From assembly GCA_902780175.1 (NCBI GenBank), contig CACZEU010000016.1, forward strand, positions 1 through 49,239: a stretch of DNA of 49,239 nt, in the 5' to 3' direction. A program made the position numbers and the translations under genes. The notes beneath the pieces were generated by a model. It did no database searches, had not been told where the DNA came from, and saw only the letters and a program-made list of their open reading frames with translations. Below, piece after piece: positions 1 to 49,239 of this stretch (positions within the stretch are counted from its first letter, which is position 1; each line of letters opens with the position of its first letter). The stretch comes from an uncultured Bacteroidia bacterium (lineage in GTDB: Bacteria; Bacteroidota; Bacteroidia; Bacteroidales; UBA932).

Positions 1-261
1 GCGATGAAACTATCCACCATTCTCCATCGTGGAAAGGGCCGGGATTTCTACGACGCCATGTTCCTGCGGGCCAGAAGCGAACCGGATATGAACTATCTTT
101 CACAGCGGGAGGGAATTGAAACAGGCGAGGAACTGAACCTCCGGATGAAACAAGTGTGCGACAAGACGGATTTTCGCCTCAAAGCACAGGATTTCAAGTA
201 CCTGCTGTTCCGACCGGAAAACTCCTCCCGCATTTTGGACTTTCCAGCCCTATGGGAATGA
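1..261 (+). CDS. AbiEii-type nucleotidyltransferase toxin, C-terminal part (cut by window edge)
   Basis: The first 86 codons seen read as the C-terminal end of an AbiEii/AbiGii-type nucleotidyltransferase, the toxin half of type IV toxin-antitoxin modules. The visible signature is a lysine- and arginine-rich GKGRDFYD segment near residues 10-17, where members of this family usually read K/R-GRDxYD, followed by a final segment with LLFRPENS. The frame stays open to base 1, so the methionine at base 4 is probably internal and the start lies outside. The stop is at 259-261. Family assignment rests on this short tail only; the catalytic nucleotidyltransferase motifs are not in view. Confidence 0.6.
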   Translation, partial: AMKLSTILHRGKGRDFYDAMFLRARSEPDMNYLSQREGIETGEELNLRMKQVCDKTDFRLKAQDFKYLLFRPENSSRILDFPALWE

Positions 262-373
262 GCCAGTGCCAGCTTCCCTGCACCCGGGACTGATGCGCCG
301 GGTGTTCTATGAAACCACAGATAAGAAATAACGGTAATTCGACCTGAAATAATTAAGAAAAACAACCCATGGG

Positions 374-404
374 TTGATTTTTTCGTTTTTATTCTTTACC
401 TTCG
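374..404 (+). promoter_or_regulatory. Bacteroidetes-type promoter of the 421-1264 module
   Basis: A TTG at 374-376 is followed after exactly 20 bases by TACCTTCG at 397-404, close to the Bacteroidetes primary sigma-factor promoter (TTG, 19-21 bases, TAnnTTTG). It lies 16 bases upstream of the ATG at 421. The rest of the gap between the two genes (262-373) shows no gene; a short stretch at 254-276 resembles part of the downstream antitoxin gene. Confidence 0.6.
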
Positions 405-420
405 CGAAAAACTTACGGCT

Positions 421-969
421 ATGAAATTTGAGAGATTAACAGATGATGCACGGCTTTGGGCTGTTGTTTACGACGGGGAAGAACAGAATGTCTTCGACAA
501 AGTGTTTGACAGTTGGACAGATGTGGTTTGGCTTAGAACATTCTTCAAAAACAATATGGAGGATTTGGCGTCCTACTTCCATATTACTGATTTGGACGTT
601 GCGATTTTTGACACTGTAGATGATGCCTGCACGTTGGAGTGCCTGATGCTTGACATTACTCCAGAAGCCAACCTCGATTTGTTATTCCGGCCTCTGAGTA
701 ACCACAGTCCATATAACGAACTGCTCAGCAAGGAGAAGGCTAAGGGTACTTTCCGCAAGCACTCCTCATGGTTAAGACTATATGCTATCCGTTTGCAATC
801 AGGACGTTATATCATTACCGGCGGAGCAATTAAACTAACTGCGACTATGGAAGAACGGGAGCATACGCTCAACGAGTTAAAAAACCTCAACTTGGTAAGG
901 AATTATTTAATTTCGCTAGGAATAGCCGATTACGACGGTTTTGCTTCATATGAAAGTGACCAACAATGA
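421..969 (+). CDS. Putative toxin-side protein of an XRE-linked toxin-antitoxin module
   Basis: This 182-residue protein has no signal peptide or membrane segment. It resembles, from memory, a family of Bacteroidetes proteins encoded directly upstream of an XRE-type helix-turn-helix gene. The C-terminal half holds a well-ordered segment, GGAIKLTATMEEREHT, that looks like the family core. The next gene encodes a helix-turn-helix protein and starts inside this gene (ATG at 950), so the two are translationally coupled in toxin-first order, as in HigBA-like modules. Toxicity and mechanism are inferred from this arrangement only. The A+T-richer composition compared with the lysine operon suggests acquisition. 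An alternative is an ordinary regulator pair. Confidence 0.5.
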   Translation: MKFERLTDDARLWAVVYDGEEQNVFDKVFDSWTDVVWLRTFFKNNMEDLASYFHITDLDVAIFDTVDDACTLECLMLDITPEANLDLLFRPLSNHSPYNELLSKEKAKGTFRKHSSWLRLYAIRLQSGRYIITGGAIKLTATMEEREHTLNELKNLNLVRNYLISLGIADYDGFASYESDQQ

Positions 970-1264
970 CCAGGAACTGCGAATTCTTGAATCTCAAGAG
1001 GTTAGAACAGACTGGAAGGAAAGGGCTGAGTGGCGCAGGAACAATAAATACTGGCTCGACCATTCGCGAAGAATTGCCTTGACTGTCCTCAACCGTCTTG
1101 ATGAGACGGGAATGAGCCAGCGCCAGCTTGCCGAACGTATGGGATGCTCGGCTCAAAATGTATCCAAACTACTCAAGGGCCAGGAGAACCTGACCCTTGA
1201 AACGATTGCTAAACTGGAACTTGTTCTGGGAATACCTATCCTGTTTACTCCCGTCAGCAACTAA
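950..1264 (+). CDS. XRE-family helix-turn-helix antitoxin/regulator
   Basis: A 104-residue protein whose residues about 45-90 form a Cro/C1-type helix-turn-helix: SQRQLAERMGCSAQNVSKLL is the recognition region. The N-terminal half is charged and probably contacts the partner protein. An upstream TTG in the same frame at 941 is possible, but the ATG at 950 is the better start; both lie inside the 421-969 gene. As in HigA-type antitoxins it probably represses its own promoter (374-404) and neutralises the upstream protein, which is inference from gene order. The 3' end runs 4 bases into the stop of the convergent aminotransferase gene, leaving no room for a separate terminator. Confidence 0.7.
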   Translation: MKVTNNDQELRILESQEVRTDWKERAEWRRNNKYWLDHSRRIALTVLNRLDETGMSQRQLAERMGCSAQNVSKLLKGQENLTLETIAKLELVLGIPILFTPVSN

Positions 1265-2565
1265 TCTGTTTCCTTCAGCAGATCCGCAAGGAGCTTGATG
1301 CCGGGCTCCATGCGGGAGGTGTCGAGGTAGGAGAAGTTGAGGCGCATGGTGTTGCGGTGGCTGCCGTCGGGGTAGAAGAAGGAACCGGCGACGTAGGCCA
1401 CTCCTGTGGACAGGGCCTTGCTGTACAGGGCCACCGTGTCGATGTGCTCCGGGAGGGTCACAAACAGGAAAAGGCCTCCTTCGGGGTGGGTCCAGGTGAC
1501 TCCGGACGGCATGTACTTTTCGAGGAGGGAGAGCATCAGGTCCCGCTTGCCACGGTACAGGTCTATGCTCTTGCGGAGATTGGCGTCGAGAGCGCCGCTG
1601 CCCATGAACTCTGCGGCGACGTATTGGTTGAGCACCGGAGGACAGAGATCCAGGCTCTGTTTGCACTTATAAATCTGTTCCAGCAACGGCTCGGGGCCGA
1701 TTATCCATCCCAGACGGAACCCGGGGGCGAATATCTTCGAGAAACTCCCCAAGTGCAGCGTGCGCTCCGGCGCCAGCGAGTAGATCGTCGGAACCGGTTC
1801 GCCGCTGTACCTCAGTTCCCTGTACGGCGCATCTTCAACGATTATAAAATCCATCTCCCGCGCCATCTGCACCAACTCCTGACGCTCCTCCAGGCTCATC
1901 GTCTCCCCGCTCGGATTCTGGAAATCGGGAATCACGTAGCAGAACTTCGGATTGGGGGCGGAGACGGTTCTGCGAGGGACAGTAACCCCCTCCGGGGCGT
2001 GCCGCCCTCGGCACGGGAGAGGGGGGACCGCTTTTGCGGTGGGGTCGAAAGAAGTCGGATTTTTTTGCGAATCTGCAAAAAAATCCGACTCTTTCGACTC
2101 CCGGAGGGGGTTACTGTCCCTCGCAGAACCGTCTCCGTTCAGTTGACCAAAGGTAACCACCTTGGCCCTATACGACAAAAAAGACTGCAAAGCGCCGAGG
2201 TATGTAGGAGCGGTGGTAAGGACGACGTCGCCGGGATTGAGCATTATGCGGGAGCAGACGTCGATTCCCTGCTGGGAAGACGTCGTAACCAGAACGTTTT
2301 CGACGGGAACGCCGTAGCGCCTGGCGATGACCTCGCGAAGCTCCGGGATTCCCTGCGTACCGCTGTACTGGAGCGCCTTGGAGCCATATTTCTCAAGCAC
2401 CAGGGAGGACAGGCGCTTGATTTCTTCCACCGGGAAGGTGGCGGCGTCTGGATAACCTCCGGCAAAGGAATATATCGACGACAGGTCCACCGCACGGAAA
2501 ATTTCGCGGACGGGACTGCCGAGAAAGAAGGGCACGTCGTCGGAAAAGAACTTATTGTAATCCAT
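1261..2565 (-). CDS. PLP-dependent aminotransferase, candidate N-succinyl-diaminopimelate aminotransferase, carrying an in-frame palindromic insertion
   Basis: A fold-type I aminotransferase of the 2-aminoadipate/MocR-like class, without a DNA-binding domain. Visible motifs are DFQNPSGE with the PLP-contacting Asn, EDAPYRELRY with the Asp and Tyr, the Schiff-base lysine in GSFSKIFAPGFRLGW, and the carboxylate-binding Arg in MRLNFSY. It is the last gene of the diaminopimelate operon; its ATG shares one base with the dapD stop (TAATG). The operon would otherwise lack an N-succinyl-diaminopimelate aminotransferase, so that role is inferred. The 434 residues include about 59 encoded by a palindromic element at 1960-2136, placed in the variable stretch between the AKVVTF strand and the NPSGE loop. 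The reading frame is kept and all catalytic motifs remain, so the enzyme may still work. It could also serve another amino acid. Confidence 0.8.
   Translation of the reverse strand: MDYNKFFSDDVPFFLGSPVREIFRAVDLSSIYSFAGGYPDAATFPVEEIKRLSSLVLEKYGSKALQYSGTQGIPELREVIARRYGVPVENVLVTTSSQQGIDVCSRIMLNPGDVVLTTAPTYLGALQSFLSYRAKVVTFGQLNGDGSARDSNPLRESKESDFFADSQKNPTSFDPTAKAVPPLPCRGRHAPEGVTVPRRTVSAPNPKFCYVIPDFQNPSGETMSLEERQELVQMAREMDFIIVEDAPYRELRYSGEPVPTIYSLAPERTLHLGSFSKIFAPGFRLGWIIGPEPLLEQIYKCKQSLDLCPPVLNQYVAAEFMGSGALDANLRKSIDLYRGKRDLMLSLLEKYMPSGVTWTHPEGGLFLFVTLPEHIDTVALYSKALSTGVAYVAGSFFYPDGSHRNTMRLNFSYLDTSRMEPGIKLLADLLKETD
1960..2136. repeat. In-frame palindromic element with cloverleaf-like folding potential
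   Basis: The left arm 1960-1996 and right arm 2100-2136 are perfect inverted repeats of 37 bases. Between them lie three more hairpins: 1998-2015 (7-bp stem CGTGCCG/CGGCACG, CCCT loop), 2027-2040 (ACCGC/GCGGT, TTTT loop) and 2044-2098 (about 24-bp stem with one bulged A and a 6-base loop). The whole could fold as an outer stem with three branches. Its length, 177 bp, is a multiple of three, and no stop codon occurs in the aminotransferase frame. This recalls the Rickettsia palindromic elements that sit in frame inside genes. Confidence 0.85.
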
Positions 2566-3338
2566 TACCGCAGGAATTCTTCAAGCTGCACCGAGCCGGC
2601 GGTCTTGTCGTCGCGGTACTTGACGATGACGGGACAGTAAAGCGAAACGCCGCTGCCTGCCGCAGGGCCCTTGCTGATGGGCTTGCTGCCGCTGACCACC
2701 ACGGCCCCGGCGGGGACCACGACGCGGCCGTCGGCATTGCGCGGAAGGAATTCACCGCGGGTGGCGTCGAACAGCGGAGTGGACGACGTGATTATGACGC
2801 CGGAGGCGATGACGGCCCCCTCCTGCACTATCGTACCCTCGTAGATGCCGCAGTTGCCGCCAACGAAAGCGCCGTCCTCGATGATGGTGGGAAGCGCGCC
2901 CGCAGGCTCCAGGACGCCGCCGATCTGCGTTGACGCAGAAATATGTATATGCTTGCCGACCTGGGCGCAGGAACCGATGGTGACGTGGCTGTCGACCATC
3001 GTCCCCGTATCGACATAAGCGCCGACGTTGATGTACGCAGGGGGCATGACGATCGCACCGGGAGCGACGAAGGCCCCGCGGCGGATGCTCGTACCGCCGG
3101 GAACTATGCGTACGCCGTCTTCCTGCTTGAACCGGCGGACGGGAAACGTCTCCTTGTCGAAGAAAGAAAACTGCCCCTGGCTCATCTCTACCACGGCTCC
3201 CAGCTTGAATCCGGCAAGGATGATTTCCTTGACCTCACGGTTGACCTTCCACTCGCCGCCGACCTTCTCGGCAACGCGCAATGTGCCCGCCTCGAGGGCG
3301 GAGACGACCTCTTCGAAACGGCTTAACGTGACTTCCAT
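2565..3338 (-). CDS. dapD: 2,3,4,5-tetrahydropyridine-2,6-dicarboxylate N-succinyltransferase DapD
   Basis: This 257-residue enzyme transfers succinyl from succinyl-CoA to tetrahydrodipicolinate in the succinylase branch of diaminopimelate synthesis. Residues about 85-230 form the left-handed beta-helix of hexapeptide repeats (GAYVDTGTMVDSHVTIGSCAQVGKHIHIS and following turns); the N-terminal helical domain precedes it. Length is close to the usual 270. The gene starts 16 bases inside dapA and its stop overlaps the aminotransferase start, so it sits in a translationally coupled operon. Its presence shows that this organism has the succinylase route genes, in contrast to the LL-diaminopimelate aminotransferase route common in other Bacteroidetes. 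Confidence 0.93.
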   Translation of the reverse strand: MEVTLSRFEEVVSALEAGTLRVAEKVGGEWKVNREVKEIILAGFKLGAVVEMSQGQFSFFDKETFPVRRFKQEDGVRIVPGGTSIRRGAFVAPGAIVMPPAYINVGAYVDTGTMVDSHVTIGSCAQVGKHIHISASTQIGGVLEPAGALPTIIEDGAFVGGNCGIYEGTIVQEGAVIASGVIITSSTPLFDATRGEFLPRNADGRVVVPAGAVVVSGSKPISKGPAAGSGVSLYCPVIVKYRDDKTAGSVQLEEFLR

Positions 3339-4213
3339 AACTCAGCAAGGACTTTATCCATCAATTCAAAAGTAGATTCGGAAGGATCCGACAGCGGCAG
3401 GCGCAGAGTGGAACCGGCGAGGCCAAGGACGGAAAGGGCCGCCTTGGCAGGGACGGGATTGGACTCCACGAAGCAGGCCTTGAACAGCGGGAACAGGCGG
3501 TGATGCAGGACACGGGCCTCGGGAAGATGGCCCCTGAGCAACTCATGCGTCATGTCGCTGACTTCCTTTGGAGCGATGTTGGACGCAACGGAAATGACGC
3601 CGTGGGCGCCGGTTGCCATAAGGGCGAAGGTAAGGTCGTCGTCGCCGCTCAGGACCGCGAAGCCCTTGGGAGCGCGGGCGATGATTTCGCTCACCTGGTC
3701 ATACTTGCCGGAGGCCTCCTTGATACCGATGATTCCGGGGACCTCGGTCGCCAGGCGGATGACTGTATCGGGCAGCATGTTGGCTCCGGTGCGTCCGGGT
3801 ACGTTGTAGATGACTATCGGAAGCGGAGAATACTCGGCAACCGCCTTGAAGTACTCGAACTGACCCTTCTGCGTGGGCTTGTTGTAGAAAGGTACCACGA
3901 CGAGCAGGGCATCGGGGCCGAGGGGGGCAAGGAGGTCGATATTGGCGATGGTGCCGGGAAGATTGTTGGCGCCTACACCCACCAGAAGCGGCTTGCCGGG
4001 GGCGTGCTGCCTGACGGTCTTGAAAATCTGCACCTTCTCGTCGGGGGAAAGCGCGGGGGTCTCGGCGGTGGTCCCGAGCGGAACGAGGAAATCGACCCCG
4101 GAAGCGACCTGGCGGTCAACCAGGGCAGCGAGAGAGTCGTAATCGACGCTGCCGTCGCCCAGGAACGGGGTTACGAGTGCGGTGCCGCACCCTTTGAAAA
4201 GCATATTGGTCAT
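3323..4213 (-). CDS. dapA: 4-hydroxy-tetrahydrodipicolinate synthase DapA
   Basis: A 296-residue TIM-barrel lyase of the DapA/N-acetylneuraminate lyase family that condenses pyruvate with aspartate semialdehyde, the first committed step to diaminopimelate and lysine. Visible signatures are PLGTTAETPALS near the N-terminus, YNVPGRTGANM carrying the proton-relay Tyr, and GIKEASG with the Schiff-base lysine. Length fits the family. The ATG overlaps the dapB stop (ATGA) and the 3' end overlaps dapD, placing it in the middle of the operon. DapA rather than another family member is assigned mainly from this context. Confidence 0.94.
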   Translation of the reverse strand: MTNMLFKGCGTALVTPFLGDGSVDYDSLAALVDRQVASGVDFLVPLGTTAETPALSPDEKVQIFKTVRQHAPGKPLLVGVGANNLPGTIANIDLLAPLGPDALLVVVPFYNKPTQKGQFEYFKAVAEYSPLPIVIYNVPGRTGANMLPDTVIRLATEVPGIIGIKEASGKYDQVSEIIARAPKGFAVLSGDDDLTFALMATGAHGVISVASNIAPKEVSDMTHELLRGHLPEARVLHHRLFPLFKACFVESNPVPAKAALSVLGLAGSTLRLPLSDPSESTFELMDKVLAELWKSR

Positions 4214-4872
4214 AGTATGAGGTCTTTGAATTCGTGTACTCCGGTAAGGCCCTCCGTCATGAGGGCGGCGGCGACGGCACCCTCCGCCAGGCCCTCGCGG
4301 GAGAAGGCCTCGTGAGTGAAGGTGAGTTTGTCGACATCCGACGTGAATGTGGCTGTATGGACGCCGGGGACCTCCCCGATGCGCTGCGCGCCGATTGGCG
4401 GTTCGACGCCGAGGGTGTCCTTGATGATGGCCCCGATGCTCTTGGCGGTGCCGCTGGGGGCGTCGAGTTTATGGATATGGTGAATTTCCTCGACGGCGGG
4501 GGCGTAGCCGTGGCCCTTCAGGACCTCGCAGGCCCGCTGGACCGATGCGAAGAAGGCATTGACCCCGATGGAGAAGTTGGAGGCCCAGACCATGGGCGTG
4601 CCGGCGGCGCGAAAGGCCTCGAATACCTGCTCCTTGATGTCGTACCAGCCGGTGGTGCCGACCACGACGGCCTTGTACTTGCGCGCAAGCTCGGGATAAT
4701 TGGCCCGGAAGGCGTCCGGGGTGGTGAAATCTATGCAGACGCACTCGGCAGCGACGTCGTCGGGAACGGCGCAGACGTCCTCCGTGGCGCACTGCAGGGT
4801 TATGCCGCGCTTTGCGAGGACTTTTTCCACAACGTGGCCCATCCGGCCGTAGCCGCTAATTATAATTTTCAT
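4210..4872 (-). CDS. dapB: 4-hydroxy-tetrahydrodipicolinate reductase DapB
   Basis: This 220-residue NAD(P)H-dependent reductase follows DapA in the pathway. The nucleotide-binding motif GYGRMG lies at residues 7-12, VVVGTTGW around 70, and the catalytic signature EIHHIHKLDAPSGTA around 130-145, with the paired His and the Lys that bind substrate. It is shorter than the roughly 270-residue proteobacterial enzyme because the N-terminal domain is compact. The gene begins 17 bases inside the upstream dapE-like gene and ends in an ATGA overlap with dapA. Confidence 0.93.
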   Translation of the reverse strand: MKIIISGYGRMGHVVEKVLAKRGITLQCATEDVCAVPDDVAAECVCIDFTTPDAFRANYPELARKYKAVVVGTTGWYDIKEQVFEAFRAAGTPMVWASNFSIGVNAFFASVQRACEVLKGHGYAPAVEEIHHIHKLDAPSGTAKSIGAIIKDTLGVEPPIGAQRIGEVPGVHTATFTSDVDKLTFTHEAFSREGLAEGAVAAALMTEGLTGVHEFKDLIL

Positions 4873-5833
4873 AAATTTTGATATACGTTTCTATTGCTTT
4901 CTCAATGTCAGCCAGCAGGATATGCTCGTCGCTGCGGTGGGCGAAGCGTATGCTGCCAGGGCCGCAGATTATCTTGTCGCGGAAGTTCGACAGGTGGGGG
5001 GCGTCGCTGCCAAAACTGGCGGGTGCCGACGGGAACCCTGGCAGGGTAAAGTAGCGCGCGGGAGCGTCCCCTCCCCTTTCGGTGACCTCGAGCCTTCCGG
5101 GAACGGCCTGCGAGCGCATCCATTCCACTACGGAGGCGTCGGACGCAAAGGTGGTGCGGAAATACACCCGGCAGGTCAGCTGCGGACTGAGTATGTTCTG
5201 CGGATTGGGGCTCGACACCTCGCCGATGTTCCAGGTGGTGGCGCCAAGGAGCGGATCTTCCGGGAAAGCGGCCTCTCGAAGGCGTCCGGCAAAATCGATG
5301 AAATCCTCTACGGCGCTCCTGCCGAATTGGGGATAACCGCTGTGGAACGGCTCCCCGATGAAATTGAGTCCGAAGGACTTGGTGCCCTTGGATGCGCTGA
5401 CCATACGGCCCTCGGTGGGTTCGCCCACCACCAGCAGCGGCGCGCGGAAATCGGAGCGGGCGAAGGCCTTGGCGCCCCAGGAGCCCGTCTCCTCGCCGCT
5501 CAGGATGAGGAGGGCGAAACCGCTCCGGCCGGCGGCGGCGAGCCTTCGGCATGCCTGGTACATCGCCCAGACCTGGCCCTTGGCGTCGCAGGATCCGCGC
5601 CCGGTGACGCGGTCGGACAGGAACTGCGGGGGAATGAACGGGGGTACGGTGTCCATGTGGCTGCAGAACACCACCCGCGGCGTGCCCCAGCTCAGCAGGA
5701 CGTTGAGAGTGCCGTCGCCGACTTCAAAAGTCTGCACTGACGGCGCCTCCAGATTGGCGGCGAGCCATTCGCCCATCGGCCTCTCGCTTCCGGAGGTCGA
5801 ATCCATTGAAAGCATCTGGCGGAAAAGGTCCAT
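4856..5833 (-). CDS. dapE: M20-family deacylase, candidate N-succinyl-LL-diaminopimelate desuccinylase
   Basis: A 325-residue di-zinc amidohydrolase of peptidase family M20. Zinc-ligand and catalytic motifs are present in order: CSHMDTVPP (His and catalytic Asp), GSCDAKG (bridging Asp), SGEETGSWG (general-base Glu), VGEPTE, and a final His in the FAHRSDEH segment. A dimerisation domain lies between about 155 and 265. The sequence could also be read as an ArgE or LysK type; DapE is chosen because the operon holds dapD, dapA, dapB and an aminotransferase. It is somewhat shorter than the usual 375 residues. It starts three bases after the thrA stop and overlaps dapB by 17 bases. Confidence 0.75.
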   Translation of the reverse strand: MDLFRQMLSMDSTSGSERPMGEWLAANLEAPSVQTFEVGDGTLNVLLSWGTPRVVFCSHMDTVPPFIPPQFLSDRVTGRGSCDAKGQVWAMYQACRRLAAAGRSGFALLILSGEETGSWGAKAFARSDFRAPLLVVGEPTEGRMVSASKGTKSFGLNFIGEPFHSGYPQFGRSAVEDFIDFAGRLREAAFPEDPLLGATTWNIGEVSSPNPQNILSPQLTCRVYFRTTFASDASVVEWMRSQAVPGRLEVTERGGDAPARYFTLPGFPSAPASFGSDAPHLSNFRDKIICGPGSIRFAHRSDEHILLADIEKAIETYIKIYENYN

Positions 5834-5836
5834 CGG

Positions 5837-7903
5837 CTACATCAATATATCTTTGAGGATGCCGGTGGCGGCCAGGCGGGCGCCTTCTCCGGAACCCTTG
5901 ATAACCATGGGGTAAGCGTCGGATGAATGGATGACGGTGACGTTCTGCGTGCCGTCGATCCAGTAATACGGGCTCTCGATGCCGACCTCGCGCATGCGGA
6001 TGGACGCCCGGAAGCCGCCGGGGGCGGACGGATCGGCCTGAAGGGATGCGACGAAGCGGCGCCTCAGGCCCCTCTGCCTCAGGCTCTCCTCCTGCGCCGC
6101 CATCTGGGGCTCGATGGCCTCCAGGCGGGCGTAGAAATCATCCAGGGAGCCGCCGAAGAATTCTTCCGGAAGGAGCGGCGTGATGCGGACGTCGGAGGCC
6201 TCCAGGGGCACTCCGGCCTCGCGGGCGAGGATGAGCAGCTTGCGGAGGGCGTCGCGGCCGGCAAGGTCGGTGCGGGGGTCTTTTTCCGTCAGCCCTGCCT
6301 CCTGGCTGCGGCGGAGGATGGAGGCGAAGCTCTCGGTGCCGTCGCCGTGATAGCTGGCGAACAGGTTGTTGAGGGTGCAGGACACGACGGCCTCGATGCC
6401 GGTGATGGAGCCTCCGGCAATCATGCCTGCGGAGACCGACTGAAGCACCGGGAGGGCGTTGCCGACGGTGGTGTCGTATCGGAAGAAACAGCCGTTCTCG
6501 GCCGCTGCGGCCCGGATTGCGGCATAATCGGCGTATGGGATTGCAAGCGAACGGCGGTTGGAACTGACTATGTTGATGCCGGCGTTCAGCAGGGGGATGA
6601 AGCGGCGCCAGATGTCTTTGCTGTCGGTGCATTCGACGAAGACGCTGCGGCTGCGGGCCGTCTGCAGGACATGGTCGGCAAAGTCGTGGGCGGAGGATAT
6701 TTCTACAAGGTTGATGCGCTTGCCGGCGGCGGGGAAAACGCCTCCGCAGGCGCTAAGGATGTCCTTCAGTGCCGTTCCGACGGCTCCGGCTCCGGCAACA
6801 TAGACGTCGATGGTCGTAAGCGCCCTTTTCTCGAAAAACTCCCGGTGGATGGCGGCCACTGCGCTTCGGCAGACCCTCCCGCGGACGGGGACGAGGAAGT
6901 TGGAACCCTCGGTGCGGATCTCGCCGGAAGGCTTGATGCCGGCCTCCAGCAGCGCGCCGGAGATGCGGCGGACGGTACCCTCGGCGGACACTGGGCCCTC
7001 GGAGACCAGCGCCACGACGGGGTCTTCGCCTCCGGTGGAGGTAACGCCTTTGTATTCAGGAATCTCCGACTCCGATGCGGATATGACGGTGCCGGGATGC
7101 GACGGGTCGAATGTATTGAGTATGCGGATGGCGATGCCCTTCTCCCTGGCGGGGCCGACGGCGGGCGCGTACAGCACCTTGGCGCCGTAACTTGCGAGGT
7201 CGAAAGCGGCGCGGTAGCTGATCGACGGGATGCTGACGGCGGCCGGGACGTCCTTGGGATTGGCGGTGAGGATGCCGGGGACATCGGTCCATATCTGGAG
7301 GTCGGTGGCGTCCAGGGCCGCTGCATACAGGGAGGCGCTGTAGTCGGAGCCTCCGCGGCCCAGGGTGGTGGGCTCGCCGGCGGGATCTTTGGCGATAAAG
7401 CCCTGTGCGACAAAGATCTGCGCGGCAGGATTGGCTTCGACGACCTTTTGGATTGCGGCGTACGTGGGCTCCTGGTCGGCCTGGGTGGAACCGGGGAGCG
7501 TGCGTACGAGTTCGCGGGAATCGAGCCAGACGGTCTTGTAGCCCTCGCAATGGAGCTTGCGGGCCAGGATGCGGGTGGAAAGTATCTCTCCGTACTGTTC
7601 GATAGTGCGGGGGATGCAGCGGATTTCCGTGAAGGTGTCTTTGCAGTCGACGATGGCAAGTTCGCGGTCGGGACCGGTGAAAAGCCGGTGGATAATCTTG
7701 ATGTGGCGGCGCTGGAGGTCCTCCAGAAGATGCTCCGGGTCTTCTACCCTGCCGATCTCCAGGAGGGCGTCGGTACAGCCGCGGATTGCGGAACAGACAA
7801 GCACTACGCGGTCGCGGGCGGCGGCAGCCTCGACTATATCGAGGACGCGGGACATCGCGGTCGCGTTTTCAACGGAAGAGCCTCCGAACTTCAGAACGAT
7901 CAT
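5837..7903 (-). CDS. thrA: Bifunctional aspartate kinase/homoserine dehydrogenase with a shortened regulatory region
   Basis: A 688-residue fusion. Residues 1 to about 280 are the aspartate kinase domain: KFGGSSVENA at the N-terminus and GRGGSDYSA near 195. Residues about 364-688 are the homoserine dehydrogenase domain, with the nucleotide fold GAGAVG and the later NRRSLAIPY and LTEKDPRTDLAGRDALRK segments. Only about 80 residues lie between them, where ThrA proteins usually have two ACT domains in well over 150 residues; total length is about 130 short of the typical 810-820. Feedback control may therefore differ. It is the first gene of the diaminopimelate operon and supplies aspartyl phosphate; a separate aspartate-semialdehyde dehydrogenase must be elsewhere. 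Confidence 0.92.
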   Translation of the reverse strand: MIVLKFGGSSVENATAMSRVLDIVEAAAARDRVVLVCSAIRGCTDALLEIGRVEDPEHLLEDLQRRHIKIIHRLFTGPDRELAIVDCKDTFTEIRCIPRTIEQYGEILSTRILARKLHCEGYKTVWLDSRELVRTLPGSTQADQEPTYAAIQKVVEANPAAQIFVAQGFIAKDPAGEPTTLGRGGSDYSASLYAAALDATDLQIWTDVPGILTANPKDVPAAVSIPSISYRAAFDLASYGAKVLYAPAVGPAREKGIAIRILNTFDPSHPGTVISASESEIPEYKGVTSTGGEDPVVALVSEGPVSAEGTVRRISGALLEAGIKPSGEIRTEGSNFLVPVRGRVCRSAVAAIHREFFEKRALTTIDVYVAGAGAVGTALKDILSACGGVFPAAGKRINLVEISSAHDFADHVLQTARSRSVFVECTDSKDIWRRFIPLLNAGINIVSSNRRSLAIPYADYAAIRAAAAENGCFFRYDTTVGNALPVLQSVSAGMIAGGSITGIEAVVSCTLNNLFASYHGDGTESFASILRRSQEAGLTEKDPRTDLAGRDALRKLLILAREAGVPLEASDVRITPLLPEEFFGGSLDDFYARLEAIEPQMAAQEESLRQRGLRRRFVASLQADPSAPGGFRASIRMREVGIESPYYWIDGTQNVTVIHSSDAYPMVIKGSGEGARLAATGILKDILM

Positions 7904-7910
7904 AACCTAA

Positions 7911-7918
7911 CAAATATA
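7911..7918 (-). promoter_or_regulatory. -7 box for the lysine operon
   Basis: On the minus strand 7918-7911 reads TATATTTG, matching TAnnTTTG, and stands 7 bases before the thrA ATG. No clear TTG lies 20 bases further upstream. A leader of only a few bases is implied, which leaves no space for a riboswitch or attenuator. Confidence 0.5.
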
Positions 7919-7931
7919 GTGATATTTTTCA

Positions 7932-7939
7932 TATATTTG
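7932..7939 (+). promoter_or_regulatory. -7 box for murB
   Basis: TATATTTG at 7932-7939 matches the Bacteroidetes -7 element and lies 6 bases before the murB ATG at 7946, so the transcript would be leaderless or nearly so. It faces away from the thrA promoter 14 bases off; the two divergent genes share a 42-bp intergenic region. Confidence 0.5.
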
Positions 7940-7945
7940 CGTTGT

Positions 7946-8944
7946 ATGATACTTCAACGCGACTACGACCTCAGCGCCCACAACACTTTCCGCATGAAAG
8001 TAAAGTGCGCATGCTACGTGGAATACAGCAGCGTCGAGGAGCTCGCAGGCCTCGACTGGGACAGCCTCCCGAGGCCCGTCAAGCATATTGGAGAAGGCTC
8101 CAACCTCCTGTTCACCAAAGACTTTCCCGGCACCATCCTCCATTCCGGCATTCGGTACGTCAAATACTTCGACGTCGGCCTCGACGAAGTCCCGGTTGCC
8201 GTCGGCGCAGGCGTGCGCTGGGACGACCTCGTAGCCCAGCTGTGCGGCCACGGCCTCTGGGGCGCCGAGAACCTCTCCCACATCCCGGGAGAAGTGGGCG
8301 CCGCCGCAGTCCAGAACATCGGTGCCTACGGAGTGGAGATCAAGGACATCATCTCCGGCGTAACCTGCTTCGACCTTGTCGAACGCAAGAGTTGCAAATT
8401 CACCGTGGCGGAATGCCGCTACGGCTACAGGGAATCGATGTTCAAGGAGTCGGGCGACCGCTACGTGATTACCTCAGTGCTGCTCCGGGTGTCGCGAAAG
8501 CCCCGCCCCAGGCTCGAGTACAAGGGCCTCGCAGGAGTGGACGCCTCCAGCCCTTCAAGCGTAAGGGACGCAGTGGTCGAAATCCGCAAAGGCAAGCTCC
8601 CCGAGCCCTCCGAACTCGGCAGCGCCGGCTCCTTCTTCAAGAACCCCGTCATCAGCGCGGCCGACTTCGTGCGCGTATGCGACGCCGCCCCGGGGGTCAC
8701 CGTACCCCACTTCGTGCTCGACGGCGGCATGATCAAAGTCCCCGCCGCCTGGCTCATCGACCAATGCGGCTTCAAGGGGGAACGCGAAGGCGGCGCAGCG
8801 GTGTACAAAAAGCAGCCCCTGGTGATAGTGAACGCCAGCGGCTCCGCCTCCCCCCAGGACGTCCTGGAACTGGAAAGGCGCATCGTCGCCACCGTCCACG
8901 AACGCTTCGGCGTGGCTCTGCACCCTGAGGTGGAGCATCTTTAG
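7946..8944 (+). CDS. murB: UDP-N-acetylenolpyruvoylglucosamine reductase MurB
   Basis: This 332-residue flavoenzyme reduces UDP-GlcNAc-enolpyruvate to UDP-MurNAc in peptidoglycan precursor synthesis. FAD-binding signatures are GEGSNLLF around residue 50 and the GAENLSHIPGEVGAA segment around 105; GSAGSFFKNP near 230 carries the catalytic serine, and the long C-terminal domain places it in the E. coli-like type I group. The frame stays open far upstream across the antisense of thrA, but the true start is the ATG at 7946, just behind the -7 box, where the sequence MILQRDYDLSAHNTF matches the family N-terminus. Divergent from the lysine operon. Confidence 0.95.
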   Translation: MILQRDYDLSAHNTFRMKVKCACYVEYSSVEELAGLDWDSLPRPVKHIGEGSNLLFTKDFPGTILHSGIRYVKYFDVGLDEVPVAVGAGVRWDDLVAQLCGHGLWGAENLSHIPGEVGAAAVQNIGAYGVEIKDIISGVTCFDLVERKSCKFTVAECRYGYRESMFKESGDRYVITSVLLRVSRKPRPRLEYKGLAGVDASSPSSVRDAVVEIRKGKLPEPSELGSAGSFFKNPVISAADFVRVCDAAPGVTVPHFVLDGGMIKVPAAWLIDQCGFKGEREGGAAVYKKQPLVIVNASGSASPQDVLELERRIVATVHERFGVALHPEVEHL

Positions 8945-8974
8945 AGGGGCTTGCATTGGCCTTGCCATTGCGTT

Positions 8975-9182
8975 TGCCCGGTGGTACATTCGATGGACCA
9001 CCGGAATACTTTTGCGGGAGATTCCTTGCCCGGTGGTACATTCCGTGGACCACCGGTACAGCTTTGCGGGCGATTCCTTGCCCGGTGGTACATTCCGTGG
9101 ACCACCGGGACAGCTTTGCGGGAGATTCCTTGCCCGGTGGTACATTCCGTGGACCACCGGGATCGCCGGACACAATCCTGTA
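8975..9182. repeat. Tandem array of 52-bp palindromic repeats (family R1, 4 copies)
   Basis: Copies start at 8975, 9027, 9079 and 9131, a constant 52-bp period. Each contains the hairpin CCGGTGGT - about 11 bases - ACCACCGG, followed by a spacer ending GCGGGNGATTCCTT. The period is not a multiple of three, and the same motif appears in all three reading frames, so the open frames across it are not genes. Related single motifs occur at about 9936 and at 11021-11047. It lies directly behind murB; a role as terminator is possible for the first hairpin. Confidence 0.9.
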
Positions 9183-9228
9183 CACATGTCTGGATCAAAA
9201 CCCGGATTTTCAGTCCCGCCACGGAGCC

Positions 9229-9428
9229 CGAATGCCCTTCCGGGATCGTTTCTGGGATTTTTGATCCAGTTTGGGCGTCTGGCTACCCGTTTGGGATTGT
9301 TTTCGGGATTTTTGATCCAGTTTGGGTGTCCGACCACCCTTCCGGGATTGTTTTCGGGATTTTTGATCCAGTTTGGGCGTCCGACTACCCGTTTGGGATT
9401 GTTTTTGGGATTTTTGATCCAGTTGAGA
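9229..9428. repeat. Tandem array of 51-bp repeats (family R2, 4 copies)
   Basis: The marker TTGATCCAG recurs at 9261, 9312, 9363 and 9414, exactly 51 bp apart. The unit includes TTTTCGGGATTTTTGATCC and a TTTGGGCGTCCGACTACCC-like segment that varies slightly. An inverted piece of the unit (CTGGATCAAAA, 9190-9200) stands at the left border. No protein function is apparent, although the 51-bp period keeps frames open by chance. Confidence 0.88.
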
Positions 9429-9568
9429 TGGTCGAGAGCCCTTCAAGGGGATGGCTTGGCGCAGGTCCGAAAAAGTCGGGGGGGGGACCGGCGCCGCAAA
9501 TCGCCATTGTACGACTTACAGTGGCGCGGGATCCTCGCCCAAAAACAGACCCGCGCCAAGGAGCCGAG

Positions 9569-9622
9569 ACCGGCGCCATTCTGAGCGTTACCGGCTCCAT
9601 TTTGATCGGGACCTGCTCCATC
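9569..9622. repeat. Short imperfect 21-bp tandem repeat
   Basis: Segments starting at 9569, 9590 and 9611 share the pattern ACCGGC/TGCTCCATT..GATCG, about 21 bp apart with the third copy incomplete. The flanking stretch 9430-9568 holds no gene or clear motif apart from G-runs around 9478-9487. Confidence 0.5.
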
Positions 9623-9630
9623 AAACAGCC

Positions 9631-9810
9631 GCGACAGGACCGAAACAGCGCCTGGGATCCTGTCGCGGGATGGAAAGTGGCAGAAAGACGGAAAAACAGC
9701 TTGCGACAGGACCGTGGAGGCACTCAGAATCACGTCGCGGATGGGAAACGAACGAAAGAGACGATATTCCGGCAGCGTCAGGACCGAAACAGCACGCAGA
9801 ATCCTGTCGC
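9631..9810. repeat. Array of 36-bp palindromes at 72-bp period (family R3, locus 1, 3 copies)
   Basis: Palindromes lie at 9631-9666, 9703-9738 and 9775-9810, each beginning GCGACAGGACCG (GCGTCAGGACCG in the third) and ending in a CCTGTCGC-like complement, with spacers of exactly 36 bases. The palindrome centres vary and the spacers resemble each other, both against a CRISPR array. The remainder to 9990 carries no gene; a lone R1-like motif is at about 9936. Confidence 0.85.
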
Positions 9811-9995
9811 AGGAAGACCAGGGCGGTAAGCAGCGGAAAACGGAGCGCCCCCTAGGAAGGCATTGTCCCTTACGAACTGGCTTTCGAGGGGTACTCCGAC
9901 GGGAGTGCGTTAAACGCGAGGACGATATGGGGCTGTCGCCCGGTGGTACATCCGGTAGCCTTCAAGATATTTTTCGCCCTGGAAAGCATAGAAAG

Positions 9996-10026
9996 TTGCA
10001 TCTATATTAAACTTTTCTTACCTTTG
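9996..10026 (+). promoter_or_regulatory. Promoter of the mntA-hepT module
   Basis: TTG at 9996-9998, a spacer of 20 bases, and TACCTTTG at 10019-10026 match the Bacteroidetes promoter consensus fully. The ATG at 10042 follows after 15 bases, which supports that start over the in-frame methionine at 9943 inside repeat-derived DNA. Confidence 0.75.
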
Positions 10027-10041
10027 CAAAAAGTAGAAACC

Positions 10042-10539
10042 ATGTACGGAATTGATCTTAAGGCTGTGCGCAAGTCGCGCGGAATGACACAGGAGCAGGT
10101 TGGAATCCTTGCAGGGATGAGCAAATCCCAGATATCGAGAATGGAGAACAACACCCTCGGGAGTCCTGAAACATACGAAAGGGTTCTTTCCGCAATGGGA
10201 TATAGGATGGTCATTTCCCTGGAGGATATCAGAAAGTCTGAAATCCTGGACAGAGACCACATTCTCTCGATTTTGAAAGTTTACTATCTATACAACAAGG
10301 AAAAGTATGGAATAGAGAGCCTTGGACTCTTTGGAAGTTATGCGAGAAACGATGGACATCCAGACAGCGACATAGACATCTATATAGGCATGAAAACGCC
10401 CAATCTGTTCACCTACTCCATCATTGCCAGACAATTGGAAACCATCTTCGGGAGACGGGTAGACTTGATTTCCAGTAAAGCACAATTAAGAGACGACTTT
10501 CGCGCCAACGTTGAAAAGGAGGTTATATATGTTTCCTGA
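10042..10539 (+). CDS. mntA: HTH-MntA fusion: XRE domain plus MNT nucleotidyltransferase antitoxin
   Basis: A 165-residue protein made of an N-terminal XRE helix-turn-helix (about residues 4-60, SRGMTQEQVGILAGMSKSQ) and a minimal nucleotidyltransferase domain (about 80-165). The signature GSYARNDGHPDSDID at about 98-112 is a perfect GSX10DXD motif. In characterised MntA-HepT modules the MNT protein AMPylates a tyrosine of the HEPN toxin and silences it. The fused helix-turn-helix is unusual compared with stand-alone MntA and suggests that the antitoxin also represses the operon. The gene overlaps hepT by 11 bases. Composition is A+T-richer than surrounding housekeeping genes. Confidence 0.88.
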   Translation: MYGIDLKAVRKSRGMTQEQVGILAGMSKSQISRMENNTLGSPETYERVLSAMGYRMVISLEDIRKSEILDRDHILSILKVYYLYNKEKYGIESLGLFGSYARNDGHPDSDIDIYIGMKTPNLFTYSIIARQLETIFGRRVDLISSKAQLRDDFRANVEKEVIYVS

Positions 10540-10912
10540 AAAGAATCGTCTCACATCTCTTTTGGAAGACGCAGTCTCAGAGATGGAATTGCTTTTGGAA
10601 ATGTCGAAGGACATAGACAAACCTGATGACTTCATAACCAACCTGTCCGGCCTCACGGTGTTCCGTGCGTGTGGAATGAGCCTTCAGTTCACCACGGAAA
10701 TCTTCGTAAAAATCAGGAATCTGTGCGGTAAAGACTTTTTCGCCCCATACTCCTCAATCCCCTGGAGTGCCGTTTTCGGTATGAGGAACTTTCTCTCTCA
10801 CGAATACGGCAGCATAGATGCCGAGGGCTTCTTCAATACCATCAAAAACAACATCCCCGAACTGCTGGCCGTAACCAAACAGATCCTGTCGGATGTTAAA
10901 GCGGGAGCTTGA
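10529..10912 (+). CDS. hepT: HepT-type HEPN ribonuclease toxin
   Basis: A 127-residue all-helical HEPN (DUF86) protein. RNFLSHEY at about residues 91-98 matches RX4HXY exactly: Arg and His form the RNase site and the final Tyr is the residue AMPylated by MntA in known modules. The start is set by the ribosome-binding sequence AAAAGGAGG at 10514-10522, six bases before the ATG at 10529; a longer frame from the TTG at 10511 is unlikely. It overlaps the 3' end of mntA, giving antitoxin-first order and coupled translation. All key residues are intact, so the module is likely functional. Confidence 0.88.
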   Translation: MFPEKNRLTSLLEDAVSEMELLLEMSKDIDKPDDFITNLSGLTVFRACGMSLQFTTEIFVKIRNLCGKDFFAPYSSIPWSAVFGMRNFLSHEYGSIDAEGFFNTIKNNIPELLAVTKQILSDVKAGA

Positions 10913-11032
10913 TCAGATTTCCAGTACAAAGGCACCGCCGGGGGCGAGGTGTACGGAAATGCGACCATCTCTGATGGCAACCGTCTCCTTGCGGTAGTCG
11001 CAGGCGTTTCGGGCGGCGTTGCCCGGTGGCAT
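10913..11032 (-). pseudogene. 3' fragment of a glycoside hydrolase gene (GH97-like C-terminus)
   Basis: Reading minus from about 11020 to the TGA at 10913-10915 gives a peptide with NAARNACDYRKE and ending HLAPGGAFVLEI. This looks like the C-terminal strand region of GH97-type glucosidases, which typically end with a NADRNxxDY motif and an APGGG-type segment. Only about 35 codons remain. The upstream side is replaced by an R1-like hairpin (11021-11047), and the fragment begins at the base after the hepT stop. It may be the leftover of a gene deleted or invaded when the module arrived. An ATG at 11032 exists by chance. Confidence 0.5.
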
Positions 11033-11063
11033 ATCTAATGGGCCACGGAAAATATCTCGTTTG

Positions 11064-11930
11064 TCATTGATACTCAAGCCCCTTAACGGCTACTCCGATG
11101 TTGACGGGCAGATGTCCCATTCCACCCAGAGCCACCTCCCGGACATAGCTGCTCTTGAGGTAGATATTGAAGTCCATACTCATCTCCCACGATTCCTGCT
11201 CCTCCTGTGTTTTGGCAAGGAAGGCCTGGAGAGCTTCGTTGTTGCATCCGACGACCTGGAAGGCGACGAAGTATTTGCCCGGTTCCAGCAGGAGGGTTTC
11301 TTCCGGCTTGATGTCGAAATCCTGCGGATCATTCGAAACGGCAACATCGAAGTAGATGGGTTTGTGAAGCACGTTGACAAACGATTCCTTCTTTCCCTCG
11401 ATGCGGTAGATGTTGATGGATGCGACGCAACCGGGGATATGGTTGCTGCGGACGGTAAGCAGGATGTCTTGCACAAGAAATGGCCTTTTGGCTTGGGCGA
11501 CGGAACCTATTTCCCGTCCTGAAGGGTGTTCGCTCCGCAGGGACGTGGTAATGATTCCCAAGTTCTTCAGCAAACCCGTTCCCGGCTTAAGCAAATACTT
11601 TTCCTTTGTTTTTCCTCCTATAGAAACGGCCGGGGGCAATTCGTGTTCGTGCAGGATGATGACCACGTCATCGGCAGGACCGGTGACAGGATAGGCTGCC
11701 GGCTGATAGCATACATGGAAAAACTCCAACGTGTCACAAGGTATATCTATTTCGAATCGACCGTCAGCTGCGGAAATGGACCCTAATTGGAGTTTGGGCA
11801 CACCAAGCTGGACATATTCGACGGCATCACCTTGTTCATTGATAATCCTCCCTTTGACGGTGACGTGCTCCTGCGCCGAAAGCAAGGCAGGATACAACGC
11901 CAGGGCCATGAGCAGCTTAATCTTCCGCAT
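11064..11930 (-). CDS. Exported protein with carboxypeptidase-regulatory-like (CarboxypepD_reg) domain
   Basis: A 288-residue protein with a signal peptide (basic MRKIK, hydrophobic stretch, cleavage near LLSAQE) followed by a domain at about 22-100 typical of CarboxypepD_reg/TonB-dependent receptor N-termini: VTVKGRIINEQGDAVEYVQLG and AADGRFEIDIP. The remaining 190 residues are not recognised; the predicted strands and EPGKYFVAFQVVG fit an extracellular beta-rich module. It is the third gene of an operon with DUF2975 and XRE genes, starting 14 bases inside the XRE gene. It is probably periplasmic or surface associated; no lipobox cysteine is seen. Confidence 0.65.
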   Translation of the reverse strand: MRKIKLLMALALYPALLSAQEHVTVKGRIINEQGDAVEYVQLGVPKLQLGSISAADGRFEIDIPCDTLEFFHVCYQPAAYPVTGPADDVVIILHEHELPPAVSIGGKTKEKYLLKPGTGLLKNLGIITTSLRSEHPSGREIGSVAQAKRPFLVQDILLTVRSNHIPGCVASINIYRIEGKKESFVNVLHKPIYFDVAVSNDPQDFDIKPEETLLLEPGKYFVAFQVVGCNNEALQAFLAKTQEEQESWEMSMDFNIYLKSSYVREVALGGMGHLPVNIGVAVKGLEYQ

Positions 11931-12162
11931 AGATATCGTCCTCCATTTCAGAGCCTTCCGGGTCGGACTGATAGTCCAGGATGTCCCCCGGGACGCATTC
12001 CAGTACCTTGCAGAGTTTGTTGAGCGTAGTGAATCGGACGGCCCGGCATTTCCCCGTTTTGAGCAGGGAAAGGTTGGTGAGAGAAATACCGATTTTTTCG
12101 GAGAGCTCCGAGAGCTTCATATGCCGCTCCCAGAGCATCTTGTCGAGGTTTACCGTAATCAT
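11917..12162 (-). CDS. Small XRE-family regulator
   Basis: An 81-residue protein that is almost only a Cro/C1-type helix-turn-helix: LSELSEKIGISLTNLSLLKT (about 17-36) with the typical GDILDYQ end and an acidic tail. This class of short XRE protein (YozG-like) is usually found next to DUF2975 membrane proteins, as here. Its ATG overlaps the DUF2975 stop (ATGA). It probably regulates its own operon; candidate operator repeats lie upstream of the first gene (12693-12730). Confidence 0.78.
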   Translation of the reverse strand: MITVNLDKMLWERHMKLSELSEKIGISLTNLSLLKTGKCRAVRFTTLNKLCKVLECVPGDILDYQSDPEGSEMEDDIYAED

Positions 12163-12635
12163 ATCGCCAGATTACTGTCTTTTGCTGCCAGATATGCCAT
12201 TTTATAGAGTCCTGCGAAAAGAAGGACGATGAGAGGGACCAGAATGGTATTGGAGTCCAGCATCAGTGCCGATTCCCCCTTCACCACTGCCGCATAATTG
12301 CTGTGCACGAAGGCCAGAAGGGCTGCCACCAGAGCCCCCCACCTGATGAGGGGGATGTTGGATTTCGGGAAGATTTCACCGTCCTTCAGGCCTTTGTTGG
12401 TGCGATACAGGAAAATGCTGCAAAGAATGAAAAGAGCCGTGATGCTGATGAAACGGGCTGCCAGAATGAAGATCTGCCACCCCTTTATGTCCGGGTTCCA
12501 GGTGAGTGGATAGATATAACTGCTCACCCACAACTGGGCAATCATTTCCCAGTAGAGATAGGCAAGCGTCAAACCACCGATAATGAGAGTGGCGATGGAG
12601 AGTCTCTTGATGCTCTTTTGTGTTGAATTATTCAT
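12159..12635 (-). CDS. DUF2975 integral membrane protein
   Basis: A 158-residue protein with four hydrophobic segments, near residues 15-35, 58-80, 100-120 and 133-152, and the linker FLYRTNKGLKDGEIFPKSNI characteristic of DUF2975. Function unknown; family members are encoded with small XRE regulators. The ATG at 12635 is chosen because a -7 box (12666-12673) falls inside the longer frame that starts at 12695. Confidence 0.75.
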   Translation of the reverse strand: MNNSTQKSIKRLSIATLIIGGLTLAYLYWEMIAQLWVSSYIYPLTWNPDIKGWQIFILAARFISITALFILCSIFLYRTNKGLKDGEIFPKSNIPLIRWGALVAALLAFVHSNYAAVVKGESALMLDSNTILVPLIVLLFAGLYKMAYLAAKDSNLAI

Positions 12636-12665
12636 ATTGTTATTCGTTTTGTTTTTCTCAGCAGA

Positions 12666-12673
12666 CAAAGATA
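12666..12673 (-). promoter_or_regulatory. -7 box of the DUF2975 operon
   Basis: The minus strand reads TATCTTTG, matching TAnnTTTG, 30 bases before the ATG at 12635. The -33 region has no plain TTG, consistent with an activated or weak promoter. Confidence 0.55.
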
Positions 12674-12692
12674 ATGCCAATTTTACGAAAAA

Positions 12693-12730
12693 CATAAAAT
12701 AAATATACGATTTTCATAAAATAAACATCG
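12693..12730 (-). promoter_or_regulatory. Direct repeats upstream of the DUF2975-XRE operon, candidate operator
   Basis: CATAAAATAAATAT at 12693 recurs as CATAAAATAAACAT at 12715, offset by 22 bp (about two helical turns), placing the pair upstream of the -7 box. The operon encodes an XRE protein, so these could be its binding sites. Inference only. Confidence 0.4.
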
Positions 12731-12838
12731 TCTATTCCGTCAAGCAAAACGCCATTAAACCTTCAAGAAGATATTATCTGCGCGAACACCTCTGACACTT
12801 TTGCCACTTTTCGGAATTAATTCCCAACATCCCCAATC

Positions 12839-12995
12839 CCGTCGCAAGAGGAAAAGGCAGGTAACAGCGGGAGACGGAAAAACAGCTTGCGACAGGACCG
12901 TGAAGACGCTCAGAGTCCTTTCGCGAGAGAAAAAGTGGCAGAGATGCAAAACAAACCATGCGACAGGACTGGAGAGGCATTCAGAATCCCGTCGC
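12839..12995. repeat. R3 palindromes, locus 2 (two full copies and a half copy)
   Basis: Palindromes at 12889-12924 and 12960-12995 begin GCGACAGGAC and end in CCTTTCGC or CCCGTCGC, 71 bp apart; a CCCGTCGC half copy precedes at 12839-12846. The spacer text (AAAAAGTGGCAGA, GACGGAAAAACAGCTT) is shared with the array at 9631-9810, so both loci belong to one repeat family. No gene is seen between 12740 and 13073. Confidence 0.8.
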
Positions 12996-13073
12996 GAAAC
13001 AGAAGAAACAGCTATGCCGCATGCAGTCCAAAGGCTGACAGAAAGTGGGACTTGCTCCCGGCAGACCGTGGCC

Positions 13074-13228
13074 GCGGCGGGCCGGCGAAAAAAGTGGGTA
13101 TTTCCTTCGGAAACCTTTGGTCGCCCATGACCATGAATGGGAGGGGCCCGCGCCGAAAGGCGTGGGAGGGGCGGAGCGTAGCGGAGGGTTTCCGGAGGGA
13201 ATACCCACTTTTTTCGGCGGCCCGCCGC
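13074..13228. repeat. Structured palindromic element, copy A
   Basis: Outer arms 13074-13115 and 13187-13228 pair over 42 bases with two T-G wobbles and one mismatch. Inside are hairpin I at 13124-13141 (CCCAT/ATGGG stem, loop GACCATGA) and hairpin II at 13147-13166 (CCCGCGCC/GGCGTGGG, GAAA loop). The core is nearly identical to copy B at 24731, but the arms are unrelated. It lies behind the lytic transglycosylase gene, 35 bases from its stop, and could act as a transcription barrier. Confidence 0.88.
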
Positions 13229-13263
13229 ATGAGAGGACGTGTCTTTGTCCCCGACCCAAAAAA

Positions 13264-14133
13264 TCAGGGTATAGCAATCTTATAAGTCTTCTGGTTCTTG
13301 TTGGTGAGGCGGACGTCGCGGAGCCAGAGATTAGCCCTCTTCAGGTCGGCGTAAGTAACTCCGTTCTCCAGAGCGAATTCAATCAGGTTGGGAATAGGAC
13401 CGGAGACCGTAACGGTCTTGCGTGGAGGGATATACGGATAGCGCTCGGTGACGTTGAAACCGAATGCCGCAGGATTCTCGAACAGCATCTTGGCGGCAAG
13501 GATACGATAGACATAACGCGTAGTCTCCTCCGGAAGCCAAAGGTCGAAAGAAGACCCCTGCTTCTGCTCGGCCACGCGGCGGACCATACCACCCATCCCG
13601 CAATTGTAACTCGCGGCCGCAGTAGGCCAATCCTTGAACAGCTTCCACGCACGAAGCAGAAACTCGCAAGCCGCAAGCGTCTCCTTCTCAACATTATAAC
13701 GCTCATCAACCTCAGTATCAACATCAAGCCCGAACTCCTTCGCCGTAGCCTTTGTGAACTGCCACAGCCCGGCCGCCCCCGAAACACTCACAGCAGAAGG
13801 ATCCAGATTGCTCTCGATGACACACAGATACTTAAGATCCTCCGGAATCCCCTTCTGCCGCAACACAGGCACTATCTGCGGAAAATACCTCCCAGACCTC
13901 TTGAGCATAAGCGTCGAAGTGGTATGCATATAGGTGAACGACATCAGCTCCCGGTCCATCCGCTCATACTTCTCAGTGGTATCGAACCGGATGGTATCCC
14001 CCGCAAACACCACATATTCAGGCACCGCCGGCGGAACCGGATGCATCACCCCGTTCTGCGGCTGATACATCCCCTGGGAAAACATGGAAATGCTTGCGGA
14101 CAGCGCCGCGATTATCAATAACAGCCTTTTCAT
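13264..14133 (-). CDS. Exported lytic transglycosylase (MltD/SLT-like)
   Basis: A 289-residue peptidoglycan lyase with a signal peptide (MKRLLLIIAALSASISMFSQ). The SLT domain spans about residues 90-230: LCVIESNLDPSAVSVSGAAG holds the catalytic Glu followed by the GAAGLWQF core, with ASYNCGMGG and the WLPEETTRYVYRILAAK closing segment. The last 50 residues (TVSGPIPNLIEFALENGVTY) look like a degenerate LysM-type module. Its ATG overlaps the mnmA stop (ATGA), making it the last gene of the DUF4290-ftsK operon. Confidence 0.85.
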   Translation of the reverse strand: MKRLLLIIAALSASISMFSQGMYQPQNGVMHPVPPAVPEYVVFAGDTIRFDTTEKYERMDRELMSFTYMHTTSTLMLKRSGRYFPQIVPVLRQKGIPEDLKYLCVIESNLDPSAVSVSGAAGLWQFTKATAKEFGLDVDTEVDERYNVEKETLAACEFLLRAWKLFKDWPTAAASYNCGMGGMVRRVAEQKQGSSFDLWLPEETTRYVYRILAAKMLFENPAAFGFNVTERYPYIPPRKTVTVSGPIPNLIEFALENGVTYADLKRANLWLRDVRLTNKNQKTYKIAIP

Positions 14134-15428
14134 ATCACTCCACTTCCCAAAAGTTCAGGAGCATCCCACTTGTCAGCAGGATCCTGCAGCGCGTAAAAAG
14201 CCGCGAACTGCCCCGGGGTGATGCTCCGCTGCGGTTTGTCGAAAACAACGAACAGGCCGGCAGGGCGCATCAGCAACAAAGCGTCCTGAAGGTCCTGGCG
14301 ATAACGTATCCGCACCCTGCAACGCATCTGCGCACCGTAATCCATAGCAAGCGAAGGGCGCATCCAATGAACCTCGTCCGGAGCCACACGAAGCACGCTG
14401 CGGAAAAGCCCCCTGTGATCCTCCCCCTCACCCACGTACACGCGGTTGGCCGCAACGTCCGTGGCAATCACAAACAGCGGACGGGCATGCCCGCCAATCG
14501 CAAGCCCCTTCCGCTGGCCCACGGTATAGAACTGGGCGCCCTCGTGCCTTCCGGCCACGACCGCCCAGGGATTAGGCTTGTTGCGGGTCTTCCGTACATG
14601 ATGTTTGCCGGAACGATAAGTTTCCGTCTCGAAAACTATATTGCTGTAGTCAAGCGGCCTGGACAGCGCCGTCAGCTCTTCGTCAGTCAACTCCCCGGGA
14701 CGCCTGGAAGCCAGAAGGTCCAGCCGCATGCGGTAGTCGGCCGAATCGGAATACCACTGATCGAAAACCTCCACCACATCGCCCTCCACGCTCTGCAGCT
14801 TCTGCTGAAGGAACACCGGCAGATCCACCTTGCCCACGAAGCAGATACCCTGCGAATCCTTCTTGTCGGCGGACGGCAGGTCGGCCTCGGCAGCCAGTGC
14901 ACGCACCTCGCTCTTGAGCATCCCGCCGATGGGAAACATCGCACGGGCCAGCTGATCCTGGGACAGACGGCAGAGGAAATAACTCTGGTCCTTGCCAGGG
15001 TCGATACCCTCCAGGAGCCTCCAGGAGCCGTCCGGAGCCTGATCCTTGCGGCAATAATGCCCGGTGGCGACACAGTCGGCACCCAACGCTCGGGCCTTCT
15101 CCAGAAAGGCATCGAACTTGATCTCGCTGTTGCAGAGGACGTCGGGATTGGGGGTGCGTCCGCGGGCGTATTCATCGAACATATAATCCACCACCCGCTG
15201 ACGGTACTCGGCGGACAGGTCCACGAAATAGAACGGAATGCCGATCTTGCGGGCTACCATTTCCGCCACGAACTTGTCCTCCTCCCACTCGCAGTCGCCG
15301 TGGAGCGTGCCCTCGGTGTCGTGCCAGTTCTGCATGAACATGGCAAAAACATCGTAGCCCTGCCGCTTGAGCAACAGGGCCGCAACGCTGGAATCGACTC
15401 CGCCAGAAAGACCGACGCAGACCTTCAT
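14130..15428 (-). CDS. mnmA: tRNA-uridine 2-sulfurtransferase MnmA
   Basis: This 432-residue enzyme thiolates U34 of tRNA-Lys, -Glu and -Gln. The ATP pyrophosphatase loop GLSGGVDSS lies at residues 7-15; the two catalytic cysteines are in VLCNSEIKFD (about 98) and QGICFVG (about 192). It is about 70 residues longer than the E. coli protein, mainly from an insert after the second cysteine (about 205-275) and a longer tail, as in other Bacteroidetes MnmA proteins as far as I recall. Its ATG overlaps the lolA stop and its stop overlaps the transglycosylase start. Confidence 0.93.
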   Translation of the reverse strand: MKVCVGLSGGVDSSVAALLLKRQGYDVFAMFMQNWHDTEGTLHGDCEWEEDKFVAEMVARKIGIPFYFVDLSAEYRQRVVDYMFDEYARGRTPNPDVLCNSEIKFDAFLEKARALGADCVATGHYCRKDQAPDGSWRLLEGIDPGKDQSYFLCRLSQDQLARAMFPIGGMLKSEVRALAAEADLPSADKKDSQGICFVGKVDLPVFLQQKLQSVEGDVVEVFDQWYSDSADYRMRLDLLASRRPGELTDEELTALSRPLDYSNIVFETETYRSGKHHVRKTRNKPNPWAVVAGRHEGAQFYTVGQRKGLAIGGHARPLFVIATDVAANRVYVGEGEDHRGLFRSVLRVAPDEVHWMRPSLAMDYGAQMRCRVRIRYRQDLQDALLLMRPAGLFVVFDKPQRSITPGQFAAFYALQDPADKWDAPELLGSGVI

Positions 15429-15937
15429 CGCAGGTCGGTGATTACCCAGTCATCCCCGAGCGCGGAAACGTCGAAGAAGAACTCGGCGGTGCCTCCGGTG
15501 AGGGGAGAACTCTTGATGGAAGTGAGCTTGAAGGCCACCGCAGCGCCCTGGCTGGGCTCCTTATACACGCCGGTAACCTGCTTCTCGGAAACCTTGAGGC
15601 CCTCCACCCTGTCCAGATGCGCGGTAGGATCGACCATGAACTCGCGGGTGCCGGTGGAAGACTCGATATAGACCTCCTTAGCCTCGGAATCGACGGTCCA
15701 CTTGGTGGTGCCGTCGCACCAGATGTCGGCGCCCTTGGTGCTCATGTGGTAGCAGGGGCCGTCGAGCACGACGGTGCCGCCGGTGGCAATCTGCGGCCTG
15801 TCCTTGGCGGAAAGGGTGTATTTGAAACTCACGCGGTTGCTGTCCACCAGGGCCTTGAGGCCGGCGGCGTCACTCTGTGCCGCAAGCGGAAGGGTGGCGG
15901 CAAGCGCAAGCAGAAAAGTAAGCAGTCGTTTCATCAT
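15425..15937 (-). CDS. lolA: LolA-like outer-membrane lipoprotein carrier protein
   Basis: A 170-residue periplasmic protein with a signal peptide ending near LPLAAQ. The rest is a beta-rich fold with the LolA-like features VSFKYTLSA, YHMSTKGADIWCDGTTKW and DDWVITDLR, in place of the LolA barrel that shuttles lipoproteins from LolCDE to the outer membrane. The position behind ftsK is common in Bacteroidetes. Two consecutive ATG codons are possible starts (15937 and 15934); the first overlaps the ftsK stop. Confidence 0.72.
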   Translation of the reverse strand: MMKRLLTFLLALAATLPLAAQSDAAGLKALVDSNRVSFKYTLSAKDRPQIATGGTVVLDGPCYHMSTKGADIWCDGTTKWTVDSEAKEVYIESSTGTREFMVDPTAHLDRVEGLKVSEKQVTGVYKEPSQGAAVAFKLTSIKSSPLTGGTAEFFFDVSALGDDWVITDLR

Positions 15938-18330
15938 TTTGCAAGTGTGTCCAAAAGGTTCTGGAGGCTCATAAGGTCCGCCACGAGGACCTGACGGGGC
16001 TTTGCGCCCTCCTGGGGTCCTACGACGCCGGCCGTCTCGAGCTGGCCCATTACCCTTGCAGCCTTTGCAAACCCCATACCGAGACGTGTCTGGAGATAGG
16101 AAGTGGACGCCTTCTGCGTGGTGACCACGAGCTCGGCGGCCTCACGGAAGCGCTCGTCGAGGTCGCCGACTTCGCCGCCTCCGCCGCCTCCGCCCTCGCT
16201 ACCGGCCTCTTCGACCTCAGGCAGATAGTATGGAGTATTGTAGCTCTTGGCGTAACCCTGCTGCGAGCTGATGAATTCGTTGATCGAGTCGATCTCCTCG
16301 GAGCTGACGTAGCCGCACTGGATGCGCTCGGAGTCGATTCCAGCGCTGAACAGCATGTCGCCGCGGCCGATGAGCTTCTCTGCGCCGGGGGCGTCGAGGA
16401 TGGTCATGGAATCCACCCTGGAGGCCACCCGGAAGGCGATCCGCATAGGGAAATTGCTCTTGATGAGGCCGGAGATGACATCGACGGACGGGCGCTGCGT
16501 GGCAAGGATGACGTGGATGCCGGCGGCACGGCCCTTCTGCGCGAGGCGGATGATGGAGCCGGTGATGCTGCGGCCGGCAGCCTTGGCCTCGGGACCGCCG
16601 CCGCTGGTCATCGTGAGGTCTGCGTACTCATCGACAACCACTACCAGGTAAGGCAGGAAGCGGTGGCCCTGGTCGGACCGGAGGTGATGCTTGCAGTACT
16701 TGTCGTTGTAGGCGGTGACCTTGTTGACGCCGGCCTTGGACAGGAGCTCGTAGCGGTCGTCCATCTCTATGCAGACGGAACGGAGTATCTTCTCGGCGTC
16801 CTTGGGCTTCTTGACGATGGCGGTGGACAGCTCGTCCTCTTCGTCGGCGGCGTCGGGGAGGACGGCCAGATAATGGTGCAGCAGCTGCGCGTAGGCGGAG
16901 AATTCGACCATCTTGGGGTCGATGAAGACGAACTTGAGCTCCGAGGGGTGCCTGCTGTATAGGAGCGAACTGACTATGACGTTAAGGCCCACCGACTTGC
17001 CCTGCTTGGTGGCACCTGCGATGAGGAGATGCGGGGCGTCGGCCAGATCGAAGACCTTGACGTTCTGCGTGATGGTGTAGCCGATGGCGACGGGGAGTTC
17101 CGCCTTGCTCTGGCGGAAGGCGTCGTCGTTCAGGAGGGCCTTGAGGGGCACAATGGAGGCGTAGTCGTTGGCCACCTCGATGCCTACCGAATCCTCCAGC
17201 GTGACGACACGCACGCCCTTGGCCTTGAGGGACATGGCAATGTCTTCCTGGAGGCGCTTGATGTCGGATATCTTGACGCCCGGGGCGGGATAGACCTTGT
17301 ACAGGGTGACGGTGGGGCCGACAATGGCGCGGACATCGTTGACCTGGATCTTGTAATTCGCAAGGGCGGCGCGTATGCGGTTGCGGTTACGCACCAGCTC
17401 TTCCGTGGAGACCTCGTGACGGCCGGAATCGTGGTTCTGGAGCAGCTCGAGGCTGGGGAACTTGAACTTGGGAAGGCCGTCGGGCGGGTCCATCCTGTTG
17501 TCGATGGGCTTGAGTTCCTTGGTGACTGTGGTGTCGAGGCCTTCACCGCGCTGGACGTCCATAGGGTCGTCGGGGTCGCCCTCGGGGGATTGTGCCTCCG
17601 GGGTGACGGGAGCCTTGACAGGGGCTTTGACAGGCGCCTTGACCGGCTCTGCGGGAGGATTGGTCCTCGCAGGCTCAGGCCGCACCTCGGGCTGGCTGAC
17701 GGCAGGGCTGACGACGGGGGCAGGTTCGACCGGACCGTCATTGCCGTCGCCGGGCTGCTTCCTGCCGGACTTCCACAGGCCGGCGAGCCATTCGTTGAAC
17801 GGAGGAACGGCTATGAAAAGCCATATGACGATGAGCAGGAGGATGACGATGGCGGTAACGATGTGGCCCATGATGCGGATGGACCACTCCACCACAGCGG
17901 CTCCGCAGGCGCCGCCCAGACCGCCGCCGAAGGCGGTGCCGAGGCCGGCGACGCTGCCGGCGAATGCCAGCAGGAGCGAAGACACGAAGGCCCCGCTGAG
18001 GGTAAGCAGGAGGGTGCGTCCGGGGGACATGATCCATTTGCCCACAAGCAGCCTGACGGACAGGACCACCAGGATGATAAGAAGGGCGAAGCTGCCCAGG
18101 CCGAGGAAATCACCCACCAGGAACTTGCCTGTGCGGTAGCCCAGGGTGCCGGCGGCATTGGCTACTTTCTCGCCGGGCTCGAAGCTCATGTCCTGCTGCC
18201 AGTGGGCGAGGTAGGAAACGGATGCAACGAGCACGAAGATGGCCAGCGCCGCCATGCACAGGCCGATTATCTTGACCGCCGCAGCCTTCTGGCTCGCGTC
18301 CCAGTTCTTTATGAAGGAGGGCGTTTTCAT
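15934..18330 (-). CDS. ftsK: DNA translocase FtsK
   Basis: A 798-residue septal DNA pump. Four membrane segments fall between residues 20 and 170, followed by a proline-rich linker with a three-fold APVK repeat (about 225-240) made of short DNA repeats. The motor domain has the Walker A motif GATKQGKS near 437, Walker B VVVVDEYADL near 560, and ATQRPSVDVISG. A glycine run (about 715-722) leads to the C-terminal gamma winged helix (about 735-798, YLQTRLGMGFAKAARVMGQL) that reads orienting sequences. It starts at the last base of the DUF4290 gene and its stop overlaps lolA. Confidence 0.95.
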   Translation of the reverse strand: MKTPSFIKNWDASQKAAAVKIIGLCMAALAIFVLVASVSYLAHWQQDMSFEPGEKVANAAGTLGYRTGKFLVGDFLGLGSFALLIILVVLSVRLLVGKWIMSPGRTLLLTLSGAFVSSLLLAFAGSVAGLGTAFGGGLGGACGAAVVEWSIRIMGHIVTAIVILLLIVIWLFIAVPPFNEWLAGLWKSGRKQPGDGNDGPVEPAPVVSPAVSQPEVRPEPARTNPPAEPVKAPVKAPVKAPVTPEAQSPEGDPDDPMDVQRGEGLDTTVTKELKPIDNRMDPPDGLPKFKFPSLELLQNHDSGRHEVSTEELVRNRNRIRAALANYKIQVNDVRAIVGPTVTLYKVYPAPGVKISDIKRLQEDIAMSLKAKGVRVVTLEDSVGIEVANDYASIVPLKALLNDDAFRQSKAELPVAIGYTITQNVKVFDLADAPHLLIAGATKQGKSVGLNVIVSSLLYSRHPSELKFVFIDPKMVEFSAYAQLLHHYLAVLPDAADEEDELSTAIVKKPKDAEKILRSVCIEMDDRYELLSKAGVNKVTAYNDKYCKHHLRSDQGHRFLPYLVVVVDEYADLTMTSGGGPEAKAAGRSITGSIIRLAQKGRAAGIHVILATQRPSVDVISGLIKSNFPMRIAFRVASRVDSMTILDAPGAEKLIGRGDMLFSAGIDSERIQCGYVSSEEIDSINEFISSQQGYAKSYNTPYYLPEVEEAGSEGGGGGGGEVGDLDERFREAAELVVTTQKASTSYLQTRLGMGFAKAARVMGQLETAGVVGPQEGAKPRQVLVADLMSLQNLLDTLAK

Positions 18331-18971
18331 TACTTTCTCTTACCCTTTTTGCGGAAACTGCGGTTCTTGCCCTGGCCGCCGACGTTGATGCTCATGCTCG
18401 GGCGGGAGAAGTTGCCGTCGAAGTTGATCTGGTGCAGGCGCAGGCCCTCGGGGACCGTCAGGCGGCCCTCGGAGAGCTTTTCAATGTCCTTGAAGATGGT
18501 TTCGTCGGAGACGCTGTCCTTGTTCCAGATGAGGTACTGCTGGCGCATGTAGATGGCAAGGGAGCGGATCATTTCCGTCTTGACCTCGCCGTCGGGCTCC
18601 TCGCAGAGGAGGTTGATGATCTTTTCGATGTTGCGGCCGTAGTGGGTGGCCTTGATCTTCTCGCCCTTCATGGGGATGGGGACGGGGCGGGTGTTGAATT
18701 CTTCCGCTACGGGTGCCGGGTAGGGGCTGTCGACGTCGAGGTCGAAGCCGGCGATCATATAGAGGTGGTCCCAGAGCTTGTGCTCGTAATTGTCGAGCTG
18801 GCGGACCTGGGGGTTGAGAAGTTCCATTACCTTCACTATGGCCCTTGCCTGCCCGGTACGTTTGTCCCTGTCGGGAATCTCCTTCATCTGCTCCACCATC
18901 TTGAGGACGTTGCGGCCGTATTCGGGCATCGAGAGCTTTTCACGCGTGGTGTTGTAGTCCATAATTATCAT
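18330..18971 (-). CDS. DUF4290 family protein
   Basis: A 213-residue cytoplasmic protein of unknown function that is conserved in Bacteroidetes. The N-terminal part MDYNTTREKLSMPEYGRNV and the tail rich in basic residues (FRKKGKRK) are characteristic. It is first in the ftsK-lolA-mnmA-transglycosylase operon. Both methionines of MIIM are possible starts; the second ATG lies at 18962. A full TTG-20-TACATTTG promoter stands 19 bases upstream. Confidence 0.82.
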   Translation of the reverse strand: MIIMDYNTTREKLSMPEYGRNVLKMVEQMKEIPDRDKRTGQARAIVKVMELLNPQVRQLDNYEHKLWDHLYMIAGFDLDVDSPYPAPVAEEFNTRPVPIPMKGEKIKATHYGRNIEKIINLLCEEPDGEVKTEMIRSLAIYMRQQYLIWNKDSVSDETIFKDIEKLSEGRLTVPEGLRLHQINFDGNFSRPSMSINVGGQGKNRSFRKKGKRK

Positions 18972-18989
18972 TTATATCGTGTCAAAAGG

Positions 18990-19020
18990 CAAATGTAACG
19001 AATTCTTGTTATCTTTGCAA
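18990..19020 (-). promoter_or_regulatory. Promoter of the DUF4290-ftsK operon
   Basis: On the minus strand TTG (19020-19018), a 20-base spacer and TACATTTG (18997-18990) match the Bacteroidetes consensus. Its -33 TTG lies right next to the -7 box of the divergent kinase cassette, so the two promoters overlap. Confidence 0.7.
19010..19017 (+). promoter_or_regulatory. -7 box of the HprK-S26-PqqD-ABC cassette
   Basis: TATCTTTG at 19010-19017 matches TAnnTTTG, 20 bases before the ATG at 19038. No good TTG lies 19-21 bases upstream, so this promoter is weaker on paper than the opposing one it overlaps. Confidence 0.55.
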
Positions 19021-19037
19021 GACAATCAACCCACCTT

Positions 19038-19922
19038 ATGACAAGATACTTCAAGGTCGCAGGACACATATTCTCCCTCATGATGACCGACAGCTGCTCC
19101 CTCTGGCCGCGGCTCACGCAATACGACCCGTTCATCACCGATGAACAGTCCCCCGTGCTGTTCGGGCTGGAACTCTGCCAGGATATGCTGGAGCGCCCGG
19201 AGGGCCTGGAATGCGTCTATGACCCCCAGACCGAGGACGGCGAAACGGTAGTCCGCCTGTACAAGGGCCGGGACTGCTGGGTGTTCGACATGTCCCCGGA
19301 CCACAATATCGAGTGCCGCGCGCACCTGGTGGCGAGCGCCGATTTCTCCTCCGGCCGCCTGTACCTCGACAACCGCAAGGTCAGCGACGCCATCTTCGGC
19401 ATCAACAATTCCATGATGCTCCTGTACGCGTTCCGTTCGGCCCCGCTGGGTACCCTGGAACTGCACGCATCGATGGTCAGCAACTCCGGCAAGGCGTACC
19501 TGTTCCTCGCCCGCAGCGGCACTGGCAAGAGCACCCACAGCCAGCTCTGGCTCGACCATATACCCGGCAGCGAACTCATGAACGACGACAACCCCATCGT
19601 CCGCGTATGGGAGGATGGATCTGTCATCGCCTACGGTTCCCCCTGGAGCGGCAAGACGCCGTGCTACCGCAACGTACAGGCACCCGTGGGCGCATTCGTC
19701 CGCATCAGGCGTTGCCCCGACAACCGCATCACCGCCCTCAGCCTGCTGGAATCGTACGCTCTGCTGTACTCGTCCTGCTCGGGCTTCAAGGCCGACCATA
19801 ACATCGCCGACGGACTCCACGCCACCCTTGAAAAGATAGTCACCACCACCCCCTGCTACGTCCTTGACTGCCGTCCCGACGAAGAGGCGGCCAGGGTTTG
19901 TTCCTCGGAGGTCCTCAAATGA
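19038..19922 (+). CDS. HPr-kinase-like protein (HprK C-terminal fold), first gene of a peptide-tailoring-like cassette
   Basis: A 294-residue protein with a P-loop ARSGTGKSTHSQLW at about residues 157-170 and the following NDDNPIVRV segment where HprK proteins carry their catalytic Asp; GSPWSGKTPCY follows. It lacks the N-terminal regulatory domain of true HPr kinase, as do the HprK-like kinases that phosphorylate lasso peptides. There is no membrane segment. Its stop overlaps the protease start (ATGA), and the next genes encode a PqqD-like protein and an exporter. The role as modifier of a ribosomal peptide is inferred from these partners; other Bacteroidetes contexts are possible. Confidence 0.75.
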   Translation: MTRYFKVAGHIFSLMMTDSCSLWPRLTQYDPFITDEQSPVLFGLELCQDMLERPEGLECVYDPQTEDGETVVRLYKGRDCWVFDMSPDHNIECRAHLVASADFSSGRLYLDNRKVSDAIFGINNSMMLLYAFRSAPLGTLELHASMVSNSGKAYLFLARSGTGKSTHSQLWLDHIPGSELMNDDNPIVRVWEDGSVIAYGSPWSGKTPCYRNVQAPVGAFVRIRRCPDNRITALSLLESYALLYSSCSGFKADHNIADGLHATLEKIVTTTPCYVLDCRPDEEAARVCSSEVLK

Positions 19923-20377
19923 AAACGGGCAAGATAGTCCTGCCCAACGCCATCATGCTCGGCCAGGTGTCGGAATTCCTGGGCGAGGGCCATTCCGTGG
20001 TCATAATGACGAAGGGGCAGAGCATGTCGCCCTTCATCCGCGGCGAGCGCGACAGCGTGGAACTGCTGCGCCGGCCGTCCGTAGAGGTGGGAGACATAGT
20101 CCTGGCCCAGATTTCCCCGGGGCACTACGTCCTCCACCGCGTCAATGCGATAAAGGAAGACAAGGTACGGCTCAAGGGCGACGGCAACCTCGACGGCACC
20201 GAGGCCTGCACCATGCAGGACATCTGCGGCACGGCAGTTGCCATACTGAAGCCCGGCGACAGGCGCATCGACTGCTTCGCCCCCCGCTGGAAGCGCCGTT
20301 TCCGCCGCTGGGTGGCCGCTCCGCGCATCGTAAGAAGAATAGTATTAGGATTTTATAGAAGAATAAAGTTTTTATGA
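19919..20377 (+). CDS. S24/S26-type serine peptidase of the Ser-His (SipW/Sec11-like) kind, without membrane anchor
   Basis: A 152-residue protein. GQSMSPFIRGERD (about 39-51) carries the catalytic Ser of the signal-peptidase SMxP box; VLHRVNAI (about 70) and LKGDGNLDGTE (about 83) follow the boxes of Ser-His signal peptidases rather than the Ser-Lys bacterial type. Unlike signal peptidase I there is no N-terminal membrane segment, only a basic, weakly hydrophobic C-terminus, so it may act in the cytosol or at the inner face of the membrane. Start at 19919 chosen for the ATGA overlap with the kinase gene. Leader removal from an exported peptide is a plausible but unproven role. Confidence 0.75.
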   Translation: MKTGKIVLPNAIMLGQVSEFLGEGHSVVIMTKGQSMSPFIRGERDSVELLRRPSVEVGDIVLAQISPGHYVLHRVNAIKEDKVRLKGDGNLDGTEACTMQDICGTAVAILKPGDRRIDCFAPRWKRRFRRWVAAPRIVRRIVLGFYRRIKFL

Positions 20378-20643
20378 AAACAGTTCCCGGATTCACCCTC
20401 CGTCCCCTCGGGAAGGAGTTCATCATTACAGCAGAAAGCATCAAGCAGATCAACTTCAACCGCATGATCTCCCTCAACGAGAGTGCGGCCTACCTCTGGA
20501 AGGAGGTAAACGGCAAGGACTTCAACGCCGAAGACCTTGCAAAGCTGCTGGAAGACCGCTACGAGGTTGACCACGAAACCGCACTCCGCGATTCCGAGGC
20601 CATCATCGCCAAATGGATCGAGGCCGGAATAGTCACCGAATGA
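20374..20643 (+). CDS. PqqD-like peptide-recognition protein
   Basis: An 89-residue winged-helix protein of the PqqD family. RMISLNESAAYLWKEVNG (about 29-46) is the typical PqqD core, followed by the DLAKLLEDRYEVDHETALRD helix pair. PqqD domains (RRE) bind leader peptides of ribosomally made, modified peptides and hand them to tailoring enzymes. It overlaps both neighbours by ATGA. In this cassette it would deliver a substrate to the kinase and protease. No precursor gene is visible nearby. Confidence 0.85.
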   Translation: MKTVPGFTLRPLGKEFIITAESIKQINFNRMISLNESAAYLWKEVNGKDFNAEDLAKLLEDRYEVDHETALRDSEAIIAKWIEAGIVTE

Positions 20644-22274
20644 GACCCTTCCGCGAGTGCTTCACGGGGCTGTGGCGGATGTTCCGCCCGCAGCGCTTCC
20701 GCGTGCTGGTCAGCGTGCTGGTCGGCACTGCCGGCGTGGCGGCGTCCCTGGCATTCGTATGGATAAGCAAGAAGGTGGTCGATGTGGCCACCGGAGCCGC
20801 CGCAGGAGACGTAAGCACCTTTGCGGCGTTAATGATAGGGATAATGGTCATCCAGGTCCTCCTGCGCGTCGGCGCACGCTACTGGGAGGGCTACATCGTC
20901 GTCCGCACGCAGAATTTCCTGCGGGAGCAGGTGTTCCGCAAGGTGATGCTGAGCACCTGGAACGGCAAGGACCGCTTCCACAGCGGCGACACCGTCAGCC
21001 GCCTGGAGGAAGACATACGCGTGGTGGTTGACTTCATCTGCGTCACGCTGCCCGACACCCTGTGTACGGTCATCCAGCTCATCGCGGCATCGGTGTACAT
21101 ATTCATCCTGTCACCGGGCCTCGCTTGGATATTGCTGATAATCATGCCCGTGGCGGTGCTGTTCAGCCGCCTGTTCTTCCGCAGGCTGCGTGCCCTCACA
21201 GGGGAAATCCGCGCCGCCGACGCCGCCGTGCAGGGACATATCCAGGAGAACACCCAGAGGCGTGTGCTGGTACGCATGCTCGGCGCCACCGGGAGCGTCC
21301 TGGAAAAGCTCGGAGGCCTCCAGGAAACGGTTTACGGCAAGACCATCACCCGCCTCAACTACAACGCCATAAGCCGCGGGTTCATGCAGCTGGGATTCGC
21401 CGCTGGATACGCTCTGGTGTTCCTCTGGGGCGTGTTCGGGCTCAAGGACGGTTCGCTGGGATACGGTACGATGGTGGCGTTCCTGCAGCTCGTCGGCCAG
21501 GTACAGAGGCCGGTGGCCAACATAGCCCTGCAGGTGCCGGCGTTCATCCGTGCGCTGTCTTCCGAAGACCGCCTGCTCGACCTCGTCAACGCCGTGCAGG
21601 AAGAGGAAGGATCTGATATCGTCCTCGACGGCGCTCCCGGAGTGCGTGTCGAGAAGCTTACCTTCACCTACGAGGGAATACACAAGTCGGTGGTCCGTTC
21701 GCTCGATTACGACTTCAAGCCCGGCAGCATGACTGCCATCATCGGCTCCACCGGCGCAGGAAAATCCACCCTGGTGAGGGTTATAATGGCCCTGCTCAAG
21801 CCCGACAGCGGCAGCGTCACTCTGTACGACGGCACGCATGAAGTGCCCTCCGGAGTGCGTACACGCTGCAATTTCATGTATGTTCCGCAGGGCAACAGCC
21901 TCATGAGCGGCAGCATACGAGAGAACCTGATGCTCGCCAAGCCCGACGCCACGGAGGACGAACTCCGTGAGGCCCTGCACCTCGCAGCTGCGGATTTCGT
22001 CTATGATCTGGAAAACGGTCTCGATACCGTCTGTGCCGAAATAGGCGCCGGCCTGAGCGAAGGCCAGGCGCAGCGCATCGCAATCGCACGCGCCCTGCTT
22101 CGTCCCGGCGGCATCCTCGTCCTCGACGAGGCCACCTCCGCCCTCGACGCCGACACCGAACTGGAACTCCTCGAGCGCCTCGGCGCCCGCTACCGCGGCA
22201 CCAAAACCATCCTCTGCATCACTCACCGCCCCGCCGCCACCTCCTACGCCGACGGCGTTCTCAAACTTGGCTGA
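20640..22274 (+). CDS. ABC exporter, fused permease and ATPase
   Basis: A 544-residue half-transporter. About residues 15-310 form the six-helix exporter domain; the ATPase domain follows with Walker A GSTGAGKST (about 367), Q-loop MYVPQGNSL, a slightly unusual signature LSEGQAQR (normally LSGGQ), Walker B ILVLDEATSALD and the H-loop CITHRP. It has no N-terminal C39 peptidase, so cleavage would fall to the separate S26-like protein. The ATG at 20640 overlaps the PqqD stop. Probably exports the product of the cassette as a homodimer. Confidence 0.88.
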   Translation: MRPFRECFTGLWRMFRPQRFRVLVSVLVGTAGVAASLAFVWISKKVVDVATGAAAGDVSTFAALMIGIMVIQVLLRVGARYWEGYIVVRTQNFLREQVFRKVMLSTWNGKDRFHSGDTVSRLEEDIRVVVDFICVTLPDTLCTVIQLIAASVYIFILSPGLAWILLIIMPVAVLFSRLFFRRLRALTGEIRAADAAVQGHIQENTQRRVLVRMLGATGSVLEKLGGLQETVYGKTITRLNYNAISRGFMQLGFAAGYALVFLWGVFGLKDGSLGYGTMVAFLQLVGQVQRPVANIALQVPAFIRALSSEDRLLDLVNAVQEEEGSDIVLDGAPGVRVEKLTFTYEGIHKSVVRSLDYDFKPGSMTAIIGSTGAGKSTLVRVIMALLKPDSGSVTLYDGTHEVPSGVRTRCNFMYVPQGNSLMSGSIRENLMLAKPDATEDELREALHLAAADFVYDLENGLDTVCAEIGAGLSEGQAQRIAIARALLRPGGILVLDEATSALDADTELELLERLGARYRGTKTILCITHRPAATSYADGVLKLG

Positions 22275-22305
22275 CAGCTGTTTGCCGTGGACGGTAGCTC
22301 CACTC

Positions 22306-22401
22306 GGCGATGCAGTTGAAAAAGCAGGGCACCTCCCGTTCATGGTCACGGGCGACCAAAGGTTTCAGGAGGGTAAGCCCTGCTTTTTCAACTGCATCGC
22401 C
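22306..22401. repeat. Structured palindromic element, copy C (inverted, short core)
   Basis: Arms 22306-22330 and 22377-22401 are perfect 25-base complements. The core on the minus strand repeats hairpin I of copies A and B, CCCGT/ACGGG around the same loop GACCATGA (22335-22352), and the flanking AACCTTTGGTCG. Hairpin II is absent. It lies 31 bases behind the ABC exporter stop and may end its transcription. No gene is seen from 22402 to 22570. Confidence 0.8.
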
Positions 22402-22573
22402 CAAGCCCAAGGTCAACAATTATTCTGAAATAGATTATTTATCAGTTTTAAATAATCGCAATAATCATTTGCGATTTTTTTAAAATCCATTGAGTCCTCA
22501 GCTATTCTGTTAATATTTGCTAACTGATAAAAAACGTAAACGACCATGAAAGACAGAGGATAGTCCCAAAAAG

Positions 22574-22640
22574 AAAAAAGCGATAGACGAAACTATATAA
22601 GCAGGAATACATCCACTAAGGCTTCTTCGTCTATCGCTGC
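22574..22640 (-). ncRNA. Candidate small RNA with its own promoter and terminator
   Basis: On the minus strand a promoter (22643-22672) is followed at once by GCGATAGACGAA (22637-22626), about 34 bases, its exact complement TTCGTCTATCGC (22591-22580) and six Ts (22579-22574). Transcription would give a roughly 65-nt RNA closed by a 12-bp stem and ending like an intrinsic terminator. No gene follows on this strand before the convergent exporter gene. No match to a known RNA family is recognised. Confidence 0.5.
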
Positions 22641-22642
22641 TG

Positions 22643-22672
22643 CAAATTTAGTTATTAAAACCGGATTTGCAA
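22643..22672 (-). promoter_or_regulatory. Promoter of the candidate small RNA
   Basis: The minus strand reads TTG (22672-22670), 19 bases, TAAATTTG (22650-22643), a full match to the Bacteroidetes consensus. The predicted start lies at the foot of the inverted repeat. Confidence 0.65.
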
Positions 22673-22772
22673 CCAGAAATCTCAAATCAGACACTTGCGG
22701 ATTCCTTCACGATTCCAACTAACAATCCGTATCTTTAATAATTCGATAAAAAACCAACCTCGACCGCCCTAT

Positions 22773-24224
22773 ATGAAGGAACTGACGATACAAGACATAG
22801 ATACCATCCTCCGCCGCGATGAAAGCCGCATTCTGGAGGTCAAGAAGACCACCGGAGAGCTGAACGCCGGCATGCAGTCCGGTTGCGCTTTCCTCAATAC
22901 CGAGGGTGGCTGGCTCTTTTTCGGCATACATCCAACTACTTTGAAGATTCTTGGGCAGGATGTAGTTGACAAGACCAGGCAGGAAGTGGCGCATGAAATG
23001 ACCAAGTTCTCTCCGGCCATCGACCTCTACGCCCAATACATTGACGTGCCAGGCTGTCCAGGACAGAAGGTCATCGCCATCTGGTTCCCTGCACCGGTCG
23101 GCTATGCTGCACCCTACACCTACGACGGCCGTCCTTACTACAAAGTCGAAAATACCACCAAACTGATGCCGCGCGAGATGTTCGATGAGCGCATCCGCCT
23201 CAGCGACCCCAAGAAATTCAGTTGGGAACTTGCCCCGTGCAGGGAAGCCACACTGGATGACATCGACGAAAACACCCTAACGGCTGCCATCCGTGGCGGC
23301 ATCGCCAAAGGAAGGATTCCGGCAAGCGCCGCCGATGCCGTGACGCTCCCCGAACGCCTGAGTCCTTTCAAAGTCCTCCTGCCTGGTGATGCGCTCACCA
23401 ATGGAGCCATTGCCCTGTTCGGTAAAGACCCATACAAATTCTTCAATCATTGCCGTATCCGCCTGGCCCGATTCGAAGGAACCATCATGGACAAGTTCCG
23501 TGACCAGGCCGTCATCGACGCCAACCTCTTCCAGCAGCTCCAGGCCATCGAGGACTTCTGCCGCAAACACATGTTCATGTCCGGCGACCAGGACCAGTTC
23601 GACAGCAAGAACGTGTTGACGGTCCCGCTCAAGGTCGTTAGGGAAGCAACTCTCAACTTGCTGATTCACAGAACCTGGTGGTCCGAAGGAAGGACTCCCA
23701 GCGTGAGCATCTTTGATGACCGAGTAGAATTCATGAACCCCGGAGCATTTCCTCCCGGCACCACTCCGGCTGATTTCCGCCACCGTCCCCACTCCGTACT
23801 CGTCAATGAGTTCATCGCCAATGCATTATTCAAAGGCGGCAAGACCGAAGGCTGGGGCCGAGGAATTCTCGACATCTTCACCCTTTGTAAAGAAGCAGGC
23901 CTTCCCGAACCGGAGTATGACTTCGTTCCCAACTTCGTCTGCCTGACCATTCGCTTCAAGAATCCGCTTACGCCTTTTTTAACAGATCAAAGTAATAACT
24001 CGTCGAATGAACGATTAAATGAACGATTAAATGAGCGATTAAACCCGTCTTTGCTGGAAACACTGGCAGTTATCAGGGCATATCCTGGTATTCAGAGGAA
24101 AACTATCGTTGCCAAGACCGGAAAGGGTGATGCAACAATTGGACGCCATTTGGTTACCCTGGCAGAAAGAGACCTTATTGAGCACAGGGGATCCAAGAGA
24201 ACTGGCGGTTACTATGCGAAATGA
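22773..24224 (+). CDS. AlbA_2 (Schlafen-type) and GHKL-ATPase regulator with C-terminal winged helix
   Basis: A 483-residue protein of the ATP-dependent helicase-annotated COG2865-like group. Residues about 1-135 form the AlbA_2 domain (ESRILEVKKTTGELNAGMQ, FLNTEGGWLFFGI). A GHKL-type ATPase region follows at about 285-400 (VPLKVVREATLNLLIHR, GGKTEGWGRGILDIF), then a short linker with three NERL repeats encoded by a 12-bp tandem repeat at about 24004-24040, and a winged helix at about 430-483 (YPGIQRKTIVAKTGKGDATI). Start at MKELTIQD chosen as the usual N-terminus. Probably a DNA-binding regulator in a mobile patch; its stop overlaps a short toxin-like frame. Confidence 0.78.
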   Translation: MKELTIQDIDTILRRDESRILEVKKTTGELNAGMQSGCAFLNTEGGWLFFGIHPTTLKILGQDVVDKTRQEVAHEMTKFSPAIDLYAQYIDVPGCPGQKVIAIWFPAPVGYAAPYTYDGRPYYKVENTTKLMPREMFDERIRLSDPKKFSWELAPCREATLDDIDENTLTAAIRGGIAKGRIPASAADAVTLPERLSPFKVLLPGDALTNGAIALFGKDPYKFFNHCRIRLARFEGTIMDKFRDQAVIDANLFQQLQAIEDFCRKHMFMSGDQDQFDSKNVLTVPLKVVREATLNLLIHRTWWSEGRTPSVSIFDDRVEFMNPGAFPPGTTPADFRHRPHSVLVNEFIANALFKGGKTEGWGRGILDIFTLCKEAGLPEPEYDFVPNFVCLTIRFKNPLTPFLTDQSNNSSNERLNERLNERLNPSLLETLAVIRAYPGIQRKTIVAKTGKGDATIGRHLVTLAERDLIEHRGSKRTGGYYAK

Positions 24225-24343
24225 CCGTTGATAACCGTTCTTTTGTGAAACGAATAATTGCGTACAAGGATGACTATAAAGCCTTCTTTGAATCACTTTC
24301 ACAAGACGAGAAGGATATGTTGGTGCTTATACCTTCGCTATGA
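24221..24343 (+). pseudogene. HigB/RelE-like toxin remnant, 40 codons
   Basis: The frame runs from an ATG overlapping the AlbA stop (ATGA at 24221) to a TGA overlapping the antitoxin ATG (24340). Residues 9-30, KRIIAYKDDYKAFFESLSQ and on, resemble the N-terminus of Bacteroidetes HigB toxins, which normally continue for about 80 more residues. Here the text changes to LIPSL and stops. An internal deletion that left the overlaps intact would explain this. A GTG at 24245 is an alternative start. Confidence 0.5.
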
Positions 24344-24645
24344 AGAAAAGAAACGATAAACAATTCTACGATGTGACTGCCCATCTGGTCGAGAGATTCG
24401 GACCGGTAGGGTCAGATGCATGGAAGGCCGAAGAGGCCAGGGCGTGGGAGGAGTATAATGCTGATATACTGAGAAATGCGCGTAAGGAAGCAGGTATCAC
24501 CCAATCCGAGCTGGCTCAGCGCATAGGTGCAGACAAAGCATATATCTCCAAAGTTGAACACGGGCGCACAGTACCAACGGTTTCTTCTTTCTATCGCATA
24601 GTTTCAGCCCTTGGAATGCAAGTCGTAATAACAAAGCAACCATAA
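24340..24645 (+). CDS. higA: HigA-type XRE antitoxin, apparently without its toxin
   Basis: A 101-residue protein with a helix-turn-helix at about 45-98: ILRNARKEAGITQSELAQRI, DKAYISKVEHGRTVPTVSSF. The N-terminal 40 residues are charged, as in HigA proteins encoded behind HigB. The upstream gene is only a 40-codon remnant, so the antitoxin appears orphaned and may persist as a repressor or as an anti-addiction factor. Start overlaps the remnant stop. A TACCTTCG sequence at 24330-24337 resembles a -7 box but sits only two bases from the ATG. Confidence 0.75.
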   Translation: MKKRNDKQFYDVTAHLVERFGPVGSDAWKAEEARAWEEYNADILRNARKEAGITQSELAQRIGADKAYISKVEHGRTVPTVSSFYRIVSALGMQVVITKQP

Positions 24646-24730
24646 CAGCCATTGGAAAGCCCACCGGATGCCGTCTGCCGGGGACGGTGGCGAAAAAGGA
24701 GCAGGAAGAATGTACGAAAAACCGTGGGCC

Positions 24731-24887
24731 GCGTGGGGCCTGCTGAAAAAGTACGGTACTACCTCAGAAAACCTTTGGTCGCCCATGACCATGAATGGGA
24801 GGGGCCCGCGCCGCAAGGCGTGGGAGGGACGGAGCGTAGCGGAGGGTTTTCTGAGGTAGTACCGTACTTTTTCAGCAGGCTCCACGC
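24731..24887. repeat. Structured palindromic element, copy B
   Basis: Arms 24731-24773 and 24845-24887 pair over 43 bases with a single G-T wobble. Hairpin I (24782-24799, CCCAT/ATGGG, loop GACCATGA) and hairpin II (24805-24824, CCCGCGCC/GGCGTGGG, loop GCAA) match copy A except for the tetraloop. It fills the gap between convergent higA and the FAD-oxidoreductase gene and is well placed to act as a two-way terminator. The arms share no sequence with those of copies A and C beyond the innermost bases. Confidence 0.88.
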
Positions 24888-24905
24888 TTGAGGGGTAGGA
24901 TAGAT

Positions 24906-26441
24906 CTACCGCTCCCTGCTGACAGCCTCGGCGCAGCGGATGCCGTCGATGGCGCTGGAGACTATGCCGCCGGAGTAGCCGGCGCCTTCTCCGCAGGGGT
25001 ATACACCGGCAATGGATACGTACTGCAAGGTCTCCGGATCGCGGGGGATACGTACTGGTGATGATGTACGAGACTCCACTCCGAGTAACAACGCCGCATT
25101 GGTGAAATACCCCTTCATACGCACGCGGGGGAACACTTTCTGCAGGCGGGAGGCAACCATAGGCGGCAGCAGTTCATGCAGAGGCGCACTTATCACCCCA
25201 GGGAAATACGACGTGGGCGGCATCTTCTTGCTCACCCTCCCGAGGCAGAAATCCTCCATACGCTGTGCAGGAGCGGCCATGGGGTTCTGCGGAATGTCCT
25301 TCGCTCCGCTGCAGCGCTCCCGTTCGCACCAGTCGAACATAGCGCGCTCGACGTCCCTCTGAAAATCCATCAGGCGGAAAGGATCGTCTCCCGGCACGTC
25401 TTCCGGCTCAATCTGCACCACCACCCCGGCATTGGCGAACTTCCCGCTGCGGCCGGAGTTGGACATACCGTTGAGCACGACCGTACCCGGTTCCGTGGAA
25501 GACGGCACCAGGATGCCACCGGGGCACATGCAGAAGGAGAACACTCCCCTGCCGTCCACCTGCTCCACGAAGGAATATTCCGCGGCAGGCACGCCCGGTT
25601 TCCACGTCCCGTGATATTGATGATAGTTTATCTTCTCCTGAGGATGCTCCACCCGAACGCCAAGAGCGAAGCCCTTGGCCTCGAGCGCACCGCCGCCGGA
25701 TGCCAGCATCTCGTAAACGTCGCGCGCCGAATGCCCGGTGGCGAGGATTACCGCCTTGCCGCTATATGCGCTGCCGTCGGCGCACTCCACGCTGCAGAGG
25801 CCATCCTCTCCTGCGCCCGAAACGGCCACTACGCGCGCCCCGAAGTGATATTCGCCCCCGTGCTCAACTATGCACTTGCGGATATTCTCCACCACCGTCG
25901 GCAACTTGTCGGAGCCGATATGCGGATGGGCGTCGACGAGGATGTCCTTCGAGGCCCCGAGTTCCACCAGGCGGTACAGCACCTCGCGGATGTCTCCCCT
26001 CTTGGAGGAACGCGTATAGAGCTTGCCGTCGGAAAAAGCGCCGGCGCCGCCCTCGCCGAAGCAGTAGTTCGATTCCGGATTCACAATGCCCTCACGGGAC
26101 AGCCGCGCCATATCGACCTTGCGGGCATGGACGTCCTTGCCGCGCTCCAGCACTATCGGGCGCAGTCCGAGTTCGAGCAGCTTGATCGCCGCGAACATCC
26201 CGGCGGGCCCGGCTCCGACGACCAGTACGGCAGGCGCACCGTGCACATCCTGAAGCGGAGCCAGTTCGAAGGGAACGTACTCCCCCGGGGCGTAGGCTTC
26301 ATACTGATAGCGCCAGACGGGCTCCTTGCGGGCGTCGACCGAACGCTTCTTCAGCACCCACTGCATACCGCCCGCGCGGGCTTCGATTTCCTTGAGACGC
26401 GGCTCGCGCGTCAACGGACAGCAGATCTCGAATTCTTTCAT
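24906..26441 (-). CDS. FAD-dependent oxidoreductase (COG2509-like)
   Basis: A 511-residue flavoprotein with the dinucleotide-binding motif VLVVGAGPAGMFAAIKLLEL (about residues 73-92) and the family-typical NYCFGEGGAGAFSDGKLYTR, HIGSDKLP and YPCGEGAGYSGGIVSSAIDG segments. The N-terminal 65 residues form the small RNA-binding-like domain often seen in this group. Substrate unknown. The frame is open further upstream, but the ATG at 26441 overlaps the helicase stop (ATGA) and gives the natural N-terminus MKEFEICCPL. Last gene of the addBA transcript. Confidence 0.85.
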   Translation of the reverse strand: MKEFEICCPLTREPRLKEIEARAGGMQWVLKKRSVDARKEPVWRYQYEAYAPGEYVPFELAPLQDVHGAPAVLVVGAGPAGMFAAIKLLELGLRPIVLERGKDVHARKVDMARLSREGIVNPESNYCFGEGGAGAFSDGKLYTRSSKRGDIREVLYRLVELGASKDILVDAHPHIGSDKLPTVVENIRKCIVEHGGEYHFGARVVAVSGAGEDGLCSVECADGSAYSGKAVILATGHSARDVYEMLASGGGALEAKGFALGVRVEHPQEKINYHQYHGTWKPGVPAAEYSFVEQVDGRGVFSFCMCPGGILVPSSTEPGTVVLNGMSNSGRSGKFANAGVVVQIEPEDVPGDDPFRLMDFQRDVERAMFDWCERERCSGAKDIPQNPMAAPAQRMEDFCLGRVSKKMPPTSYFPGVISAPLHELLPPMVASRLQKVFPRVRMKGYFTNAALLLGVESRTSSPVRIPRDPETLQYVSIAGVYPCGEGAGYSGGIVSSAIDGIRCAEAVSRER

Positions 26442-28318
26442 ACCTGAACAACTTTGTCTTCCGGTACGTACCATACGAAGCCGCAGACGTCGCTGCAGCC
26501 CATATCCCGGTACAGCTTGACGTAACGCCGCACCTGCCACAGGTACGACTCCCGCTCGGCACCGAATTTATAATCAATGACGACAATGCCGCCGCCTGCC
26601 GTATGCACCACGCGGTCGGGCCTCCAGCGGGAACCGTCGGCACCGAACACGGTAAGCTCGTTGCGCGCACCGGGGCAGGAGAACCATTCGGGATGGGCGG
26701 AAATACGCTCCCGCAGCAGGTCATAGTCCGCCGGATTGATGTCCCGGGGCAGATCCTCGGCGGTATCAACCGCAGAAAGTATCTTGTGGAGCTCGATGCC
26801 GCGAAGACGTCCGGACGCAGCGGAGCCGGTCTGACCGTCGTCCCCGAAGTAATCGGAAGCGTCCTGGGAGGCCTCCAGGCGGCCGCCGAGCGGGATGGAA
26901 TTCCATCGGGCCTGAAGAGGCTCGCCGGCTGTACGTTCCTTGCGGGCCATCTGCCCGAAGTCGTACGGAGTCCCGAAGACATATTCGTCAAAACCGTTGC
27001 ACCATGAATAGAGCAATTCGGAGAAGTTGCTGTAAGCGACGGCCTTGCGGGCCTTGAGTGCCGGCTGTTTGCCCTTTGCGGGAGTCTTGGCTATGACGTG
27101 AAGGCTGGACGCGGCACGGGTGAGCGCGACGTAGAATATATTGAGGTTGTCCGCCACCTGCAAGCGGTATTCATCTTCGTAAGCGGATGCGAAAAGGGTA
27201 TGCTGGCAGCTGCCGCTGAGACAGACGGGATAGATACCGTCGGCGATGCCGGCGAGCGGGGTCCCGGCGGCGTCGAGCACGCACCAGCGGGTAGTGGGCT
27301 TGAACAGCGTCACCTTGTCAGCAAACGGGAAGATGACGTGCGGGAACTCCAGTCCCTTGGATTTGTGGACGGTCATGATGCGCACGGCGTCCGAATTCTC
27401 GGGGGAACCGATATAGCAATCCTCCTTCTCGTCCCAGCTGCGCAGGAAGGCACGCAGGTTGTTGCCGCCCGTCGTCACCCAGTCCTGGAGAATGTCCATG
27501 AAAGCGCCGACGTAGAGGGTCTCGGCGTCGAAGGTGGAAGGATCGTACTCACGCAGCCCGCGGAGCAGTTCCTCGCAGAAGTCCACGAGGGAGTGATAGC
27601 GGTCGGGAAAACGGACATTCATCTTGCCGGCAAGATAGCTGCCGACGGTATTGGACGGGTCGTCGTAGAACGTCAGCAGGGATACCAGGCGCCGTACGGT
27701 CACCGCACCCTTGAGGTCCAGGGTGTCGTCGGATATGACGGAAATGCCTTCAGAGATGAGGGCGTCGGCAAGGAGGGCGCCTTCGCTGTGGCCGCGTACC
27801 AGGATGGCGATGTCGCCAAGGTGGGCGCCGCGGGAGCGGACGTCCTTTATCGACTGGAGTACGGCCGATACCTGGTCGTCGGTGAAGGAACAGCGGACGC
27901 ATCCGCGCTGGGTTTCCGGGCTGCAGGCTGTCTGTCCGACGTTGGAATACATCTGCCCGAATCCCACGGCATCGGCAGCGAATTCGAAGAACTGACTGTT
28001 GAATTCAACGACGGCAGGGGCGCTGCGCCAATTGAATCCGGGATTCTCGACCTTCGCCGAGGGGAATTCACGCTGCACCTCGCTGTCAAGCAGCTTCCAG
28101 TCGGAATCGCGCCAGCGGTAGATGCTCTGCTTGACGTCGCCCACTATGAGGTTGTCGCCGGAAGCGTCGGCGTCGCGCAGAAGCGGCAGGAAGTTGTCCC
28201 ACTGGAGGTGGGATGTGTCCTGGAATTCATCAAGCAGGTAATGCGTATAGCGCGAACCGGTCTTCTCATATACGAACGGGGCGTCCGAACCGTCGATTAT
28301 ATCCGTAGAGCTGCTTGT
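26438..28318 (-). pseudogene. addA: AddA-like helicase-nuclease, C-terminal part (out of frame with the N-terminal part)
   Basis: From 28318 to the stop at 26438 the frame encodes the second half of a UvrD/RecB-type helicase: Walker B YLLDEFQDTSHLQW, motif III GDVKQSIYRWR, motif V MTVHKSKGLEFP, motif VI FYVALTRA, then a PD-(D/E)XK nuclease with RPDRV and VVIDYKFG. All these motifs are intact. The ATG-like start (GTG, 28144) lies inside the motif III text and is not a real start. The piece is +1 relative to the N-terminal part, and about 30 residues expected between the two, before the IIDGSDAPFVYEK segment, are missing. The protein can only be made if the deletion is an assembly error or frameshifting occurs. 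Confidence 0.8.
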
Positions 28319-29078
28319 TCACTATTACCGCCGTGGCGTATATGTCGTACGGACGGCCGAACAATTCGGCCACTGCGGGGTCCTGGAGGGCTTTTTTAGT
28401 GGTGGGGTAAGATATGCTCTTCCCCTTCTCCTGCTTGATGCCGAGAGCTGCCGCAGCCGCCTCGAAGTCCTTGATAACCTTGTCGCAGGCGACCTTTATC
28501 GCCTTGAGCCGCTCCTTTGAGAAAGAGACAGGTTCGTCGATGCCGCAGGCGGTCTTGAGGCGGCGGAAATCCTCGCTCTTGAGACGTGTGCCCATTTCGA
28601 GCAGGCCGTCGTCGAGGTGGAAACTGCCGCCGGTGCGTATGCTGTCGATTGCATTGCCTCGCAGCCAGGCTATAAGGTCCTCCTTGTCGAGGCTTACGCC
28701 GTCTAGCACGCGGTCCATCGCCTCCGTTACGAGGCTGTTTTTGTCGAGCTCGACCTGATACGAGCTGAACTGTCCGAGCTCGCGGGCGAAGGAGCGCAGC
28801 GTCTGCTGGAAGAAACGGTCGATGGTGCTTACCCCGAAGGCGCTGTAGTCGTGCAGTATGCTAACCAGGTAATGGCGGGCGCGCTCATCGCCTGCAGACG
28901 CTTCGTTAAGGTCCTTGAGTATGCGGGCCTTCATCTCCGCTGTGGCCTTGTTGGTGAAGGTAACCGCCAGCAGGTGCCTGTAGGCCCAGGGGTCGCCTGA
29001 GCCGAGCAGGTAATCTATGTAAGTGTGCGAGAGCCGGTAAGTCTTGCCGGAACCCGCGCTTGCCTTGATTATATTCAT
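28266..29078 (-). pseudogene. addA: AddA-like helicase-nuclease, N-terminal part
   Basis: 270 residues starting MNIIKASAGSGKTYRL, a Walker A motif of the RecB/AddA type, then HLLAVTFTNKATAEMKARIL (motif Ia) and GVSTIDRFFQQTLRSFAREL. After VIVNKQLYG the frame departs from the family sequence and ends 10 codons later. The downstream frame resumes with the expected IIDGSD text. Start ATG overlaps the addB stop (ATGA). If the damage is real, the cell would have AddB without a working partner and would need another route for double-strand break repair. Confidence 0.8.
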
Positions 29079-31849
29079 CGTCCGCAGATGGCTCTGAAGT
29101 CACACATTTTGCATTTCTTAGTATCGTCCGTACGTGTCCAGGGGACGGACAGGTCGGAGATTTCCGCGAGCACGCGGGAGAGTTCATCGGCCATGCGCCT
29201 GCAGTAAGCGTCGTCGAGCGGAAGTTCCCTGACCTCTTCACCGCTCATAAGGTGCGCAGGCTGATATATGGCTCCGGTGATGTTCCTGCCGCGGGCAAGG
29301 GGCTCCGCGAGCAGCTTGTAGATATACAGCTGAAGGCCGATCGGCGGAATGCTGTCCGGCTTGACGTCGAATTCCAGGTCTTCCGGCTGCACGCGGCCGG
29401 TCTTGTAATCGACCACCCTGACGCAGCCGGGCGACGGGCTGTCGAGCCTGTCGATGTAACCGGTGAAGCGGAAGCCGCCGATGTCGGTGCCGCCGGGATG
29501 CTCCACGTCGATGATGTCGATGCATCCGCCGGGGGCAAGCGACTGAAGGTCCGCCTTGAGCAGGGCGTCCACATAGCTGCAGATGATGTCGGCGAAGACC
29601 AGGTTGCGGCCGGAGACCTCGAAGGTGTTGAGCTCCTTGCAAATATTCTCGTTCACGAGGCTCCTGATGCGGGCGCTGTCCCTGCGGAGGCCGCTGATGA
29701 ACGGCGCATCGGCCCGCGTACCCTTGGGATACAGGGCTTCCATCGTCTTGTGGAGGACGTTGCCTATCATTCCGGCGTCCAGGGACTCGGTGACGTCCTT
29801 GTCAGCCTTCAGTCCTTCCACCTTGGAGTAATAGAACAGCATCGGGCAGCGGATGTAATTGCGCACGCTGCTGGCGGAGAGGTTCCCTTTGTGGAGGATA
29901 TCCAGATGCTCCTGCGTCTTGGCAACGGCGTCATCGTCTCCGGGTCCATGCCCAAGTGGCGTATGCGCCTCGAAGTGGTTGACAGTAGCGTGGAAATGCA
30001 TCTCCAGCTGCGCGATGTAACGGCTGGGTTCCCCTCCCCTGAGGCCTTCCGTACGCGAATCGTACACCAGCCAGACGCGGTGTGCCCTCTGGATCGAACG
30101 GTAGAAATAATAGGCCCAGACGGCGTCCTGGTACTCGTAAGTGGGAAGGCCGAAGCCCTTGCGGAGTTCCGGAGGGATGAAGGAAGAACTGACGGAACGG
30201 CGCGGGAAGGTGCCCTCGCCTGCGCTCAGAATGATGAGGTTCTCGAAATCCAGGGCGCGGAGCTCCAGGGGGCCCATGATCTGCAGGCCCTGAAGGGGTT
30301 CGCCCTCGAAGGGAACGGTGGATGCCGCAAGCGTCTGGTTGAGCAGGCGGAACCAGGAAGAGGCCCTGAGAGGGAGTTCCCTGCGGCCGAGGCTCACCAG
30401 CGACTCGTGGCAGACCTTGGCGAAATCGAGCTCCAGCTGCATCGACGGGTCGTTCTTGATGAGCGGCGCGACGGCGACGAGAATGTCCTGCAGCCAGGCG
30501 TTTATGGCGGATGCCTGGGCTGCGTCGGGCTCGGCGGTGCGCACCACCGGACGGAAGACGACGGAGAGGAGCGGGTCGGAGGCGAATTCCTCCTGCCCGA
30601 TATAATAGCGGCGTTCTTTGCGAAGCGCCTCCAGATGCTCTGCGGTACCGTCCTGCAGCACGCTGCGGATGATGGAATTGGACAGGACTGCCCAGACCGC
30701 ACGGTGGTAGAACATCCAGTTCCCGCCCTTGGAGCGCAGGTGGAGCTGAAGCTGGGCAAGGTCGCCCAGGAGGGCCCATATCTGGCTGCCGGAGATGGGA
30801 TAGCCCATCGTGACGTTGAGCTTTTCAACGTGCGCCGGAATGGAATTGAGCACCGGCAGCAGGAGCTGTTCGTCCGGAAGGACAACTGCGGTCTCGATGC
30901 CGGGCTCCGGGGTGCAGCGCGAAAGGATTTCCGGCAGCTGCTTGGCCTGGCTGATGCCTCCCGGGACGCTCAGGACGTTGAATTCCGTCTGCGGAAGGCC
31001 GTCGGGATCTGGACGGAAAGATGAAGGGAACTCCACCGTAAAATCCCTCAGGAAGAGGGACGACTTGTTGTCGGTGTCCTTGATCATTTCCGAACTGTAG
31101 TCCCAGCAGAAGTCGCACAGGCCGGCCCTGTGGATACGGCGCAGGAGCGTCTTCTCACATTCGTTGAGGGCGTTGAGCCCTACGAACACGAACCGTTCGC
31201 TCCAGGGGAAACGCTCCTTCAGGAGGTCCGCCGCGCCGCCGTCGGCGAGCCTTTCCGCCAGTTCCCGGTACACCATGCCCTCGTAGGACATTCCCTTGGC
31301 CTTAAGCGCCTCGCGGAAGGACCTGTACAGCGGAAGGAGTATCCTCCAGATCTGCAGGAAACGCTCCTTGTAAGTGCCCGGAGTGAGGAAATGGCGTATG
31401 AAACGCTCCACCGCCACCTTCTGGGTGGGTGTGAGCCAGGAGTAGTCGTCCTGCATCTCACGGAGGTCGGATACGTTGGCGAAGAGGTGCTCCGGATTGA
31501 CGAGGTACTTGTCGACGTCGTCGAAATCGCCGAGGAGGGTGTCGCCCCAGAAGATGAAATCGTCCAGTTCCTCGGCGAGCGGATTGAGCGCCTTGTAGCA
31601 GTCGTAGAGTTCAAGCAGGAGGTCGATGCGGCCGGAAGGACGCTCGCCGGTGGCATGGTAGATGAAATCGTTCATCGTGTACATGCCGGGAGCCACGGCG
31701 GGACCGTTTCCGGCTGCGGCTATCTCCTCCCCGAGATAATTTTCGAAGAAACGGAGGGCCCTGCGGTTGGGAAAGACAAAACAGAGCCGGCTGATGTCAC
31801 CGGCTCCGTTGTAGTAGTGTCTTGCGACCTGTCGGAGAAAAGGAGTCAT
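29075..31849 (-). CDS. addB: AddB-like PD-(D/E)XK nuclease subunit
   Basis: A 924-residue partner of AddA for processing double-strand DNA ends. The N-terminal half is an inactive helicase-like scaffold (LCFVFPNRRALRFFENYL near the start). The nuclease domain lies at about 680-924: LSASSVRNYIRCPMLFYYSK with the first cluster cysteine, GNVLHKTME, GYIDRLD, RVVDYKTGR (catalytic Asp and Lys), and the C-terminal KKCKMCDFRAIC. The four cysteines fit the AddB iron-sulfur staple. It starts 11 bases after the porin-like gene and overlaps addA, so it shares that transcript. Confidence 0.85.
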   Translation of the reverse strand: MTPFLRQVARHYYNGAGDISRLCFVFPNRRALRFFENYLGEEIAAAGNGPAVAPGMYTMNDFIYHATGERPSGRIDLLLELYDCYKALNPLAEELDDFIFWGDTLLGDFDDVDKYLVNPEHLFANVSDLREMQDDYSWLTPTQKVAVERFIRHFLTPGTYKERFLQIWRILLPLYRSFREALKAKGMSYEGMVYRELAERLADGGAADLLKERFPWSERFVFVGLNALNECEKTLLRRIHRAGLCDFCWDYSSEMIKDTDNKSSLFLRDFTVEFPSSFRPDPDGLPQTEFNVLSVPGGISQAKQLPEILSRCTPEPGIETAVVLPDEQLLLPVLNSIPAHVEKLNVTMGYPISGSQIWALLGDLAQLQLHLRSKGGNWMFYHRAVWAVLSNSIIRSVLQDGTAEHLEALRKERRYYIGQEEFASDPLLSVVFRPVVRTAEPDAAQASAINAWLQDILVAVAPLIKNDPSMQLELDFAKVCHESLVSLGRRELPLRASSWFRLLNQTLAASTVPFEGEPLQGLQIMGPLELRALDFENLIILSAGEGTFPRRSVSSSFIPPELRKGFGLPTYEYQDAVWAYYFYRSIQRAHRVWLVYDSRTEGLRGGEPSRYIAQLEMHFHATVNHFEAHTPLGHGPGDDDAVAKTQEHLDILHKGNLSASSVRNYIRCPMLFYYSKVEGLKADKDVTESLDAGMIGNVLHKTMEALYPKGTRADAPFISGLRRDSARIRSLVNENICKELNTFEVSGRNLVFADIICSYVDALLKADLQSLAPGGCIDIIDVEHPGGTDIGGFRFTGYIDRLDSPSPGCVRVVDYKTGRVQPEDLEFDVKPDSIPPIGLQLYIYKLLAEPLARGRNITGAIYQPAHLMSGEEVRELPLDDAYCRRMADELSRVLAEISDLSVPWTRTDDTKKCKMCDFRAICGR

Positions 31850-31860
31850 TCGCCGAAGGT

Positions 31861-33114
31861 CTAGAAGTTGAGTTTGACCATCATCTGTACGCGGTGGTTA
31901 AGCACCAGGTGGAGTCGGTCAACCGCATGCATACGGGCGTCGGGCTTGCCGTAATTGGCTCCGGTGAGCATATACTCAAGGCCGAACTGGAGCTTGCCGA
32001 GGTTGTAGATGAGCTCCGGCTGCACGCGGAACAGGTAATCGACGGTGTCGGCGCTGTTCTTTACCCAGCGGTACATGTAGCTGCCGTCGTCCTTCTTGTC
32101 GCCGAGGACGTCAACCGGAGTGCCGAACACTTTGGAGTATCCGAGGAAGAGAGAGGGAACCCAGTTGCCGAGGCCCTTGTAGGACAGGGTGGCCCAGCCG
32201 GTGGCGTTGCGGGTGGCTGCGAAAGTCCAGTTGCCGGTCTCGTCGTCGATGGCGGCGACGCCGTAGCCGCCGATGAGGTTGAAGTGGGAACCGTCGTTGG
32301 CGTAGGTGAGCTTGGCCTTCAGGTTGAGGTCGCCGATGGAGCCGGCGCCGTAGAGGAAGACGTTCCAGGTGGTGATGCGGTCGGCGGCAAGGCCTTTGGC
32401 ATTGACCAGGCGGGGCTTGATGCTGAGGACGTCACCGCCGAGCCTGAGGGTGGTCTTGTCCTGTTTGTAATTGAGGCCGAGGTAAAGCTCGGGGGTGCAT
32501 CCGTACTTGATGTAGTTGGCGCTTGCACCCTCGGGACCGGTGGAGGTGTACTGCATCTGCCAGAGGGCAGCGGCGGTAAGGGACAGACCGGAGGATAAGT
32601 TCCATTCCAACTGCACCTGGGGAGTACGGCTGAAGGGGCCGAAGGGGGCGCCGCTCTCGAGCGAGAAGATGTCGGGGAGGTCGGCCGCCATGGGGTGCCA
32701 TGCCTGGCCTATCTTCCAGTTGCGGCCGTTTTTGGCTACGGTGACGTATGCCTGGCGGAGGCGGAGCTGCGCTGTGCCGGTGACACCGGTGATGCCGGCG
32801 TAGAAGTCGGACTCGATCTTGCCGCCGATCTTGTATCCGCTGAATTCATAGCCGCTGATGTCCACGCCGAGACGGGTGGTGAGGGCGGCGAAACGGAAGG
32901 TGCTGACATTGTTGACGTCGGTGTTGCCGACCATCTTGATGTCCTTGGGCATCCAGTAATAGAGGTCCTCGGTTCCGGCGGTACTGACGCGGGAGTCGTA
33001 GGCGAAATAGTTGCGTACGAAGCCGTAAAGCTTGAAGTGGGGAACGTTGCTGTCTTCCGCGAGGAGGACGACGCTCAGGGTCAGCGCTGCAAGCGCCGCG
33101 AAAAGTTTTTTCAT
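31861..33114 (-). CDS. Outer-membrane beta-barrel protein, porin-like
   Basis: A 417-residue protein with a signal peptide (MKKLFAALAALTLSVVLLAE) and alternating strands typical of an outer-membrane barrel, closing with the C-terminal aromatic MMVKLNF. Segments such as FKLYGFVRNYFAYDSR and KIGQAWHPMAADLPD recall the DcaP-like trimeric porins of Bacteroidetes. It begins one base after the DASS transporter stop. Paired with an inner-membrane anion transporter it could admit di- or tricarboxylates; the substrate is inference. Confidence 0.7.
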   Translation of the reverse strand: MKKLFAALAALTLSVVLLAEDSNVPHFKLYGFVRNYFAYDSRVSTAGTEDLYYWMPKDIKMVGNTDVNNVSTFRFAALTTRLGVDISGYEFSGYKIGGKIESDFYAGITGVTGTAQLRLRQAYVTVAKNGRNWKIGQAWHPMAADLPDIFSLESGAPFGPFSRTPQVQLEWNLSSGLSLTAAALWQMQYTSTGPEGASANYIKYGCTPELYLGLNYKQDKTTLRLGGDVLSIKPRLVNAKGLAADRITTWNVFLYGAGSIGDLNLKAKLTYANDGSHFNLIGGYGVAAIDDETGNWTFAATRNATGWATLSYKGLGNWVPSLFLGYSKVFGTPVDVLGDKKDDGSYMYRWVKNSADTVDYLFRVQPELIYNLGKLQFGLEYMLTGANYGKPDARMHAVDRLHLVLNHRVQMMVKLNF

Positions 33115-33115
33115 A

Positions 33116-34570
33116 TTATGCAGTAGGGAAAGGGAATATCTTGGTAAGCAGGAAGTAACCGAGCACGAAGCCGATTACGCCGACGATGATGCCGACCTTG
33201 GCCATCTGGGAGGTCTTGACAAGACCGGTGGAAGATGCGATGGCGTTCGGAGGGGTGGAGATGGGGAACAGCATGGCGATGGAGGCGCAGACCGCGATGA
33301 AAGGAATCATCGAATACATGCCGCCGAGTGCCATGAACTGGGCGTTGTTGGCGGCCTCGGGGTCGGCCATGGCGGTTCCTACCACCACCAGGATGGGGAC
33401 CAGCAGGGCGGCCGTCGCGGAGTTGCTGATGAAATTGGACAGGAAGTAGCACACGAGACCGGCGATGATGAGAACCAGCACGACGTTCATTCCGCTGAAC
33501 GGGATGGCGTTGATGAGCGTGGCTGCAAGGCCTGTCTTGTTGAGTCCGGTACCCAGGGCGAAGCCGCCGGCGACGAGCCAGAGGACGCTCCAGTTGATTT
33601 CCTTGATGTCATCCTTGCCGAACACTCCGGTGCAGGTGTAAACCGCCAGGGGGATGAGGGCTACGATGTTGGAATTGATGCCGGTGAGGGACTCGGTAAC
33701 CCAGAGGAGGATGGTGACGAAGAAGGTGATCCAGGCCACGTAGTCTTTCCAGCCCCACTTGTGCTGCTTGGCCTCTATCTTGAGCTCGATCTTGTCCGAC
33801 TTGAAGGGGAAGAAAATCCGGAGGAGGATCCAGGCGATGACTATCATCACCACCACGTAAGGGACCATCCTGGACATCCAGGTGGCGAAGCTGATCTGGT
33901 AGCCGGCGTTCTCCAGTGCGCCTATCGCGATGGCGTTGGGGGGCGTTCCGATGGGGGTACCGATACCGCCGAGGTTGGCCGCCACCGGTATGGACAGGGC
34001 CAGGCCGACCTTGCCGGTCTCATCCTCGGGAAGGGCCTTGAGGACGGGGGCGAGGAATGCGAGCATCATTGCGGCAGTGGCAGTGTTGCTCATGAACATC
34101 GAGAAGATGGAGATGATGATGAGGAAACCGAGCAGGACCATCTTGGGCTTGCTGCCGAAGAGGCCGAGGAGGCCCTTGGCGATGACTGCGTCCATGCCAT
34201 ATTTGGAGGCGATGATGGCCAGCACGAAGCCGCCGAGGAACAGCATTACCACGGGGTCTGCGAAGGAGGCCATTATGCTCTTGTAGTCGACGAGCGTGCC
34301 GGCATCGGGGGTGCAGAGGAACTTGAGTCCCTTGCTGGAAACCGACAGCAGCATAACCACGATGACAAGCAGGGATGTGGTCCAGTTGGGGATGATTTCA
34401 AACATCCACATAAGGGCGGCGAACACGAAGATTGCGATCATCCTCTGCTGTACGGGAGTGAGTCCTTCGATGCCGAAAACTGACGTAGGGAGGGCCCAAA
34501 GAAGGATTGTGACTATAAGCACCAGGGGCAGGAGTACACAATACTTAACAGAAAACTTTCCGTTGGACAT
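33116..34570 (-). CDS. DASS/SLC13-family sodium-coupled anion transporter
   Basis: A 484-residue permease with about 11 membrane segments. The two substrate-site signatures of the family are present: FMSNTATAAMM near residue 150 and FISNSATAALL near 400, each preceding a re-entrant loop, and GTPIGTPPNAIAIG and FPISTPPNAIASS as the paired TPP motifs. Typical substrates are succinate, malate, fumarate, citrate or sulfate; the subtype cannot be told. The ATG at 34570 is preferred over an upstream TTG at 34591 because a -7 box lies at 34610-34603. First gene of the porin-addB-addA-FAD transcript. Confidence 0.88.
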   Translation of the reverse strand: MSNGKFSVKYCVLLPLVLIVTILLWALPTSVFGIEGLTPVQQRMIAIFVFAALMWMFEIIPNWTTSLLVIVVMLLSVSSKGLKFLCTPDAGTLVDYKSIMASFADPVVMLFLGGFVLAIIASKYGMDAVIAKGLLGLFGSKPKMVLLGFLIIISIFSMFMSNTATAAMMLAFLAPVLKALPEDETGKVGLALSIPVAANLGGIGTPIGTPPNAIAIGALENAGYQISFATWMSRMVPYVVVMIVIAWILLRIFFPFKSDKIELKIEAKQHKWGWKDYVAWITFFVTILLWVTESLTGINSNIVALIPLAVYTCTGVFGKDDIKEINWSVLWLVAGGFALGTGLNKTGLAATLINAIPFSGMNVVLVLIIAGLVCYFLSNFISNSATAALLVPILVVVGTAMADPEAANNAQFMALGGMYSMIPFIAVCASIAMLFPISTPPNAIASSTGLVKTSQMAKVGIIVGVIGFVLGYFLLTKIFPFPTA

Positions 34571-34602
34571 ATAATAAGCGTTTTTAGTCAAAATTGCGGA
34601 CG

Positions 34603-34610
34603 CAAATTTA
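34603..34610 (-). promoter_or_regulatory. -7 box of the DASS transporter gene
   Basis: The minus strand reads TAAATTTG at 34610-34603, 32 bases before the ATG at 34570. It is 12 bases from the divergent -7 box of the deaminase gene. Confidence 0.5.
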
Positions 34611-34622
34611 CTAATATTTTCT

Positions 34623-34630
34623 TATATTTG
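34623..34630 (+). promoter_or_regulatory. -7 box of the deaminase gene
   Basis: TATATTTG at 34623-34630, 7 bases before the ATG at 34638, with the same spacing as at murB; a nearly leaderless transcript is implied. Confidence 0.5.
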
Positions 34631-34637
34631 TGAGTAT

Positions 34638-35096
34638 ATGGATAAATTCATGCAGACTGCCATCCGCGAGGCGCGCGAGGGCATAACCAAGGGCCACGGA
34701 GGCCCCTTCGGCACCGTGATAGTCAAAGACGGAAAGATAGTGGGCCGCGGCCACAACTGCGTACTCCGCGACAACGACGCCACCTGCCACGGCGAGATTG
34801 CCGCCATACGCGACGCCGGCAAGCGTCTCGGCACTTTCGACCTGAGCGGATGCGTCCTCTACACCACCGGAGAGCCCTGCCACATGTGCCTCTGCGCCTG
34901 CCTGTGGGCCAACATAGACAAGATTTACTACGGCTGCACCATAGCCGACAACGACCGCATCGGCTTCCGCGACGACAAGTTCGACAAGATCTTCGGCGGC
35001 CGCGACAGACTCCCCGGCCTCATGGAAGAACTGGACCGGGAAGAGTGCATCAAACTCTTCGACGACTACATGGCCATGAGCCACGAGAACTATTAG
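34638..35096 (+). CDS. Guanine-deaminase-like nucleoside/base deaminase
   Basis: A 152-residue zinc-dependent deaminase of the cytidine-deaminase fold. The zinc site is CHGEIAAI (His ligand and proton-shuttle Glu, about residue 55) and GEPCHMCLCACLW (the PCxxC pair, about 82-92). The N-terminal GHGGPFGTVIVKDG and the C-terminal extension to HENY resemble the domain-swapped GuaD-type guanine deaminases more than TadA. Convergent with the phosphoesterase gene; the two stop codons overlap. Confidence 0.78.
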   Translation: MDKFMQTAIREAREGITKGHGGPFGTVIVKDGKIVGRGHNCVLRDNDATCHGEIAAIRDAGKRLGTFDLSGCVLYTTGEPCHMCLCACLWANIDKIYYGCTIADNDRIGFRDDKFDKIFGGRDRLPGLMEELDREECIKLFDDYMAMSHENY

Positions 35097-37360
35097 GGCT
35101 CGCGGAAAACCTGCACGAGCCTGTCGGGATAATTCGAGATGACGGCATCCACGCGGCAGTCGGCCATGCGCCGGATGTCTTTCTCTTCATCTACCGTCCA
35201 GGGGACCACCCTTATGCCCAGGGCATGGCAGTAGGCCACGTTCTGGGATGTTACGACCTTGTAATTGGGGGACCACCAGCGGGGCGTGAATGAAAGGTTG
35301 GACAGAATGTCCGCAATCTCCTTCTGCTTGTCGTCCGTGAGGTACGAAAGATTGACGTCCGGATACTTGGAATGCAGGTATTCGAGGGCACGCACGTCGA
35401 ACGACTGCACCACGAGGCGGTCGCCCAGGTCCATCGCCTGAAGCACTTCCATGCACTTGTCGCAGAACTCCCTGTACTCAGGCCAGAGCGTGCCCTCGCC
35501 ACTGCCGGTGCGGGATTTTATCTCTATGTTGTACCTTACGCCTGCCAGTCCCTTCTTCTGCGAATACTCCTCGGTGAAGGCTATCAGTTCGGAAGCCAGC
35601 GGCTTGTGCTCGGAAACCTTCTTCTGGCCGGGCCAGACTGCCACCGGACGGAGGCCCACGTCGTAACGGGCAATACTGTCGTAGGGCATCGTATAGAGGT
35701 ATTCCCTGGGATCATCCTTCATCACCAGGGTGCTGTCGGGACGCATCGAGTAGCGCGGGTGGAAGTAATTGTCGTGCGAGACTACCACCTGGCCGTCGGA
35801 AGACAGCTGGAGGTCCATCTCGAGCGTATTCACCCCCAGGTCGATGGCGTTACGCATCGACGAGAAGGTGTTTTCCGGCATCAGGCCGGCGCCGCCGCGG
35901 TGCGCCTGGAGGTCGACGTAGCTGCCGCGGAGGTCGAAAGTATGGCTCCAACTGCGGCCGTCCGGGGCGCACACAGTCATCGTCACTTCAGATGCGTACT
36001 GCGAAGGGGTCGCAACGAAATAGTGGCATTCGGCTGCCGGACGCTTGTACTTTGGAATCCTGGAGTATTCATTCTTGTATACGCCCATGATTTCACTCCG
36101 GTAGCTGGAAGAAATGTCGGTACTGCGCTCCAGAGTGCCCATGTCGACTCCGTCCTGCGTCCAGGTGCAGGTCCATTCTTCCGTGGCGTCCCAGGCGTTG
36201 GCCAGCACGCTGTTGCGATGGCGCCCGGCCTTGTCCATCCCTACGAATTCCACCTGGAAGTCATCGGGATAATCGATGTTGTGCCAGCGCCAGCTGCGCT
36301 GCCCGCCGACTGATGTGATGATTTCCCATCCGCGCGGCGTACCGTCGCGGCACCAGTCGGTGGCCCACCAGGCACCGCCTATCGCGGCGGCGTTGTGGTC
36401 GACTACCGTTTCCGACACCCTCACCTTGTTCATCACGTGGGTGTGGCCGGAGAGTATGTCGACCGTGTAGCCGTCCAGCAGGGCAAGCATACGGTCGGCG
36501 TCCCTGATGTCTTTGTGCTTGAACTCGTGGACGAAACGGATCGGACTGTGCTGGGCAAGGAAGATGTGCGTGCCTTTGGGGATGTATGCAAGGAGCCCTT
36601 TGACGAAGCCGAGCGTCTCCTCGGAATAGCCCTCCTCGTACTTTGTGGAGGACTTTTCCGGGTTGTCGAGGCCGCTGGACCTGAAAATCAAGTTGTTGAC
36701 ACCTATGACGAGGTCCCGGCCAAGCCAGAAGGCGTAATTATAGGGTCCGAAGGCTTCCTCGTAGCTCTCCCCCGCCGCCGTCCCGTCACGGTCCTGGATG
36801 AAATCGTGGTTGCCGATGACAGCATAGAAGGGTATTCCCGTAGTGGCTATCGCTTTCTTGTACGGTTCGAACACCCAGAGCTTGTTCCAGGCGATGTCGC
36901 CGAGGGCGATGCCGACCGTGGGCCGTTCGGCGCTGCATTTGCGGGCCATGCCCTGGAGATCGCCCAGCGGCCTGCCGGAAAACCGTTTCAGATGCTTCTT
37001 GTTCTGCATCTGGGGGTCCGAGACGGAGAAAAGGGTATAGTCATCTCCCTCCCCGAACCGCTGCAGCTCGAAATCGAACGCCTTGGTTTCCTTTAACGGC
37101 AGGTAGAACTGCGGCGCTCCGGAAGAGAAGTCCGCCACGTAACCCGAAGGCGTTATGACGAAGACGAAGCGGGCGTCCCTGTGAGTATTCAGCACGAAGG
37201 TTCCGTCCGCCTTGGTAGCCGTGAAACGGTAACCGTCGCTGACCACGACGCCGCCTTTCGGAGCACCGTCGCAGCGAACACTGCCCTTTACGCGTCTGGC
37301 AGGCAGCGGAAGGCACAGCAGGATTAGCAGTACGGGAAGAAGTAACCTTTTCATATTCAT
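35093..37360 (-). CDS. Fusion of calcineurin-like metallophosphoesterase and glycerophosphodiester phosphodiesterase
   Basis: A 755-residue exported protein: signal peptide to about residue 21, a CarboxypepD/metallophosphoesterase N-terminal sandwich (about 24-100), a metallophosphoesterase domain (about 105-345) with SVSDPQ, GDIAWN, GNHD, QHSP and SGHTHV, a C-terminal metallophosphoesterase sandwich (to about 490), then a GDPD domain (about 495-755) starting QAHRGGAGLMPENTFSS with EMDLQ and VVSHD. The first metal motif has Gln where many relatives have His. It lies 4 bases behind another metallophosphoesterase gene. Two phosphodiester-cleaving units in one chain suggest breakdown of a glycerophosphate-type substrate; the target is unknown. 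Confidence 0.85.
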   Translation of the reverse strand: MNMKRLLLPVLLILLCLPLPARRVKGSVRCDGAPKGGVVVSDGYRFTATKADGTFVLNTHRDARFVFVITPSGYVADFSSGAPQFYLPLKETKAFDFELQRFGEGDDYTLFSVSDPQMQNKKHLKRFSGRPLGDLQGMARKCSAERPTVGIALGDIAWNKLWVFEPYKKAIATTGIPFYAVIGNHDFIQDRDGTAAGESYEEAFGPYNYAFWLGRDLVIGVNNLIFRSSGLDNPEKSSTKYEEGYSEETLGFVKGLLAYIPKGTHIFLAQHSPIRFVHEFKHKDIRDADRMLALLDGYTVDILSGHTHVMNKVRVSETVVDHNAAAIGGAWWATDWCRDGTPRGWEIITSVGGQRSWRWHNIDYPDDFQVEFVGMDKAGRHRNSVLANAWDATEEWTCTWTQDGVDMGTLERSTDISSSYRSEIMGVYKNEYSRIPKYKRPAAECHYFVATPSQYASEVTMTVCAPDGRSWSHTFDLRGSYVDLQAHRGGAGLMPENTFSSMRNAIDLGVNTLEMDLQLSSDGQVVVSHDNYFHPRYSMRPDSTLVMKDDPREYLYTMPYDSIARYDVGLRPVAVWPGQKKVSEHKPLASELIAFTEEYSQKKGLAGVRYNIEIKSRTGSGEGTLWPEYREFCDKCMEVLQAMDLGDRLVVQSFDVRALEYLHSKYPDVNLSYLTDDKQKEIADILSNLSFTPRWWSPNYKVVTSQNVAYCHALGIRVVPWTVDEEKDIRRMADCRVDAVISNYPDRLVQVFREP

Positions 37361-37364
37361 CAGT

Positions 37365-40300
37365 TTAATCCCATCCGACAGTAAATGCCTTGGGACGGGT
37401 CATTGTCTGGGTGGATACGTTTCCAAAGCGGTCGGTGACCGTTATTACGAGGGTCGAGTTGGCCTCGGAGGCCTGCACCCGGAAGATGTGCTGCGTGGCA
37501 ATGGAGTTGAATGCCGCAGTCGCGCTGCTGCCGTTCTGGTAACGCACGGCAGAATACGCCACCATGTGCATAGGGTCGTAGGCATCCGTCAATTTGGTGA
37601 CGGTAAGCGACTTGCCGTTTTCGGTAACGGTAATCTTGAATGACGGGTCGTAGTCCCATACGTTGATATACACCAGATTGGCCGGAACGCCGGAAGTCCC
37701 CGCGGCAACGGCGTAGGAATACGTGCCGTCGCCTTTTGCCGTAAGCTCTTCGAACTCCTTCTTGCGGGCCGCCGTCGCAGCGGGGCACCAGTTGGCCGCA
37801 GTCAGCACGAACTGGTTGCGGTCGTAAGTCTTGAACTGGCGGTCGGCGTCAAGCGAGAAGGCCTTGTAGCGCCAGCTCATCGTGCCGGCTGACAGGTCGT
37901 AAACGGTGTAACCTGAAGGAGAACCGTCGGGGCCCACGTTGTAAATGGTGGAAAGAGAAGACCCGCTGCCCCAGGAGGCCTCGCTGCTGATGCTGAACCG
38001 GCCTGTCCACCACCAGGTGGAGCAAAGTGCGCCGGTATTGTGTTCGTACAGCTTGCTGGAAACCTTCACGTTGGACAGGCAGTGAGTGTGCCCGGATATC
38101 ATGTGCACGTTGCGGCTGCCAAGGAGCGGCGTAAGTTTCTTTACGTACGTGTAGTAGATATAACCTCCGGTGGGATCCGAAGGCACGTGCATGGGTTCGT
38201 GCATCGAGATAATCAGCGGCGTAGAAGCGCCCGTAAGCGCAAGGTCGGCGCTGATCCAGTCCAGGATTTCCTGGGTAAGGCCTCCGTGGTTGGAACGGCC
38301 TGACACTGTGCCGTCGTTCTCGCAGATGACGTTGTCAAGCGAAATGATGTGGTAACCACCCACGTTGAAGGAATAATACGTGGGCCCGATTACCTGCTTG
38401 TACGGAATGACGGTATCCCAGTCGCCGGTCCCCCTGTAGTCGTGGTCGTGGTTGCCGATGGTATGCCAGACGGGGAACGACAGGCCGGCGAAGTCGGAAT
38501 TGACTTCGGACTTATAAGACGACAGGTCGAAATTGCACCCTGCAAGGCCGGAGGAGCCGTCCCAATAGAGGTCCCAGGTCATGTCGCCCAGAGTTAGGCC
38601 ATAGACCTTCTTTCCCTGCGAACGGAGGGTCAGCACCTGGCGCTTGAGCTCGTCCGTCTGCAGGCGGAACTGCCGCAGGTCGTAGAGGGCGTTGCGGTTG
38701 CAGAGGTGGAAATCGCCGAGGGCGAGCAACACGCACTGAGAGTTGTCAACCGCCGTAAGCGTGAAATCGTGCCTTTCCTCAACGGAAACATCGCCGCTGA
38801 GAGCCTGCCAGAACTGGGGGAACACGCCCTCGAGCCGGGCCTCGTAACCCTGCGGCTGGCTGATGAATACGTAACCGTTGGCCTTCTGCGACTGCAGGCC
38901 GTACCAGCCGTCGGCGCCGGTGGAAGTGACGACGATGCCGTCAGACACCGCCACGCCGGCCACAGGATTGCCGTTGCCGTCCAGTACGCGCCCGATGACG
39001 TTGCCGGCCACAACCGGCCCCGTGTGCTCGCTGACGCGTATGTTGTCTATGAACCAACGGTACTTGCCGCTGGCGGCGTAATTGGTAAGGTTGGGCCTGA
39101 TGCAGATGCGGGAGGATGCCGTGATTCCGCTGAGCGCCAGCGTCTTGTGCTCCCACTTCAAGGTAGTGGACTGGCTGAACGGCGTGCTGACGGCCGATCC
39201 TGAACCGGCGCAGACGCCGCCCCCGGTGACCTCGACAACGAATTCCTTGCCTGCGTCCTGCGCGCTCCAGTCGAAGGACAGGTCAACATTGACGCTGCCG
39301 CCGCCTACGGGCAGTGCGGGAAGCGTGAGGCAGTTGTGACGGTCGGTCTTGCCGAATTTGAGGTAATTCTCCTGCGCGTACAGCACCTTTGCGGCCTCGT
39401 TCTGCTGCCTGTCGGCATAACCGAGGGAGGTGAAGGCCGCTCCCAGCGTGTTGGGATTCCAGGCCCAGATGTTGGGCTGCTTGTACGGCGGCTCCGCGGT
39501 GGTCGATGTGGAACCGTTGGCCACGGGGTCCAGATTGTACAGGGCGCGGTCGTGGGCCGTGGTGTAAAGGAAGGTGTCGGCGGCGCCGTCGGCCATATCG
39601 TCCCAATAGCGGGCGATCCAGTCGAAGCTATCCTGGAAGAAGACGGTGGCGGCATCGCCGGTAAGGTTGAACGTCAGCGTCGTCACCTTGCTGCTGGGCA
39701 GGTCCAGGTCGGAGGGAAGGCTTACGGTCTTGCTGACCTCGTGCCTGTCGGTGAGGACGGTGACGGTAAGTCGGCTGCCGCCCCTGAGCGTGGTGGGGTT
39801 GACAATGAGGTAAACCCTGTTGCCGGAGAACGGAATCGGGCTCTCCGTGAAGTCGGCGGTGACGCCTGGAGTGCTCACAGCCATCTGTGTTGCGGCGGCG
39901 TCGGCTCCGGCGAAATCGTAACGGAAAACGCCCGTGAGGGCCGCTCCCGCCATGCCCGACTCAAGTTTGACGGACTTGATATTGTCCGCCGAAAGCGCAC
40001 TTCCGGTGGTGGCGTCGGCGAGTTTTACCTCGAGGACGGCGCCGATGCGGCGGAAATGCATTTTGTCCACGGTGGCGGAATTGCCGCTCACCCGGACGTC
40101 GGCCGGCACGCCGACAAGCAGGTCGGCCCGGGGGTCGAAGGATGTGGCGGTCGGGAACTGTATGCAAGGGATTTCGAGGTCGAGGATGCGTCCCGCCTCG
40201 GTAGCGTAGAACGCCCTCGCGGGGCTGAAGGCGTACACGGTATGTACGCCCTCGCCCACGGAGGCGGTTCCCTCGAAGGCGGCCGTCCGGCCGTCGGGAG

Positions 40301-40577
40301 AACCATTGGCAAGGACGGCGTCCGCCGCCCCTGCGCCTGCGTTCCAGGAATCAAACAAAACTCCAAGCCTGTCGGTCGCGTGCCACATGGGAACGAACTG
40401 CCCGCCATCCTCTTCCATGAAGGTCCTGGTGCCGGGCTCCGCCGTGGTTATGCAGAGGTTTACCGTTGTCTTTGGGGCCCCGCCGACGGGAACCTCAGCC
40501 TTGTCGGGCTGAAGTTCCGCCGTACAGGAAAGGGTTCCGATTACGCCCGCAAGGGCGAAAATGATGTATTTTTTCAT
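37365..40577 (-). CDS. Lipoprotein with fimbrillin-like N-terminus and calcineurin-like metallophosphoesterase domain
   Basis: A 1070-residue surface lipoprotein (lipobox Cys at residue 18, GTLSCTAE). Residues about 40-315 follow the fimbrillin-like pattern also seen in the two 756-residue neighbours (PGTRTFMEEDGGQFVPMW). A beta-sandwich region with DSFDWIARYW (about 320-530) comes next, then a CarboxypepD-like sandwich (about 530-620) and the metallophosphoesterase domain (about 630-870) with ALGDFHLCN, LTLGDMTWD, IGNHDHD, SMHEPMH and SGHTHCLS, all metal ligands present. The C-terminus is the usual phosphoesterase-linked sandwich. It is preceded by a 46-codon small ORF. Likely hydrolyses an extracellular phosphoester. 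Confidence 0.8.
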   Translation of the reverse strand: MKKYIIFALAGVIGTLSCTAELQPDKAEVPVGGAPKTTVNLCITTAEPGTRTFMEEDGGQFVPMWHATDRLGVLFDSWNAGAGAADAVLANGSPDGRTAAFEGTASVGEGVHTVYAFSPARAFYATEAGRILDLEIPCIQFPTATSFDPRADLLVGVPADVRVSGNSATVDKMHFRRIGAVLEVKLADATTGSALSADNIKSVKLESGMAGAALTGVFRYDFAGADAAATQMAVSTPGVTADFTESPIPFSGNRVYLIVNPTTLRGGSRLTVTVLTDRHEVSKTVSLPSDLDLPSSKVTTLTFNLTGDAATVFFQDSFDWIARYWDDMADGAADTFLYTTAHDRALYNLDPVANGSTSTTAEPPYKQPNIWAWNPNTLGAAFTSLGYADRQQNEAAKVLYAQENYLKFGKTDRHNCLTLPALPVGGGSVNVDLSFDWSAQDAGKEFVVEVTGGGVCAGSGSAVSTPFSQSTTLKWEHKTLALSGITASSRICIRPNLTNYAASGKYRWFIDNIRVSEHTGPVVAGNVIGRVLDGNGNPVAGVAVSDGIVVTSTGADGWYGLQSQKANGYVFISQPQGYEARLEGVFPQFWQALSGDVSVEERHDFTLTAVDNSQCVLLALGDFHLCNRNALYDLRQFRLQTDELKRQVLTLRSQGKKVYGLTLGDMTWDLYWDGSSGLAGCNFDLSSYKSEVNSDFAGLSFPVWHTIGNHDHDYRGTGDWDTVIPYKQVIGPTYYSFNVGGYHIISLDNVICENDGTVSGRSNHGGLTQEILDWISADLALTGASTPLIISMHEPMHVPSDPTGGYIYYTYVKKLTPLLGSRNVHMISGHTHCLSNVKVSSKLYEHNTGALCSTWWWTGRFSISSEASWGSGSSLSTIYNVGPDGSPSGYTVYDLSAGTMSWRYKAFSLDADRQFKTYDRNQFVLTAANWCPAATAARKKEFEELTAKGDGTYSYAVAAGTSGVPANLVYINVWDYDPSFKITVTENGKSLTVTKLTDAYDPMHMVAYSAVRYQNGSSATAAFNSIATQHIFRVQASEANSTLVITVTDRFGNVSTQTMTRPKAFTVGWD

Positions 40578-40592
40578 ATCGCTCCTGTCGGT

Positions 40593-40733
40593 TTAAAACA
40601 CATAATCTTCACCGTCCCCGATGACTCCGGCCTCGCCTTCGCCACCAGACGCCCCCACTATCAGGTAATCCAACTCCGCCGCCACTCCTGCGTCGGCGGT
40701 TGCCGGGGTTTTGTATGATTGTTTTTTCTCCAT
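40593..40733 (-). CDS. Small acidic ORF 3 (46 aa) ahead of the phosphoesterase lipoprotein
   Basis: The ATG at 40733 shares a base with the TAA of the upstream gene (TAATG); the TAA is at 40593-40595, 15 bases before the next ATG. The peptide begins MEKKQSYKTP, has a short hydrophobic LDYLIVG patch, glycines, and ends GDGEDYVF. The Y-x-x-P start, acidic end and final Phe are shared with the small ORFs at 43004 and 45377. Function unknown; no signal peptide is seen. Confidence 0.6.
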   Translation of the reverse strand: MEKKQSYKTPATADAGVAAELDYLIVGASGGEGEAGVIGDGEDYVF

Positions 40734-42991
40734 TATATACCGGTAACCTCAACCTTTAATCTGGTAACCCTTATATTGCTATTGGTATTAGGATTCGTAA
40801 GCTTAAGGTTAAAGGATTCGCCGCTGAAGCCGGTACCGAAGGTAACGTCGAACGTAACAGTATATACCTTCTTGCCCCAGGCGGTATTGGTATTCGTAGC
40901 CGAGAGGGCCCCTATGGTAACATTGGCAGTGTCAGTCGTCAGGGTCATATAGTTCGAGCTTCCGTAATTGGAATCGAAAGAGACTTTCGCTTTCTTGACT
41001 CCGGCACAAGGAATTCCTGCAATACCCCAATAGCCATTACTCTTCGCGATCAAAAGGTTCATCTTGTTCTCCGGGAGAGCAAGGCTTCCTTTATAGCCAT
41101 TGGGAACATCGACAAGCGCATCATCATACAATTTTGTAAAGGCATTCGAGGTTCCATCACTCTGCGAGTAAGTGACTGCAGCTCCGCCATAAACAGTCGT
41201 GGTAGCAGCTGCACTCGCGTTGTAAACCGAGGGCGTGTCATTCTTATTACCGCCATTCCAGTCCTCAAACAACAGGACGTCTCCAACTTTCATCGTGCTG
41301 GTGGAAGGTCCAGAAGGTGCACTCTGGATGACCTTCAGGGTATAGGAAGCAGGAGAGACGGATTCGCTCGTGCTTACGGTCACAGTGTAATTGACTGCGG
41401 CTGTTCCGGTATTCTCAGGAAGAGTAAGCTTGATGATGCCGTTCCCGGTGCCGGATGTCTTGTCAAGGGTGGCGCTTCCAGCGACGGAGGCCGTCCAGGC
41501 GACATTGCCGAAAACATACACCTCAACTTCCTGAGCTGCAGAGTCGACAGATACGTCCTCGAGGCTGCCGGTGGTATTGGAAACCTTGAAGCGCAATGAA
41601 GTATCCGGGGCGCCTTTCAGACGATATACCTTTACAGGGGCGGTAGTGGTTGTCGTCGCATAAGAGGAGAACAGGCTGCTGGTCGCATTGTAACGCAACA
41701 GGTTCCTGTTGGGAGCCTTAGCCAGAATGATTGCGCGCTCCGGGTCAGGATTCTCTTTGTCGCCGGGGGTAATGTCTCCGAATGTAAACTCCCAACTGCC
41801 GCTGGCATCCAGTTCATCCCCTGTCCTGAGATAATTACCGGAATTGTCAAAACCGGCTGCCGCATACAGATAACCGGGCTTTACGGTTGCCTTGAGAGCG
41901 AAAGTACCGGGAATGGCGCCATCTTCGAGTTCGATAATCTCCACGGTTGAAGAAGGATCGAGGATGCTGTTGCCGGACTTGGTTACGCCGGCCTGTAAAC
42001 GGTTGTTGGAATTCTGGGTGTTACCCAGTGCAACGTCAGCATCAGCAGCGGCGATGATAATCTTGTCGCCGTAATGAAGTTCACCTGCGGATGTCACGAG
42101 CACGTATTCAACAGACTCACTGGCAGTAATGCCGGCCATGCTGACGGTGAATTTCTTCACGTCACCGGGGGCGAGCGCTGCGGAGGAAGGCATGGTGACA
42201 GTCTTCATCAAGGTGCCTTTGTCGGTGTTGACAATGAGCTTGAGTTCCTTGCCCGAGAGGTCGGCGGGGACGATGCCGCACCAGATCTCGTCGGTGGTGG
42301 CGGTGTTGATGGAAACCACGTTGGATGGAGTTCCGTCACCCGAGTATGCACCAGACTTCGGCAGGAACTGATTGCGTCCGGCGATAGCGCATCCGGCGGG
42401 AGCCTCGATGGTCACGCCCTGGAGCGACGCACCGGCAGGAAGGGTCACATTCGTGAAGAAGATGTGAAGATAGGCTGTCGCGTGGGCAAATGTCACAGGG
42501 ATTGTGGAATCGAGGGATGTAACTTCACCAGACATTGCATAAAGGACCTGGGAGGCCTCGTCGGGACCCGCGGGAGTGGACTCCTGAACGGTGGGGATTT
42601 CCAGGTTGATGGTGCCGTTCGTCTTGTTGGCGCTCTTGAGGGAAGGCGCGGGGCTGACGAAGATGAACTCGTAGGATTCAGCCTCGGCCACCTTGGCGGC
42701 TATCTCTGCGGTAGTGCCGTCGGCAGAAGGTGTCAGGTCGGCCTCATAGAGACTGTTGCCGGCCAGCGTGACATAAGCCACCTTAGTGTCATTGGAGCTC
42801 CACAGTACCGGATAAGACTTGTCGGATTTCTGAGTGCCGAAGACGGTTTTGGTGCCTGGGGCGGAGGCGAAGAAGCGGGCCTCGACCAACTGCTGGTCAT
42901 CAGCCGGGGTAGGGATTGCTTCGTTTTCCTTGTTGCAGGAAACGAACAGGAGGGCCGGAAGGATGGCGGTTAAAAGGACAATCTTTTTCAT
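40733..42991 (-). CDS. Fimbrillin-like/BACON-type surface lipoprotein, paralogue 1
   Basis: A 752-residue lipoprotein (lipobox LLFVSCNKE). Residues about 40-290 are a fimbrillin-like beta region (PGTKTVFG, YPVLWSSND). The middle module (about 300-475) contains GDKIIIAAAD, GYLYAAAGFDNSGNYL and NRNLLRYNATSSLF, a fold often attached to secreted Bacteroidetes nucleases and phosphatases. A BACON-type Ig domain follows (about 490-570, VFGNVAWTASV), then a C-terminal sandwich. No catalytic motif is seen; binding or scaffold role is likely. The ATG at 42991 is preferred over one at 43003 because its context (GACCATGAAAAAG) matches that of the paralogue at 45363. Confidence 0.7.
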   Translation of the reverse strand: MKKIVLLTAILPALLFVSCNKENEAIPTPADDQQLVEARFFASAPGTKTVFGTQKSDKSYPVLWSSNDTKVAYVTLAGNSLYEADLTPSADGTTAEIAAKVAEAESYEFIFVSPAPSLKSANKTNGTINLEIPTVQESTPAGPDEASQVLYAMSGEVTSLDSTIPVTFAHATAYLHIFFTNVTLPAGASLQGVTIEAPAGCAIAGRNQFLPKSGAYSGDGTPSNVVSINTATTDEIWCGIVPADLSGKELKLIVNTDKGTLMKTVTMPSSAALAPGDVKKFTVSMAGITASESVEYVLVTSAGELHYGDKIIIAAADADVALGNTQNSNNRLQAGVTKSGNSILDPSSTVEIIELEDGAIPGTFALKATVKPGYLYAAAGFDNSGNYLRTGDELDASGSWEFTFGDITPGDKENPDPERAIILAKAPNRNLLRYNATSSLFSSYATTTTTAPVKVYRLKGAPDTSLRFKVSNTTGSLEDVSVDSAAQEVEVYVFGNVAWTASVAGSATLDKTSGTGNGIIKLTLPENTGTAAVNYTVTVSTSESVSPASYTLKVIQSAPSGPSTSTMKVGDVLLFEDWNGGNKNDTPSVYNASAAATTTVYGGAAVTYSQSDGTSNAFTKLYDDALVDVPNGYKGSLALPENKMNLLIAKSNGYWGIAGIPCAGVKKAKVSFDSNYGSSNYMTLTTDTANVTIGALSATNTNTAWGKKVYTVTFDVTFGTGFSGESFNLKLTNPNTNSNIRVTRLKVEVTGI

Positions 42992-43003
42992 GGTCGCAAT
43001 CAT

Positions 43004-43156
43004 TTAAAAGTTACCCCAGTCATCCTCGGGATTGGTGTCGCCGATACCGGCTCCGGAACGGAGAGAGTCGTCCAGTATCGTATACTCCAGACTGAATGGC
43101 GACACTTCACAGTCCGGACGGGAATAAATACTCTTGATCATTGTTGTCAGATGCAT
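43004..43156 (-). CDS. Small acidic ORF 2 (50 aa) ahead of lipoprotein paralogue 1
   Basis: The ATG at 43156 overlaps the TAA of the upstream lipoprotein gene (TAATG); the TAA at 43004-43006 stands just before the next gene. The peptide has IYSRP near residue 11, a LEYTIL patch, glycines and the end EDDWGNF. Same design as the small ORFs at 40593 and 45377 although the sequences differ. A second ATG six codons in is possible. Confidence 0.6.
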   Translation of the reverse strand: MHLTTMIKSIYSRPDCEVSPFSLEYTILDDSLRSGAGIGDTNPEDDWGNF

Positions 43157-45363
43157 TATTTGAGTTCTTTTACTGTAATCTTGATATCGGTAATACGGGC
43201 GTTGTTGCTTGTGTTGGAATTGAGGAATGTAAGGTTGAACGTGCCTCCGGCGAAGCTATCGTCAAAAGTGATGTCGTAAGACTTCACATAAACGTACTTG
43301 GTGGTGCTGCCGATCTTAAAGTAGCTTGTCTGGTTGTTGTCCCCGACGGTCACTCCGGGGGTATCTGACGACAGTGTGGGCAGTTTCTCGTAATTGCCGT
43401 AGAATACGACGTTCGCGACTTTGACTCCCGGGCAGGGGATGCCCTCGACTTTCCACCAGCCGCCGCTCTTGGGAACCATGAGGTTCTTCATATTGATTTC
43501 CGCGGGGACCTGGCTCTTGTCGTAACTGCTGTCGACGTACACGAGTCCGTCGTCGTATAGTTTGGCGTTCGTGCCGCTCTGGGTGTAGGTGACGGATGCT
43601 CCGCCGAACACTACCGTGCTGACGCTGCCGCTTTCCTGATAAGCGGAAGGAGTGTCTCCGGTAGCGCCTGCAGCGAACGATTCGCTCAGCAGCACGTCAT
43701 CCACGGCTATGGACACGTAAGGGGCCTGGCTGAGGCTGAAAGTGTAGCTCGAAGGAGATACGCCTGCACTTGTGCTGACCGTAACGGTGTAATTCTTTAC
43801 GGAGGCGCCGTCATTCTGGGGAATGGTCACGGTGATAACGCCGTTGCCGTTGCCGGATGTCTTGTCAACGGTAGCGCCGCCGGTTGCCGATGCGGTCCAT
43901 GCCACGTTGCCGAAGACATTGACGGAAACGGTTCCGCCATTGCTGACAAGGGTACTGCCGTCTGCGTCCGTCACAACATTGAAACGGGGAGTATTGTCCG
44001 GGGCGCCCTTGAGGCGGTATATCTTGATGGGATACATGCTGGTAGTCTCACCGTAGGCGGAGAACAGGTTGCTTTCTACGTTGTAACGCATAAGCGGCCT
44101 GTTGGGCACGGTGGCCTTGATGATCGCACGCTCCGCGTCGGGAGCCGCCTGGTCGGCCGTGGTGAAATCGCCGAAGGAAATGTTCCAGCTGGCAAGCTCG
44201 TCGACGTCGTTCTGCGTCCTCATATAATTGCCCTTGTTGTCGTATCCTGCTGCGGCATAGAGGTAGCCGTCGTTGACTCCGCCGGTGGCAAACAGCGACC
44301 AGGTGCCGGGGACGGTTCCGTCTTCGAGCCTGAGGACCTCGACGGACTCGCTCGGGTCGACGATGACGCCGTCGCCCTTGGTGATGCCGGTACCGGAACG
44401 GTTGTTTGTGTTCTGGGCGGTGGACATTGCGAAGTCATACTCCGCCGCGACAATGATGACGCGGTCTCCCCAATGCAGGGCGTCCTCGGAGGTGACGAGC
44501 TCGTACACGACAGGCTCCGCCATGGTAACGCCGCTCATGTCAACGGTCATCTTGAAGATCTTGCCGGACTTGAACTCCTTGCCTGAAGGGATGCTGAGGG
44601 TCTTTACCAGGGAGCCCTTGTCGGTCACGATGGAGACCGTGAGGGCGGAACCTGACAGGTCCACGGGAGCGATGGAGCACCAGACGTTGTCCAGGGTCTC
44701 GGGATTGACGGAGATGGACTTGAGCATCGCAGGGCCTTCCTCTATGGAGCCGTCCTGCTTGTAAAAGAAGCGGCCGGCGATGTTCTTCTCAGAAGAAATG
44801 TTGACGGACTGGACGGTGGCTCCGCCGAGTGCGACGTTGGTAAACACCATGTGCAGGTAAGCGGGGACGTGCTTGAGGTTGAGGCTCACCTGGTCAGGCA
44901 GGGCGGCGCTCACGTCGGACAGTCCGACCATGACCTGGGAACGCTCGTCGGGAGTAGTGGCGGTACAGGCCTGTCCGGAGGGGACCTCGACCATAATCTT
45001 GCGCTCGGTAGCATTGACGCTCTTGAACGCGGCGTAGGGGTTGACCACCACGAACTGATACATTCCGCTTCCGTCGTCTTCAACCTCGCGGGAGAACGTA
45101 GCTGTCTTGTGGTCTGCGAAGACGGTGACGTCTGCGGAAAGGATAGCCTTGAGATTTAGCGCGATACCGACCTGGGCGTCGTTGTCGCTCCAGAGAACGG
45201 GATACGTGGAGCCGTCGGGAGTGCCGAAGACGGTCTTGGTATCCACGGAAGATGCGGTAAACTGAACTGTACGGACATTCGACTCAAAGCCGGTTCCGCT
45301 TTCTTTGGTGCAGGAAGTGAGCACCAGGGCTGCAAAGGCAGCGAAAAGGACAAACTTTTTCAT
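43156..45363 (-). CDS. Fimbrillin-like/BACON-type surface lipoprotein, paralogue 2
   Basis: A 735-residue lipoprotein (lipobox VLTSCTKE) with the same order of modules as its downstream neighbour: fimbrillin-like start (DTKTVFGTPDGSTYPVLWSD), middle module (GDRVIIVAAEYDFAM, GYLYAAAGYDNKGNYM, NRPLMRYNVESNLF), BACON-type domain (VFGNVAWTASATGGATVDKT) and a C-terminal sandwich with AKLYDDGLV. The two are a tandem duplication that has since diverged. Start fixed at the MKKFVLF methionine, where the signal peptide begins. Ends in a TAATG overlap with small ORF 2. Confidence 0.7.
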   Translation of the reverse strand: MKKFVLFAAFAALVLTSCTKESGTGFESNVRTVQFTASSVDTKTVFGTPDGSTYPVLWSDNDAQVGIALNLKAILSADVTVFADHKTATFSREVEDDGSGMYQFVVVNPYAAFKSVNATERKIMVEVPSGQACTATTPDERSQVMVGLSDVSAALPDQVSLNLKHVPAYLHMVFTNVALGGATVQSVNISSEKNIAGRFFYKQDGSIEEGPAMLKSISVNPETLDNVWCSIAPVDLSGSALTVSIVTDKGSLVKTLSIPSGKEFKSGKIFKMTVDMSGVTMAEPVVYELVTSEDALHWGDRVIIVAAEYDFAMSTAQNTNNRSGTGITKGDGVIVDPSESVEVLRLEDGTVPGTWSLFATGGVNDGYLYAAAGYDNKGNYMRTQNDVDELASWNISFGDFTTADQAAPDAERAIIKATVPNRPLMRYNVESNLFSAYGETTSMYPIKIYRLKGAPDNTPRFNVVTDADGSTLVSNGGTVSVNVFGNVAWTASATGGATVDKTSGNGNGVITVTIPQNDGASVKNYTVTVSTSAGVSPSSYTFSLSQAPYVSIAVDDVLLSESFAAGATGDTPSAYQESGSVSTVVFGGASVTYTQSGTNAKLYDDGLVYVDSSYDKSQVPAEINMKNLMVPKSGGWWKVEGIPCPGVKVANVVFYGNYEKLPTLSSDTPGVTVGDNNQTSYFKIGSTTKYVYVKSYDITFDDSFAGGTFNLTFLNSNTSNNARITDIKITVKELK

Positions 45364-45376
45364 GGTCAAATGCGTT

Positions 45377-45499
45377 TTAAAATACCAGTTCCTCTTCTGT
45401 TGCGTCCTCGAGTCCGACGCCGCCAAAAGATGTCAGTTCCAAAAACTCGGAATATGCCTCGAGAGGCAGGTATTCCGCAAGGGGTTTTTTGTAATTCAT
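45377..45499 (-). CDS. Small acidic ORF 1 (40 aa) ahead of lipoprotein paralogue 2
   Basis: Begins MNYKKPLAEYLP at 45499, 17 bases after the stop of the BACON lipoprotein gene, and ends ATEEELVF with TAA at 45377-45379, 13 bases before the next ATG. It is the first of three small ORFs with a Y-x-x-P start, a short hydrophobic patch with glycines, an acidic tail and a terminal Phe. Confidence 0.6.
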   Translation of the reverse strand: MNYKKPLAEYLPLEAYSEFLELTSFGGVGLEDATEEELVF

Positions 45500-45516
45500 A
45501 ATTGTATATGGTTTGT

Positions 45517-47895
45517 TTAATCTGCTTTGAACGAAATGGTTACGTGATCGCCCACACGATTGGTCGCTCCGTGGTTGAGAGCCATGTCTGTACCGGCGAC
45601 GCGGCTGACGGAAACCACCCTGGCCCGCACCATCACAGTAGTTGACTTGGAAATTGCGGGAAGGCGGACCGATTTGTTTATCGTATAAACTGTCGAAGCC
45701 TTCTCCAGGGCATATGTGTACTGGAAGGTCTCGTCCCCGCTTTCGCTGCTGTACGAGCCGTCAATGGGATCTACCGGAACCCAGTTGACTCCGTCGCCTG
45801 AATATTCGAGCAGGAAATACTTGGGCCCGTTGCCGGAAGACTCGGCACAGTACTCGATGGTGTAGGTTCCGGCAGGATTGGTGACGTTGAACACCTCGAA
45901 GAGCCAGTAGTCATCCTTGTAAACGCCGTAGTGCAGGAAGCAGTGCTTGCCGTTCCAGCGCTCCTCGCTACGCTTCTGGTAAGTGGTGTTGCTCGTCGTG
46001 GGCGAGGTGGTGGAAGTACGGATCATGCTCAGTTTGCCGTGGTGCGTATCGGAATACACGTACGAACCGGAAATGTTGTTGAGCAAGAAGTCCACTCCGC
46101 TTACATTGCTAGGACCCGGCATGCTCCACACGATGGGGAATTCCGCCGGCGTAGTGACCTCCTGAGGTTCATCGCCTCCGGGAGTCTGAGAACCGGGCTT
46201 CGCACCCTGGATGATCGCAATGGAGCTGCGGGTGATTCCGGCCTTGATGACAATAACACCCTCGCGGATTGAGCCGGTCTCGTTGTCGTTGCACTTTACG
46301 GTGAAGGATATGTCTTCGCCTGCGGAGGACTCAGCCTGGTCGAGCTGTATCCAGTCCGCTGAAGGAGTGAGGGTGAAGTCCTGGTCGGAAGAGACGGTGA
46401 ACTTGCGGGAACCCGATTTCTCGCCGTCGAAAGCCAGGTAGGAAGGATTGACGGTGAGGTTGGCCCTGGTAAGAGTCTCCGCTCCCGCCGCCACTATGGA
46501 AATCTGCGGCTGATAAGGGTCGTCGGCGGTCTTGGTATCGACCGCGAGACGCCACGTACCGCCGTTGGGCGCACCGAGGGGGCCGTTCCCGTTTGCCTGC
46601 CAGTTGGCGGCGCAGATGAAGCGGAACTCGACCTGGTCGGTATTGGAAGTATAGTTGGCGAGGGACTCGACGAAGATATTGGTAGATCCGTCGGAATTCA
46701 TGGCGTGCGTATAGACCACCGGCTGGCCGTCGGGGCCGGGGACGTCGGGATCGGTGAGCGCCTTGCCGGCAACCTTCCAGGTATCGCCGTCACGGAACTC
46801 GAGCCTCCAGTATTTGTGGCCGGTTCCCGAAACGCGCGTGCCGAACACCAGCTTGACGATGGTGCCGGCCGATACGGGAGAAGCGGCAACGATTTCCAGA
46901 TAGTCTCCGGGCCAGACGCCCTGGGCACGGGGACAGTTGTCGGAAACATCGACCAGGACCTTCCCGGCGGTGTCCGCTGCACGTCCGTTCTCGTTGTGCC
47001 ACGTCATGAGACCGCTGCCGCTCACGGGAGGGATGGTCGCGTTTGCGGTCCAGGTAGATGCATAGGTGTTGTCAGACACGCGCACCGCCCATTTCACGGG
47101 GAAGCCCTCCAGCTGGGTTTCGGTGGCGGGATACTGGGTGATAGGTATGACGTCCGTCCTGGCCTCGCCGTCAAGCACATAGCTGATGGCAAGGTCGGCT
47201 CCGCGCACTCCCAGTTCGTTGGCGGCAACCTTGAATACGAGGGTATCCACCTGCTTGCCGGCGGTATGCTTCGAATTGTCGGCGATCCAGTCGATATCGG
47301 CGGTGCCGAAGGAGGCGGAAGGCGCAAGCTCATAGGTCCAGTCTACATTTGCGGTGACTGCAAGCCTGACGTTCTGCCCCGTGGAGGCCACATTGAACTT
47401 GGCGGCGTTCATCTCCAGGAACAGGGGGCTCTTCTCCTGGGTTATGCGGAGCATGCCCTCTATGGGTTCGAACTCGCCGCTCCCCTTGTCAACCAGCACG
47501 TTGAACAGGGCGGAACGATCCTGGACGGGACTTATGTTGCGGTCTGCCTTGAAGAAGAACAGGCCCTGCTTCTCGCCGCTGTCGGGGAAGGGGTGGATCC
47601 AGGATTCGGGCTCGCCGGAGGCAGGAACCACCTTCCAGCGCATATTGGAATTCACATAGAAACGCGGGGCCTTGGACACGTGGCTGGCGTCATTCTTGGC
47701 GGCGGACCAGGCATTGGGGCCGAGGACGAACGAATACTGCGCCGACATTTCGTCGAGCTCCGCAATGGGAACCTCGCTGTCGTCGCGGATGGTGATATTG
47801 AAATGCGGGTCGCCTTCGACCACGAAGGGCGTTTCGCGCTCAATGCAGCCGACTGCGGTCAGCAAAAGGGCCAGAGGAATAAGGAATCTTTTCAT
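45517..47895 (-). CDS. BACON-domain surface lipoprotein, candidate substrate-binding protein of the SusD locus
   Basis: A 792-residue lipoprotein (lipobox LLTAVGCIER at residue 17). It has at least two BACON-type Ig domains: about residues 155-260 (FLEMNAAKFNVASTGQNVRL) and about 485-570 (VNPSYLAFDGEKSGSRKFTV, DWIQL). Two longer sandwich regions (about 265-480 and 595-790) may bind ligand. It starts 6 bases after the SusD stop, in the SusE/F position of polysaccharide-type loci. No enzyme motif is seen. Confidence 0.7.
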   Translation of the reverse strand: MKRFLIPLALLLTAVGCIERETPFVVEGDPHFNITIRDDSEVPIAELDEMSAQYSFVLGPNAWSAAKNDASHVSKAPRFYVNSNMRWKVVPASGEPESWIHPFPDSGEKQGLFFFKADRNISPVQDRSALFNVLVDKGSGEFEPIEGMLRITQEKSPLFLEMNAAKFNVASTGQNVRLAVTANVDWTYELAPSASFGTADIDWIADNSKHTAGKQVDTLVFKVAANELGVRGADLAISYVLDGEARTDVIPITQYPATETQLEGFPVKWAVRVSDNTYASTWTANATIPPVSGSGLMTWHNENGRAADTAGKVLVDVSDNCPRAQGVWPGDYLEIVAASPVSAGTIVKLVFGTRVSGTGHKYWRLEFRDGDTWKVAGKALTDPDVPGPDGQPVVYTHAMNSDGSTNIFVESLANYTSNTDQVEFRFICAANWQANGNGPLGAPNGGTWRLAVDTKTADDPYQPQISIVAAGAETLTRANLTVNPSYLAFDGEKSGSRKFTVSSDQDFTLTPSADWIQLDQAESSAGEDISFTVKCNDNETGSIREGVIVIKAGITRSSIAIIQGAKPGSQTPGGDEPQEVTTPAEFPIVWSMPGPSNVSGVDFLLNNISGSYVYSDTHHGKLSMIRTSTTSPTTSNTTYQKRSEERWNGKHCFLHYGVYKDDYWLFEVFNVTNPAGTYTIEYCAESSGNGPKYFLLEYSGDGVNWVPVDPIDGSYSSESGDETFQYTYALEKASTVYTINKSVRLPAISKSTTVMVRARVVSVSRVAGTDMALNHGATNRVGDHVTISFKAD

Positions 47896-47901
47896 AATGG
47901 A

Positions 47902-49239
47902 CTACTGCTGAGGGTTATACGGACTGCGGTGCGAGCCGTTGAGCTTTACATATGACCAGTCGAGGGGCAGGTGCATATTGTTCTGTGCGCCCGAGCCTCC
48001 CATACGGTTGAGTGCTTCGGTAACGTGGGCGCTGTTGGAGGCCACGGTGTAGTTGGGGTAACCGAAACGGGTAGGGAGTTCGTAATCGTTGGAGGCGGTG
48101 CCGCCTGCGATTTCGAAGTCGGGGTATTCGGTACGGCGCCATTCGTTATAGACCTCGTAGCCGCAGAAGTACAGGGAAATGAACTTCTGGCAGGCTATGA
48201 GTTCCTCCGCGCTGCGATAGCGGCTTCCATCCTGAGATACGGCCTTGTCGTAGGATCCGAGAGGGCCGGAAAGGAGGGCGGCGACATCTGATGAGCGCAC
48301 GGTGACGGGCTTGGATGCATACTGGCCGAATTCAGCCCATTTGTCTATGCTGGCACGGACGGCGGCCTCGTAGAGGTCTTTTGCCGTCTTGCCGGGGACG
48401 TTGAGCTTGCCCTTCTCCACACCCTCGGCGAGGATGAAGAGGACCTCGGAATAATCCATCAGGAAAGCGGGCATGGAAGGACGGGCGAGGACTGCGAAAT
48501 TGGGCAGTGCCGAGCCGGTGTCGTACGCCTTGAATTCCTGGGACGTCACGCCGCCGCGGGAGCCCTTCCAGGCACCGGAACGTTGCGTGGCGTAGATGGG
48601 AAGGCGGGGATCCTCGAACAGGGCGTTGCCTGAAGCGTTGAATTCAACCATCATGTCTATCATCGTCTGGGTGATGCGGTGGTTGGTGAAATTGGCGGAG
48701 GTCATGTTCTGCTGGCCCCAGTAATTGCGGTACGGATCGACATCCTCGAACGGGATGACGGCGCTGTCGGAATTGTCAGCGAAGACGGGATAATCGGCGG
48801 GATTGTCGACCATACGCTGTATCCGTGCCCAATATTGGTCATCCGTCCCGGACATGCGGCAGAGGATGCGCATCCCAAGGGAGTTAGCGAACTTGATCCA
48901 GCGGAGGTAACTGTCGCCGTACATCCTGTCCAGGCCGGGTTTGGAGACCGCCGGCCTGCGCTTCAGTATGACCGCGGCACTGTCGAGGTCGGCGAGGAAT
49001 TCCGCCGCCAGTTCCTTCTGGCTGTCGAATACGGGAGCAGTGTTCTCCGTCTGCATATACGCCTCCTTGTAGGGTATGTCACCGAAGAGGGCGGACAGGT
49101 TGGAGAGGCAATAGACCTTGAGGATCAGGCCGATGGCCTCCATATATTTGTCTTCACGGGCGATCGCCTGATTCACGAGGTGATGGGCGTCGAAGCCGAA
49201 GCGGGCGTAATTGTCCCACTGGCTCTGCCAGTTGCCGTC
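47902..49239 (-). CDS. SusD/RagB-like outer-membrane nutrient-binding lipoprotein (N-terminus outside window)
   Basis: The frame is open to the last base, so 445 residues of the C-terminal part are seen; the GTG near 49176 is internal. The helical TPR-like scaffold and markers such as LFGDIPYKEAY, YLRWIKFANSLGMRI, EVLFILAE and the C-terminal NNMHLPLDWS fit the SusD-like_2 group. SusD lids work with a SusC TonB-dependent porin, expected just upstream outside the window. It leads an operon of lipoproteins and phosphoesterases with no glycosidase, so the ligand may be phosphate-bearing rather than a plain glycan. Confidence 0.85.
   Translation of the reverse strand, partial: DGNWQSQWDNYARFGFDAHHLVNQAIAREDKYMEAIGLILKVYCLSNLSALFGDIPYKEAYMQTENTAPVFDSQKELAAEFLADLDSAAVILKRRPAVSKPGLDRMYGDSYLRWIKFANSLGMRILCRMSGTDDQYWARIQRMVDNPADYPVFADNSDSAVIPFEDVDPYRNYWGQQNMTSANFTNHRITQTMIDMMVEFNASGNALFEDPRLPIYATQRSGAWKGSRGGVTSQEFKAYDTGSALPNFAVLARPSMPAFLMDYSEVLFILAEGVEKGKLNVPGKTAKDLYEAAVRASIDKWAEFGQYASKPVTVRSSDVAALLSGPLGSYDKAVSQDGSRYRSAEELIACQKFISLYFCGYEVYNEWRRTEYPDFEIAGGTASNDYELPTRFGYPNYTVASNSAHVTEALNRMGGSGAQNNMHLPLDWSYVKLNGSHRSPYNPQQ

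Follow-up and report, generated by a model that had tools for sequence, protein, structure and literature searches.

A genus-wide family of palindromic elements with a pseudoknotted core in Bacteroidales, probably mobile and non-autonomous

The best-known palindromes inserted in frame within protein genes are those of Rickettsia, whose palindromic elements (RPE) are described as about 150 bp long and as found in protein genes of unrelated kinds as well as in intergenic DNA (PMC10969869). The same account presents the prokaryotic MITEs (ERIC/RU, Correia and others) as short, non-autonomous elements with inverted repeats, intergenic or intragenic (PMC10969869), and intragenic RU elements are on record (PMC2759123). 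CGTC REPs have been reported in Bacteroidetes, some REPs are described as intragenic, and RAYTs are named as the suspected mobiliser of the GTAG REPs (PMC3733652). Template switching at quasipalindromes, for its part, is described as homogenising arms and inverting the spacer between them (PMC8604942). Here we describe a palindromic family from Bacteroidales that resembles each of these in part. It is best read as working like the RPE, for which we know of no established mobiliser or way of moving, while being structurally distinct from them.

The window, by which we mean the whole 49,239-nucleotide stretch analysed (contig CACZEU010000016.1 of an uncultured Bacteroidia bacterium), holds three copies, A, B and C, which the initial annotation had placed correctly. 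Element A is a 155-bp palindrome (13074-13228, forward strand) with a 42-bp left arm carrying an A-tract (13074-13115) and a 42-bp right arm carrying a T-tract (13187-13228). Between the arms lie a pseudoknot (13118-13141), whose stem 1 pairs TGGTC (13118-13122) with GACCA (13129-13133) and whose stem 2 pairs CCCAT (13124-13128) with ATGGG (13137-13141), a second hairpin, CCCGCGCC-GAAA-GGCGTGGG (13147-13166), and a third, the mini-hairpin GCGTAGC (13176-13182). Folded, A reaches -116.2 kcal/mol (z -11.9), and none of 200 shuffles goes as low. Element B (24731-24887, forward strand, 157 bp) has 43-bp arms (24731-24773 and 24845-24887), a pseudoknot (24776-24799; stem 1, 24776-24780 with 24787-24791; stem 2, 24782-24786 with 24795-24799), a second hairpin with a GCAA loop (24805-24824) and the GCGTAGC hairpin (24834-24840). 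Element C (22306-22401, reverse strand, 96 bp) is inverted and, unlike A and B, internally deleted, hairpins 2 and 3 being gone; it has 25-bp arms (in element orientation, left 22377-22401 and right 22306-22330) and a pseudoknot (22335-22358) whose stem 2 is CCCGT/ACGGG. The near-perfect pairing of the arms noted earlier (42 bp in A, 43 bp in B, 25/25 in C) is borne out, as are the preponderance of G-T wobbles among the mismatches (three in A, one G.G and two T.G; one in B, G.T) and the conserved loop with its stem change from CCCAT/ATGGG to CCCGT/ACGGG. The inner hairpin described at that stage is present, but it is really half of the pseudoknot, the pairing of GGTC with GACC having been overlooked, and of the hairpins beyond it the second had been recognised but the third had not.

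All three copies lie behind genes, again as first described. A is 35 bp from the 3' end of an SLT transglycosylase gene (13264-14133, reverse strand), and C follows by 31 bp the end of an ABC transporter gene (20613-22274, forward strand), each element being antisense to the gene whose 3' end it adjoins. B sits between convergent genes, with an AlbA_2/HATPase_c_4 gene (22695-24224, forward strand) 506 bp upstream and a gene for a FAD-dependent protein (24906-26540, reverse strand) 18 bp away.

These are three of 19 places in their own genome that match the core pattern with at most three mismatches, a reversed control pattern matching nowhere, and in 13 of the 19 the core is identical apart from two wildcard positions. 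A covariance-model search of relatives, the check proposed in the initial annotation, gave matches in 326 of 400 sampled genomes of the genus (E<=0.01), with at least five matches in 185 and with some of the remaining matched genomes resting on a single weak match; across the order 5 of 295 genomes matched, the genome studied here among them. The family is centred on one genus of Bacteroidales and is common there. Viral contigs gave no match to three exact element patterns, BLAST found no match to one element in phages or to another in plasmids, and the open-licence literature held no description of the family among the matches listed. Our structural counts rest on 133 elements (22 + 28 + 83), a set biased to high model scores and including some near-identical orthologs. 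Its 22-row seed leaves out C (L007), L014 (deleted), L009 (Ns), L019 (large insert), L041, the contig-end copies L042, L044, L046 and L047, and L039, a duplicate of L021; the 28-element part leaves out L050 and a cut-off second match in L059. Element length has a median of 132 bp, lies mostly between 117 and 167 bp and ranges from 94 to 239 bp (n=133).

A copy-specific stem, of median length 29 bp, encloses a conserved core in which an H-type pseudoknot is joined by a second hairpin and usually by a mini-hairpin, GCGNAGC, a motif present in 115 of the 133 cores when it is accepted anywhere inside the core. Stem 1 of the pseudoknot comes in 30 sequence types, and of the 132 elements parsed, 129 have at least four contiguous stem-1 pairs. 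With only stem 2 used to set the register, 39 distinct stem-1 halves form 4.6 pairs on average, compared with 2.6 after shuffling; 8 of the 131 rows in this test are misregistered owing to an early CC. Stem 2 shows five recurrent complementary pair sets. The GNRA tetraloops reported for hairpin 2 are there in A and B but do not typify the family, whose four-nucleotide G..A loops are GNNA, 9 of 29 being GNRA; GNNA and GNA loops are no less typical of mini-hairpins made of DNA. At gathering score Rfam matched nothing in the window, and the matches of two elements at E<=5 were all below gathering score and mostly to microRNA precursors. Selection on an RNA fold, as originally proposed, is upheld as to the fold, by the covariation of the pseudoknot and by an excess of G.T over A.C mismatches, whereas RNA specifically is left undecided, because for 19 of the 30 in-gene copies the mRNA is complementary to the strand that folds and because the GNNA/GNA loops suit DNA at least as well.

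Stem sequence differs from copy to copy. Judged by eye, the arms are unrelated between species, and they are also unrelated among three copies of another MAG (L020, L022 and L023), but within the genome studied here, for which the initial annotation had called them unrelated, A and B are alike and most copies share, again by eye, the pattern GAGGCCGCTGAAAAAGTNGGGTAC...CTCCGGAAACC. The arm consensus, tried as a transposon end, gave 15 matches, every one inside a copy of the element; there is no common end sequence, since the arms differ between copies. Among 105 independent arms there are 98 G.T mismatches against 25 A.C, the counts being 49 and 18 outside the modelled region, and this excess of wobbles marks out the core strand as the folding one. 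The arm changes are concerted: L171 and L183 have two inherited wobbles in common and differ in one stretch that has changed identically on both sides. An ortholog pair at one CYTH site (L067/L167) has homologous arms and an inverted core, which is what template switching during replication would give. Template switching is described as yielding just such covariation between arms (PMC8604942, PMC8794818), and since it makes an identical pattern, arm covariation is poor evidence for selection on an RNA.

Thirty of the 133 elements lie in frame inside conserved genes of 13 types, all in other species, 19 of them reversed and 11 forward. A Pfam match spans the insert in YgiQ (four elements), in TilS-type genes (three), in L130 and in L182, and domains of one protein flank it in L052, L058, L139, L162 and L173. 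Reversed copies often read GPSHS.GHGRP, other frames and orientations also occur, and the same housekeeping loops are hit repeatedly. No element is present at 29 Ugd loci and at 21 loci of one intergenic site. At one intergenic locus five species keep the element. The inserted stretch comprises both arms, though at the CYTH and Ugd sites a few of the outermost bases may be native. Both arms are missing from the empty sites, so there is no support for insertion into palindromes already in place or for copying of the arms from the target. Direct repeats at the ends are weak: those of 3 bp number 9 in 124 elements, where 2.9 are expected and 300 shuffles gave at most 8, and those of 5 bp, with the end allowed to slide, 4 against 0.5; other lengths gave nothing clear in these 124 elements.

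The family is thus like the RPE in being palindromic and in lying in frame in unrelated protein genes as well as between genes. It differs in belonging to another phylum, in its copy-specific arms, in a conserved core that combines the covarying pseudoknot with hairpin 2 and the GCGNAGC hairpin, and in being read in both orientations and in more than one frame; we know of no RPE with such arms, such a core or such reading. With the GTAG and CGTC REPs it has in common palindromic repeats that are partly intragenic, but those are 20-40 bp long and it is several times longer, with a variable stem and with neither a GTAG/CGTC tag nor any other common tag at its ends; unlike GTAG REPs, it does not flank Y1 or RAYT-like genes beyond background. 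It is MITE-like in being short and non-autonomous, with inverted repeats and both intergenic and intragenic copies, but its terminal inverted repeats are, by eye, common to most own-genome copies and not across species, and it leaves no clear target duplication. Finally, homogenised arms and an inverted spacer at orthologous sites recall quasipalindrome template switching; that, however, is a mutation process, and here there is an element whose core conservation and spread need more.

We consider it probable that these are non-autonomous mobile palindromic elements, inserted as whole palindromes; of the earlier suggestion of mobile, terminator-like or RNA-coding elements, the mobile part is supported, together with selection on a fold. 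What inserts is the core closed by its long inverted-repeat stem, and the targets are intergenic DNA and the tolerant loops and linkers of genes, where open frames would let the element be translated, in either orientation, as about 37-57 extra residues. The core strand would fold while single-stranded, more likely as DNA than as RNA, and that fold would be recognised by an enzyme acting in trans, for which a RAYT-like HUH (Y1) transposase, common in the genus, is a candidate. Template switching, copying one arm onto the other, would keep the stem paired while its sequence drifts and would sometimes flip the core, with selection on the folded strand supporting the pairing of the stem. Counting against mobility, no transposition event was seen, direct repeats at the ends are weak and a common end sequence is lacking, the fold persists in apparently vertical copies although a dead copy of a transposon could do without it, and cores within one genome are sometimes dissimilar (68% for L064/L161 of G573). 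It is tempting to go further and to see here a new class of mobile element, with a pseudoknotted single-strand intermediate, a RAYT-like HUH enzyme that reads the core and not the ends, arms that drift by template switching and inserts translated in both orientations, but this is a tentative and somewhat unlikely extension.

As to the candidate enzyme, a RAYT-like gene, detected with a profile for the type of about 310 aa, is found in 149 of 185 genomes with at least five scored elements, 74 of 141 with one to four and 20 of 74 with none, kinship being ignored. Among genomes of the first hundred that are at least 90% complete, the corresponding counts are 21 of 27, 6 of 12 and 0 of 8; for Ugd, used as a control gene, there is no trend with element count (p 0.60). 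This profile replaced a first association with Y1_Tnp (53 of 101 genomes at E<=1e-5) that depended on the cut-off: all 12 of 12 element-rich genomes lacking a match at E<=1e-5 have one at E<=1, as do 6 of 12 element-free genomes. Against a link with this enzyme, at E<=1e-20 the genome studied here lacks the gene, and so do the element-rich G001, G013, G015 (98% complete) and G026. Elements are not enriched beside Y1 genes, with no match around 16 Y1 loci, and 20 RAYT-like loci of about 4 kb (80 kb) hold two likely matches and one weak one, a density close to the background in one genome, where 400 kb contain 6. RAYT-like genes carry hairpins of their own, unlike the element.

A non-coding or cis-regulatory RNA, the transcribed core strand of which folds and acts site by site, for example in the processing or stability of mRNA 3' ends, would account for the covarying pseudoknot, for the G.T bias on the core strand and for the retention of the element by five species at one intergenic locus. 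We think it decidedly unlikely, given that orientation to transcription is not fixed within genes, that A and C are antisense to the preceding gene, that the element lies within coding frames of unrelated proteins, that the tetraloops of hairpin 2 are GNNA and not GNRA, with GCGNAGC recurring, and that Rfam gave nothing convincing for the window or for the two elements compared. The copies might instead be passive fossils, with template switching alone correcting the arms, the youth of the copies explaining the core and no present selection on the fold. The concerted arm changes and the core inversion fit template switching as described (PMC8604942, PMC8794818), and two of three same-genome pairs have near-identical cores at separate loci (L055/L110, 96%; L074/L164, 91%; the third is the 68% pair above); we regard this too as unlikely, since symmetric correction does not predict the bias of G.T over A.C, which extends outside the modelled region, and the short pseudoknot halves covary by substitution across species.

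The initial annotation had also allowed that the arms might belong to ordinary, unrelated terminators with a chance match in the core. Bidirectional intrinsic terminators of this kind would suit the A/T tracts of the own-genome arms, the run of at least five T in the right arm of 12 of the 15 own copies analysed, and the position of A, B and C behind genes. The run recurs, however, in 9 of the 118 other elements (the 133 minus these 15), the core is shared too exactly among own copies and too widely in the genus, and the in-gene elements do not fit. Terminators are refuted as an account of the family, and a chance match did not hold and is highly improbable, termination by the own-genome arms being possible as a side effect; ordinary RNA genes are likewise unlikely.

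Read as probable mobile palindromes, these elements form a family that is both abundant and conserved in structure within a large genus of Bacteroidales, and the many species, empty sites, repeatedly hit loops and candidate enzyme make both their mobility and their effect on protein evolution testable. They carry a warning that perfect stem covariation can arise from DNA template switching, and they provide a natural test bed for separating that process from selection on a fold. The family may also help to show how protein-coding palindromes spread.

Reading of the window confirmed the three copies of a palindromic element claimed in the initial annotation, at 13074-13228 (A), 24731-24887 (B) and, inverted, 22306-22401 (C), all of them intergenic. 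The element is an inverted-repeat stem with copy-specific arms around a conserved core that holds a pseudoknot (stems 1 and 2), hairpin 2 and hairpin 3 (GCGNAGC). When aligned, the arms of A pair over 42 bp with 3 mismatches, those of B over 43 bp with 1 and those of C at 25 of 25 positions; the fold of A has a z-score of -11.9 against shuffled sequences. With up to 3 mismatches allowed, the 2.5-Mb own assembly (GCA_902780175.1) has 19 occurrences of the core pattern and none of its reversed control; C and L014 are forms with an internal deletion. The further claim that arms are unrelated between copies holds between species, and between copies L020, L022 and L023 of another rumen MAG, but is overstated for the own genome, where the arms are related. 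Directly before several own-genome copies (window 13065-13073 and 24722-24730; L003, L010) stands ACCGTGG(G)CC or a similar sequence, which may belong to a second repeat or to an outer inverted repeat of larger size, and at L010 pairing reaches far past the core arms. Partial copies also stand beside full ones. In front of the full copy at L016 is a truncated one whose left arm is the same; at L017 the CATGAA of a truncated copy is followed immediately by a full element, which looks like insertion of the element into itself.

In a collection of 133 distinct elements (22 seed rows plus 28 and 83 genus matches), the whole palindrome has a median length of 132 bp (range 94-239) and the stem one of 29 bp (14-83). 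The core pseudoknot is of the H-type, with one purine separating the first strands. Stem 1 comes in 30 sequence types and has at least 4 contiguous pairs in 129 of 132 elements when the most favourable stem-1 register is chosen; if stem 2 alone fixes the register, distinct stem-1 halves form a mean of 4.6 pairs versus 2.6 when shuffled (maximum 3.3 in 2000 shuffles). Stem 2 is CCCGT/ACGGG in 59 elements, CCCAT/ATGGG in 37, CCCTC/GAGGG in 26, CCCCC/GGGGG and CCCGC/GCGGG in 4 each, and of other types in 2. Hairpin 2 loops (n=132) include CTTG (35), GNA (29) and GNNA (29, of which 9 are GNRA), and 115 of 133 cores contain GCGNAGC at some position, mostly as hairpin 3. In DNA, GNA and GNNA loops and GCGAAGC have unusual stability. 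Across the 22 seeds, 98.9% of cells over the whole structure are paired, and double changes number 61 versus 14.4 when shuffled; the arms account for 50 of the 61, stem 2 for 7 and stem 1 for 4.

Template switching between inverted repeats has arm homogenisation and spacer inversion as its two published outcomes (PMC8604942, PMC8794818), and arm covariation alone is therefore no evidence for an RNA. At one locus shared by L171 and L183 (flanks 83% identical), two identical one-sided wobbles are retained in the inner arm, and the outer arm is altered identically on both sides, apparently with a change in length; L067 and L167, at the same site in a CYTH gene, have homologous arms and a flipped core. 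Core identity in the three same-genome pairs compared, each at different loci, is 96% (L055/L110), 91% (L074/L164) and 68% (L064/L161); two pairs with near-identical cores and one without fit in part what recent spread or core exchange would leave. Read on the strand that carries the core, 105 independent arms under neutral scoring contain 98 G.T and 25 A.C, and 49 versus 18 outside the covariance-modelled region (p 2e-4). Since mutation alone predicts equal numbers, the core-strand fold is, or formerly was, selected. For 19 of 30 elements inserted in genes the core strand serves as template, so that the mRNA there is the complement and not the folded molecule.

These 30 elements, each of 37-57 codons, are those with an open reading frame through them. 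Of the 30 proteins, 27 were scanned with Pfam (8 + 19), and the assignment of L057, L067 and L074 rests on similarity; one more scanned frame, the 28th (L172), gave no Pfam match and is not among the 30. With names beyond the Pfam families assigned here, the genes that hold the insert encode CYTH (L060, L067, L110, L164, L167), YgiQ-type radical SAM (L055, L066, L140, L161), YggS-type (L064, L074, L150, L151) and TilS-type proteins (L075, L123, L184), UDP-glucose dehydrogenase (Ugd; L052, L057), SpoU methylase (L130, L175), APH-RapZ (L139, L173), EamA (L117, L166) and SAM methyltransferase proteins (L021, L122), a 2-oxoacid dehydrogenase E2 (L162), MtaB-like (L058) and RsmE-like (L065) proteins and an ABC protein (L182). 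The Pfam match spans the insert in all four YgiQ and three TilS proteins, L130 and L182, is split into two stretches in L064 and L065, and lies on one side only in the CYTH, EamA and methyltransferase proteins, L150, L151 and L175, where the other side was judged by likeness among copies; in L052, L058, L139, L162 and L173 the insert falls between domains.

Empty sites show what has been added. Ugd is present in 48 of 101 genomes, and of 30 loci fetched 29 lack the element, the remaining one (L078) being the L057 copy. Compared with the native loop, of the type YDEPALEESAHTF, the additional sequence in L052 and L057 is the entire palindrome with both of its arms. In relatives (L080, L081, L082, L088, L100, L101, L103) this surface loop holds several other short palindromic coding repeats, with peptides such as CHPERSEGSVS, MPDQVGHDGRSSLPAATGNL and VIPSEAKESI, which makes it a tolerated hot spot for different repeat families. 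An intergenic locus matched in 44 of 150 genomes has the element in five species (L237-L241) and lacks it in 21 other fetched relatives.

Exact-pattern scans turned up four stretches, in two named MAGs of Bacteroidales from buffalo rumen, and the core pattern at 3 mismatches occurred in 2 of 101 genus and 1 of 299 family genomes, the own genome included in each. A covariance model, as the initial annotation had suggested, built from 22 copies, did reveal a wider family, with matches at E<=0.01 in 326 of 400 genus genomes; up to 10 candidates were scored per genome, and the E-values are rough. At least 5 matches occur in 185 of these genomes and 1-4 in 141, some of the latter being single weak ones; one 95%-complete genome has 6 in 400 kb. 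Across the order, the element is found at E<=0.001 in 5 of 295 genomes, one being the own genome and another scoring 8.8e-4, and is lacking in 290. Clear copies (L218, L223, L219 and L224) in G815, a genome from another family of the order, and in G105, from the same family but another genus, would reflect either horizontal transfer or binning error. Two contigs of one genome (G004 C39 and C40) end within one element, at L042 and L046, with matching half-stems; these palindromes can thus break assemblies, and MAG copy numbers may be underestimates.

A lead to the mobiliser is a RAYT-like Y1 HUH protein of ~310 aa with invariant HxH and Y..NN, encoded in 243 of 400 genus genomes and sub-threshold against RAYT model NF047646 (E about 1e-10, 40 bits; cut-off 80). 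Of genomes with at least 5 scored elements 149 of 185 have its gene, as do 74 of the 141 with 1-4 and 20 of the 74 without any, statistics that ignore kinship; in the first hundred genomes, restricted to the 47 whose completeness is 90% or more, the same classes give 21 of 27, 6 of 12 and 0 of 8. The control gene Ugd had no trend with element number in that hundred (23/48, 17/33, 8/20; p 0.60). By profile search the RAYT-like gene is absent from the element-rich own genome, G001, G013, G015 and G026, and no concentration of elements was found around the Y1 loci examined. RAYT-like genes (obtained at 16 of 20 fetched loci) often have hairpins of their own on both flanks, alike within a locus and different between loci, often near an AATCA-type motif (clearest at L284, L285, L289 and L294), and have the look of autonomous IS200-type units. 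The own genome encodes a different Y1 protein, of 293 aa (L277, on C129), with flanking repeats of the type GGACCTGTACGAGCA.

Among the open-licence papers listed in our searches we found no published description of this palindrome family. In its way of working the element resembles Rickettsia palindromic elements (PMC10969869), of which it would be a distinct variant. The family is best read as a real, widespread and structurally conserved palindromic mobile element.
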